A DNA stretch of 64,000 nt from Polytrichum commune (taxonomy: Eukaryota > Streptophyta > Polytrichopsida > Polytrichales > Polytrichaceae). The position numbers and the translations under genes are program-made. Numbering within the stretch: position 1 is the first letter of the stretch; the number at the start of each line of letters is the position of its first letter. The notes under the pieces are model-generated. The model had not been told where the DNA came from and made no database searches. It worked only from the letters and a program-made list of their open reading frames with translations. Of this stretch, positions 1-64,000 are shown in pieces. The stretch spans positions 56,355,169-56,419,168 of the forward strand of contig OX485806.1 in the NCBI GenBank assembly GCA_950295325.1. The letters are read 5' to 3'.

Positions 1-62
1 CTGCAATTTGAACTTCGATCTTTCTTATTTGAGTATTGTGGAATAAAGTATTGCATGTGCAG

Positions 63-3000
63 GTGCAAGTAAAAAAGACAATGAGAAGTAAGGGAGAAAG
101 GGATTCCTTAGCTCCTAACGAGGATGGAAATGGAAGTCCTCGTGTGGCTAAGGGAATGCGGGCACCCACAATTAGAAGAAGCAAGCTTCTTATTGTTGAT
201 CTTGCAGGATCAGAGCGAGTGGATAAATCAGGTATTGGCCTCTTGATTTGACAGACATGGCAATTTTATTTGAGTTGAGGATACTGTGTACGGAGTTATA
301 TCAGGAATATGTGAGAATATTTAGAATTCCACTGACGGGCAAGGCCACTTGATGGAAAAGTTATGCAAGTGGTGAGTTTCTGAGAAGCAAGTTAAACATG
401 ACACGGCACAGGAAGCGAGGGCCATACATTGGAGGAAGCGAAGTCCATCAATCTATCACTGACAGCACTGGGAAAATGTATCAACGCTTTAGCTGAAAAT
501 AGTCCCCATGTTCCCATACGCGACTCCAAATTGACAAGATTATTGCGTGACTCTTTTGGAGGTAAGGATGCACACTCTTACAAAAGGTACTGAAGCTTAA
601 AACTTTAATGTACTTTGATGTAATCTCTGATGTTCCTCCAGCAAGAACATGCTGGTCAGACCATTTAGGTAGATTTTCCAATTTATTCTGTATATTTATT
701 GTTATTAAGATAAACATACATAATCTGCAGGAACTGCTAGAACTTCCTTGGTGGTTACAATCGGACCATCTCCTAGGCACAGAGGAGAAACAACCAGTAC
801 TATCATGTTTGGTCAACGAGTAAGATCGATTCTTCCTCTCCACGGTCATTGGTTGCAGCAGAAATTGTTGACAAAGCGGGAATCTGCCTGAGAGACTCCA
901 GGAGCATTGGGAGATTACTTGCGTGGATTATGTTGAGCTGTTAAAAGTTGGCATGGATGTTGCAGCAGAACTTCCCTAATGTAATACTTTTGAAATTATG
1001 GAAGGCTTTCATATGCTGTTAAAGGTCTTCAAATTTTGAAGAGTAATCCTTTTGGTTGAAATGCAGGCAATGAAAGTGGAAAACATGGTGAGGTTGAAAG
1101 AGGAATTTGACTACAAGAGCCTTTGCCGAAGGCTAGAGGCAGAATTGGATAGACTGGTAGCAGAAAATGAGAGGCAGGTTAAGGCCAGGCTGGAGAGTGA
1201 CGACGAGCTAGAACGAGCTCTTCATGAAAGTCGCCAGATTGTTTATGAAGCTGAGACCCGGCTCCAACATGTCTTAGATGTATGGGATCTTGTCTGACCT
1301 TTTGTTTCAATATTGTGGAGATGGTGAAATGTCTAGACTTTCCTGGCTCTCGCATCTGTTGCAAAAGTGCTCAGCACTGAAAGTCAAGGCCATCTCTTAT
1401 TTCTTACCATTTCGTATGGATCATGTCTTTCAATGTATCTAGATGCGTTATTGCGTATGCTTCTCCCACATAATTCTGATAATTACTTTCTGGATCAAGT
1501 CAACAACTGCAGAAAAAAGTGTATGTGAAAGGGAGGTGGAAGACTTGCGGCAAAAATGTGAGAAAGGATGTGAAGAGGTAGAAGAGCTGCGGCAAAAGCT
1601 GGAGGAAGTGGTTTGTGCTCGAGATAAGCTGCAGGAGGAAGTTGGGTTTCTTGATCTCGAGCGGAAGACGGAGCAACAAGAGGTGAGCAGAATAAACTTG
1701 TCATTGGTATTTAGTATGGTCCCTGGTGCAGATTGTGGAGGGAATGATTCAAGTAAGGGAGGGTCAAGTTGGCTTATTTGGTATGGTGGGGGGAGTGCCA
1801 GCTATGCGGAAATTAACTGCCATGGGAATGGTGGGCATGTGGTACCAGAAGATCACCCATGTAGAGAAGCTGAAGCTACTGAAGGATCTGACGGATGCAA
1901 TGGAGAAACACCAGAAGGAGTTGATAGAGCAAGTGGAGAAGCACCAGAGTGAGCTTGCAGATGCTTTGGCAAATCAGGAATTGGAGCGAGCACACCGCAA
2001 GCGGTTGGAGGACCAGCTGGTCAGCCAACAACTTCAGCTTGCACAGCTTGAGCAGGTGGAAAAAGAGCTTCGAGATGCTGCTCAACCTCAAAGACGCCTA
2101 GAGGTGCTTTCTCCAAATATATATCAAGGAAGATCCACATTGGTATCTTAATGATGTTCAACTGTCAGGGACGTGATATAAAAGTGGGGTTTGTTAGCCG
2201 CTGAATAGACAGATCTAGGTTGTGGCAAAACAATTTGGTGCTCTAATTTGGCTTCGATCCAATGTAAGAAACCCATTGCATGTATAGTGGTAGACCTTAA
2301 ATGTGGATCATTGTAGGACTTTAGGAGGGGGTGATGTGAATAATTTAAGTGGCTCCACTTCTTGACTACGATTACCAAGTAGACAGAGCACTCTTCTCTA
2401 TATGTGATGCAGAGTGCTGGATGAGTACTTATATGTTAGCGATGCAGAGTGGTGACCAGAGTGTGGAAATTACAGAGCTGAGAGCGCTGTTGGAGCACGA
2501 GGTCCAGAAACGGGAGCAGGTGGAGCAAGAACTGAAGTCAGTGAAGACACAATTATCGAAGAGAAGCTCGAATGGGAGCCTTACGCGATTACAAGGGGAT
2601 GAGCTCTTGACTGTGAGGCATAAGCTGGAGGAGGAACTGAAGGTGAGGGAAAAACTGGAGGAAGAAATACGTCATTTGAAGGAGCAAGTGGGGCTCCTGG
2701 GCGAAGAAAATGATGAGGTGCTTTCTGACCTCTTCAATATTTCATCTCAATATTGGACTAGAAGCATCCTTCGTTATTCTGTAAGCTAGTATTCTTAGCT
2801 ATTTTAAGGTGTTCTGGGTCTAGGAGTTCTGCAAAATCAGTGCTTGCAGCTTGCAGGAGACATGATCCACATGTTCTGACCTAATGGTTACTGTCTGTGT
2901 CCAGCCGTCCAGGAGGATGATTGAGAAAGGTGGGTCTGGTAGAAGCTCGCTCTCTGAAAGCCCACGCATCAGCATCACAAAGCCTAACCATATGCGTGAT

Positions 3001-5332
3001 ACCATCAACGGCCAGAGAGCAACCATTGCTAAGCTCTTCGAGCAAGGTAAGGTACATTGGGTTCAACATTTGGTGTTGTTGTTACGTTTAGTTGTTTCAA
3101 TCTCAGAAAAATGAATTGAAGCAATGACGTGGGCTGTGATTATTCTCCAATGGACAAAAACAGTACGGGGGAGTATGGTTGTGGATCCTTTTATCTAACT
3201 GAACGGATGCTTTTGTTACTCAGCCTGAGTCTAGAGTGAAGCGTGATCCTTTGTAATTGGTGGGATGCAGTGGGGTTGCACAAGATTCTATCTTTGTTGG
3301 AATCAGAGGATGTGGATGTACGCGTCCATGCAGTGAAGGTCGTGGCAAATCTTGCAGCTGAAGGTGTTTCTCCTGCCCTTATTGCAGCTTGGCCATAGCT
3401 TGACCTATGGTGGTAATGAAAAGGCTGTGAACTTTTGAAATTGATCTTCGGAGATGGCAAAGTACATCCGTAGAGGCCTTACTGAGAGTATTAGTCCTCA
3501 AGGGACTCCCAATAGATGTCATTAACCGGAGGTCAGAAGAGGATCCTAAACCTGTATAATCTGGCAGGGCTGGGATTCTCCCTGGTTCGTTTCCATGTGG
3601 TATGTAGACAGGGAGACTAGTAAATGTTGTGGCAGTAAATCTAATTGGTGATATACACCTTCAGAGGCAAATCAAGAGAAGATTGTGGAGGCTGGGGGAC
3701 TGGGATCTCTCCTGATGCTGCTTCAAAGCTCAGAAGATGAGACTATCAGGCGGGTAGCTGCAGGCGCCGTTGCCAACCTTGCAATGAATGGTAGGGGTTC
3801 TTGATGACTGATATGACTGGTCTCCTGTTCTTTCAAAGTCCCATTTGGATCTCTGGTTTGAATGGAATCTGTGTCTTAGTTTATGTTTCTGGGGATGCAG
3901 AGACAAACCAGGAGCTTATCATGGCACAGGGTGGTATTGGGCTGTTGGCTCGGACAGCTGATGATGCTGAAGACCCGCAAACCTTGCGAATGGTGGCTGG
4001 TGCAATTGCAAATCTCTGTGGAAATGGTAGTTAGTCCTGACTATCATCCTGGTGTCAACATTTTTCTTTTGTCCTGAATGAATTTGTGTGCTGGACAATG
4101 ATTAGCCCCAACAATGTTCCGAACTTGCAAAATTGCATAAAATGCACAATTTACATGCAACCACACAATTACAAAGGGCTAAAGCATAGAGCGACAGTAT
4201 GTAGGAGAATAAGCTTCATGTGGGTAAAGCTTTGAATAGTGTCTTTTGGTATACTTCTCAAAGGGGAATTGTGGGTTGTCTTTGGGGTGTATGCCAGACA
4301 AGCTGCAACTGAAACTGAGGGAGGAGGGAGGAATTCGTGCACTTCTTGGCATGGTCCGATCACGACACCCTGATGTGCTGGCCCAAGTTGCAAGGGGCAT
4401 CGCTAACTTTGCAAAGTGTGAGTCACGAGGTGCTGCGCAAGGTATGTCCACCATCCATTCCATACAGTGTAATTTGTCATGTCCGATTTGGGGTACTTGT
4501 TCTTTATCAACAATTAACAGACAAGCAAATGTCACGTTTGATCAGTTTTATAATGTGGATGGTGGTGCATGTCTGTGAGTACAGGTTACAAGTTAGGGAG
4601 GTCCTTGCTAATAGATGACGGAGCCCTGCCATGGATTGTGGCCAATGCCAATAATGATGCATCACCCATCCGTCGGCATATCGAACTGGCCCTTTGCCAT
4701 TTAGCACAGCATGGTATGGAATTATGTTTCTATTTCCTCTTCTTTTTGTCTCTCTCCATCATGTCATCATATGACAAGAGAGGTGGCTAGAATTCTGTAG
4801 AAGCAGCTCCCGGCATAAGAATCCATCTAGGCTGTAGCATATTGTGAAATGTCTATCCTCATTTCCAGGGCTCAGAAAGTGAGCTCAACATGTAAAGTAA
4901 TTATCCTGACATAAATAAAAAGTGTACCATGGAGGGTTTGGTAAAAACATATACTCTAAAGTGCTACAACTTGCCATTTGGAAATCAAGTTAAGAGGTTA
5001 AGCTAACATAAACTGGAGTAGTTGTAGTATTCTCTCTGGGCTTCATGGTCCTGGTGGTTAGCTGCAAGTCTCTTTGTTTGAAACAGAAGTCAAAGCCTGA
5101 GATAAATTAAACTTATAGTGATGACCAGGAGCAGGATTGGATGCGACTAATAGCAGTGATTTAATTTGCAGAAGTGAATGCCAAAGATCTTGTTGCGGGT
5201 GGCGCTCTGTGGGAACTGGTACGGATATCTCGTGAATGCTCAAGAGAAGACATTCGAAATCTTGCCCAACGCACTTTGAATGCAAGTGGTACTTTCCAAG
5301 TAGAGTTGAGGCGCCTTCATCTAGTCTATTAA
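63..5332 (+). CDS. ARK (KIN-U): Armadillo-repeat kinesin (KIN-U / ARK family), 3' part of a multi-exon gene; 5' end lies outside the window
   Basis: This is a plant-type kinesin with a C-terminal armadillo domain; family members are microtubule motors acting in tip growth and cortical microtubule dynamics. Exons read from splice sites and frame: 63-231, 412-561, 731-819, 1067-1279, about 1500-1682, about 1849-2103, 2448-2717, 2905-3046, 3271-3363, 3665-3790, 3901-4026, 4298-4441, 4585-4713, 5172-5332. The first exons hold the end of the motor: switch II ([16 protein letters not shown]), then [17 protein letters not shown] and [15 protein letters not shown]. Exons 4-8 encode charged coiled coil rich in E, K and Q. 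Exons from 3271 encode about five ARM repeats ([44 protein letters not shown] and so on), one per exon, joined in phase 1. The last exon ends at TAA 5330-5332 after [15 protein letters not shown]. The P-loop is not in the window. The exon starts at 1500 and 1849 are the least certain. No disabling lesion was seen. Confidence 0.93.
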
Positions 5333-7316
5333 GGAAAATTCTTAATTCTTTTCCGTTTAGTATCTGCCACCACCATTTTGTATAATTAGCAGCAGACTGT
5401 TGCAATCATCAATCAATCGCAGCTCAATTGTTGTAGAATTCTCAAGTGATGCCACGAAAGGTCTCTGACAATGACTCTTGTGGGTTCAGAGTTGTCCAAG
5501 CGTTTTTTTCAAAATTGTCATCATGCAAACTTAGGCAAGTCGAATAGGGATTGTGATTCAATAGTTTTCAAGAATTACAGAGGTGAACAATTCAGTTTAC
5601 AGAAGCCAGAGTGTCGCCTAAAACTGAGATGTGCTACATCTTTATCGAAAGAGTAATGAATCTACTTCACCCGTGGACGGACTAGATGGGTTTGGTATGG
5701 GTTGTGTACAAAGCTTCTATTTGCATATTGACAGGCTTCGACACAACTGGACGGGATGATTTTGTTCTGTTGGTTTTCCTGGAATCGCACCAAACGATAA
5801 ACCATAACTCCAAATATTAGTGGGTCATGTATGTTTCATGCTCGTCACCACAAACAACCAAGTTTCTGCAAGGTTCGCAGTGAAGGGCTCTTAAGGACGT
5901 TGCACACTATTGACATATGTGTACATACATTGAACAAATGCCAAACGAACATACCATGTACTTTAAGTGCCTAGGTTGCATATATCATCAGCTAGCGAGG
6001 GAGGAAGGCACTACACGGTGACAGGACCATATAAGAAAGTCATTGTTCATAGAACTCCGCCATGGCCACGGGATTCATGTCAGTAAGATCGGAAATTTGT
6101 GGTACTCAAGTAATGTCATTTGGTAATCAAAAACCGGATGAGTCCAACAAGAAGCTTGGTTTGGGAAAGTGCATCCGAGTTGGCACGTAAGCACCCCTTA
6201 TACCCTCCTCATCCACTCCCATCAACTCCTAGCAGGATATGCTTTAGGATGGTTTAGGCCTATTTTAAAGCTCTCATTAGTTGTCACCTCTTGGAAACGA
6301 TGCAAAACGTACATGTAGCATGTGGATAAGTGGCTATGATGACAGACATCATTTCTGTGATAATTTGGAGAGAATAAATTATTGCATTACAAGGGTACCT
6401 CTCAATCCATCCAGCAAAAAACCTTCATCCCCTATGGTTTGTTGCCGATTCATATCAGATGAATTGGAATTATGGTCTTTGAAGTGAATTCTGGTGTTGA
6501 ATCGACTAAAAATAGAAAATACTGCATTATATTCTATTTCAGGGCTTTTATTCTGGATGGATGTTAGGTGCGCTTGTATGCCATAATCCCCTTTCTCCTG
6601 GTAATGTTTAGTTATTCACTAATGTTCGGTTATATGGGCAGAGATTTTAACATGTTTGTAAATATCAAAATTAGAAACACATTAAGTTTTGATCAAATTC
6701 AAATTTAGATGTAACTTGTATATATTTTAGGAACTGTAAAGTTTGATGTTTGAATCACAAACTGAAATTTGATTGATTATATTTCAATAACTTTACTATC
6801 CGCCCACATTGATTTTTGAAGTACTTGTAGGTACCAGAGGAGACAGTAAAAACAATTGTAAAACGTGTTATTATGAATAAGATATCACTTTGGATAAGAT
6901 TTCTTGCATTGAAAAATTACAATTTTTGACCATAGCTTATCTTACTATGGTCATCCAGAATTTCAATTTCTATTTAAACATTTTTTCTATTTTAACCCTT
7001 CCTTCTACATTGACTTTAAAAATTCAGTGTTTTTAATCTCGTTCTGTTTACAATTATGTTTGTTATCTATTTACTATCTTATGATCTTCACTCACCACAA
7101 CAACATGAATTACAATGTCATCATTCAATAAAATAAGTTCAACACAATATGTAAGGTATGTGGACCTTAAGTGCTCACTGTTTTGATACAAATTATTGCT
7201 TAAAGGGTGCTCACAAGAACATTGGACCTTGTGATAAAATATTTAATTGCCATTTTTGGTTTCATCATTATACATTAAGATCTTCTATACAATCACTTAA
7301 AGAAAAAGGAAGTCAT
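5333..7316. other. Downstream of the kinesin gene: 3' UTR, then AT-rich intergenic DNA
   Basis: The kinesin 3' UTR must lie in the first few hundred bases, but no clear polyadenylation site can be fixed by eye. The rest is AT-rich with many stops in all frames. I saw no domain, repeat array or RNA gene. Confidence 0.6.
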
Positions 7317-7318
7317 TA

Positions 7319-8554
7319 CAGTCTAACCTCGTTAGTACGACACTCGTTAAGACGACACCCTCGATATTACGACACATTTTTGCGCGACCAAACTTCTTAG
7401 TTCAAAACTCCCTCTTTTAGACGACTATGACACTCGATAATACGACACTTAGAGCGTGCATTTTGTCATATTAAAGAGGGAATAAATGCTAAAATTCCTT
7501 TCATCCATGATATGTACATCTAGAATACATCCATTTTCACTTGGGAACTACTTGAGAACTTCACTTATCATTGGGAACTTAATGATAATTAGGGTTAGAG
7601 GGGCCTCCTCTCTAGTATGTGTCCTCCCCCCCAATGTGACAAGCGTAGTGCAACCTTTGGATCAAGGTATAATAGCATCTTTCAAAATTCAATACAAGAA
7701 GAAACTTTTGCAGTGGGTTTTGTCACAATATGATGATGCTACATTGAAGGACTTAAGGAAGGTGGTGCCCAATATCAGACAAGCTATCATGTGGAGTTAT
7801 GAAGTATGGAGTGAGTTGGATGCACAAATAGTCAGGAATTGTTGGAGGATGGCGCGTATATTACCTGCAACATGGAATGCCGATTTTGCCTTAGTTGATG
7901 AAAGGGAGAAGAATAGAATGCGAGAAGAATCAGATGAACTTGGTGCTCTGATTTCAAAATTGCGATTGGGTGATGATGAGATGTCTATCGAGACTTATAT
8001 TCAGATGGAAGGGGAAGAGATTACTGAGCTAGAATTGACAACTGATGAGTTGGTGGATGCCGCTTTGGGAGTCAATCATGCACAAGGCTTTGATCTTAAT
8101 GTTGATTTGCATTCAGTAGATGTGGATGATGTTGCTCCACCTACAATAAAGCTTAGTGATGCTAAACATCATGCATCATTGTTGTCTAATTTCTTATTAG
8201 ACAACTCTTTACATTTTGGTGTTAATGAAATTATTAGTTTTCAAAAGCTAGTAGGGAATTTAGAGAAGATGACAGTTGCTAACTTAGGTAGGCAACACCA
8301 GAGATCTTTGAACTCTTATTTCAAGAGTTCTTGAGAATTTTTGTATTTGTTTGGAGTTATAAGTTATTATTTCATACACTTCCTAAACCCTAAATTCAAT
8401 GTATATGGTTTGAATCTCATATTTCTTATGTTTTTGTATTCCCTCGATAGTACGACAATTTTAGGCCATTTGTCATATTAACGAGAAGACGACACCTTGA
8501 TAATACGACCATTTTTGCGTTTCCCAAAGGTGTCATACTAAAGAGGGAGAACAG
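7319..8554 (+). mobile_element. Tigger/pogo-type DNA transposon, internally deleted, copy 1 (1,236 bp)
   Basis: The element is bounded by a TA target duplication (7317-7318 and 8555-8556), as in the Tc1/mariner-pogo superfamily. The left end reads CAGTCTAACCTCGTTAGT. The right end, read inward on the other strand, is CTGTTCTCCCTCTTTAGT, giving imperfect terminal inverted repeats of about 25 bp. The subterminal DNA repeats a short ACGACAC motif several times at each end, a plausible transposase-binding array. Only one ORF lies inside (7486-8334), carrying the C-terminal part of a transposase. The missing N-terminal half makes this a non-autonomous deletion derivative. A seemingly identical copy lies inverted at 15444-16679. 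Confidence 0.88.
7486..8334 (+). CDS. C-terminal fragment of a Tigger/pogo DDE transposase (282 aa), copy 1
   Basis: The recognisable block is LPPNVTSVVQPLDQGI at about residues 48-63. This is the pogo/Tigger/jerky motif that carries the third catalytic acidic residue (the D of PLDQG). Full-length relatives have about 450-600 residues, with an N-terminal CENP-B-like helix-turn-helix pair and two earlier catalytic aspartates. None of those are present. The residues before the motif look unrelated, so the internal deletion joins sequence just upstream of VLPPN. The C-terminus is acidic (about residues 145-230) and ends RSLNSYFKSS. The ORF is intact and identical in the inverted copy. It cannot be an active transposase alone; whether it is translated is unknown. 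Confidence 0.8.
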   Translation: MLKFLSSMICTSRIHPFSLGNYLRTSLIIGNLMIIRVRGASSLVCVLPPNVTSVVQPLDQGIIASFKIQYKKKLLQWVLSQYDDATLKDLRKVVPNIRQAIMWSYEVWSELDAQIVRNCWRMARILPATWNADFALVDEREKNRMREESDELGALISKLRLGDDEMSIETYIQMEGEEITELELTTDELVDAALGVNHAQGFDLNVDLHSVDVDDVAPPTIKLSDAKHHASLLSNFLLDNSLHFGVNEIISFQKLVGNLEKMTVANLGRQHQRSLNSYFKSS

Positions 8555-8556
8555 TA

Positions 8557-11110
8557 TGTTGACATCCTATTGTAGACTGGTTTTTAATGGTCAATCTTTC
8601 CAATTAGCCATTTATTCTTGGATATGAAACATGCTATCAGTGCAAGATGATTAGTGATTCCAAATCATAACCATAGCCATTTTCCTCATAATTTTTTGAA
8701 CGCATATGAATACCTTATTTTTTGGTGCTTGTTCAAATGCACACCTAACCACACATTAGTCAAATATAGGTGTTCATTTAAGTTAAGGACCGAACCACAT
8801 CCAACCATATATTAGTCAAATATATGTGCCCATTTAAGATAAGCAAACAAATTACACATAACCACACATCTATTCATCTCAATTCCAAATTTGATATTTG
8901 AAATGCTAATATTTATCATTTGAAATTCTTAAGCTGATGAGACAATTCCATGGCCAATCTAATAAATCGTAACGGATTGTGAAGTTAGAAATGCCCATGA
9001 TAGGGTAGGTGGGCCATATTCAATAACATGTATAAAAAAAATATTTGTATTTAACTAAGGAATGGTTACATGTGGATTTAAGAACATATTGAAAGACGTG
9101 TGGATCTAAGACATGTGTTTTAAATAGATTGGACTACGTGCTCATACATTGTTAATCCCTAACTTCACACACCTTCAAATTTGTCCAAAAATGTGATTTC
9201 AATTTCAGCGATAGTAGCCAAAATTCTGAAGTTATTTTGACAAACCCAAGTATATAGATGTTTGCAGGTTAAAGTGACTACTCATGTTCCAAATTTTAAA
9301 CATTGAAGTTTTATTATGTAGGAGATTATAATAGGAATGTCAATAATGGTCTTGAGGGCAACAATTTAGAAATGAAATTAAGTTGGTTTTCAATTAAATT
9401 TCTACTCAAATCATCTCCAAATGACAAAATATTCCCCTTATTCAAAAGAAGGGAAATATACCTATTCAAATCAACTCACAAATTTGGATATTATTATGTT
9501 GTGATTTTTTGGAAAGCTTTGCAATTTGAGGCAGCGGTACCACAACTGCACACCTTCCACATGGATTTACACCCACCAACACATGTCCAACTAAAAATTC
9601 CAACCGTGCATGTTTGGGATATGTTTGTTTGAGTGTCATGAAATTTTGTAGATAAATTGGGAATCATTTACACATAGGGATCAACAAAAAACATGTTTAG
9701 GAAATGCTAACCCTAAGCCGCGGAGGTGACAAAAGTTTTGGTTCGTGGACCGGTTCCATTGTAAACCAATTGAGAGCACACTTCCATATTTGAATTGATC
9801 CAAAAATAGCTACTTGTTGAATCAATAGTATCCACATGGTAAAACATAGCAGACTTAAACATGAACAAGAGGAGTAGTTGAAACAACCAAGAAATCATCC
9901 GAACTAGTGTCAAAAGGGTCAGAGCAAACTGCTCACAACCAAATTATGGTCACATAGGAAGTTAGAGGTCAACCATTATAAGCTCAATGATCAACATACT
10001 TTGGAGGACCTATATGATCATTGAAGAAGAAAGAAATATTTTCATTGAAGTTGAATAACATATTTATATGAGCTCCAAATATTATGAAGAAAATGGCTAT
10101 GTCCTCAAGTTGGATATTGTTAATCAACTTGTGTGGGTGAAGAGTGCCATATTGCTTTAAGCTTATTGAACACTAGTTGCGCTTCATATGTTCAATAGTA
10201 GTTGTAAGTGAGTGTGCACAATGCTGCCTTTTTGTGTGGTATTGTGAAATATGCATAAAAAATAACCCCTAAGCCTATAAAAAGGTTATTTTGAATGTAT
10301 TTCACTTATTGTTGGTTGACATAACCATACTCAAATCTTGGTGTTTATTATTATATTATGTATATTATTGGTGTTTAAGTATATTATGATGGGATGTTGG
10401 CATCTTCAGCCACTCAACCTAAAGTTGGGCCTAGGCTGGGGCTCATCCCACCATACCGTTAGCTACCTGTATCGGCACTCAACTTACCTAGCCATGATTA
10501 GTAGGCCGGTGTGAGTGTACACCTAGATGGGCCCAACTACACTTCCTCCAATGACATGAAATTGAGTTTTAAGTCCAAGAAGTCAAAAGGCCAATGAAAA
10601 CCAACCTTGTTACCTTCTCATACAGGTGGGACCGCTGCCTCCCAACCACAACTTGGAGCTGATGGTTTTTATGATGCATACTTGCTTGAATGCGTATTAA
10701 TTGAGACATAGTTAGTCATTAGGAGCCTAGCCATTCAAATGTGATTTGTTAGGTATCCCGCCATAGACACCATGATAGGTGTTGGAACTCAACCAATGTC
10801 ATTATCCTCAAGTAAACACACATCACTAGTTGAGTATGCTATGGTGGAATTTTTATACACAAATTTGAGATTAAAGTGAAATATATCCTTTGGATCTTCA
10901 AACATGGAAGATAAACTATTTTCAAGAAAAATAAACCCATTTATTTAGCAACCCATTTGTAACATCCATAAAATGAGGAGACACTGGCTTGGATCCAAGT
11001 TTTCTACAAATCTCTGCTCTTTGGAGTTTCTTGAGCCCATGTAATATCTAATAAAGGTTGTTTGTCACCCTTAATCTCTACCTAGATAAACGTCCCATAC
11101 CCCCACAAAT
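8557..11110. other. AT-rich stretch without recognisable genes
   Basis: Short ORFs here (for example 9303-9632) have no recognisable domain and biased AT-rich codon use. The segment around 10390-10600 is more GC-rich and looks like degraded repeat sequence, but I could not join it to any family in the window. Confidence 0.5.
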
Positions 11111-11499
11111 TTTATTGCAATCTAAGGGCATGGCCGCACCCGGGGGTGCCAGCCCGGAACCGGTGCGGGCCAAGGCCTACCCGGAAGCTCCCAACCGGGT
11201 AGGGAGGCTGGGCAACCCCTCGTGGCAGGTCCGGCTCGGAGGCTGCACCGGCTGGGTATGTGCCGGAGAGCCTCCCACATTCATCCATCGTTTTCTGTCG
11301 CCTCCATAGCTCCCCACGCTCCAAGTCGTCGTGCACCGGTTGCGAAATCTTCCTCTCTTCTCCTCTTTCTCAGTCTGATGAGCTATTGCATCCTGGGGTG
11401 TGGTTTGATTCTGTCCTCTATGTAGTGGTTGTCAATTTCTCTCGCGGCATTCCATTGATCGCGTGATTGCATGGGCTCCAAGTTTCAATGATCCAGGGA

Positions 11500-11690
11500 G
11501 CCGTTCAATTCTCTCTGTGGACGACAGAGAATCTCAGGTGTGGAGCATATCTGTGGAGCATATGTTCAATTCTCTCTGTGATTCCTCTTATAGTGTTATC
11601 ATCTTATAGTGATATTTTCAATTCTCTCTGTGATTCCTCTCACAACAGACGAGATTTTGTCCACAGATATGCTCCACAGGTATCTTTGAT
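11500..11690. repeat. Local direct and inverted repeats around TTCAATTCTCTCTGTG
   Basis: The phrase TTCAATTCTCTCTGTG occurs three times between 11506 and 11634. TGTGGAGCATATCTGTGGAG near 11540-11560 is opposed by CCACAGATATGCTCCACA near 11662-11680, giving a hairpin with long arms. ATTTTGTCCACAGATATG recurs at about 13083-13101. This looks like a small locally duplicated or foldback segment of unknown origin. Confidence 0.55.
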
Positions 11691-12040
11691 ATAGGTGTGA
11701 CCAATTCAGGTTTCTTCTTCTTTATCCTCTTTCTCTTTCCTCCCGTTGCTTTCCTGGGTCCTTTTTGTAAGAATTCCCGCCTGCTTTCAGATTGAAAATG
11801 AGATTCGTTTTCCATCTAAAAGCCTTACAGGAAGGAGAGTACATAACCTTGCGGTAAGCACATAATCGGGTAATAAGACATGGGTAAAGATGAGCACATA
11901 GAAAGCAGCAATCAACAGCTACCCAAGAACCTTGTCCACATGTCTCTGAACATATCGAAGTAAGAGGTCTTCATCAACATCCGAGCAAGAGGGTGTGCAC
12001 AAATTAATACCTGCTGCTTGCCATTAGCTGCTCCTTGTTG

Positions 12041-12202
12041 TCACTTCTTAGTGGCATCAGTACTTTCATCACTGCCAGATTCATAGGCAGACAATTCCTC
12101 TGCCTGCTCTTCATCCTCCGTCTCCTCTTCGTCACTGGAATCGGTCTCTTCTTCCTCGGACTCCTCCGCAGGAAGTGACTTCTTTATTAGTTGTTTACAC
12201 AT
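12041..12202 (-). pseudogene. Short acidic Glu/Asp/Ser-rich ORF (53 aa), possibly a stray exon
   Basis: On the minus strand, ATG at 12202-12200 opens MCKQLIKKSLPAEES, followed by a run dominated by Glu, Asp and Ser, ending DATKK and TGA at 12043-12041. Such acidic tails occur in histone chaperones, nucleolar proteins and nucleoplasmin-like histone deacetylases, but composition alone cannot assign it. No upstream exon was recognised. It could be the last exon of a captured or decayed gene, or chance low complexity. Confidence 0.3.
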
Positions 12203-15049
12203 CCTGAAGCATACCTGTGGTATGGGGTGAGGTATTCTGGAGTTTCTGGGAGAGATCCGCTATCGAAGGATGTGCAACTATTCACAAAGTTCTCAAGTAT
12301 GTGCAGGGAGTGGTCGATTGCATGTGTTTTTTTTTGGGAATGAGGGGTTTGTTTGCGATTTGTGAATTGTGAATTGATCCATGCAATCCAATCTCTTTAA
12401 ACACATGTCTTTTTGGTGTACATTCTTGGAGCCACACTTAACCACATACTACTCAATTAAGATAATTCACTAAATTAGGCACATCTCTCATATACGAAAC
12501 GCAAAGTGCATCGCAGGTAAAGGCAGATAGGCACTATATTCAAGAGTGGCTGGCACAAACGAACTCCTCACGATCAAATTGATGCGCATCAATGTGGGTT
12601 GTAGGAATCGGGTAAAGTGGAAGCAGCGCAGGCAACAACAGCTACAAGCAGCACAAGACGAGGAGAACAGGCATGAAATATCACTACAAACACGTAGCGG
12701 AAGAAAGTTAGGCCATCACATTGGTTTTGACGCACAGGCACACTCAAAAAACACAGACTAGAGAAGCTGCTGCAATTTGGAGGGCTATTGGTACCAGAGT
12801 TTAGGGCAAGGAGGAGCGTGTGTCGAGGATCTGTAGGGACATATCTCATATTGTTTGTTGAGGATATGAAATTTCAGGGTTTCAAGTTCTGTGCTTCCTG
12901 GTGTGGGGTTTTTGTGTTGGGTTTAAGTGAGGGCAATGCCTTCGCAGGCATGGATGTGTCATGTTTGATAGAGTCCATGGAGAACTACCACATGCCTACA
13001 AAAGAGTGTGTTCTTCACAATCACAAAGATCTGTGGCACCTTGAGAAGCATTGAGGCAGACACTATGCAGTAGCCTAACACGATTTTGTCCACAGATATG
13101 CATGGTTCTAGCATCTGCTAGATGTCCAACAATTCAACCTGGACGGAGGCAGAACAAAAGGCACCTGCGCTGTCGTCGTTGCCAATTCCACCTGAGACAG
13201 TGGAAGCTTTCCAAGAAGACAGACACCCCGGCCTTGTTTCAATCCCACCAGTCCTCCAAACCCCTGTCTTCCGCGCCCAAGGCTCCCAGCATTGCGAGGC
13301 ATCTGCCGGAGCGGATGAACTTCATCGCAGATTGCCGGTTTTCATTCGGATCATCTAGGGACTCAAGCAAAATGTTGGTATTTACCAACGGCGAGAAAGC
13401 AGGGGAAAGAGTAGCTTTGTAACTCTTTCCAGCAGCACACACTAACCGACAAGCTCTGACAGCTACCACACTCCACCATTCTAGCACCCCCATGTGCGGT
13501 GCCAGTTAAGCCCCAAACACCGGGTCCGGCACCATAACCGGCATGAACACCCCGGGTGTGGCCCCCCCCTAAGACAACCGGCTTTGTCATGCACCTCTCC
13601 ATGAGGAGTGCCTACAACACCATGGGCACAAAGGGGACCCCGGATTGACACCCAGGACTTGTGGCATCATTAGTGAGAGGGCCCAAGTCATCCTAGTGTG
13701 TGCGTTGAGAATGCCTCCCATCCACACAGACTAGGATTCACGAGAGTAATGTCATATGCATTGGGTAGCTTATGGTGTCCAAATTTTAGAATGCTCAATA
13801 ACTCCCCAATCGAAGGTGTGAGCTAGAAGATATGGTAATTTGAGTGGAGTGCTGCCTAGGGACAATGCCCAACACTCCAGGGGACAACAATGACCTGGGA
13901 GTGGCGCCCAAGAATGCCAAGGTTAGACCATTTGCTTAAACGGGGAAAATGAAGAATCTATCGGCATCTATGCAAAGAGAAAATGTTGATGAACTAGTTG
14001 CTTGATAGAATCATAGATTATACAATGAAGTTATGGAGGTCTGAAGCTGTTGGGGGTTTCCAACCTCAGCGGCTAAGGGAAAATGTCTAAGGAGAGAGAC
14101 AACGAGTTATTTGACGGTGGAGTAAGGACCTTGTCCAAAGTCCTAGAGGCTTATATGGGTGAGGCAACCTTGCCGACCGACCCCACCCGAGGTAGAACGA
14201 CACGGCCTCCACGGGTTTTGGCTCAATGTGGGGGCATAGTTGCTAAGTATGATTTAGGTTGGTGTAGTGTTGCTCTGGCAACGCAATGATCAACTCAAGA
14301 TTGGACTTTCATGAAAGTCCACATCTAACCATTGGCTATTGTTCACCACAAATCTCAAACAACAAAGAGAGGATAACCATTGGAAATGGAAAAAGAAGCT
14401 CGGACATCAATCGGCCGTGGTGGGTATTAGACCACCTTAGCCATACAATGGACCAGACAACAACCCGAATACCCTGAGGGTATCGGGCCAAAAAGATGGT
14501 TATTAGATTACTACCACGGGTGTTGGTTAACAATGCCAAGTTAAAATCACCATAGTTGCCACTTAAAGAGGATTATGTGATTAGGTTTAATGGGCCTACG
14601 GGCCGGTTACCAAATTAGTAAAGACAATTAAATTAATAAACACGCATAGTTAAAAGGGCACCATTAGTAAGCCAATTTAGACTAGTAAACTATGTAGGAG
14701 GCAAATTAACATTAGTGAGATTATTTGATAGATTAGTAAGCCAAGTACCAAGACACTTAGGATTAGGGAACCCCATGGTGATTATACTCACTTATGCCAC
14801 ATAGGTGAGGCAACCGGAGGTGGAAGTAAGCAAGGGCCAAGAAATGACTTCTTGGGTTATCTTTGGAAACCCCTCAAAACCTAGATAGTGATAGGTAGAT
14901 TTTAAAGCATAATCTACTACATCTTGAATGAAAAAGAAGACGAGGATTACATGTGCTTTTTTTGAGGATTCCGGAAGAGTTATCCTCATCTTTTTAAGAA
15001 AAATAGCAAGATAAGGTAATGGAGGGGGCACATGTTAGGCACCTCCTTT

Positions 15050-15065
15050 CACTATATATAAAGTT
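15050..15065 (+). promoter_or_regulatory. TATA-box-like sequence inside the inserted DNA
   Basis: ACTATATATAAAG lies at about 15051-15063, followed by an A/T-rich leader. It resembles a retroelement or plant core promoter, but no transcript or ORF downstream supports it. Confidence 0.25.
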
Positions 15066-15443
15066 AGGAATAGAGTTAGAGTACCTTACCTTATTCACGA
15101 CAATCGGCTACATGAGAGCTAGGTCCTTTGTATCTTCACCATTTTGGAATATAAGAACTTCAAGCTCGACCCTTCATCTTAGTTATTCAAGGTAGAGACA
15201 AAGTAATTGATAGCATAGACATCATCAAATTGATTGTGTTTGAGAGAGTCGATGAGCATCATGTATAGAGACTCACATGAGGTGAGATAGATATATGTGT
15301 CGAAAATTAAGTATGATTGAATTAAATAAGACTCCCAAGAAGTTGAGAGGCAATATATGAAGAGATAAATTATGAGGTAAGAAAATGCAATTGTGTAAGT
15401 GATGAAAGATTATACAAACTCACATGAGGTGAGGATAGTTGTA

Positions 15444-16679
15444 CTGTTCTCCCTCTTTAGTATGACACCTTTGGGAAACGCAAAAATGGTCGTATTATCA
15501 AGGTGTCGTCTTCTCGTTAATATGACAAATGGCCTAAAATTGTCGTACTATCGAGGGAATACAAAAACATAAGAAATATGAGATTCAAACCATATACATT
15601 GAATTTAGGGTTTAGGAAGTGTATGAAATAATAACTTATAACTCCAAACAAATACAAAAATTCTCAAGAACTCTTGAAATAAGAGTTCAAAGATCTCTGG
15701 TGTTGCCTACCTAAGTTAGCAACTGTCATCTTCTCTAAATTCCCTACTAGCTTTTGAAAACTAATAATTTCATTAACACCAAAATGTAAAGAGTTGTCTA
15801 ATAAGAAATTAGACAACAATGATGCATGATGTTTAGCATCACTAAGCTTTATTGTAGGTGGAGCAACATCATCCACATCTACTGAATGCAAATCAACATT
15901 AAGATCAAAGCCTTGTGCATGATTGACTCCCAAAGCGGCATCCACCAACTCATCAGTTGTCAATTCTAGCTCAGTAATCTCTTCCCCTTCCATCTGAATA
16001 TAAGTCTCGATAGACATCTCATCATCACCCAATCGCAATTTTGAAATCAGAGCACCAAGTTCATCTGATTCTTCTCGCATTCTATTCTTCTCCCTTTCAT
16101 CAACTAAGGCAAAATCGGCATTCCATGTTGCAGGTAATATACGCGCCATCCTCCAACAATTCCTGACTATTTGTGCATCCAACTCACTCCATACTTCATA
16201 ACTCCACATGATAGCTTGTCTGATATTGGGCACCACCTTCCTTAAGTCCTTCAATGTAGCATCATCATATTGTGACAAAACCCACTGCAAAAGTTTCTTC
16301 TTGTATTGAATTTTGAAAGATGCTATTATACCTTGATCCAAAGGTTGCACTACGCTTGTCACATTGGGGGGGAGGACACATACTAGAGAGGAGGCCCCTC
16401 TAACCCTAATTATCATTAAGTTCCCAATGATAAGTGAAGTTCTCAAGTAGTTCCCAAGTGAAAATGGATGTATTCTAGATGTACATATCATGGATGAAAG
16501 GAATTTTAGCATTTATTCCCTCTTTAATATGACAAAATGCACGCTCTAAGTGTCGTATTATCGAGTGTCATAGTCGTCTAAAAGAGGGAGTTTTGAACTA
16601 AGAAGTTTGGTCGCGCAAAAATGTGTCGTAATATCGAGGGTGTCGTCTTAACGAGTGTCGTACTAACGAGGTTAGACTG
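15444..16679 (-). mobile_element. Tigger/pogo-type DNA transposon, internally deleted, copy 2 (1,236 bp)
   Basis: The ends are CTGTTCTCCC at 15444 and GGTTAGACTG at 16679, flanked by TA (15442-15443 and 16680-16681). Length, termini, subterminal ACGACAC repeats and the internal ORF match the copy at 7319-8554 base for base in every stretch compared, in opposite orientation. The insertion lies inside the DNA that interrupts family-3 LTR copy X, so this jump is younger than that insertion. Confidence 0.88.
15664..16512 (-). CDS. C-terminal fragment of a Tigger/pogo DDE transposase (282 aa), copy 2
   Basis: The translation is identical to that of 7486-8334. It has the QPLDQG motif with the third catalytic aspartate, an acidic C-terminal half, and no DNA-binding domain or first two catalytic aspartates. 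Identity between the copies fits very recent transposition of one deletion derivative, powered in trans by a full-length element elsewhere, or gene conversion between the inverted copies. Confidence 0.8.
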   Translation of the reverse strand: MLKFLSSMICTSRIHPFSLGNYLRTSLIIGNLMIIRVRGASSLVCVLPPNVTSVVQPLDQGIIASFKIQYKKKLLQWVLSQYDDATLKDLRKVVPNIRQAIMWSYEVWSELDAQIVRNCWRMARILPATWNADFALVDEREKNRMREESDELGALISKLRLGDDEMSIETYIQMEGEEITELELTTDELVDAALGVNHAQGFDLNVDLHSVDVDDVAPPTIKLSDAKHHASLLSNFLLDNSLHFGVNEIISFQKLVGNLEKMTVANLGRQHQRSLNSYFKSS

Positions 16680-17639
16680 TAATCCAAAAGTTTATGAATG
16701 AAGTGAGTTACTAAGAAAGGTTCATGGAAATTAAGCATTCTTACTTATGGCAAGAGAAATCGGAAGGAGGATGTGTGAAGTTGCATATAAGAATGTTGCT
16801 AATTGAATACGTGTAAATTCCTAAATCATTGTCGCTATGAATCTAAGAGATATCAAGATCTTAATATTAACCAAATCATAATTAGTTCCTTACATATCTA
16901 TCTTCATTCCGCTATCATCCTTCTTATTGTCATAATGATTCTTGAACCTACAAGATCTATGTTACATAAGCATGCGTTTCATTGCCTAATGAATCTAAAT
17001 ATAACAAGTAATATGATTGTAAAAAATGTTAGGATACAAACTTTAATATGATAAGTTGAGTATATGAATACATTACCAATATTATTATTATATTATTTAT
17101 CTTAAAACAGACTGTGGATGTTATAGCTAATGCTTTAATAGAATTAAAAACTTTGCTAATAATGACTTGGGTTCTATTTATACTAGAGTCATAGTACATT
17201 GACTATACAACAATGGGTCGGATTCTAATTATAGCTAAACTAACACACATTATGGGGCCGCACTAAAAACATAGATTGTAATTCACTTATAATAGAGACA
17301 TCACAACAACTATTATGATTGGGCTAAAATTAGACTAATCTATTTAGCTGAGAATCCAAATGACACACAAGGAGAAGAGGATTATTATAAGAGGAATTAC
17401 TAAGTTGAGACAATGACTCAAGAATGCCTCCTCAAAAGTTGATAAGAAAGTGGAAGATTAGTCGAGGCATTACCACACATGTAAAGAGGAAATCTCCTTC
17501 ACATGGGAAGAGATGATCTAACAACCACTTCATTATTGTTAAAATACTATCCACACATGTTTCAACAGGAAGAGGTTCCAATAATGAAAACTAACAATTA
17601 GAAGACTATAGAGGTAAGAGTTGAAAAAAAAAAAATTTG

Positions 17640-18110
17640 GAAAGAAAGATAACTTAGTCATTTGATTACTCGGTGATTTGGAGAGAAGATACTTAGGCAT
17701 TGGAGAAGGTTACTTTAACAAGGCAACTTGACAACTTGAGGAATTATTACTTGCTACTTAGAAAGATACTTTTGACTACTTGAGAGAGATACTTGTCTAC
17801 TTGAAGAGTGTTACTTGGTTATGTGCGACTTGAGCTACTTAGAAATGAAAAGAAGACTTGTTACTTGGCTACTTACCGAAGTGAAAGAAGAGTGGATTTG
17901 ATACTTGGTTACTTGGCTACTTCTGACTTGGAAGAAGTGTAAACATGTTACTTAATAATTTATAAAAGAGAATTTTGGATACATTTGAAAAGAAAGTTAC
18001 CTAAAGATACTTAGCCATTGTAGAAAGAACTAACTAAGTTACTTGGGAAAAAGAGGAGACAATTGCAACACTTCAAGAGGTTACAACGCTACGATGCACA
18101 AAGAGAAGAG
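17640..18110 (+). repeat. Degenerate array of TACTTG / CTACTTGG words
   Basis: TACTTG, GCTACTT and TTACTTGG recur at irregular spacing through about 450 bp. There is no fixed period and no open frame. It may be a decayed tandem repeat within the insertion in family-3 copy X. Confidence 0.45.
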
Positions 18111-18709
18111 TACAAGATTTAGATCAAAGTAAAGAAGTAACACTTGAGCTTAAAGAGTCTATTGTGACACACGAAGAAATTCAATACAAGAAGAAAGTTA
18201 CAAACAAACAAGTTGATAGTTTAGAGACAACACATGAGGAACAAGATAACTTGAAGAGATATCATCAAAAAAGAAGTTCATCACAACAAAACATGACTTT
18301 AAAGTTAGACATAAAAATTCATTATGGAAGATACAAGGTAGAGAAGCTTTTACAAGAAGAACAAAGACACCTACCATCACAACAAGGAAAACAACCAAGA
18401 CATAAATGACAAACGGCAAGGAGATTTGTTAATATTGAATCATCATAATCTGAACGACACTCTAAGTCACTACAATATGCTCAATCCTAGGAACAAGTGG
18501 AGGTAATAAAGCTCTACAACTACCTACTAAAGGAAGGGTTACAAATGCATGCGTAGGAGGGTTGGTCACCAAGCTATGACCTTGGAGGTCGAAGGTATGC
18601 AGAGCTAACCACGTGCATGTGTGGGATATGCAGGGTTACCGCTCGTGACACTTGCTAGAGTTGTGAAACGGTGAAGATAAGTAAAAGGCAGCTAGCAAGG
18701 GTTATGACA

Positions 18710-20402
18710 AAATTTATCATATTAGGAATCCATAATAATTGGCATGGACACGATGCGCTTAACCATTTGTCACGGTATGCGGTGTCGGCGGCCGCATTTT
18801 ATCTGTTGGGTTTCATTCATTTAGATTTGGATGGATAAATCTTAGATGTTGAGAGGGAGGCTCCTAAGTGAGGAGCCTCCCCTTTTGCTTGGCATTCTTG
18901 CCAAGTCAAGTTTTGTGGGTAAGTGTGTGGAGATAGCTTGTGTGAGGTGAAGATTGCATGTTTTTGTAATAAATCTTGAGGTTTTACCCCTTTCTTACAC
19001 TCTTGGATTCTCCTGTAATGGAGTGAGAGATAGCTTGATTCATTGTGTGCATTTGAAGAGAGAATTAAAGTTTTTGCAAGGGTTTGACTCTCGTCCTTCT
19101 CATTTGGCAAGAATGCATTTTTTATTTTTTTTTCTTCTTCATTCTTGATATATAACACGTAAGAAAATGCATAAGAATAAGGAGTGGTGAAATTACGGAG
19201 TATTGGAGCGAGAACACCACAGATTTGCGGAGCAACAAGAAGAAGAATGCTTGCTTGTGAATGCCACATCAAGGTGAATTGTGGTGATGAATTATTGAAT
19301 TATTTACGGAATTTCTTGTCATCTGTTCGCTTACAAGCTTGAATTCATATCATTGAGCTTGTGAAAAGCATTATTGATTTCAATTCAAGTTCAATTTCAT
19401 TAAAAAAAAATCAAACAAAAAAAAATGAGAGAGAAGGAGAAGGAGAAGCGGAGGAGCTCCTGTTTTTTCAGGTGCACCGGCGGCACGCGGTGTCAACCCG
19501 CAGCACGCAGCGACGGCCGGCCCCCCTGCCCCCCCACCTTACCTTCCCCTCCTACCTACCCCTACCCTTACCTAGTCCCAACCCCTACCTAGCCTACCCT
19601 CCTAGGTAGCCTACCTAGCCCAGCCTACCCCCCTCCCCCCCTCCCTATCCTTAGCCCCCCCCCCGAGAGTTGACCCCCCCTGGGCCCTGCCATAGCAGGG
19701 TCGGTTGTTGGCTGGCAGGCAGGCAATAGCCCCCCCTTCCATTTTTTTTAAATTAAAATTAAAAATATTGTTTTCTTTGTTTTTAATTTTTTTTTCTTAA
19801 CCCCATACTTAAAAAGGTCAATTACCAAAAAAGAAAAAGAACAACAAAACAAATAAAAATCAGAGGTGTTCATTGGAGGGCATCCAATACCAAATTGGCG
19901 AAGTCTTTGCCAAGGAGATTTTCATTGATTAAGAATGGAAATGCGAAGATTTGGGACAATCTGATGCCGCCATTCATAAGTACCTTATGAGAACTTAAGG
20001 TATTTGGGTTGCGGAAAATGCAAGTATCGCAAGGAAAATTTGCGGGAGCATTCGGGAACAGGCGGAGGGAGTGGGATTGCAGTGAATGTGTAATTGGCTT
20101 ATTCTTCCACCACATCGGATTATGGTGAGGTACTTGGCAAAAGATGGGGTTTTCATTTTTTTTTGCTTAAAAATAAAATAAAATAAAAAACAATTAAACA
20201 ATCATATAGTTATTTCTTGGGGACGAGTCGTAGGCATTGGGATTCATTTGGAGATATGTGTAGGGGATTGCCAAGGATTGGGTGAATTGGAACATGGAAT
20301 CACCATTCAATTTAACAAAATAATTGTTAAGATTGAATTATGTTTGGAAACACAAATTCTGAGCATTTTTGGGAGGAGAGAATTTTCATGTTGTAGTGGG
20401 GG
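18710..20402. other. Gene-free stretch with a C-rich low-complexity block
   Basis: About 19480-19735 is strongly C-rich, with repeated CCTACC and CCCCCC runs. It is flanked by A/T homopolymer-rich DNA (19740-19860, 20150-20200). No coding sequence or transposon ends were recognised. Confidence 0.5.
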
Positions 20403-20407
20403 ATGAG

Positions 20408-21760
20408 TGTGAGCCCTAAACCCTCACCCTTAAGTGTCCTAGTCCGGATGAGGGTATGTGGCTTACATCCACCACTCAACACCTTCTACCCCACTATTAT
20501 GATTCGTACCCTCCCAACATGTGAATATCAACACAATAATTTATTCATGGATGAAGGTACAAGCATTTAGCAATGTTTCTTTTTCCTTGGTCCTCCCTTC
20601 ACTATTTCTCAACATTAAAAAACTCAAAACCCAATTCCACACTATCAATCCTAGGGTGTAAGCATCACATTTTGAAGCTCATTACCCCACACTTCCCTAG
20701 CCTAACTCTTTTTTTCTACTTAATTAGTGAGTTCAACCTTTGGAGGAGCCCCCTCAGAGTCGGCCGAGCCCCCGTAAAAACCTTCAGTCCCGGTCCTCCA
20801 GCCCCAGATCTACGTTGTTCCTAGCGGTTGACGCCCGTCAACGCCCGTCATGCATCCTCTTTGGGCTTCCTTCTGCACCTCCCCTCCAGGGGCTTCCCTC
20901 GGCCTAAGCCCTTAGCTGCAGTTACCTTACCCCCTTCCTGCAGCTCGAAGTTCATCCCGTCTTCACTGGATGTTGAGCCCATTGCCTAAGTTGATTCCCC
21001 TGCATCTGCCACACTTCGGTGCTTCCCCATCCCGTCGATTGACTACAACCCAGTTCAACCACAATTCGTAGCAATCTGTTCGAGGATGTTGCTCGTCGAA
21101 TCCCCGTACTCAGCCATCAATCCGAACCGCAGGGACCGGGCAACCATAATTTGAAGTCACTGCACCCCCTGGCTTAATCGAGCTGCCTCTTCCCTGGTCC
21201 TGGATCCTTCATTTTCTACTCCAATTCTTCGCCCTCCTCTTGCTGAACTGCTCTTCATACCAACTGCGCAAGCAGCACCTCCTTCGCATCCAACCATGTC
21301 CCCTGAGCGTGATCAGCTTCAGTCCATTTCTTCCTCAGAGATCTCTCTGGCCGCATTCCCTCGACTGCCCCTTGCTTCCCCTGGCTGTAGCCGCCCCCAG
21401 ACGCATTGAGAGAGAGCCAACCGAAAACAGACCAGGGGCTTCTCTTCGGTCCCAGCCCGAAAATTGTTAGGGGTGAGGTGCACCCCCCCTTAATCAAACA
21501 GTTGTTAAACCTAACTCAACTGGGTTGAACCCCGCCCCTATTAACTAACTTCCTACCTACCACTATGGCTTGGCATTTCCTTACTATTGCCTTACTAAGG
21601 TCGACCAATAACCCCCACCATTATACTTAATGGTCTAAAAACCACACACACATGTTTCTACTTTTTTTATGTTTTTAATATTATCAACGCAAAGTCAAAA
21701 TTCAAGTCTTAATGAACTTTCAAGTTAAATAACCTGAGTGAACCTGTATTTGGGCTCACA
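20408..21760 (+). mobile_element. Family-2 solo LTR, copy D (1,353 bp)
   Basis: It starts TGTGAGCCCTAAACCC and ends TTTGGGCTCACA, so the termini are the 9-bp inverted repeat TGTGAGCCC / GGGCTCACA with TG...CA ends. It is flanked by a perfect 5-bp duplication ATGAG (20403-20407 and 21761-21765). No internal retroelement region is attached, so it is a solo LTR. Family landmarks are CCTAGTCCGGATGAGGGT near the start, TTTATTCA about 130 bp in, a GC-rich middle, and a T-rich TTTTTATGTTTTT about 100 bp before the end. Confidence 0.85.
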
Positions 21761-22499
21761 ATGAGAGATGTGTTTATGTGTAATTTCTTTTTCAAGGCAA
21801 CATAGATGTTTTATATTTGACCACCAACTGCAGGCAAGTACCGGTTGTGTGCAGTTAATTTTTATTTTTGCTTAAATGTTGTTTGGGGAAGAGGATCCAG
21901 TGTTGTAATTATATTGTTTTTTGTATTTCGTCGTGGTACCTTTCCCCGTGGCGGACTATGTTGTTGGCAATTGCCAACTTGTCCCATTTTGTGTTGTATT
22001 AGTTTGTGATAGGGTATTATGAGGGTAAGGTCGGAGTGATGACTAATGGGACCCTTGTGTGTGCATCAAGTGGGCGGTGCTTGTATTATTTCATGGTGAA
22101 ACTAGAGTAATGACCAGCAGACCATAGGTTGGTGGTGATTGCAAGTGCATGTTGCATTTTTATTTTATCTTGACACCAAAATATCGTAATTTATTGGCTT
22201 CAGTCACCATATTCATTATGGATTTATGGTTACAACTCGGAATCAACATTATCGTTCGCCATCTCCAGGAGCATCAAAAGGTCGATCATCGGACCTCTCA
22301 GATGTTGAACCAATGGTAGCACCGGACGAGGCTTTTCAGCTTATTTCGGCGTGGGGGACTGCCACTCGGTTAATTCAATAAAAGAATAAAATTAAACTTT
22401 CACAGCCAACCTCATCTAATGATTCACTAGCCTCTACGGGTCCAGCCTATCTCTTAGATGTAGCTGTACGACATGCTCGCTAGCATCGAGGCATTCGAC

Positions 22500-23150
22500 T
22501 TGGCGTCGTACATATGGTCAATGATTCCAGCATTTTCGTGGTCAGTTGGCCTGGGGGCAACACTATTCGAGTTGCTTCCCAGTGTGTGATGATGAATTCG
22601 GAAGGCACAACCTATTATGATTGGCAAAAAACTTGCATAGGAATTGCGGTGGATGGCCGACGACTTGGCTCCTTGCCCATTTACCATCGTTACATCCTTT
22701 GGCCACGTGAAGCGGACCACTAATTATACTCGAGAGCCACTACAGCTTAGCTTCCGAGTAAAGCCTAGAGATCCATCCGCACCACTTCTTCTCAAGTGTA
22801 CGGTCAACTATGACATTTTAGTTGGTCAGCAAACACTTTATTTTCTCGGTTTTGATTTGGATAACTGGACTGAAGAGGCGTGGATCTGACCATGTTGGTC
22901 GGCTAGGGATGGCCGCAGGGAACGTATTCTTGTGGCATTCACGGCCGCTGCTACCATAGCACCATTATTCATGGTTTTTGGGTGTGGTGCATTCATTAAT
23001 ACATTGCCCTATGATTCTGTATTATTGGAGGAGTCACTGGCATTGATGGAGAGTGCAGAGGGTCAACGGGAGATGGCACCTCAAAGTGCATTGGTGCGTC
23101 ATCCCAAGGATCCTCTTCCTCCTTGGTGTAATACCACAAAGCTACTCTAG
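22500..23150 (+). pseudogene. Protease-like (retropepsin) region and linker of the methyltransferase-bearing element
   Basis: The stretch after 22644 contains NYDILVGQQTLYFLGFD, which resembles the end of a retropepsin (a YDVLLG-type strand), then LDNWTEEAW. A catalytic DTG/DSG triad was not found, so the protease call is inferred from position and this one motif. A frame change lies between about 22640 and 22720. In-frame stops are TGA 22887-22889 and TAG 23148-23150; earlier ones are TAA 22379-22381 and TAG 22481-22483. The linker (about 22930-23150) is rich in small residues and runs into the methyltransferase. Confidence 0.5.
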
Positions 23151-23234
23151 CAATGTGAGGACGTTATCATCTCTTTCAGTTCTACGACACCGGTCATACT
23201 GGATAGTCCATCGACCTTAGTACACCCCATCTTG

Positions 23235-24295
23235 TGGCACCCGCCGGACAAGGGGATTACTTTGGTGGAAGTGTTTGGGGCATCGGAATAGGATTGGCAG
23301 CTATGTTGGAGGCTGGCCTCACGGTTTGACGGTATGTCTATGTGGACAACAATCCAATGTCCACCTGTGTAGCTCGTCACAATTTCCACCAGTTGATGGT
23401 GTTGTACCTACAACAGTTACACCCGCCTGCCATTCGTGGGTATTTTGCACGTCTCCCTCATGATGTTACACTTATGAATGAGACAGACTTACAACATTTG
23501 GGTCGAGTAGATATGGTGATCGTGGGATGGCCATGCCAGGGCCAATCCCGTGTTGGAGCAGGCCGAGGTCTAGAGGATCCCATGTCTAGTCTATTATGGG
23601 ACCTCATCCGGCTCATGCAGTGGTGGTTTGTCCACCAACCTTCCTCTCCAAGGTATATCTTTGAGAATGTACCTTTGTTGGGAGACTCTAGGGCCAAGGT
23701 GTTGGAAGGCCAACATTATGTTTGTCAACACCTTGGAGATCCCATTTTTGTGGATGCTGCAAGCCTTGGTTCTTATTCCCACCGGCCTCGGTGAATTTGG
23801 ACGTTATTCACTTTGGCTGCAATATTTTATGCAGTGCCTCCACCTTTTGATCAAAAGGTGGATGACATCTTGGATCCAAACCAAACATTTTTGTCAGTTG
23901 TTTGAGATGATTTATTCCCATTGGTATTGGTCAACCAAGTGGGGACACCACGGAGGGCCTTCCCCACTTTCATGACGTTTCCATAGTTATTCGCATTCCG
24001 CAATCGAAGGCCGGGTATGGTGTGGGATGCTCACACCAAAACCCACACCGAACCATTGGTTGACGAATGCAAACGTGCTATGGGATTCCACACTCGCACC
24101 ACCGCAGCTACTGGCATTTTTGAGGGTCAACAATGCTTCGTGTTGGGCCAAGCCATGGATCTTCAAATCATGATGTCGACTGTAGGTTTATGCTTTGCAT
24201 TGCAACGACATTATGATGACCAATTGTTATCTTTGGGGGCAGAGGACTTTGGTCAAGGGGCACAATGGTCCAAAGGTCATGGCTGGAGAAGCTGA
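23235..24295 (+). pseudogene. C5-cytosine DNA methyltransferase domain inside the gypsy element (broken)
   Basis: About 350 codons show the C5-methyltransferase motif order. Motif I (AdoMet site) is LVEVFG followed by IGLAAMLEAG, with a one-base deletion between them near 23272. Motif II/III is YVYVDNNPMSTCVARH. Motif IV is GWPCQGQSR with the catalytic Cys codon at 23534-23536. Motif VI is IFENVPLL (about 23660-23680). Motif VIII is HRPR (ending 23791). A motif IX-like ECKRAMGF (about 24065-24090) and a motif X-like VLGQAMDL (about 24138-24165) follow a region of about 90 residues that would be the target-recognition part. Stops: TGA 23327, TGA 23792, TGA 23903, TAG 23984. The family transfers methyl groups to cytosine C5. 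No PWWP, BAH or UBA domain is seen. Subfamily (DNMT3/DRM-like or other) cannot be set by eye. Confidence 0.87.
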
Positions 24296-24670
24296 ACGAA
24301 TCTTTCGATTTGAACAACATGTGATGGAGGAGCTTCAAGCTCAACGGGTTTATACTGCTTTGGCTTCTTCACCTCTAGCGGTGGCTTCATCTTCACATAT
24401 TGGTAGTGATGAAGAGGGGATAGTCTCTATTGCTAGCACGGAGGTTGGGGGCATGGTTAATGTCCCTCCTCTTAGTAGCAGTTAGAGTCCATGCCAACAT
24501 CAGGTGGTTCCTTTTTTATGGAGAGGGAGACCACATAGTTTGATGATTGGCCATTGGAATCAGGCCCTCATCTCATTGGTGTTGGGGCACGGAAAGTACG
24601 AGCATTTATTCGCTCGTACTGTAGGTGTTTTGTTTTTAGCCTTTAGGATCTTAAAGATTTTAAAGGAAAA

Positions 24671-24743
24671 TAACACCATATTCAAAATTTTGGGAAAATT
24701 CCATGATTTTAGGAAATCTCCCAAAATTTCGAATATGGTGTTA
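24671..24743. repeat. Near-perfect 25-bp inverted repeat (hairpin) between methyltransferase and reverse transcriptase
   Basis: 24671-24695 (starts TAACACCATATTC) is the reverse complement of 24719-24743 (ends GAATATGGTGTTA) with one mismatch; the loop is 23 bases. The right arm is in frame with the reverse-transcriptase N-terminus, so the left arm looks like an inverted local duplication of it. Confidence 0.75.
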
Positions 24744-27700
24744 AATCCATCCACATTCAGTTGGAGGATGACCATCCCATTTTTCAGAGACCTCACAAGC
24801 TCAGTGTTACTGAGAGGATTGGCGTTCAGGCTCATTGTCGAGAGTTCTTGGCAACAAAACTAATAGAACATTCCAACGGGAAGTATGCTTATGCTACGAT
24901 TATGCCATCAAAGAAGGATATCTTTGGCAATTGGACGGATAAGCGGATGTGCAAGGATTACCGTCCAGTTAATCGGAAGACCAAGTTGGATCGGTATTCC
25001 ATGCCAATCCCCGAGGAGTTGTTTGATGCCATCATATTTTCTCGAGTCTTTAACACCCTAGACTTGAGATCCGGCTATCACCAACTCCCATTACTTGCGG
25101 GAGATAGAATAAAAATTGCATTTTGGGGGGTTAATCATGATGGGAAAGATTAATTGTACCATTGGAAGTTTCTTCCATTTAGCCTCAAGAATGCACATAC
25201 TCAGTTTCAAAGACTGATGGACCAAATCCTCTTTGGCTTGCCCTTTGCTTGGTATTATGTGGTACTTTTGGGCCACCCCCTTTCGAGGGAGCCTAAAAGT
25301 ATCACACAAGCCCTTCGGTGAAGGTGGCCTGCATTTGCAGGCGCCCAAGCCGAACCCGGATGATAGGTGTATAACATGAGTAGTTAGATTTTTAAGGGAG
25401 ATTAAATATGCGTCGTAGTACCTCCGGAGGTTAGGCCTTAGTTTTTTACTAGTGTGGCTTTAAACTCCACTAACCAATTTCATATCTAGTTCTAACCTTA
25501 ACCTACAACCTATTCTACGCGCAGACGCACCAGCCTTGAAACCAAGGCAATCCTAATTTGTGAATTGGGATGGTTCTGATACACCCAACCGGGTGTGACT
25601 CATACCACCCTAACTCAACGAACGGAATAACGACAATTTGATGGACCATTCAATTCTTCCTATTTCTTTATTTAGTTCTATTTAGTTTTCTAAGCGGGGG
25701 AACTTGGCCTAAGTCCCACCCTTCACACAAATTCCTTCTTAATTACTTACTTTTGTTTGCACGTCCTAACTTACTACATTAACATATTAGGCATCACCCC
25801 TTACCTCGGGTCTCTTGCCAACAAGGGTTTACGATTTATTTTGTATGTTTTGATTGTTAAATGTGTTTACACTGGATAGACCACGAAATGCAACTCAATG
25901 GGACCAGGGTGACGGGCGACCTGTAGGTTCAACCTGTTGCGCAATCTTCATAAATTGGGGCCATTACTCCCAATCTATGGGGCCAACAACATAATAGTGG
26001 ATTCGCGGGTCATTAACCCCACCTTTCCACCAACAACATTCAGAGTGGTCGTGTCGGTGATTAATCCGACTTACCACACACGAAACTTGCTAATAAATGA
26101 AGCTACTACCACAAAACATACCAAGGGCCCCGAAAACAATGGAATTGGGTACTCCCTTGGCGGTCAAGTGGTCAAGCCACTTGACCTTACGAGATAGGTG
26201 AGTGGGTTTAGAAATGCGTACCTTAGCCGTGCTCCCTCCAATCCTAAATGGAAGGCTTAAGGTTAGTTAATTTACCTCAATTTTCCTCGGTTGATTTGGG
26301 CTTGATGTAGGCCGAGCCGCTACCTCCTTCCTTGCTCCACTTTCCGAGCGTCGACCTTGCCTCCTTCTTTGTAACTAGTTTGGTAGTAAGCGTACCTTAG
26401 TTAACAATTAAAATATAAAGTGTTATTCTGCCCTGTAATTTAATCCTAAGCATAATATTTATACTTAGTGCACCAAATTATCTTTCCAATGATCTAAAAA
26501 TCACTCTAATCGGATAAGAAATGCAAAAGTTATGAGGGTTGGAAGTGTGAGGTCGATTCAACCGACCCTTCCAACCCACCTATCTACCTTCTAACTTCAA
26601 AAATTCATAGCACATTCCTTACTACTTGGATCTAGGCTTTCCTTATACCATTGCAAAGCTATGAACAAGCTCTAACTAGAAAAAATTATGACATCAGCAG
26701 GTTAAGCTAATAGAAATTCAGCGGACTCCTTGTAACACAGCAGTCAATCAAGAAGGCTTAAACTATGTATCTCGCCTTCAACAATTCATATCTAATTCAA
26801 ATCTTAGTCAAATCAAACGTTCTATATGACCCTGGAGAGATATTAAAAAGATGTATTTGATAAAAATATGTGATTAGAAAGGTAAGCCGAAGTGAACCCA
26901 GCAGGTCCTCTGTAATGCAGCAGTCAACCAAAAGTTCTCAAACTATGTGTCCCATCTTGCACAATTCATATCTAATTCAAATCATGCTCAAATCAAATGT
27001 TCTAAGCCATTTTGGAAAGCTACACAAAAGTTCTACTTGGGAAAAATATAATTTCTTGGAATTAAAATTCCTATTGGGCTCGCAGGTCTGATCCAGCAGC
27101 CGCTACCCACAAGACCACCCAGTTTTTCTACTCCATCTTTGAAAATCCATAACTAATTGTCATCTCAACCAAATCACAAATGGGAAACGGCTATGGATAG
27201 CTATATGAAATCTCTCTAAGAGAAAAATGATAAGTATCTTGTTCTAGCTTTTGAACTAAGCCTTCAGGGCATTGGCAGATGAGGTCTATAATGCCTCTAC
27301 TCAAAACTCTACCATCCAACCTACCTCTACAAAAGAAGGAATAATTTTGTTGGTGTGTTAATAAACACACAACCTAACTAGGAGAGAGAGAGTAGAGGAG
27401 GTTCTCAAGCCTTTCTTTTAGACCATTGAGAATACATACAAAAGGATTTTTTCCTAACTACATTGAAGCAGGGCTTCGCCCAAAAACTAGAGAAAGAGAG
27501 AGAGCTACAAGGTGGAAGGAGGGGTTTTTAAACCCTCTCACAAAAGGGTTGGACCCCTCCTCCACCGGATCCATTTTTCAAACCCTTTCCCGAAATTTTG
27601 GCTCGGGGGTTTTCCCGGTTGAGGTTGCCACCCTCTCGCCGAGGTGGCTCCGACAAAAAACCTTTAGAAATCTTTCTAATTTTTCCGTCATCGAGTTGGC

Positions 27701-28240
27701 AAGGGGGCAAGTGGGCAAGTATCCCCCTTGCTCTCTTTCTTTTTTGTCTTCAAAATTCTTCACGCCGATTTTATCTTCTTACGTAAAACACCTCCAATAG
27801 TCTTGTGTGCCTCACACTAACTAATAAACTAACACTTGCTTAGCTAGCATCTACTAACATTTGCTTAATAACTAGCATCTACTAATATTTGCTTAGCTAG
27901 TTGTTTTTACTAGCTAGCATATTTTTTCTACTTTGCTATCTTCTAGCACTACTTAGTTTCATTTTGACCTTCCTTCTTCTAGGCTAAATGCTAAATGAAC
28001 TAATTTTTCCTAAATTCCCTATCAATTCTAACTTTTAATGCTAACATTCTAACTAAAAGTGATCCCGCAGAGTGGTGGACCACTCAAAGGGTTTACATAT
28101 TACATTGATGACGTGATTATTTTGAGAAAAATACCATAGGAGCATGTAAGGCATCTACAAGTTGTTTTTGAGCGGTTGCGGTGGGGACTGCGCTTGCACC
28201 ATGGCAAGTGCAAGTTTTTCCATGATTGACTAGCATATCT
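24731..28240 (+). pseudogene. Ty3/gypsy reverse transcriptase, split by a solo LTR and broken by stops
   Basis: The left part (to 25257) reads IQLEDDHPIFQRPHKLS, then CKDYRPVNRKTKLDRYSMP, NTLDLRSGYHQLPL (catalytic D in LDLRSGYHQ) and LMDQILFGLPFAW. The right part resumes at 28098 with the catalytic box YIDDVII, then HHGKCKFF and LAYLGH. Removing 25258-28097 plus one TATTA copy rejoins the frame exactly at the codon before YIDD. Stops: TAA 25151-25153, TAG 28137-28139, TGA 28227-28229. This is the chromovirus/gypsy-type RT fold that copies element RNA into DNA. Its place directly after the methyltransferase shows that both belonged to one polyprotein-like unit. Confidence 0.9.
25258..28097 (-). 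mobile_element. Family-1 solo LTR, copy A (2,840 bp), inserted in the reverse transcriptase
   Basis: On the plus strand it runs from TGTGGTACTTTTGGGCC to AAGGGTTTACA, flanked by a perfect TATTA duplication (25253-25257 and 28098-28102). The coding direction of the family (from the full element at 41837-52041) is minus, so the LTR begins TGTAAACCC at 28097 and ends AGTACCACA at 25258. Length and internal landmarks match the two LTRs of the full element with no indel seen. The only difference noticed is T at 28094 against C at 52038. Recombination between two LTRs leaves such solo copies. Short ORFs inside (for example 25937-26197, 27426-27800) are conserved only because the LTRs are young; I do not call them genes. 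Confidence 0.93.
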
Positions 28241-28710
28241 AGGTCATATGATTATTCCAGGCGGTCTTGGGGCGTAGCAAGCTAAAGTGGACGTTTTGCA
28301 AAAGATCTCGGCACCGATTGATGTGCCGAGACTTCTTGCTTTTTTGGGCTTGGCAAATTATCATCGTCGATATGTTAAGAACTTTAGTTTGATCGCCAAG
28401 CCTCTCACCGACAGGAAACTTTTTGCTTTTTCAAAAAATCTCACGAGCAAGGACCAAAATTGGACTTGGGGTCGTGAGCAACAACATGCATTTGAGATAT
28501 TGAAGCAGAAACTGGGTGCGGTTCCAATGCTTTGACATCCGGATGTCTCCAAATACTTCCAGTTGCATACAGACTGGAGTTCATTGGATTTGGGAGCAGT
28601 TCTCACTTAGAAGGATGATTTTGGCTGGGAGTATGTTGTTGCTTACGCTTTGCAAAACAATAACACGGCGGAGGCCAATTATTCGTCCTACGAGGAAGTT
28701 AGTGGGTAGA
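28240..28710 (+). pseudogene. RT connection and RNase H start of the gypsy element (truncated)
   Basis: The connection domain is clear: FLGLANYHRRYVKNFS and IAKPLTD, followed by EILKQKLGAVPML. The RNase H start has LHTDWSSLDLGAVL with its first catalytic D, and continues WEYVVAYA to NYSSYE near 28700. Stops: TAG 28275, TGA 28533, TAG 28608, TAG 28707. Downstream RNase H and integrase are absent; the element is truncated next to a short-period tandem repeat. Confidence 0.82.
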
Positions 28711-28734
28711 AATTAAATTTAGGTCAATTAATTA

Positions 28735-29080
28735 GTATGAAGAAATTTGGACAATGGATGAATGACAGCCAAAGGCAACGTCGTATGAATTAAAAAGAGC
28801 GTAGGACAACGTCGAATGGTTGAAAGACAACGAAAGACAACGTCGAATGAATGAAGGACAACAAATGAGAACGTTGGATAGATGAAGAACAACGTAAAAA
28901 AACATCAAATGGTTGAAGAACAACGCATGACAACGTCGAATGAATAAGTGATAATATAAGACAACAACAAACGAAGGATGATGTCAAACAAATGAGATAT
29001 CGAGCGGATGAAGGCGTAAACATAGGACATCAACGAATGGAGGATGGTGTTAAGCGGATAAAATTGAGCAGATAAAGGCC
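28735..29080 (+). repeat. Degenerate tandem repeat, period roughly 20-26 bp, core ACAACGTCGAATG
   Basis: Units such as GGACAACGTCGAATGGTTGA, AAGACAACGTCGAATGAATG and ATGACAACGTCGAATGAATA recur, drifting into AACGAAGGATGATG-type units on the right. The array begins about 25 bp after the last recognisable RNase H codons. Confidence 0.7.
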
Positions 29081-29311
29081 GTTAAATCAAACGGTTGGAA
29101 AACCAAAACCGTTGGATCTAGGGGTTTAGAGAATGGCGGCTAGGGTAGTGGCGGTCGTAATTGCCAGCCGTTAGATGTAGGTATGATTAGATTTACGGCC
29201 GAAAAGACTTTGTGGTTGGAAGGGATAGTCCCCCAAAGGGAGCGCGGGGGCTTACTTTCCACTTTTTCATTATCACGTTTAGGACTATTGCTATTTTCCC
29301 CCCTCTCTATG

Positions 29312-32300
29312 TGTCAGCCCTAAACCCCTACCCTTATTTATCGTAGTCCGGGTGGAGGCCCAAGGCTCACATGCTCCTTTACTTGAACCCTCCCAGAATC
29401 TTATAATCTTATCCCATTAATCCAATGATATAACTAGAAAACACTAATCATTTTATTCAATACATAGAGGTGCCAAACATTCACAAATACTTAGGCCTCA
29501 TTTGCACACAAGTGAAATCAATTCAAATCTAAGTCGTAATCTAAGAAATTCTAACCCAAGTGCCTTGATCACGTGATGCCTCTGACTGAGGTTCACCACT
29601 TGAATAAGCCTCACTTAGACATGCCCACCCACTGAACTTTAACACTAGACTCAATACTACAGTGTGCCTAACACTGGTCCATCCTTGGCTCCCTCCGCTC
29701 TTGGGCCCATTAAGCAGCTTCCTAAGTCTGTGGGTGATGACACCGCCCACTTCTTCCTTCGGCCGAACCCCCTGGATTCAACCACTTCACCAATGCGGCC
29801 TCCCCTGTTGGCCGAACCCCCTGGACTCAACCCAATCCACCCGCGGTTGATAGCTCGAGACCCCTGCCGCATTCCGCTAGTTCTGCCTCCCACGCATTCG
29901 CCTTTGAGCCCCAGGTGTGGTCACTGAACCCAAAGGCCCAGCTCCATAGCCGACACCTCAGCAATTCATCTCACTGCCTTGGGCAGATTTTGCCTCTCCC
30001 TTAGCCCCTTCCCCGCATTGCGACCCATCAAGTAAGTAACAGTACGAATTTATGATTTGTCAGTTTGGTGTGCAGGTTGCAGGTGTTGAGACCAGCTCCT
30101 TGGCGCCTCCTACAACTGATCAGCGAGCCGCCTTTCCTCAAGAATCTATGCCTGTAGCTACCAATTCATTAGTTTCCTCCATTTTGGTCGCATCTCGAGG
30201 AAGTTGCTGGGCTCTGCCGCCATCCTTTCTTTCTTCCACAACTCCTCCCCTCGAGGGTGGCTTTCCCCTCTGTCAGCCCTAGACCCCCACCCTTATGCGT
30301 CCTAGTCCGGGTGAGAGTCCAAGGCTAACATGCATACACTTATGTCGCTAGAGCCCCCTAGTTGATCCACAGTTACTCCAATGGTTTTAACATGAACCAC
30401 ACAACTCTTTATTCAATTGACACAAGGTAATCAGTGTTTAAAAACACTTCACACCTTGTGGTCATGACTAGTCACACCAAATGTATTAGCTATGCTATTC
30501 AGCCTCACCCTCTAATCTAATGGCAAGGCCACATTACATGATTGATGACCATGCCTCTCCTTAACCCCCACCAATTAATTAAAGTCACACTTCTAACCAC
30601 CTCCTAACCCCCTACTGTTTATCAACCTCAGCTGTCACAACACACTGGCCATTCCTAGAGCTGGTTCTCACTTCTCGGCTCCCATAAGCTGTTGGACAGG
30701 GCCTTGAGCAGCTGATTAACATGTACTATGTAAGCCAACTCTCCCCTGTCTCGGAGCAGCCACGCCTTGCATGCTGAGATCTGATCCTCCCAGATCCTTC
30801 TGAGGTGAATTCTCTCCTCGATGCTCACTAGCTGTGATGCCCTTCGCCCCCCCCCCCCGGCGACAGATTTGTAGGCACTTACTTACCCAGCATCAAAAAG
30901 AGGAATTTCCCCCTCCCTGGATGTATGCTCCTACCTGAACTAACCTCTGAATGAACAGCTAGAAAAATCCAGCGATGAGTGGTATAAAGATTTTCATTAC
31001 CGCCTGTTGTTTCCGAACTGAAGTCATCCTGAACCCTTGAATTCTCACAACCTAGAAAGGTGGAAACTCTGTTTCTGCAGTCGCCAGCCCTTCGAAGGTC
31101 GATGACCGCCTCTGGGGATTTTGAGTCCTTACTTGCTTGTTCAGCTACATTCCTCTTTCTCGGTTGACAATGTGTAGATTCTCAACACAATTCCAGAGTG
31201 CACGTGAGCGGCCACAGTAGAGGCAGCAGCCATTCCCACACCTCTCTTCCCAGTGATCCAAGCCAGTGTGCCCTGTAGTCGCCTCCGAAACTGGAATCCT
31301 TACCCTTGTGTATCCACCTCAATCGAAGCGCTCTCAGAGCACCCAACCGCATTCCAACCAAGATGCCCAGATTGCCTAATGCCGCCCACTTCGTGCCTCT
31401 CTTCTTCCGAAGAGGCTCTCATCTTCCCCTTAGCAGTCTCCAGGCTCATAGCCTCTAAGTGGTTAATCATCCTCAGCTACCTGGCTGGAAGATCCTCTGA
31501 CCTTGTTGCTCTTTCATTCGCCGAATTCCTGATAGCCACACCCTGCCCTGTCTCCGCAACGAACCATCGAAAAGAGAGAGCCACAGTCCTAACCCCCTGG
31601 CCGTCTTCAACTGCCGAGAGAAAAAACGGCCAGTCCGATCCGAGCTCCTTGAAAAACTAGGGTACAGTCCTCCCCTTCCCTAACCGAACCTCAACCAATC
31701 CTAATTCAAACACATAAACCCCAGCTCCTAACTTGACTAATCAATCCAACATCCTAACTAACTAATTTTTTTAATAATTCCCCTAAATCCTTAACTAACA
31801 AGACCCCCCTCAATCACCCCTAAACAAAAATCTAACCCAAGCCTGAAGCTTGCACTCTTTTTATGCTTTGTATAATTGTTGAGAACATCAAATCCTAATT
31901 CTAACATCTTCTACTCATAACAACGCATGTGAGCACACTATTTGGGCTCATACCCTCCAGCCTTGTGGATTCCAATCATCAATAACCCCTTGCATGACTT
32001 CACACCCAGCCCACTCTCTCTTTCCCCGAATTGCAGCCGGCATCAGCCTTGTGTAATCACCAACTTCTCACCCTGCAACCCGATGCGGCAAAGCTCTGCG
32101 CTCCAGCCGCCACACTCTCTTCTACTGCCTCGAAACCTCCTTGCTCAACCGCTAGCACAGTCTTCCGAGGAGCCGGAAAACTCTAGGGCCCGGTGGACAC
32201 CTAAACCCCCATCCCAAAACGAACAGAGTCCTAACACTAAACAACCAATACTCTTCTAACACACACCACATCCCTACCCTAAAGCCGTTTGAGCATGGCA

Positions 32301-32502
32301 TCCCTTAACTCTAACCAACTTAATTAACTAATTTTTACTTTTTTGCACTTAATAATTCAAGCCAATAGCTTAACAAAACAACACTCTAACAAGGGAAACA
32401 ACAACCCCATCTAATCCTCAACTGACTCAAGACATCCTAATTCTCATGTTTTAGTGTTTTATAAAGTTTAACATGAATTGTGAGCATGAATTCGGGCTCA
32501 CA
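29312..32502 (+). mobile_element. Family-2 solo LTR, copy E, carrying a nested family-2 LTR
   Basis: It starts TGTCAGCCCTAAACCCC and ends TTCGGGCTCACA, flanked by a perfect CTATG duplication (29307-29311 and 32503-32507). Without the nested copy F and its duplicated CCCTC it would be about 1,504 bp. It shares the family landmarks GTAGTCCGGGTGGAGG near the start and TTTATTCAATA about 140 bp in. Its GC-rich middle includes a near-duplicate GGCCGAACCCCCTGGA at about 29761 and 29811. Confidence 0.85.
30271..31952 (+). mobile_element. Family-2 solo LTR, copy F (1,682 bp), nested in copy E
   Basis: It starts TGTCAGCCCTAGACCCCC and ends TTTGGGCTCATA, with a perfect CCCTC duplication (30266-30270 and 31953-31957). 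The last dinucleotide is TA instead of CA, a likely single change. The 5' part carries CCTAGTCCGGGTGAGAG and a TTTATTCAATTGACACAAGG-type segment shared with its relatives. The GC-rich middle is largely unlike the other copies by eye. Confidence 0.83.
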
Positions 32503-32689
32503 CTATGTAGGTAGATGTAAAAAAAATTTGAATAAAAAAAATTATGAATGTTGGACAAAAGAGTATGTGAACCCTATGAATGTTGAATAAAAAAAATTTC
32601 GAACCCTGTGGAAGAAAAGAGATATTGCCTAGTAGCATTAGCTTTGATATCCTACGATATTAGATGTATAAGTTGTAATTTGATCTTTT

Positions 32690-33075
32690 GCTCCAGTAGT
32701 TCTTGCCTTAGTTTATACACTAGTTTATGTGTTAGTCTTTGCATTATTTTTCTATCAGCCTCCGCATTAGTCTTTTGCATTATGTTTTGCATTAGTTTTT
32801 TTGTATTAATCTCCTGCATCAATCTTTTACATTACTCTCTTGCACTATGTTCTGTATTATTCCTCTGCATTAGGTTTTGTGTTAGACTCTACGCTAATAT
32901 TCTACATTAAACTTTGCGTTAGTCTTCCGCATAAGTATTTTGTATTCGTGTTCTGCATGAGTATTTTGCATGTTATGCATCAATGTTCTGCATGTTCTGC
33001 ATTAGTGTTCAACGTGTTCTGCATTAATATTTTGCGTGTTTTACATTAATGTTCTGCATCAACCCTCTGTATTAG
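32690..33075 (+). repeat. Degenerate short tandem repeat, core TTCTGCATTAGT
   Basis: About thirty units of roughly 11-14 bp: GCATTAGTCTTTT, GCATTAGGTTTTG, GTTCTGCATTAGTG and variants. Frames that appear open through it (for example 32608-32910) only reflect the repeat's low stop density. Confidence 0.75.
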
Positions 33076-33109
33076 GCCCTATATTATTACTCTGTATTAT
33101 AGAAATTAG

Positions 33110-34140
33110 AAGGTCATTGTTTGAAGGCACTAGAGTAGTATACCCATCCGGCCACTCTTGTGGGTTGTTACTTCGCTTGAACTAACAATTGTCACCATGG
33201 GAGGGAATCCAACTCCGTTGTTCTCAAGGCCCTTTCGTATGTTTCATGATAGTAGCTTTGATTACTAGAAAGGTTTAATGTGTAGTGAAGTCGGATTAAT
33301 CACCGGCACGACCAGTCTATATGTTGTTGGTGGAAATGTGGAGTTAATGACGTACAAATACACTATAATGTTGTTGGCCCCATGGATTAGAAATTATGAC
33401 CTCAATTCTTAAACATTATCCAACGGGTTGAACTTACGGTCGCATGTGACCCTAATCCCATTAGATTGTGGTCAATATAGTGTAACATATTTAATGATAA
33501 AAACCACCAAACATATCGTGAACCTTTGTTGGCAGGAAAACCCGACTTGGGAACTTAATACAATAGGATGACACTACCCTTCAGACCGTTGAAGTCCGAA
33601 GGGTTTGAGTTGTCATTCAACATTCACGGGACTTGCATGAGGCCCTAGAAGGTTCCACACTAAGGTGTGCACCAACCATGTAAGGGATGATACCTAATGT
33701 ATGAATGTAGTAAGATAGGATGTGTGAACAAAATTAACTTAGTAAAAATGAAGTTGTATAAAAGGTGTGACTTAAGCCAAGTCCCTTCGTTTAGGAAATC
33801 AAAACATAATTAAATAAAGAAGTAGAAAAGGATTGAACAGTCGTTCAAACCGTCCATTGAGCTAAGGTTGGTATGAGTCACATCCGATTGGTGTGTGCCA
33901 AAGCCATTTCAATCCATATGTGAGGATTTCATATGTTTGCACAAAGTAAAAAGGGATTGAATGGTCAAGGGAGCTTAAAAGTACCACACAAACCCTTCGG
34001 TGAGGATGGCTTGCATTTGCACGTGCCCAAGCCAAACCCGAATAATAGGTGTATAAGGTGAGTGCTCACTTAGAAGGGGATTGAATTTGCACAGTAGCAC
34101 CTCCGAAGGTTAGGCCTTAGTTTTGATTGTTGTGGCGCCA
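33110..34140. mobile_element. Old, rearranged fragment of a family-1-like LTR with an internal inversion
   Basis: About 33110-33930 is similar, in reverse complement, to the 5' third of the family-1 LTR as written in the window. For example GTCGGATTAATCACC at about 33291 opposes GGTGATTAATCCGAC at about 26057. About 33970-34135 is similar in direct orientation to the very start of the same LTR (CACAAACCCTTCGGTGA, CACCTCCGAAGGTTAGGCCTTAG). Divergence is clearly greater than among copies A, B and C. So two pieces of one older LTR, or two LTRs, lie head to head. Confidence 0.7.
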
Positions 34141-34869
34141 CAATTCCCACCACATAAACAATACATATATTTTTGCCACTCAAGGGGTTATTGCCTCAAC
34201 CGCTTTGGAGGGCCGAAAAAAAAATATGAATCAATTATTTAAGGTTGAAAATTCTAATTTGGATGTTATTATTTGATGCAACACTATTATGGCATCATCA
34301 CCTTGGAATCTTTGTCCCTCTTGGACATTTCATGCATCAAATATATTATCATGTAATCAATACTCAACTCCTTCATCGGCATGGTGTCCAAGGCGGTGAT
34401 CAAGTGTTTTTATGATGATGAAAAATTCTTAAGCAAATCCATGACAATTAATTTGTTTCTCACAAGTACCTCTAAACAAACAAGCTGATCCACAATTGCG
34501 TTTATGTTGTTGATGTGGTTTAACAAGTCATCATTTCTTTATGTTGCACGTAAAGAATTTGCAGCAAACAACAAGAATATTGGAAAAACTCCTTGTCTCA
34601 TGAATGTTGTAAAAGATTTTCTATGCCTTCATTAGTCTTTTGCAACTTTTGATGTACGCCAGTTGATTATCTACCAAATTGAATGCAAATGATAAACAAT
34701 ATTTTTTTTACACGTCTTTGATTTTTATAAAAAAATTAAAAACTTTAGAATCAATGTTGGAAGGTAGAGTTTTCTTGGATTTGTCCACAATGGCCCAAAA
34801 TTCCATGCAAACCAACCCTATCTCAAATTTGAACATCCTAGGATTGAAATTTTATATCTAAAATATATC

Positions 34870-35420
34870 TTTGTACCTCAATCCATTTAAATTGGGCCCT
34901 TTGGTTTTCAAATGTGCCCTTGCACCTCAATCCACTCAAATCATGTTTTTTTGCTATTAAATGTGCCTTTGGAAATTCAATCCATTCAATTCAAATTATT
35001 TTTCAACTCAAACGAACCTCTTTATTTTTCAAATTTTACTTACCATTGTCAATCCATTCAAGTCATATATATTTTAATTCAAATGAACATTTTTTTCAAC
35101 TTTTTTCTTGCACCTTCAATTCAATTAAGTTAGATTCTTTTAGATTCAAATGAATTTTCTTACTTTCAAATGTGCCTTTGCACCCTCAAACTACTCAAAT
35201 CAAGTTATTAAAAAACTCAAATGTGATACTACACCTTCAAACTACTTAAGTAAAATATTTATTCAACTAGAAATGTGTTTTTATACCTTCAATACCTTCA
35301 AATATACATAATTGTACTCAACCAACTCAAATCAACATTCAAGCATTGTAAACACCTTATGCAATATTTACAACCTCAAAATATGCTTTTGTACACCTAT
35401 GATGCTCCAAATCCTCAAAC
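34870..35420 (+). repeat. Degenerate repeat, period about 60-70 bp, theme CAAATGTGCCTTTGCACC...TCAATCCA
   Basis: Phrases like TTCAAATGTGCCCTTGCACC, TCAATCCACTCAAATCA and CAAACTACTCAAATCAAG recur about every 60-70 bp, AT-rich and imperfect. 34141-34869 and 35421-36060 on either side show no gene or clear repeat. Confidence 0.5.
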
Positions 35421-36268
35421 CTCTGAATGCCAATCAATGCTCCAATTATGCACCAATGCACCTCCTACACGAAGCACCCCAAACGCTCCTCTAAGCATTA
35501 GAATAATTCAAAATTCACTTCCTAATCAACTCCACAACTTGCATGAGTAGGTTTATACATATAGGTTTTTTTGGTTTGGGTTCCAATCAAGAAAACCACA
35601 CAGGGTTGACTAAGTAAGTGTCGCAATGAACTCTATATGTCACAATTAAATGAATTGATAGACCACAATGACTTAGGAATGAGATCGGGGATGCTAGTAT
35701 GTGAGCCTGAGAGCCTTCAAATTTTGACCGGTTATGATTTGTAAATATGTTTGGGGCCTATGACCGCGAAACTACATCTAAGGGTCTATAGTCCCAATGA
35801 ACAAAAATAAAATGTTGCTATGCCAATTTTGTACCAAAAAATGAACTCATATACATTTAAATGTTGATATAATAATAATGTAATTGGATATAATGTGTAA
35901 ACAAACTCATGTTGAAAATAGGTGTAGCATGTTAGGATGTCTCACTATAATACACATCAATGTAAAATTTGAATACATCATAATACCATCATAAGGGTGA
36001 TATTTACGAATTCCAAAACACAAATTACAACAAAAATGAGTTGTAGACATAAATCAGGTTGTAAATATAAAAACTAGATATGAATTGGGTTAGAGGCAGA
36101 ATCTACAAGCATTGCAATCACCAAAATATGAATAATGCCTTAGAATGATTAAGCGATGAATTTCAATGCCTTTGAAATACCTTTGCACCTTTGAGGGCGG
36201 ATTGAATGGAATCTCAAAGGGTAATATAAAAAATAGGATGAGTTTTAAGAAGGCAATCCAAATACCAC

Positions 36269-36958
36269 TCACATTTTTTGAAATGCATAAGATCCCAAAA
36301 TTTCATGATCCTTTATGTAAACAATATTTTTGTCAAAATATTCCACTTGTACACTCTGAGCGATGTCAGTGGTAAGTTTCTGGATAAGCCCCTTCACTCT
36401 TTGCCCATACCTGCGGACTGTTTCATCTGGCTTCATGGTCATCTTGCTAAGCCGCCCCAAGGCACGTGCTTCCCCACCTGCCTCATGGAGAGTGCGGAGA
36501 AAGAGGTTGGTGAAATCCTCCCAATCCGCTCGCACGGTCTCGGATACATCTTGGAACCATTTCAAGGCTTCCCCTTTAAGCAAACCTTGAAAAATCCTCC
36601 GCTTAGAAAGCGGATCCTCTTGGTTAGCCAAAGTCGTTGCTTCAAACTCACCAAACCAGTCATCCACATCTTGGCTACCATCTCTTTTGAATCTAGAATA
36701 CTTGAGACGCGTTACTGGAGCCATCTCGTTGATGTCGTTCTCCGAGTCACCAAATTTAGAAAATTGTTGGTCTTCATGATCGCTGTCAATTTCCACTATA
36801 ACCGCGTCCACCTTTGTGTCAGTGCCAATCTGATTTTGCTTAGGAACAACAGGTACGCTTGGTGAGGCAAACTCAGTGGCCCGCCTTTGTCCTTTGTTCT
36901 TCCGCTCTGATCTTCCTACTACAAAGACACTTGGACCCCCGTGATTCATGCGGATCAC
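36269..36958 (-). pseudogene. Truncated retrotransposon Gag (Retrotrans_gag type)
   Basis: The minus-strand ORF holds a Gag core: VDDWFGEFEATTLA, FQGLLKGEALKWFQDV, DWEDFTNLFLRTLHE and PDETVRRYGQRVKGLIQKL. This is the pattern of gypsy-type Gag capsid domains (WF...LKGEA..WF...W..F...L). The likely first ATG is at about 36949; the ORF as read also extends upstream in frame. Similarity ends at about residue 215; the sequence after VQVEYF looks unrelated and AT-rich, so the zinc knuckle and pol are missing. A primer-binding site lies just upstream on the same strand at 37035-37017, which fits the 5' end of an LTR element. Confidence 0.75.
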
Positions 36959-37016
36959 GGATTCCTTCTTCCATATTTACACAATTTCCTCCTCTGATTA
37001 TAAAAAACACAACAAA

Positions 37017-37035
37017 TTCCCTGGCAGCGGCGCCA
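37017..37035 (-). promoter_or_regulatory. Retrotransposon primer-binding site, tRNA-Asp-like
   Basis: The minus strand reads TGGCGCCGCTGCCAGGGAA. Plant gypsy elements primed by tRNA-Asp typically have TGGCGCCGTTGCCGGGGA, so this differs at two of 18 positions. Ten bases upstream (37046) the minus strand reads CTACGACA, a plausible LTR end in CA. Confidence 0.65.
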
Positions 37036-37045
37036 GAGAGTCATA

Positions 37046-38740
37046 TGTCGTAGCACGGTGGTAACGTATTCAGTTAATTAACCTAATTAACGCGTAAAAC
37101 ATCAAAACCGCGCTGAGTTTGTTCCCACGAAGAACCTGCGGTTGTTTACAACACAAGAGAGAGGAAATCTTTGACAAACACACACACACAAGAAACACCA
37201 GAAACTAAGATAATACAAATCGGATTAAGAAATCCGGGATATTATGGAAATTATAGCACGGCAGTTTTCGCTTTCCCGGTAGTGGACCGAGGTAGGGAAC
37301 ACAACACAAAGTATGGACAAGCTCCCACCCTAGAGTAATAACAAAAATAGACTCAACGTCCTGAATCCATAGTAAAACAACTATATACACTCTGTTCTAA
37401 GATTCCTTATTACGGGTCATGACTTCCGGGATAAGGTTTCCGAGATAGCGGTAGCGGATCTGACCTGTATTTCCACTATCCGCTAGATTTTCGATTGTGT
37501 CCCAAGGACAATAATTCTAGTGTTTTAGGCTAGAATGCTCAGAGAAACTTGGTAGTTGTTCATTAGAATTTCGCCCTTTGGTTTGATTTCTCAGGGTTGT
37601 CTCCCTATCTCCACTTTCTTCTCCTAACTACTACTCCCTTAGACTGGTGTTATGATGGGGGCAACCCTCCCTTGAGATGGTGTCCCACTCAGGTATTCAT
37701 CACGTGCCACCCCCTTTGACGGGGGGAAAGGTGGAGGAAGTTTTGGGTCTACAAAACCAGCCTGATCCAGTTTCCGTGATAGCATAGTTTCCACTATACC
37801 ACACACGGAAACCGAACCCTCCCTCAAGAAAGGTGGAAACGCAACATCTTCGCTCTTATCCTCACAATGGGTAGCTTGTATTGTTCCACAGGTCACACAG
37901 GTCACACAGGATAGGACCCAGGGTCTGCTTATTTCCGTGACAGCAGGGCTAACATAGGGATGGGGCTACCACGCCTACCATCCGCGGTGGGAACCAAGCG
38001 CCAGTCGTGGCAGGTGCATGAGTATTCTAGACCAATCCGTTACTGCTGATCGGTATGTCTACCTCCAGGTCACGGCAAACGGATGGCGTAAACCAGAACC
38101 CTCCCCCTACTATTGGACAGGTTTATCCACTGCTGCTCAACGTCGGTCCGTAGTTGGACGGAGTAAGTGGGGAAGAACCTACCGTGTGCGCGGAACTCCC
38201 CTTGCCCAACAACCCCACGGTGGGGTTCTTTCCCTTTGCTCGTCAAATTTTTTCCTCCTTTCCGTGCTTAAGGTTCCTCCGCCCATCACCGGCTCAAACA
38301 GGGGCGTTTTAACCACACGCACCTCGGGGTATTACTAACCCCCTGTCCTATCACATAATAATAACCTAACTAACCTACACAATGATAGGGAAAGGTGGAA
38401 AACTTGGAAACCTCAAGTAGGGGAAGGAGAAACCACTTGCTTTGCTCATGGACTCAAGACTTAATTCAAACCAAAGGCGGAGTAAACATAAGGCCTGAAT
38501 TAAATAAAAGAACATTTGCATTACAAAATGGTGAGAGAAACACCGAAGTGTCCTCCCTTTTAAACCTAACAAACACCTACGTGCCACGCCACCGATCCCG
38601 TGATGAAAATCACGGGCCACGTGGCAGTCCTGGCAATCCTCTTCATTAAGAAGTTGGAGCCTAAACAAAGAAAATGACAAAGTACACAACTCAGGGCCAC
38701 CGAACTACTTGCCCAAAATAACCCAAAATGAATTTAACTA
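37046..38740 (-). mobile_element. Probable LTR between the coiled-coil ORF and the Gag relic
   Basis: The plus strand starts TGTCGTAGCACGG at 37046, which on the minus strand is an LTR ending in CA placed 10 bp before the primer-binding site. The other end could not be fixed; ATGACA at 38674-38679 is one candidate. The interval has no coding domain, and only one copy is in the window, so the LTR call rests on the primer-binding site. Confidence 0.45.
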
Positions 38741-38744
38741 AGAT

Positions 38745-39890
38745 CTACTCCCTATCCTTCCGTTTCTTCAATTTAGCCTCCTTATTCTTCTTCTCCCGCC
38801 TTTCGTTGCGGTCCGCTCTGTCCGTTGCCAAAAATGGAGCACGTGGTGATGCCACTTGCACATCGTGAGCATTCGGCGTGGGAATCACTCCCACGTGGTC
38901 CCATGTCTCCGCAAAATCCAGCGCACGTGGGGTTGCCAACGGGCCGCCTGGCGTGAATTCCGGCGCAAGTGGTGGTGCCAGCGGTGCCCTAGAAACCACA
39001 TGGAAGGTCATCGGTGGGCTCGGTGGCGCTACCTCTGCCACGTGGCAGCCATCCAAGGTTTCCTTCCCAACAGTGGAGGAAACTGGGGTGGCATTGGAAA
39101 CCACTACCTCAGTGGCGGAAATAGGTGGGGCCGTAAGTGTCGTGATGTCTTCCACTTGGTCGTCCTCTTCCACCTGTTGGTTTCCACCTCCTACCGAGGC
39201 TCCCTGAATTTCCACCACATCCTGAGGGATCAAGTCGGAGTAGCTGGATGAGGCCTCCCTATCCTCCGATGAGCCTACCACGACTGGGAACAACTCCATG
39301 CAGCTAGCAATGAGGGCCTTCATGGCCTTCAAGGGTGCATCCATCTTACTTCCCTGATCCATGACGAAGGTAACCATTTTCGTCCCGGAAACGTGGCCCG
39401 CATTCTTCAATTCCGCGTCAAACATCTTGGCCTTTAGCCACACGTCCCCGGGGATACCCACCACGTCACTTACCTTTTGCACCGTGATGGTGGTCTCCTT
39501 CACCTGCTTCAGGAGCTCTTGTCGCTCCGCTTCCAACTTCCGCAGTTACTCCGTGGTCCTCTGATTTTCTACAGTACGGCAATCCACCTTACTTTCTAAC
39601 TCCCGCAATTGGCGTGGATCTTGTATGGCCTCTTGTACCGCGGCAATTAGATTCTCCCGCGGAGGATTTCCCACCATTTCCCCCACCTGTTGCATTTTTA
39701 ACTCATACTCTGCGATCCAGGACCTCACTTCCTCCAGGTCGCAGATAATGGAATCCACCGGATTGTCCTCCAAGGTGAAGGTGCATGTTCCTCCTCCTCC
39801 GGCCTTGGTGGCGGACCTGGTCCGCTTCGCTAGATTTCCCCCTATCAATTTCCTCTTTTTTTTCCTCTTTCCCCCATTTTCACTACCCAA
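38745..39890 (-). pseudogene. Retroelement-associated coiled-coil ORF (about 380 codons) with one stop
   Basis: The two minus-strand ORFs 39890-39546 and 39536-38745 are in the same frame, separated by a single TAA (39546-39548), and read as one protein. It has a basic N-terminus (KRKKKRKLIGGN), a coiled coil around the stop (QLRELESKVDC, LRKLEAERQELLKQVKE), a PPSPPM/APLAPP-rich segment and a very basic tail (NERREKKNKEAKLKKRKD). The stop probably replaced a CAA codon in the heptads. No enzymatic domain is visible. Position upstream of an LTR and Gag on the same strand suggests an accessory ORF of an LTR element, or the 3' end of a neighbouring copy. Confidence 0.5.
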
Positions 39891-39909
39891 AGTGGGAATT
39901 CTAATATAA

Positions 39910-40579
39910 TTTAATTTGGAGTTTTTAACTACTTTAAGGATTTTTATTTTTCTTTTCTTTTCTAAAGAACTAACCTACATTATGTCTACCACTTACTCCA
40001 CCTATCCTACTTTCCTACGTCCGTACTATTCTTTAAACCCTAACAACAAGGTTAATTAAGAAATCAGGAAAACCCGGGCCACAACAAACTTCACATGTAG
40101 TGGTTTCATGTTTGAAGACATTTTTCTTTATGGCTTCACATGCTACAATATTTTTGTACTTCAAATTTCTTTTTGTGTCTAATAGGTCCACTTCTATCAT
40201 TCAAAGAATACCTCTATTCATTCTAATCTTTGACAATTGTCTTTTGCTTGAAAAACAAAAGCTACTTCTTTTTCTTTTCTTTTTCTTACCTTCCACTGGG
40301 GTGACCAATGCTAACAAATGGACAAATGACATTCTCTTGCATCTAAACATATTTTCCACTACATTGTCCACTCTCAACAACATGCATTTCCCTATATTGC
40401 TTCACTTCCACTTGTGAATGTTTATTTTTTACTTGATGGTCTTTATTACTAGCCCACCTCATTGCATAATTAATAGGTGTAAAAGTGTATCCATTAATGG
40501 CTACACTTAGTTTATTTTATATTATTAAGTCATATACATGTATACATGCACATATTGACTTAGTGTGCATCATAAATTG
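39910..40579. other. AT-rich spacer, nothing recognised
   Basis: T-rich on the plus strand with short spurious frames. No motif or transposon end was identified before the repeat array. Confidence 0.5.
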
Positions 40580-40855
40580 CTAATGATAGGTGTAATAGTG
40601 TCAGTTTTAATATTGCCAATTATAATAATGCAAGTTCTAATAGTGAAAGTTGTATTAGTGCCAATTTTAATATTTCCAGTTGTAATAATGTTTGTTGTGA
40701 TAGTGTCAGTTTTAATAAAATTACTTATAATATTATCGGTTGTAATATTGCAAGTTGCCTATTTTAATAGTTCATGTTCTAATAGTGTTATTTGTAATAT
40801 TGCCATTTGTAATATTGTCAGTTGAAATAATACTACTTATAATAATTTTCAGTGC
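40580..40855 (+). repeat. Degenerate short tandem repeat, core GTTGTAATAGTGTCAGTTTTAAT-type, abutting a family-2 LTR
   Basis: Units of about 15-18 bp such as TAATAGTGTCAGTTT, TAATATTGCCAATTA and TAATAATGCAAGTTC continue without a break up to the first base of the LTR at 40856. Confidence 0.7.
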
Positions 40856-41836
40856 TGTCAGCCATAAACCACCACCCTTAAGCGTCGTAATCCGGGTGAG
40901 AGCATAAACATCACATGTCGTTGCTCAGCTTCATTCAATCCATTTAGGAATAATATTTCCCCAGCTCACCAGTGCAACACTATGGTACACAACTTTTTTT
41001 ATTTGATTTCCACAACGTCACAAGCGTTGAAAAACACTTGGCCGTGCACATTAAAATACAAACTAAATCAAATCACCAACCTACATCTTCCCAGCCTAAT
41101 AGTTATGCCCCTAATGGTCCTTACGCTAATTAATCATTTCAACACCCACTAAGCCCAGTGTCATGCCCCTTGCCGCCTCTAATTTGTCCAGTCCTGGACC
41201 CGCTCTCCAGAGTATTAGTCTGATCCCCCTGCCAGCACGAATTAACTTGGGCCCTTGGTGAACCTTCGCTGCCCTCTGTCCTGGTCTCGGCTGGTCTCGG
41301 CCAACCAACATTGGCTAACAACCTTCTTCCTTCTCAGTCCTCTCTGCGGTAGCAGAGCTCAGATCACCCCATCATCTTCCCTGGTTCAGTAATGTGGCTG
41401 GCTTCGGCCAACCAGTTTAGGCTTGAGTGTTGACTGCACCTCACTAAATCAACCAGCACTCGCCGAACCTGCGGCCCGCTAACCATCCCATGTTTACTCG
41501 CACATTGCAGCATTCGCACCGCAACACTCCCATTTGACCACCTGCAGGCAGCTCAATATTCTCGCCGTCACTCCGTCTTGCTCGAACTGATCCCAATTCC
41601 GAAGAGGCAGGACACCCTCCCTCAGGGGTGAATCCTTCCGGCCCGACATTCGTCATTTGAATTCAGTTCTCCCAAATTTCTTCCTTGCATTGATTCCTGC
41701 GGTTCTTCGCCCCATGCCAGTGCATTGCTAACCCAAATGATTCATCCCAACCCAGCTCCTCCTTCTGAATCAATTTGACCCTTGTAAAACGCCCTGTAGC
41801 GCCCAATTTTAACTTCAGATTCGCAGCCAGGGGAGC

Positions 41837-44651
41837 TGTGGTACTTTTGGGCCACCCCCTTTCGAGGGAGCCTAAAAGTATCACACAAGCCCTTCGGTGA
41901 AGGTGGCCTGCATTTGCAGGCGCCCAAGCCGAACCCGGATGATAGGTGTATAACATGAGTAGTTAGATTTTTAAGGGAGATTAAATATGCGTCGTAGTAC
42001 CTCCGGAGGTTAGGCCTTAGTTTTTTACTAGTGTGGCTTTAAACTCCACTAACCAATTTCATATCTAGTTCTAACCTTAACCTACAACCTATTCTACGCG
42101 CAGACGCACCAGCCTTGAAACCAAGGCAATCCTAATTTGTGAATTGGGATGGTTCTGATACACCCAACCGGGTGTGACTCATACCACCCTAACTCAACGA
42201 ACGGAATAACGACAATTTGATGGACCATTCAATTCTTCCTATTTCTTTATTTAGTTCTATTTAGTTTTCTAAGCGGGGGAACTTGGCCTAAGTCCCACCC
42301 TTCACACAAATTCCTTCTTAATTACTTACTTTTGTTTGCACGTCCTAACTTACTACATTAACATATTAGGCATCACCCCTTACCTCGGGTCTCTTGCCAA
42401 CAAGGGTTTACGATTTATTTTGTATGTTTTGATTGTTAAATGTGTTTACACTGGATAGACCACGAAATGCAACTCAATGGGACCAGGGTGACGGGCGACC
42501 TGTAGGTTCAACCTGTTGCGCAATCTTCATAAATTGGGGCCATTACTCCCAATCTATGGGGCCAACAACATAATAGTGGATTCGCGGGTCATTAACCCCA
42601 CCTTTCCACCAACAACATTCAGAGTGGTCGTGTCGGTGATTAATCCGACTTACCACACACGAAACTTGCTAATAAATGAAGCTACTACCACAAAACATAC
42701 CAAGGGCCCCGAAAACAATGGAATTGGGTACTCCCTTGGCGGTCAAGTGGTCAAGCCACTTGACCTTACGAGATAGGTGAGTGGGTTTAGAAATGCGTAC
42801 CTTAGCCGTGCTCCCTCCAATCCTAAATGGAAGGCTTAAGGTTAGTTAATTTACCTCAATTTTCCTCGGTTGATTTGGGCTTGATGTAGGCCGAGCCGCT
42901 ACCTCCTTCCTTGCTCCACTTTCCGAGCGTCGACCTTGCCTCCTTCTTTGTAACTAGTTTGGTAGTAAGCGTACCTTAGTTAACAATTAAAATATAAAGT
43001 GTTATTCTGCCCTGTAATTTAATCCTAAGCATAATATTTATACTTAGTGCACCAAATTATCTTTCCAATGATCTAAAAATCACTCTAATCGGATAAGAAA
43101 TGCAAAAGTTATGAGGGTTGGAAGTGTGAGGTCGATTCAACCGACCCTTCCAACCCACCTATCTACCTTCTAACTTCAAAAATTCATAGCACATTCCTTA
43201 CTACTTGGATCTAGGCTTTCCTTATACCATTGCAAAGCTATGAACAAGCTCTAACTAGAAAAAATTATGACATCAGCAGGTTAAGCTAATAGAAATTCAG
43301 CGGACTCCTTGTAACACAGCAGTCAATCAAGAAGGCTTAAACTATGTATCTCGCCTTCAACAATTCATATCTAATTCAAATCTTAGTCAAATCAAACGTT
43401 CTATATGACCCTGGAGAGATATTAAAAAGATGTATTTGATAAAAATATGTGATTAGAAAGGTAAGCCGAAGTGAACCCAGCAGGTCCTCTGTAATGCAGC
43501 AGTCAACCAAAAGTTCTCAAACTATGTGTCCCATCTTGCACAATTCATATCTAATTCAAATCATGCTCAAATCAAATGTTCTAAGCCATTTTGGAAAGCT
43601 ACACAAAAGTTCTACTTGGGAAAAATATAATTTCTTGGAATTAAAATTCCTATTGGGCTCGCAGGTCTGATCCAGCAGCCGCTACCCACAAGACCACCCA
43701 GTTTTTCTACTCCATCTTTGAAAATCCATAACTAATTGTCATCTCAACCAAATCACAAATGGGAAACGGCTATGGATAGCTATATGAAATCTCTCTAAGA
43801 GAAAAATGATAAGTATCTTGTTCTAGCTTTTGAACTAAGCCTTCAGGGCATTGGCAGATGAGGTCTATAATGCCTCTACTCAAAACTCTACCATCCAACC
43901 TACCTCTACAAAAGAAGGAATAATTTTGTTGGTGTGTTAATAAACACACAACCTAACTAGGAGAGAGAGAGTAGAGGAGGTTCTCAAGCCTTTCTTTTAG
44001 ACCATTGAGAATACATACAAAAGGATTTTTTCCTAACTACATTGAAGCAGGGCTTCGCCCAAAAACTAGAGAAAGAGAGAGAGCTACAAGGTGGAAGGAG
44101 GGGTTTTTAAACCCTCTCACAAAAGGGTTGGACCCCTCCTCCACCGGATCCATTTTTCAAACCCTTTCCCGAAATTTTGGCTCGGGGGTTTTCCCGGTTG
44201 AGGTTGCCACCCTCTCGCCGAGGTGGCTCCGACAAAAAACCTTTAGAAATCTTTCTAATTTTTCCGTCATCGAGTTGGCAAGGGGGCAAGTGGGCAAGTA
44301 TCCCCCTTGCTCTCTTTCTTTTTTGTCTTCAAAATTCTTCACGCCGATTTTATCTTCTTACGTAAAACACCTCCAATAGTCTTGTGTGCCTCACACTAAC
44401 TAATAAACTAACACTTGCTTAGCTAGCATCTACTAACATTTGCTTAATAACTAGCATCTACTAATATTTGCTTAGCTAGTTGTTTTTACTAGCTAGCATA
44501 TTTTTTCTACTTTGCTATCTTCTAGCACTACTTAGTTTCATTTTGACCTTCCTTCTTCTAGGCTAAATGCTAAATGAACTAATTTTTCCTAAATTCCCTA
44601 TCAATTCTAACTTTTAATGCTAACATTCTAACTAAAAGTGATCCCGCAGAG
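41837..44651 (-). repeat. Family-1 3' LTR, copy B (2,815 bp, lacking 25 bp at its inner edge)
   Basis: It aligns end to end with copies A and C from TGTGGTAC to GATCCCGCAGAG. The final 25 bp of those copies (plus-strand TGGTGGACCACTC to TTCACA) are absent and unrelated sequence (CGCTACGAACACC) follows. The lost end begins within the palindrome GAGTGGTGGACCACTC. Confidence 0.9.
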
Positions 44652-45157
44652 CGCTACGAACACCAGCTCTTGCTCGCACGCCAATCCTGGGTACACGGTC
44701 ACCTGCATGCACACCACCACTTACACATATATTTTTGTTTTGTTTTTTTTTTTTTTTCTTATTATTACTTGCACTTTTATCCGTTTAAAGATGTGAAGAG
44801 GAGAGAAAAAAGAAGAAGATAATACTATACTAAAGCCAAAAAACACTTCAAAGCCGCCATACTCCCCCACCGGACTGGGTTTGTGTCTATCTAGGACACC
44901 CCCTCCGCCTTGCGGGAGCAACTTGGAGCTAAAGAAGAAAAAACTTTCAACCCGCTTCCTTCCTCTTCGGAGAGAGTTCGGACTACAAGAGCAATTCCCA
45001 GGCGCTGAAGAAAGAAGGTCCCCCTACTGGTTTCCTTCAAACAATGACCACGGAGGGCCGACCTCTAACCTAGCACCTATTGCAGGAATTGGAAACCCTC
45101 CGCCTTTGCTTTGGGTCTAAAGGTATCACATCGCATTTAATCCGCTAGTTGCACGTG

Positions 45158-48100
45158 TCACACATTATACAACTTACACCGACCCCCGTTAGTTCGCGTA
45201 GGGAAATATGTGCCATCAAGTGTAGCCAATTGAACCGAATTATTGTCATACACATTCGTGACCCAAAAAGGGCCCAACCACAAGGCGTGAGACTTACCTG
45301 GGAACTCCAGTTTCCTCGCATCTTGGAGCATTACCGACGTCCCGGGTTGCAAAGTTCTTACCTTGTGTCGTTTGTTGAAGACGGCCTTGCGCCTCCGTTT
45401 CATCGCCTCGAGATGTTGCACACTAGCTCGTCGTCGCTCGCTAAGACTCTCTAACATTAGCAACCTATCTGATAGTGACTCGGCTACCGTAAGTCGTGAA
45501 TCAACTGCAATTCGCAAAGAGGGGATCTCCAACTCGATTGGGAGCACTGCTTCAATCCCGTATACAAGGGCAAACGGCATTTGGTTGGTTGGACCTTTAT
45601 ACCAATCGTTTGGCACCGAAGGATATGACGCGAAATCATGGCCTACCTGAATTCCGGTAGAGGTGTTCTTGAAATGCAAGGATGGAACAATATCTTCTTC
45701 GAGCACGAGGTCTTCTAGGCCTATAGGTTGCGTGCCATCAATCTCAAAGGAATAAATTGACTCAAGCGGTAGGTCATCGGCTATGAGTGCGAATCTGGTG
45801 TGTCCACTTGACGTGTCCTCGGTGGCGGTGATCGCATATACCTGGGTGTGGTTGGGAATTTCTTCCGGGTTGAGTTCCATCCATGCTGTGAACTCACCTG
45901 TGTCCTCCCAGCCATAGAGGCCAGGACCCATGTCCTTTATTGGGCCTAGATGGGTCTTAGTGCCCAATGTTTGGTTGGCTAAGTCTACCGAAACTATGTT
46001 GGGTTCTGGCTTCGACTTGGGTAGGTCGGATTCCATGAATTCTGTCGAAGGCTTACGGAGTGCAATTCTTGTCGTTGTTCTGTTGTGAGGGGGCCCAAAT
46101 GTTATTTGGGAGGTACCCGTAGACCACTCGGTTGTGGCATTTGCTCTCCAAAGCCAGTCTCTACCTAAAAGTATCGGATAACTTTTGGATGTTACAGGGA
46201 GCCTCAAAACTTGAAACGTGATCGTATAGACTTCTCCCCCGACTTTCATCAAGCAATCCTTTACTTGTCCAAGGGGGGTGACTTGTCTTTGGTCCGCGAC
46301 ATTGATAACAAAGGGTGAAGGGCCAGTGAGCTCGAGGCCAAGTTTTTCCAACGTTGAGAGTGGCATAATATTGATCCCACTACCCCCATCAACCAGAGTG
46401 TGCGGGATTATTTTGTCCATAATTTCAACCTCCACCTCGATTGGTCCTTCGTCCCCTAAGGGGGTTCTTCGGACCTCAACTGCCATCGTTGGGATTTTAG
46501 CCTTCCTAACTTGGGTGGCTCCTTCCTTGAATTCCTTTCTTAAGGCGGGAGCTACTTGAATTAGTTGTGCCAAAGAAATGTTGGCTTGTAGGCTACAAAG
46601 GTCTGACCAAAGGTCGTATTCCTCGGCCGGGTTAAAGGCGCGACTAGGCCGGGGTTTCGGTGGGAAGTTAACGGGCAGGCCATTGCCCCATGTGTCTCTT
46701 CTATCCACAAATCGGAAGAGGTCTTCCTCTTCCTCCAATAATGGCTCTTCTACCGGTTCGTCATCAGGGTTAGGCTCTAGGGAAGTTGTGGGAACCTTAG
46801 CCTTAAGGGCTGCGTTCTGCAAGAACTCTGGAAGTTCTGCGAATTTTGGTGACTTTTCAGACTCATTCGACTTCTCGGAACCTTCACCCATCACGGTTTG
46901 TGCCCTCTTCTGAGCCCTAGTGACCACTGCCACGTCTATTTTCTGCTTTAGTTTTTTAGGGGGAACCAGGATAGCCCGTAAAGAAGAATCGGCTAGCTCG
47001 TGAGAGATGAAGTTGCTATGACTATCATTTGGGATAGGAAGGAATGGAGCTGAACAACTTGTGCTCGCCCTATTGTTATCAATGAACCTCGCGTCTTGGG
47101 TTTGTGCATGACCAAGGTTAAGGGGACCTTGGGATGTTGGAGGCCCATTCATGTTTTGCGCCCATTGTTGGTTAGTATCCTGTCCACTCCCCATAAGATG
47201 TTGAGGAGGGTTGTCGGTATACTGACCGTTAAGACCATAAGCCTGACCTTGGTTCATTTGGTACCCATAGAATGGGTTGCCTTCATTAGGGGAGTTATTG
47301 AAGGTATTACCTTGTTGTGCAACTTGGGGTCCATTGTTGAACCTATTCGGTTGGTTCCGGCCCATCTGAGGGACATACTGTTGGCTTACCATTCCTACCA
47401 AGTTCGAGTCGGCTTGCCTACCACCGGCTGGGGGGTTTTGAGGGTACAAATTTTGTGGACCTTGATAGTTGTTCCCCCTATTACCTTGGTTTTGGTGGTT
47501 GGGTGGACCGTAGTTTTGTTGGCCATTGCTTTGAGGGTTACCTTGGTGATAATTAACCGACATTCCTCCTTGGTTCTGTTGATTCCTATCATAGAAGAAT
47601 GCCGGAAGTTGTTGATTCAGCTGAGAGTAATGGGAGGGTCGCTCCGCGAGAATCCTACGACAATTATCGACCGGGTGATTACCCCCACAATGGTTGCAGA
47701 CCACCCCCGTCTCGATCCAACACTTACATGGCCCCAAAATGTGAACCTTGCCGCAAGTGGGACAAACTCCTTTACCGTTGTTCCGGGCTTGAGTCTGGGA
47801 GTGGCCTTGTTGTGGACGGGGGGGTGGGGCTACTAGGTTACCTGTGAACCTAGGCTCCGTGCAAAATTGATTACTGTGGCCAGGTTTGTTGCAATTACGA
47901 CACCAAATGTTGGTGCCATAATTACCTGCCTCCGAGGCCGGCGGAACTGGTTGTGCTAAGGGCCTAGACGTGATTGCCATTGTTAGCTGCTCTGTGAGGG
48001 TCTTGAGCGACTGCATGATATCGCTCCTCAACTCGTCGTTGGCCTTCTTAACTCTAAGTTCTAGCTCCTCGATCGTGGTGTGGCTCGGAGGGCTAGGGAG

Positions 48101-49063
48101 TGCTAAGAGCTCAGGGGGTGGCCTCGTAGCCAAAGGAACCGGGGCCGCTCGGTGGACTGCGTATGCATCCGGTCGGGATGGCTCCAGCTGAGGAGGCTTA
48201 CTCTGCTCGGGAGGAATGTAGGTTGTGGGTAGGAAGGCTGGCACAGGTGCAATAGTGCAATTCCACATCCGCTCATTTTGTTTGTCTACACCTTCGATCC
48301 TCCTAGCCTCGGCTTTAGCTTCTTCCAAATCCTGAGGGTTGGAGTTAAGAATTTCTCGGATTGTACCTTGTTTGTTGAACCCTTGTATGAAGTAGAATTT
48401 AATCGTGTCATTTGTGAGAAGGGTTCCTACATAACGAGTTACCACCGTCTCGAACCGTCGGATGTATGATGTAATACCCTCGGATGGGCCTTGCCGCATG
48501 TTCGTTAACGCCACGAGTGCGCTTTGTTGGCCCATTTCCGGTCTAAATTGTCTAAGGAATGCCGTCTGCAATGCTCGCCAGTCCCTAAATGTCCCCTCAT
48601 CGTGGGATCGGTACCACTCATACGCTATACCCTCTAGCGTAGTAGAAAACCAAACGAGTTTGTACGTGTCTTCGGCTATCACGTTGGCCAACATTACCTC
48701 AATATATCGTTCAATGTGGGTTGAAGGATCCTCATGCGGGAGGCCACCGAACTTCGGAAAATAACTCGGCATCGCCCTTGGCGCTAATGCTTGTGGCATT
48801 ACAATGGGAGGCCCTCTAGGAGCCATCATTGCATCCAAAGGATTCGCCATGAGTTGGGGTCGTGCCACCCTAACCGGACTTTGTGGGGTGGGGGATTTCT
48901 CCCTCTCGCGCTCGGATTCTGGACCTAGACCTTGATATTTATTTTCCTTAGTCTTTTCGGGTTTTGGTGGTTCGTTCTTCGACCTCTTACCTGGTGTTGC
49001 CTCCGATGCAAATGCGGTTGTTGTTGTTGGGGTGTCGTACGATCGTCCCCTAGTACTAACCAT
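45158..49063 (-). CDS. Gag-protease polyprotein fused in frame to the integrase C-terminal tail (about 1,301 aa)
   Basis: ATG at 49063-49061 (MVSTRGRSYD) is preferred over the longer upstream open frame, which has only a TTG and covers the primer-binding site. In order: Gag capsid core at about residues 105-260 (FPKFGGLPHEDP, AYEWYRSHDEGTFRDW, LRQFRPEMGQQ), CCHC knuckle CRNCNKPGHSNQFC, then CPTCGKVH and CNHCGGNHPVDNC cysteine clusters, a Gln/Asn/Gly/Pro/Tyr-rich segment of about 150 residues, and a retropepsin with LVDGGSGINIMP (catalytic D) and PILLGRDWL. The sequence then passes directly into MPFALVYGIEAVLPIELE, the end of integrase, and a chromatin-distal tail with LGPFWVTNVYDNNSVQL. Reverse transcriptase, RNase H and the integrase core are deleted without breaking the frame. 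It could supply Gag and protease but not copy or insert DNA. Confidence 0.88.
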   Translation of the reverse strand: MVSTRGRSYDTPTTTTAFASEATPGKRSKNEPPKPEKTKENKYQGLGPESEREREKSPTPQSPVRVARPQLMANPLDAMMAPRGPPIVMPQALAPRAMPSYFPKFGGLPHEDPSTHIERYIEVMLANVIAEDTYKLVWFSTTLEGIAYEWYRSHDEGTFRDWRALQTAFLRQFRPEMGQQSALVALTNMRQGPSEGITSYIRRFETVVTRYVGTLLTNDTIKFYFIQGFNKQGTIREILNSNPQDLEEAKAEARRIEGVDKQNERMWNCTIAPVPAFLPTTYIPPEQSKPPQLEPSRPDAYAVHRAAPVPLATRPPPELLALPSPPSHTTIEELELRVKKANDELRSDIMQSLKTLTEQLTMAITSRPLAQPVPPASEAGNYGTNIWCRNCNKPGHSNQFCTEPRFTGNLVAPPPRPQQGHSQTQARNNGKGVCPTCGKVHILGPCKCWIETGVVCNHCGGNHPVDNCRRILAERPSHYSQLNQQLPAFFYDRNQQNQGGMSVNYHQGNPQSNGQQNYGPPNHQNQGNRGNNYQGPQNLYPQNPPAGGRQADSNLVGMVSQQYVPQMGRNQPNRFNNGPQVAQQGNTFNNSPNEGNPFYGYQMNQGQAYGLNGQYTDNPPQHLMGSGQDTNQQWAQNMNGPPTSQGPLNLGHAQTQDARFIDNNRASTSCSAPFLPIPNDSHSNFISHELADSSLRAILVPPKKLKQKIDVAVVTRAQKRAQTVMGEGSEKSNESEKSPKFAELPEFLQNAALKAKVPTTSLEPNPDDEPVEEPLLEEEEDLFRFVDRRDTWGNGLPVNFPPKPRPSRAFNPAEEYDLWSDLCSLQANISLAQLIQVAPALRKEFKEGATQVRKAKIPTMAVEVRRTPLGDEGPIEVEVEIMDKIIPHTLVDGGSGINIMPLSTLEKLGLELTGPSPFVINVADQRQVTPLGQVKDCLMKVGGEVYTITFQVLRLPVTSKSYPILLGRDWLWRANATTEWSTGTSQITFGPPHNRTTTRIALRKPSTEFMESDLPKSKPEPNIVSVDLANQTLGTKTHLGPIKDMGPGLYGWEDTGEFTAWMELNPEEIPNHTQVYAITATEDTSSGHTRFALIADDLPLESIYSFEIDGTQPIGLEDLVLEEDIVPSLHFKNTSTGIQVGHDFASYPSVPNDWYKGPTNQMPFALVYGIEAVLPIELEIPSLRIAVDSRLTVAESLSDRLLMLESLSERRRASVQHLEAMKRRRKAVFNKRHKVRTLQPGTSVMLQDARKLEFPGKSHALWLGPFWVTNVYDNNSVQLATLDGTYFPTRTNGGRCKLYNV

Positions 49064-49180
49064 AGCACAAGTGGCCCATGACGTATGACTAATTTCTATT
49101 GGACTAAACTCTTCTTCTCTTAGTCTAAACGTATAAGTATTCAAAGAAATATCATTCGAGCATGGCAGGGGCATCCACCC

Positions 49181-49197
49181 TCCCGGCGGACGCACCA
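49181..49197 (-). promoter_or_regulatory. Primer-binding site of the family-1 element, tRNA-Gly-like
   Basis: The minus strand reads TGGTGCGTCCGCCGGGA, four bases after the LTR end (ACCACA then TAAT). The complement, TCCCGGCGGACGCACCA, ends in CCA and resembles the 3' end of plant tRNA-Gly(UCC), which I recall as ...GCAGACGCACCA. The tRNA assignment is inference. Confidence 0.65.
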
Positions 49198-49201
49198 ATT
49201 A

Positions 49202-52041
49202 TGTGGTACTTTTGGGCCACCCCCTTTCGAGGGAGCCTAAAAGTATCACACAAGCCCTTCGGTGAAGGTGGCCTGCATTTGCAGGCGCCCAAGCCGAACC
49301 CGGATGATAGGTGTATAACATGAGTAGTTAGATTTTTAAGGGAGATTAAATATGCGTCGTAGTACCTCCGGAGGTTAGGCCTTAGTTTTTTACTAGTGTG
49401 GCTTTAAACTCCACTAACCAATTTCATATCTAGTTCTAACCTTAACCTACAACCTATTCTACGCGCAGACGCACCAGCCTTGAAACCAAGGCAATCCTAA
49501 TTTGTGAATTGGGATGGTTCTGATACACCCAACCGGGTGTGACTCATACCACCCTAACTCAACGAACGGAATAACGACAATTTGATGGACCATTCAATTC
49601 TTCCTATTTCTTTATTTAGTTCTATTTAGTTTTCTAAGCGGGGGAACTTGGCCTAAGTCCCACCCTTCACACAAATTCCTTCTTAATTACTTACTTTTGT
49701 TTGCACGTCCTAACTTACTACATTAACATATTAGGCATCACCCCTTACCTCGGGTCTCTTGCCAACAAGGGTTTACGATTTATTTTGTATGTTTTGATTG
49801 TTAAATGTGTTTACACTGGATAGACCACGAAATGCAACTCAATGGGACCAGGGTGACGGGCGACCTGTAGGTTCAACCTGTTGCGCAATCTTCATAAATT
49901 GGGGCCATTACTCCCAATCTATGGGGCCAACAACATAATAGTGGATTCGCGGGTCATTAACCCCACCTTTCCACCAACAACATTCAGAGTGGTCGTGTCG
50001 GTGATTAATCCGACTTACCACACACGAAACTTGCTAATAAATGAAGCTACTACCACAAAACATACCAAGGGCCCCGAAAACAATGGAATTGGGTACTCCC
50101 TTGGCGGTCAAGTGGTCAAGCCACTTGACCTTACGAGATAGGTGAGTGGGTTTAGAAATGCGTACCTTAGCCGTGCTCCCTCCAATCCTAAATGGAAGGC
50201 TTAAGGTTAGTTAATTTACCTCAATTTTCCTCGGTTGATTTGGGCTTGATGTAGGCCGAGCCGCTACCTCCTTCCTTGCTCCACTTTCCGAGCGTCGACC
50301 TTGCCTCCTTCTTTGTAACTAGTTTGGTAGTAAGCGTACCTTAGTTAACAATTAAAATATAAAGTGTTATTCTGCCCTGTAATTTAATCCTAAGCATAAT
50401 ATTTATACTTAGTGCACCAAATTATCTTTCCAATGATCTAAAAATCACTCTAATCGGATAAGAAATGCAAAAGTTATGAGGGTTGGAAGTGTGAGGTCGA
50501 TTCAACCGACCCTTCCAACCCACCTATCTACCTTCTAACTTCAAAAATTCATAGCACATTCCTTACTACTTGGATCTAGGCTTTCCTTATACCATTGCAA
50601 AGCTATGAACAAGCTCTAACTAGAAAAAATTATGACATCAGCAGGTTAAGCTAATAGAAATTCAGCGGACTCCTTGTAACACAGCAGTCAATCAAGAAGG
50701 CTTAAACTATGTATCTCGCCTTCAACAATTCATATCTAATTCAAATCTTAGTCAAATCAAACGTTCTATATGACCCTGGAGAGATATTAAAAAGATGTAT
50801 TTGATAAAAATATGTGATTAGAAAGGTAAGCCGAAGTGAACCCAGCAGGTCCTCTGTAATGCAGCAGTCAACCAAAAGTTCTCAAACTATGTGTCCCATC
50901 TTGCACAATTCATATCTAATTCAAATCATGCTCAAATCAAATGTTCTAAGCCATTTTGGAAAGCTACACAAAAGTTCTACTTGGGAAAAATATAATTTCT
51001 TGGAATTAAAATTCCTATTGGGCTCGCAGGTCTGATCCAGCAGCCGCTACCCACAAGACCACCCAGTTTTTCTACTCCATCTTTGAAAATCCATAACTAA
51101 TTGTCATCTCAACCAAATCACAAATGGGAAACGGCTATGGATAGCTATATGAAATCTCTCTAAGAGAAAAATGATAAGTATCTTGTTCTAGCTTTTGAAC
51201 TAAGCCTTCAGGGCATTGGCAGATGAGGTCTATAATGCCTCTACTCAAAACTCTACCATCCAACCTACCTCTACAAAAGAAGGAATAATTTTGTTGGTGT
51301 GTTAATAAACACACAACCTAACTAGGAGAGAGAGAGTAGAGGAGGTTCTCAAGCCTTTCTTTTAGACCATTGAGAATACATACAAAAGGATTTTTTCCTA
51401 ACTACATTGAAGCAGGGCTTCGCCCAAAAACTAGAGAAAGAGAGAGAGCTACAAGGTGGAAGGAGGGGTTTTTAAACCCTCTCACAAAAGGGTTGGACCC
51501 CTCCTCCACCGGATCCATTTTTCAAACCCTTTCCCGAAATTTTGGCTCGGGGGTTTTCCCGGTTGAGGTTGCCACCCTCTCGCCGAGGTGGCTCCGACAA
51601 AAAACCTTTAGAAATCTTTCTAATTTTTCCGTCATCGAGTTGGCAAGGGGGCAAGTGGGCAAGTATCCCCCTTGCTCTCTTTCTTTTTTGTCTTCAAAAT
51701 TCTTCACGCCGATTTTATCTTCTTACGTAAAACACCTCCAATAGTCTTGTGTGCCTCACACTAACTAATAAACTAACACTTGCTTAGCTAGCATCTACTA
51801 ACATTTGCTTAATAACTAGCATCTACTAATATTTGCTTAGCTAGTTGTTTTTACTAGCTAGCATATTTTTTCTACTTTGCTATCTTCTAGCACTACTTAG
51901 TTTCATTTTGACCTTCCTTCTTCTAGGCTAAATGCTAAATGAACTAATTTTTCCTAAATTCCCTATCAATTCTAACTTTTAATGCTAACATTCTAACTAA
52001 AAGTGATCCCGCAGAGTGGTGGACCACTCAAAGGGTTCACA
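49202..52041 (-). repeat. Family-1 5' LTR, copy C (2,840 bp)
   Basis: It runs from TGTGGTACTTTTGGG to GGGTTCACA on the plus strand; in the coding direction it starts TGTGAACCC at 52041 and ends AGTACCACA at 49202. It has the same length as copy A. It contains the near-terminal palindrome GAGTGGTGGACCACTC (plus strand, about 52014-52029) and a CT-rich segment. A promoter should lie within it, but no TATA box could be chosen with confidence. Confidence 0.93.
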
Positions 52042-52496
52042 GGAGCTAAATCCACAACCAGCCTCCTTTCACCCAACCTTCCAATGCTGCCGCAATCCGT
52101 TCCCCGCACTGCCGCCATAGTCTCCCCGCTTAGACACACACACACCGAGACAACACCCAACCAGCAGGCCTCAACCGCTGCCCGGTTGGCCTCCAGCGGA
52201 ATTCTCTAGGGGTGACCACCTTTTCTTTAATGTGAGCCCATCCTATCCCTATTCGGCCACACAAGGACCAACAATATTCCTACATCCTAACACTCCCCCT
52301 TCTTATCAACTAAATCCTAATTAATTCTTCCCACTCTTCCTAACCATACGGACTAATTACCAACTAAAATCCTAATTCACACTCACACCACACTTCACTC
52401 TATTTATGTTTTTAGAATAATTAATAAAAAACCAATCTTAAGTTTTTAGTAGTTTCAAGACTTAAGAACAATTGTGAGTACCATATTGGGCTATCA

Positions 52497-53115
52497 AACT
52501 CTCAACAATATCATCTCTCTTATTATAATTTCACTATGCAGGGAGTCACGGCTCAACAATAGTCTTTTGAGTAAACAATAATCTTATGCACCCAAGGCCA
52601 AGGCACCTTGTTTTAGTCCATAGTCTCTACCTTAGGTGTTCAATGATTATAGGCCATACCACTAGTTAGCATTCACTTCCAACATCTCTCCATTATGCCC
52701 TTCATGCCTTTGAATTAATTAATCAAAGTTGGTAATTTTATGTTTAATATTTTTTCATCTATTCTAAATTAACAAAACAATATTTAACATATTGTTTAAA
52801 AGTTAGTTGTTGCAATTTACAAAAATCTAGTTACAAGTGGCAAGAACTAAGTACTATAACCTAAGCAAACTGTAACTATGCGATCAAGTCTAAATCTTTG
52901 AGTCCATAGTCTAGTGAATGTCGACCATAGTCTCAGTATCCAATCACCAATAACAATAGCTAGTAACTAGTCCCAAGTATCGAGTATCGAGCCTCATACT
53001 ATAGTGTAGGCCATAGTTTTTAGTAACTAGTAAGCGTCCAATTCTTGAAGACGTTCCTAGCCTCCTTTCCTTTTATGCTAGCTCTTGGGTTTCCTACCCA
53101 ACGATATGGGAAAAA
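52497..53115. other. Spacer between two family-2 LTRs, nothing recognised
   Basis: AT-rich, with recurring CTAGT / AGTAACTAG and CCATAGTCT words around 52900-53030, perhaps a decayed repeat. No ORF or transposon end was identified. Confidence 0.45.
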
Positions 53116-54753
53116 TATCAGCCATAAACCCCCACCCTCATGCGTCGTAGTCCGGGTGAGAGCCTAAGGCTCACATATGATTAAGTTTTCCAAATTGGTC
53201 ATTGAGATTGGCATTCCAATGCCTCACCACACAGATGTCAAGCACATTCTTTTATTCAAAAAGGAGCAAGGACACTAGCATTCAGAAATGCTTCTCACCT
53301 TGTAATGATTTTTTCGTGAAACACTTGTCACTCACTCTCACACTTCACACTTAAACCTTAAACCCCACTTGTCAATCTACTAACTACTCATTATGAGTTT
53401 CCAATACAAATACCAAACTTTTATGCTACTGCTAGATTCTGCCTCAATACCCACTGATCCATGCATCGGTCGGCACCACAAACATCCAATGCCCGGCTTC
53501 CATCAAACCTTTTGTGGGTGAACGGCACCCAACAACTCCGTGGACAGCTGTCGTGCCCTTTTCTTCCCGGCCCCCTCATTGAGCCTTGACTCAGGTTACC
53601 CCCTCTCCAACATCGCAATGTTGCTCTGACTCGGCTGCCTTAAAACCAATGGACTTCCGGCCTCCAGTGGCCTAGAGATGGAATTCCCCACCTCGTGGTA
53701 TCATGGCCTTACTACCAAGCCCTCTTCCAAATCCAGCCACAGTCCCTTCCTCGAAGGCTATCAGTCAATGCTCGAGTAAATCCAGCTCAAAATTCAGCTG
53801 GTAGTCGACCCAGCTCTCAAGGGATCCTAAGCCGAGGATGCACGGATCAATTCATGCATCTCAGTCGAACTAGCACTCTACAATTGAATGACCAGCCCTT
53901 CCATACCACCAGTTCTCATTGGGTGCTTTCCCAGGTCATTGGCATTACTCGGCATTGTCGCAGCTATTGTGGCCTTCACCGCATTCGAACCATCCGGCAC
54001 AGAGGCCCACCTTCAGATTCCCTCGCTGATTTGCCAATCGGCCAGTCTCTCATCCACCTCTATTTCCTAGGCGCTGAGATCTTTCCTCTATCTTTTATTT
54101 TGCCTACCAGCCTAGTTTGTTGGTCGAATTGTGCTTCCCGTCGTCGCCCAGGTGGCCCATCTTCTTCACCACCCGAAGCATCCTTCAACCTAAAAATCTC
54201 CTGCCCATGGCCGCCGCTGTGCTCTGCGCGTTGTAGAGACTCTCGTTCCAGGGCACCTCCTGCATTTTCCACACCAAAGGATCCCCTTGTTTTCGAAACC
54301 CTTCCCCCTGGAGAGAGAGAGCCCCCCGTGGTCTCCCGAAAAACCTCTCAGCCCTGTGCAAGAAAGTTATCCACATTTTTCCGGGGCTCCCAATTCGAAC
54401 AATTTATCCTCGGTATTGGCCACTTGGCCTTAACCTTACCCATCCCCCAAACAACCCATCACTCCCTTTTAATGAACGATTAACTTGGGCCTAAGCCCCA
54501 ATCCTTAAGCAAATACTGACCTAGGCCATAACACAACTAACCATAAGCTTACTCAACCCTAAATTCATCCCCACCTCAATTCTTCTAGCCTCAGGCCCCC
54601 CAATACTCTTACACTAGTCTTTAAATTCAACCTACACCTAACTTAAAAGTCTCACTCTTTTTATCTTTTTGAATGTTTCATGTAAATCCAAAACCTAAGG
54701 TTTTAATGATTTTAAGATTAAGAACACATGTGGGCACAATATTGGGCTCACAA
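53116..54753 (+). mobile_element. Family-2 solo LTR, copy H (1,638 bp)
   Basis: It starts TATCAGCCATAAACCCCC (TA for TG at the tip) and ends ATTGGGCTCACA. Flanks are AAAAA on the left (53111-53115) and AAAAG on the right (54754-54758), a 4/5 match in a low-complexity context. It shares CGTCGTAGTCCGGGTGAGAG, a TTTTATTCAAAAAGGAGCAAGG segment and the T-rich stretch before the end. The GC-rich middle contains long spurious open frames (for example 53695-54483) with no recognisable domain. Confidence 0.75.
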
Positions 54754-54758
54754 AAAGT

Positions 54759-55440
54759 CCTTGTCTCCTTCCTGATTAGGGTTGCCTGCTCATTCCCGAT
54801 GCTTCGTCCTCATTGCAGGCTATGGTCCTTCGCTAAATCAGATGCTGAAATGGGTTTTTTTTTATGGTTAACTATAACTTTGTTTAATGAGTTGGAGTTA
54901 GGTTTATTAAATCACAGTTCTTCTCGATTCTTCGATTAACTAACAGGAAGAAGATTCTCTCTCTTCTCAAGAAGGAAACGTGATGTTCATCTTAATCCTT
55001 CCATTATCATGTCTTGTCGTTCCTTTGACGATGGTCTTAGCAAATTTCACTCAGATGCCTTCTCACAAGAAGATAACATTCACTCCCGTGAGACTACGGT
55101 CAATAACAACATGAGTAAAATCTAAAATTTAACCTTCTCTCATACTTTCCAAAATACAACTAGATCTTATTTGGATTTACTTCATTTGCGATGAACATAA
55201 AAACTAGGACTATGGTCAATGCAATCATATTACAAGGAATAGGATTCACAATATTATATTATGGAGAAGGTACTTTTATATCGCACATGGCTTCATGCCC
55301 AGTAAAACTATCAGACTATAGTCTCATTTTCTAGAAGGAAGAAGCTATTCTCTTCACGAGAAGTAGTTGTTGATGATGTCTCCTCTTTTCTCTCTCTACT
55401 CTGCTTATGGTCAACACCGAATTACCAACCTTTCTTCTTA
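54759..55440. other. Spacer between LTRs, nothing recognised
   Basis: There are fragments such as CTTCTCACAAGAAGATAAC, and scattered ACTATGGTC / CTATAGTC words as elsewhere in this half of the window. No gene or transposon end was seen. Confidence 0.45.
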
Positions 55441-56119
55441 ACCGGTGTCACAACCCTTGCTAAGCCCCCTTGACAATCTTGCCAATTTTCAATTTTAGCA
55501 AAGGTTACGAGCGCTAACCCTTCGCATACCGCCATGCTAATGGTTAGCTCCTCCTACCCCGAACCTTATAGTTCATAGGAGGGGAACCAACCCTCCTACT
55601 TTGCTTTCGGGACTCACCCCCTCAATCGGTAACCAATCCTTAGATGTGGACTTCCATACATGGAAGTCCCATCTTATGTTGATCATCGCATTGCCGGAGC
55701 AACACTACAACAACCCGAAGCATACTAGGCAACTATGGCCTCACAATGGGTCAAAGCCCATGAAGGCCGTGCCGTTCGGCCTCGGGTGGGTGAGGCCACA
55801 CCACCTCACCCATATAAGCCTCTAGGACTCTACGCGGGGCCCCTACCCCACCGTCAACCAACCTCTTGTCTCTCCACCAAGAGTTGGGGCCAAGTAGACA
55901 TTTTCCCTTAGCCGCTGGGCCTAGAAGTCCCCAGCAGCTTCAGACCATCATAACTTCCTTGTATGATGTTTGATACTAACAAGCAACCACTCCATCCTCA
56001 TCTACGCTTCACGTAGATGCCGATGAACTCCTCACTTGCCCCGTTCGGGCAAGTCTTGAGGAAGTTATGCCTGTTTGAACCTTGGCAGTCCCGGGAATCA
56101 CTCCCAGGCACTGCTGTAC

Positions 56120-56939
56120 GAAGGCTAAATCCCCTGTAGTAACGCACAGCTGGCTCACGTGTGGCCACTGTGGCACGTGGGCCCCGCGCCGGTGCCTAGC
56201 CCATTTGACCCCCCATGGTTTAGGGTACGGTCGTACCTTGCTAACGCCCGAGACACTGCGCAATGTCCCGAACTTGAGTCGCCGGAACACTGCAATGCCG
56301 GAACACTAGCCCCATCCATCGCCATGCCATCCCCTCATGCCCACGCCATGGCTGTGGGGCTCACCAATACGTCATCTCCCGTCAACCCAGAGTCTCGGAA
56401 TGCGCGTTAGGAGACTGGAGTGAAGGAGGAGCAGTCCTTTTAACCCATATTGTTTGGGGGACAGCTCAAGGGCAAGCTTATAAGGAGAAGTGGCCAACAC
56501 CTCGTTCGAGAACAAGATGCTGACTTGGAACTGGTTACTTGCTACTTGTTGCTAAGACTATGGCCCCCTCTGATGAGAGAGGTTACTTGGAACTGGTGAC
56601 TGGTTATTGGCTCTTGAGACTATGGCCGGATACTGAGACTATGGTCCTAGGGATTAGACTCTTCGCTTAGGCCGGTTTGCTTAGCTCGGTCACTCAGTTC
56701 CCGTTACTTTGCCATTGCTTTTGCATGTAATCCCAAAAGTCCAAAAGTCTTTTTCTTCAGGGTGTTTTTTGCTCAACTCGTCTAGCTTATCTTTTGCCCA
56801 AGTTGTTGATTCAAAGCCACTAGGTGAAGTCGTATCATACATCATGAGACCCAACTCTTGAAGAACCATTGCACGTCGTACAATGTCTTTGATCTTTTAA
56901 CAAGAGTGTTTTTGCCATGCACGACGACCATGCCACAAG
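56120..56939 (+). repeat. Left arm of the 820-bp inverted repeat
   Basis: The outer 600 bp include paired phrases such as GACTATGGCC and TTACTTGGAACTGG. The inner 210 bp are an antisense copy of transposase exon sequence (CLWH-RRAW region through KDKLDELSKKHPEEKDFW). Confidence 0.88.
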
Positions 56940-57156
56940 AAAGGAAATCCAGGCCACCGGAATTCCTTGATAACGAAACTTTTAGGCACCGTGACGTTGC
57001 GTCGGAGGTCACAGGGGCATTTGTCTCAAACGACAATAATCCAATGCTTGAAGATGAGAAGACGGAAGGAGCAATACATGATGAATGTAATGCACACGTC
57101 AAGAATACAGAGGTCCCTCTTCCACCAAAGAAAGAGACTCGCAGAAGAAGTGGGGA

Positions 57157-58200
57157 TTGTCTATTAAACGGGGGTGCACAACACGTTTTATGATCAAGAG
57201 CCTGTTGCATGCGCCTCACATTTCAGAGATCTGTATCTTTGAGTTCAAACATGTCAACAAGGATGGATTGGTGGTTCATGGTGGAATGAAGTTCGGTGAC
57301 CGTGGTGCCTTCTCAGCCCATTTGTCCCCAATTGTGAAGGAATTCATTGGCGGATGCTTGCACGAGGGTTACACTGTCCACCAGATTATGAAGAAACACC
57401 TTAAATTTCTACGGAAGTGGGAGGCAGATGGTAAAGAAATAACACGGGATTTACTTATCACCCCAAAAGACATTCTTAACATTGCCCGTAAGCTAGCAAG
57501 GGAAACATATATGTTGCACTCTAACGACGCTCAAAGTGTCCGCATGTGGGTCCAGAAGAATCCGGATAAAATCTTCCACTATACTAAGACTAATTTGAGA
57601 CTGATTCAGTTTCGTTATCAAGGAATTCCGGTGGCCTGGATTCTCACCTCACGATGCGCGGAGGCAGACCTCACTCCCTAGATGGCATCATTGAAACAAC
57701 GTATGAAAACAGTTTGCCCAGAGTGGAAACCGTCTGCATTCATTGTGGACTGTGCGCAGGGGAAGATCAATGCACTAACGTATGTTACTCTAACTCCATC
57801 TATAAGTTAGTCAATCACTTCCAGACATATATTCCACCCATTTATCTCATATTCGTAGTTTAATGCCATTTTATGTCATTGTGAAAGCCGTTACTCAAAA
57901 AATGTATTCGCATTGACATGGTTGATCTTTGGCATGTTTCAGAGAGACGTGGCCTAGAACTCCAATTTTCCTTTGCTTGTGGCATGTTCGTCGTGCATGG
58001 CAAAAATACTCTTGTTACAATATCAAAGACATTGTACGACGTGCAATGGTCCTTCAAGAGTTGGGTCTCATGATGTATGATAAGACATCACCTAGTGGCT
58101 TTGAATCAACAACTTGGGCAAAAGATAAGCTAGACGAGTTGAGCAAAAAAATACCCTGAAGAAAAAGACTTTTGGAATTACATACAAAAGCAATGGCAAA
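57157..58200 (+). pseudogene. MULE-type transposase gene fragment, frameshifted, with one probable intron
   Basis: The first block (57157-57681) begins with a FAR1/MULE-like GCTTRFMIKS and FKHVNKDGLVVHGG, and continues KHLKFLRKWE and GIPVAWILTS. A frame change near 57650 separates this from WKPSAFIVDCAQGKINAL (about 57722-57778), which carries a catalytic aspartate of the DDE fold. A probable intron follows (donor near 57780, acceptor TTTCAG at about 57944). The next exon has IFLCLWHVRRAWQK, the CxxH motif of MULE transposases, then LGLMMYDKTSPSGFES. An extra A near 58150 breaks the frame before PEEKDFW; after it, QWQSKAHMWVVGYR continues. A SWIM zinc finger usually follows in this family but is not present. 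Confidence 0.75.
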
Positions 58201-59220
58201 GTAAGGCTCACATGTGGGTGGTAGGTTACCGGAACCTACCTTATGCGAAAGGGAAAAACTGTGGCGAGACATCTTAGAATGTTTGGCTGTTAATTCAAGT
58301 ACTAACATCATATCAGTGTTTGTTCGCGTGACACTACCCCCGTTGGAACTTTAGGAAAAAATGTGGACTCTGAGGATTCTAGTGTCACGGAATACATTGT
58401 TGACATCCAATATCCTACTCTTCATATAAGATTTTTATGCAATTTCCTACCAAGAAAGCCATCATCATGTTTGTAGTTATATGTTTTTCTCAAATAGGCA
58501 GCCATGCATGTGTAAGTATCAACTCTGTTGTATTTTGAAATTGCAAATGGGTTATTACATCAGTTATAGTTTTGTTCATAGTTTCTTGCTACTCGGATAA
58601 CCATAGTAATTCTATAGCTAATACGTACACAAACTTCAGTGTTTAGGATTGCAGTGTTACAACTTTAGTGTTACATATTCAGTGTTACAACCTAAGTGTA
58701 AGAAGTTCAGTTTTACAACTTTAGTGTTACAATATCAGTGTTTCAACTTTAGTGTTAGAAGTTCGGTGTTACAACTTCAGTGTTACAAAATCAGTGTTAC
58801 ATTCCCACGAATGTTTGAATTAGTCAAACAATTCCTGACATATATTCCACCCATTTATCTCATATTCATTGTTAAATGTCATTTTATATCATTGTGAAAG
58901 CCGTTACTCAAAAAAAGTGTTCACATTGACATGGTTGATCTTTCGCATGTTTCAGAGAGACGTAACTTGGAACTCCAATTTTCCTTTGCTTGTGGCATGG
59001 TCGTCGTGCATGGCAAAAACACTCTTGTTAAAAGATCAAAGACATTGTACGACGTGCAATGGTTCTTCAAGAGTTGGGTCTCATGATGTATGATACGACT
59101 TCACCTAGTGGCTTTGAATCAACAACTTGGGCAAAAGATAAGCTAGACGAGTTGAGCAAAAAACACCCTGAAGAAAAAGACTTTTGGACTTTTGGGATTA
59201 CATGCAAAAGCAATGGCAAA
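57820..59220 (+). repeat. Direct duplication of transposase intron/exon sequence within the foldback element
   Basis: About 57820-58200 is repeated, with modest divergence, at about 58830-59220. Both carry GACATATATTCCACCCAT, the GTTACTCAAAAAA intron segment, the TTTCAGAGAGACGT splice region and the CLWH exon. The right inverted arm begins inside the second copy at 58989. Confidence 0.8.
58638..58803 (+). repeat. Short tandem repeat, core TTCAGTGTTACAACT (about 15-17 bp)
   Basis: About ten units alternate CAGTGTTACAACTT, TAGTGTTACAATAT and AAGTGTAAGAAGTT, lying between the two transposase copies. Confidence 0.8.
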
Positions 59221-59808
59221 GTAACGGGAACTGAGTGACCGAGCTAAGCAAACCGGCCTAAGCGAAGAGTCTAATCCCTAGGACCATAGTCTCAGTATCC
59301 GGCCATAGTCTCAAGAGCCAATAACCAGTCACCAGTTCCAAGTAACCTCTCTCATCAGAGGGGGCCATAGTCTTAGCAACAAGTAGCAAGTAACCAGTTC
59401 CAAGTCAGCATCTTGTTCTCGAACGAGGTGTTGGCCACTTCTCCTTATAAGCTTGCCCTTGAGCTGTCCCCCAAACAATATGGGTTAAAAGGACTGCTCC
59501 TCCTTCACTCCAGTCTCCTAACGCGCATTCCGAGACTCTGGGTTGACGGGAGATGACGTATTGGTGAGCCCCACAGCCATGGCGTGGGCATGAGGGGATG
59601 GCATGGCGATGGATGGGGCTAGTGTTCCGGCATTGCAGTGTTCCGGCGACTCAAGTTCGGGACATTGCGCAGTGTCTCGGGCGTTAGCAAGGTACGACCG
59701 TACCCTAAACCATGGGGGGTCAAATGGGCTAGGCACCGGCGCGGGGCCCACGTGCCACAGTGGCCACACGTGAGCCAGCTGTGCGTTACTACAGGGGATT
59801 TAGCCTTC
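58989..59808 (-). repeat. Right arm of the 820-bp inverted repeat
   Basis: Reverse complement of 56120-56939. Its inner edge starts inside the second transposase exon copy, and its outer edge ends TAGCCTTC followed by CCC and GTAC. Confidence 0.88.
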
Positions 59809-60121
59809 CCCGTACCAGGGCGTTGTTCCGGGACAGAGCCCCACTCAAATTGCCATAACTCCTAGCTCACACCTCCGATTGAGGTGTTCTTGAGCATTCT
59901 AGAATCACCACGCCATAAGCTACGCATAGCTTATGGCCTTTCCCTCATGCCTCTTAGTCTCCGTGGGTGGGAGGCGTTCCCAACGCCCGGGGCCCTCACC
60001 CACACTAGGATCACTTGGGCCCTCTCACCAACGGCGCCACAAGTCCCGGGTGTCACTCCGGGGTCCCCCTTGTGCCCATGGTGTTTTGGGCACTTCTCAT
60101 GGAGAGGTGCGCGACAACCGG

Positions 60122-62960
60122 TGTGCCTACCCATAGGCAGATTCATAAGTTCTCCCAATTAATCAAATGACTATGGTGTTCCCCAGACAACTCTCCCATT
60201 CTGGTCTATGGTGAGTGACTTGAAAAAGAACATTTTCACTTCATTTCCACTAAATAATCACTAATTGCCTATGTTTCCATTGTTTTAGAGTTCTTACGCT
60301 AATTCTGATCCTAAACTACCTCAAAATTTAAAAAATGAACCTACTCTGTCCCAAAAATCGTATCACAGTTTACAACACAGAGATCGGATTGGACAAGCAA
60401 ATACTTATATGTAAAAGCATGAACAATGCTTGGAGTGAGATGATCACTTGCACTCTATGTTTTACTTTTTATTGCATTTTTTTTCTTGGTTCATACAATG
60501 CATGTGGATATCTCAACTCCTAGCTCTTACAAACCATATGGGGTTATTCAAGCCTTGTTCATTCAATACCAATAACAATCACAATCTTAGATTTTGAGCA
60601 ATTTAATCTTCTAATCTCAACAAGAAGGCTATTAATTTATTTGAAGTAAGGTAGACATACAAAAAAACCCTAAGATTTAGAGAATACATTGACAATACAT
60701 GTGTAAATTTCATATAATGTATGTTTCCATCCAGTATTGTCAAATGGTAATTGTCCTCAATAACCACCATGTCAATTTTTGTTATAATTTGGGTTTTAGA
60801 TTTGTATAAAATAGATTCTTTTGGAATGCTCATGGGCTCCCTTGAGTTTTTTTCTCCGGTTTGTAGCCAAGTTATCGTGCATTTGTATGTGAATCTTTGA
60901 TGCAATCATTGAGTTACATGCGATGGATGAGAAAATGCTCAATGATTTCTCATTGGAAAGTGAAAGTGGATATTATATTCAATAAATGCTTATTAATTCA
61001 TGATTTCCTTTTGTATATCTAATGGAGGCATTTATCACATTACATTAAAAACACTTAGTATAAATACATGAGTCCATATTCTATCATGCCATTAGTACAT
61101 TTTACATTTTTCAATCTATGAATTTCTCCTATAAAAAAAGATTTAATTTCATAGTGACCCATGCATATCATTTAGGATTTCAATGAAGAATCCACCCATG
61201 GAAAACTAGACCATCCACAACCATTTGGTGCCATTGTACATTTGAGGGTGCAAACCTCTTGACAACGTTGATAAATGCACTGTGAAGATGCCATTGCCAG
61301 GGGGTGAACTCTTCATTGGAAACCTAACTATGTGTGCGTGGATGACTATAATAGAACCCGTTTAGACAAGACATTCATATAGGGTTTAGGGTTTAGGATT
61401 CATGATAGAACCCCAACAAATGTGTATGTTTTAACAATAAGCTAGAAAATGGACTTTATACTAACCTATCAAGTCTAATGTGATAAGTGCTTATACTACA
61501 TACACAAATATTGTCATGAAATAAACGGGTTTCTATTACATATATAATCCATTTTCACTTTCCAACAAAAAAAACATTGAACATTTTTTCCATCTATAGG
61601 ATAAAACCCATAATGAAATGATCCTAAAGCACACCTCATTTGGTTGAAATAAGGTAAATTGGATGAACTCGCACATCTAATGTCAATTTTTACTAGACCT
61701 TAAGGCCCCAATTTGTACATCTGCCTTTAGTTCAAAAACATTTTGTGTATATAATAGGGAAAAACAACACCTCTCCCTTATATATATATTATGTACATTA
61801 CTACCTCAAAATATACCCCTTCTTACACACTCACATTAGTTCATATGTGGTATGGAGAGTCATCTACACCACGCACCAACTACGTGGACACGCATGCAAG
61901 TTACACATCATCACCATGAGCAGTTGATGGATAAGGTCATAGCACTATAATATGGGTCCCAGGCTTAATTTCAAGTCTTTGTGATGCTTGTCCAATAAGA
62001 TAGAGAGACCCGTGAATACAAACTTTTGTCCGAGAAACCAAAATCCAAACAAACTTTGTTTGAAAGAAAATTCTAGATTATTGGATGTCAACACACAATA
62101 GAGGCGATGAGGGGATTGTTGAATGACCCAACTTTAACCAACCAAAATAATATTGTGATATGGTCATTAGACATAGAGAAAGTGATGTACATGTCCGAAG
62201 TTTTGAACTTGAAAATTCACGACAAAGATGTGAAGCCTCCCTTTTTTGAGGATGTCATATAAGGTGATTTGTCCAACAAACACAAATTCAACATTTTTTC
62301 ATGACCATGATGCAAAAGCTTGTGAGGGGAATTGACACATGAAAAGCTTGGCTGAAAAAAAGGAATTTATTAATGAAAATTTCCCAAGAACTAGCTCTTC
62401 TAGCACTTGAATCTTACGTGTAGGGGTTGCGACTTAAGGAACTTGCAAATGATAGCATGAGGAGAAACCATAATATGGTCAGAACGAAGACTTTCACTAA
62501 CGTTTTGGAGGCTATAAAAAAATGGGGTATTAGTGAGTCTCAAGATATAGTATCCACATCAAATTTCATTACTAGCATTGATGTGGTTTTTCTCTACCAA
62601 ATCAATCGCAATTTCTTGAAAATGTTTGAAGACAAGGCTGTGGAAATATCTATACCAATGGGGATACACTATTCATTTTGCTCCCTATAGACTATCGTAG
62701 AAAGCATATGATGGTTTCACAAACTTTGCGTCTGGGATTATCATGTCATAGTTGTCTTGCCTAGTAAAGAGCTAAAGACATTTGTTCTACCTGCTCGAGA
62801 GGCCCAAGTCCTTGTGTATGTTGTTATGATTTTCCCGTAAGCATCCACAAAGGTTGAAAACAAAAAAACATTCAAAAAAATGCTCAAAGACAGTTGATTG
62901 GTGAATTTTGTTGATATGAAGACGCTAACACAATCTTCTATGGGGAATTGGTCAACCATG
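60122..62960. other. AT-rich DNA without recognisable genes
   Basis: There are only short ORFs with AT-driven composition (for example 60603-60905 on the minus strand, 62427-62690 on the plus). No transposon termini, RNA genes or arrays were seen. Confidence 0.5.
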
Positions 62961-62969
62961 GGTGCTTAG

Positions 62970-63417
62970 CTCAATATTATATCTTTTGATGCCCTTGTGG
63001 GGAGAGCACTTAAACCCAACACATTTCTTCTCAACATTCATTCACGTGCAAATATGATGTTATTGGATCTCCACAAACAAGTTTTTACTATTGACGTCAT
63101 TACAACCAAAACTTGGTACGCACTTTGTCATGAAGTAGCAAAAAAATCATAAACTTTTTGCAAAGCAATGAGCTTAGGATTTAAGAATAAATGAAATAGA
63201 GTTCCAATGGAGGTGGTTGAATACGAGACTCCCCATGCACTCAAGAAACTCAAAGATGTTGCCATGGAGGAGGTAGAAGATGTGTAGGCCCATGGTGCCG
63301 ATGAATCTAATGATGAGATGAAGATTTGCAATCTTGCTAATACAAAGAACGTGGGTGAGGAAGGAGGATTCAAACATTCACGAGGCATTGGGAGAGTTCA
63401 TAATGCCCCAAGCTAGA
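62970..63417 (+). pseudogene. Decayed coding-like stretch, unrecognised (about 149 codons)
   Basis: One frame reads as plausible protein with only four internal or final stops: FDALVGRALKPNTFLLNIHS, MMLLDLHKQVFTIDVI, VVEYETPHALKKLKDVAMEE and KNVGEEGGFKHSRGIG. Composition is protein-like (balanced, K/E-rich) unlike its surroundings. I do not recognise a family. It may be the end of an old transposon ORF together with coding-like pieces at about 62140-62690. Confidence 0.3.
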
Positions 63418-64000
63418 TAACAATGCCCTACTCACATTCCAACACACTCATCTTTTGTTCCTACCTGTGAAATTATAGCCACACATTGTGCCTACCATGC
63501 ATTTTCTTCCCCCCCACCTCCATCTCATGCATTTGATATGGTGTAGAAAAACATTAATCCAATAGATATTCACCATGGAAATTATGAGGAAAACAAGTTT
63601 TTGGACGTTATTTCACCAACGTGGAACCTCTTCAATATGAGCATACCCTTTTTCGAACACATACCACTCATGCACCAAAGTCCCAAATGGTTGGGGGTCC
63701 CTTTCCTTGGATTTTTTTTGGACAAAGAATCTCAACATAAGGTGAGAACACGGCAACATGAGGGTTGAGAAATAAAAGATTGTTGAGTCTCTTGCTGTAA
63801 AAATAACAATTTTACAAGAGATGTCAACCACTCAAATGTCTCCTACATGTGTGTTTTATGTTTCTTATTGTATTTGAATGCTTAGTTCGAATGATGTGTT
63901 TGAGGACCAAGGAGGCCTTCTGATGCTCGGCCTTGCCTCCCCAATTTAGTAGTGTGTCATTGGTAAGACATATTCTTGTGTTTGATTTGAATGGGTTTTT
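63418..64000. other. Right edge, nothing recognised
   Basis: Mixed-composition DNA with short frames on both strands; no motif could be supported. Confidence 0.45.

Follow-up and report, generated by a model that had tools for sequence, protein, structure and literature searches.

A DNMT3-like methyltransferase encoded ahead of a putative leaky stop codon in a split-repeat Ty3/gypsy-type retrotransposon family of the moss Polytrichum commune

A C5-cytosine methyltransferase (MT) lies between the protease and the reverse transcriptase (RT) of a decayed Ty3/gypsy-type element in the 64-kb stretch of moss DNA analysed here, which we call the window. Does the enzyme belong to the element, and what would a retrotransposon do with it? 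The hypothesis at stake is that retroelements put marks on their own DNA as a way to coexist with silencing by the host. As the initial annotation of this locus had stated, retrotransposon-borne methyltransferases are known in print, having been described in dinoflagellates and Klebsormidium (de Mendoza et al. 2018, PMC5890265). In the passages cited here, a 2019 opinion paper states such elements to be absent from land plants (PMC6338049), and streptophytes and dinoflagellates are still the groups cited for them in 2025 (PMC12344493). We found no land-plant MT-bearing retrotransposon in the literature covered by our search, outside which lay most subscription papers and all preprints.

The proposed C5-methyltransferase signature is confirmed in the window. 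The stop-free stretch 23342-23791 matches Pfam PF00145 (DNA_methylase) above the cut-off (E=2.9e-9, 37.3 bits against 22), in an alignment that covers only profile positions 48-119 of 324. Motif I (ITLVEVFG, from 23256), motif IV (GWPCQGQ, 23525-23545), motif VI (FENVP, 23660-23674) and motif VIII (HRPR, 23780-23791) were read back on the plus strand in this order. Against the Protein Data Bank (PDB), the matches spanning most of the piece are DNMT3A and are weak (E about 0.03); HaeIII and HhaI match over short stretches, with slightly better scores (E 0.005-0.015). The claimed order and identity of the motifs hold, but they do not share a single frame. Motif I ends in a different frame, with a frame slip at ~23279-23282, and the broken, DNMT3-like domain (about 23223-24229, plus strand, placed by PF00145, alignment to open copies and motif read-back) contains four stops, at 23327, 23792, 23903 and 23984. 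A predicted structure of the stop-free 154-aa piece was discarded (mean pLDDT 33.4), and an Rfam scan of the whole window gave no match.

The remains of the element around the MT run along the plus strand. The 5' terminal repeat A (18768-19101, 79-85% identical by blastn to one copy) and the start of the 5' untranslated leader occupy 18768-19345. The remaining leader and the first ~54 codons of the first open reading frame, ORF A, occupy 21761-22370, with the gag start at ~22214 (blastn and tblastn to one copy). After 22370, a deletion has removed the gag body, the CCHC knuckles and a spacer (ORF A residues ~55-659). The protease region (ORF A residues ~660-820) follows at 22406-22889 in two frames with stops (tblastn), and the protease-like stretch upstream of the MT ends in DILVGQQTLYFLGFDLDNW. 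Beyond the MT lie the frame-shifted linker that leads to the stop (24230-24475, tblastn), the UAG stop itself with CAGUUA, a fit to the type I readthrough motif UAG-CARYYA (24476-24484; sequence read-back, alignment row L001), and the start of ORF B with the N-terminal RT (24479-25257, tblastn/blastn). A palindromic insert of about 72 bp sits within the ORF B start (24671-24742, self-inverted match). The RT is then broken by an insertion at 25258-28099 (no strand assigned), a near-identical LTR copy from a neighbouring element (blastn self comparison 99.97-100%; break in the RT alignment), and 28100-28698 holds the remaining RT, with YIDD at 28101-28112 (motif read-back), and part of RNase H (tblastn/blastn). 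The MT had been placed directly upstream of a gypsy RT with YIDD; the strand and order stand and the directness does not, because the 2.84-kb LTR copy interrupting the RT puts YIDD ~3.8 kb downstream of the MT. No integrase, PHD finger or 3' repeats of this copy were found within the 64-kb window.

The window copy is old and dead. Its decay is mostly of the C-to-T type, at 27% of CG, 18% of CHG and 9% of CHH positions, compared with 6% for A/T transitions. This spectrum is what is expected of methylated plant DNA; it fits host methylation equally and does not distinguish the source of the enzyme.

In such a copy, the MT could be a chance neighbour, a host methyltransferase gene or its retrocopy that landed in an unrelated retrotransposon, and the different frames of the window MT and RT, with stops between them, agree with such an origin. 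However, the same order inside one repeat set recurs in open copies and in a second subfamily, and we regard the chance origin as refuted by the open copies. A 150-aa window piece gave 457 first-look candidates in the 408-Mb host assembly, which has seven chromosome-sized contigs, and all of the 150 that were scored, window copy included, match it with E values from 2.4e-103 to 7.7e-59. Therefore, the window MT signal is not due to chance. A subfamily-2 query gave 587 first-look candidates, and the 119 places scored all match, being 87-100% identical to the query. Since the place lists of the two subfamilies do not overlap, the host genome holds at least 269 scored MT places, the window included. 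Between the two subfamilies, the MT is 63-64% identical in amino acids.

The anatomy of the element was read from 20 ten-kilobase copies picked for long open frames. In 11 of these, ORF A stays open over 1347 aa or more, and in five of the 20 exactly one stop codon stands between ORF A (1364-1372 aa) and ORF B (1045-1048 aa). ORF A, of about 1366 aa, reads gag, CCHC, protease-like region, MT and linker, and ORF B reads RT, RNase H, integrase and PHD finger. In one open copy, Pfam finds the MT as PF00145 (E 9.7e-11) and, in ORF B, RT_RNaseH (5.1e-37), RVT_1 (6.3e-30), Integrase_H2C2 (5e-17), rve (4.1e-14) and PHD (1.8e-10). The CCHC of this copy scores 17.8 bits, under the Pfam cut-off of 20.8, and Asp_protease_2 reaches E=0.058 in it and 0.0068 in another open copy, both likewise under the cut-off. 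The element thus has the Ty3/gypsy order of protease, RT, RNase H and integrase (rve) with H2C2, the protease itself being under the Pfam cut-off. Placing the MT between protease and RT was correct, as the open copies read, with protease matches of this sub-threshold kind. The genome search for uninterrupted protease-MT-RT frames, suggested with the initial annotation, recovered long-open copies in which a single UAG divides the MT from the RT.

These copies carry the MT and the RT within one repeat set and have target duplications. The repeats are not two ordinary identical LTRs; they are split, in the arrangement A-coding-B-A-B. Repeat A (333 bp, beginning TGTC) forms the 5' end of the element, and the bases after it read ACTTGGCAAGAATG..., a candidate primer-binding region. 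Repeat B (106 bp, ending GACA), GC, A and B follow 3' of the coding region. A 4-bp target duplication was found in nine of the ten copies with both ends available. In subfamily 2, the single copy with both ends read shares this layout and has the target duplication TAGC and a PHD finger. Because copies with ORF A and ORF B share one repeat set and 4-bp target duplications, we read the MT as an integral part of a Ty3/gypsy-type element. The split repeats file the element as a split-repeat relative of Ty3/gypsy, like KnitGypsy-Dnmt3. In 14 copies, some with only part of A inside the fetched stretch, the two members of a terminal repeat pair (A, B) show 0-2.7% divergence, and in three of the 14 they are identical. 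As judged from sequence, the family includes young copies and has moved recently. Two of the ten copies (L024 and L029) have a short form, A-coding-B, which lacks the second A-B and has target duplications. Either B-B recombination or integration at the internal B-GC-A junction would produce this form.

The same copies bear on the class of the enzyme. A profile built from 14 MT domains found 52 PDB sequences with E values of up to 1, and the best 29 of these 52 are DNMT3A, 3B or 3C (best E 5.2e-11). Other matches are DRM-type chains (4.3e-8 on), HhaI (8.5e-5) and DNMT2 (0.0073), and none of the 52 is named DNMT1. The family tree suggested earlier was run in small form, on the DNMT3A and DRM side. 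In its 23 rows, which gave long-branch warnings and include no DNMT1, CMT, DNMT2 or DNMT5, the element MTs group with DNMT3A and two DRMs and are separated from the 13 bacterial enzymes (96/95). By the PDB profile ranking and this small tree, DNMT3 appears to be the nearest of the MT families. A genome-contig scan with the MT alignment returned 13 bacterial loci (25-41% identity over the best segment; outgroup use only), and a viral-contig scan matched 235 stretches, among which tblastn found no relative. The host DRM gene (C2:4703606-4703959, L057; best PDB match DRM2, 1.7e-46) is also a DNMT3-related plant methyltransferase. However, its exon has the rearranged order, with motif X directly before motif I, whereas motifs I, IV, VI and VIII of the element MT are in the canonical, unrearranged order. 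A search for a host DNMT3 with a DNMT3A fragment gave 148 matches, with element copies and one DRM exon as the top places among the rows inspected; a host DNMT3 split into short exons could escape such a search.

The IX/X-like blocks of the initial annotation fared less well than the other motifs. The C-terminal part of the MT, with the target recognition region and motifs IX-X, aligns to solved enzymes below significance only. This weak alignment would suit an MT that does not methylate DNA in the living host and has been retained for something else, for example to bind nucleic acid, to methylate RNA or to contribute to the capsid. So would the MT domain of KnitGypsy-Dnmt3, which gave no methylation in yeast, a result its authors call inconclusive (PMC5890265). 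However, the PCQ, ENV, F-G-G and RPR blocks are retained in the open copies shown, in both subfamilies, and we consider such a substitute role quite unlikely. In the same study, CG methylation in yeast was obtained with two DNMT domains of SymbioDIRS (PMC5890265). The SymbioDIRS activity supports MT activity in principle, and the negative Klebsormidium result does not.

Median pairwise dN/dS (NG86, pairs with dS > 0.03, rows open over the domain from a pool of 37, with pairs that share ancestry) is 0.24 in the MT (27 open copies) against 0.72 in the adjacent linker (26). The corresponding medians are 0.14 for gag (14), 0.31 for the protease region (29), 0.11 for RT (13), 0.09 for RNase H (10), 0.26 for integrase (14) and 0.29 for the PHD finger (18). 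Between the subfamilies, ten MT pairs give pN 0.22-0.24 and pS 0.71-0.78, the latter saturated. These values indicate purifying selection on the MT, and the linker appears weakly constrained in the family. The many broken copies, that of the window among them, might suggest that the MT is a functionless passenger in the element. We hold this to be very improbable in view of the contrast between MT and linker, of a pN of 0.23 against a saturated pS when the two MT-bearing subfamilies are compared, and of 15 of the 119 scored subfamily-2 places, which lie within stop-free open frames of 1386 aa.

The place of the MT relative to the stop codon may determine how much of it is made. A TAG stands between ORF A and ORF B in all 34 alignable rows of subfamily 1 (pool of 37; three rows unaligned). 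It is followed by CAATTA in 27 rows, CAGTTA in six, the window included, and CGATTA in one, so that 33 of the 34 fit UAG-CARYYA. In subfamily 2, the three copies read have TAG CAATCA, which also fits. UAG-CARYYA marks the type I readthrough of plant RNA viruses, namely tobamo-, beny- and pomoviruses (PMC5382211), and the moss element shares with it a UAG followed by CAAUUA, CAGUUA or CAAUCA. In these viruses the stop lies in the viral replicase, whereas in the moss element, known from its sequence, it lies between Gag-protease-MT and RT. Conservation within subfamily 1 proves little, because the whole stretch is highly conserved and the stop window takes only the 53rd place among its 234 nine-base windows. 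As this conservation is unexceptional, the case for readthrough rests on the motif match and on the changes between subfamilies, where the codons flanking the stop differ and the CARYYA match is retained. From these we infer that the UAG between MT and RT is leaky; reinitiation or splicing would be the alternatives to readthrough. With a conserved UAG in a type I context, the MT is predicted to be in every Gag-protease product and the RT in a minority. The MT had been taken for a polyprotein product, and it is indeed in frame with Gag-protease in ORF A; the refinement is the conserved UAG before the RT. The conserved UAG rules out the MT as a part of Pol and leaves it on the Gag-protease side of the stop.

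Our preferred reading, to which we give a probability of about 60%, is a split-repeat Ty3/gypsy-type family in which a DNMT3-class MT is a regular domain and, made at Gag level, would methylate the element's own cDNA. Most ribosomes would stop at the UAG and yield Gag-protease-MT, and a minority would read through and add RT-RNase H-integrase-PHD. Because it precedes a mostly terminating UAG, the MT would be produced as abundantly as Gag, and it would be packed into the particle. It may methylate the double-stranded cDNA of the element at CG sites, and possibly at others, no later than integration; new copies would then enter chromatin pre-marked like host DNA. The PHD finger of the integrase may help to choose the chromatin. 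Alternatively, the MT may work in trans, with host chromatin or other elements as its targets; it might, for instance, silence competitors or hold back its own spread for the sake of the host. Its placement before the UAG would give an excess over RT that such action could use, the at least 269 places could supply a large dose, and host benefit via slower transposition is discussed by de Mendoza et al. (PMC5890265). Nevertheless, location in the Gag-protease frame favours a particle-borne product, and we consider action in trans unlikely. A land-plant family of MT elements that has many young copies, and whose enzyme precedes a putative leaky stop together with Gag, makes the hypothesis of self-marking testable.

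In both subfamilies, the PHD finger is C-terminal in the integrase ORF (L023, ORF B residues ~992-1034; L058), and its best PDB relatives include CHD4, PHF12, KAT6A, KMT2D, DPF3, ATXR5 and UHRF1. Several PHD relatives of this set bind unmodified H3K4, which serves as a lead only. Many plant Ty3 elements have a chromodomain at the integrase C-terminus, the place that the PHD finger takes here.

Judged from its published description, KnitGypsy-Dnmt3 of the charophyte alga Klebsormidium nitens comes closest among known elements, and it is described as having Gypsy-type domains, a Dnmt3-class MT inside the element, a DIRS-like repeat arrangement and an MT likewise under purifying selection, with Ka/Ks < 0.2 (PMC5890265). 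By that text, and compared by description only, its MT is in the Pol polyprotein ORF, whereas the moss MT precedes the UAG. SymbioDIRS-Dnmt3 of Symbiodinium is described as sharing the Dnmt3-class MT and the A-coding-B-A-B repeats (PMC5890265). In contrast, it is a DIRS element with a tyrosine recombinase and has MT and RT in one ORF, whereas the moss element has an rve integrase, 4-bp target duplications and a UAG between MT and RT. A broader and more tentative proposal, which we think doubtful as a whole, is that a split-repeat Ty3-like lineage already had its DNMT3-type writer before land plants arose, or moved between algae and mosses, with a Gag-level particle MT before a leaky UAG that marks its own cDNA and a PHD reader on the integrase. 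If true, such a retroelement would supply a chromatin writer together with a chromatin reader.

The remaining observations concern the host and the surroundings of the window copy. Contig C8 (146,561 bp), which is large for a moss plastid contig, carries psaA and psaB side by side. The psaB product scores highest with chains 8htu, 6l35 and 7ksq of the moss Physcomitrium patens (1701-1705 bits), followed by 9lut (1667) and by a set of chains, seed plants among them, at around 1620-1630; counted by eye, it departs from 8htu at about a dozen of 734 residues. Together with the DRM gene and the putative armadillo-kinesin gene of the window, this ranking points to a land plant, most likely a moss, as the host. 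On contig C4, which carries the window, 38 of 51 listed subfamily-1 places lie beyond 41 Mb, against 7 of 23 for subfamily 2. This excess may reflect a ranking bias toward window-like copies, or a low-recombination, perhaps sex-linked, region keeping old copies. The neighbouring element whose LTR copy is inserted in the RT of the MT element occupies 41837-52016 and is young, with 2.8-kb LTRs (41837-44651 and 49202-52016) that are 100% identical. Its 1346-aa minus-strand frame can be read as gag, protease and an end that resembles an integrase tail; no RT was recognised, and the neighbour is probably a non-autonomous Ty3-type element. A 1242-bp inverted repeat (7315-8556 and 15442-16683, 100% identical) has in each arm a 282-aa frame that, by reading, looks like a pogo/Tigger-type transposase. 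A second inverted repeat, of 829 bp, lies at 56120-56947 and 58980-59808 (99.9% identical). Finally, exon-like pieces of a putative armadillo-repeat kinesin can be read on the plus strand at 1443-4578.
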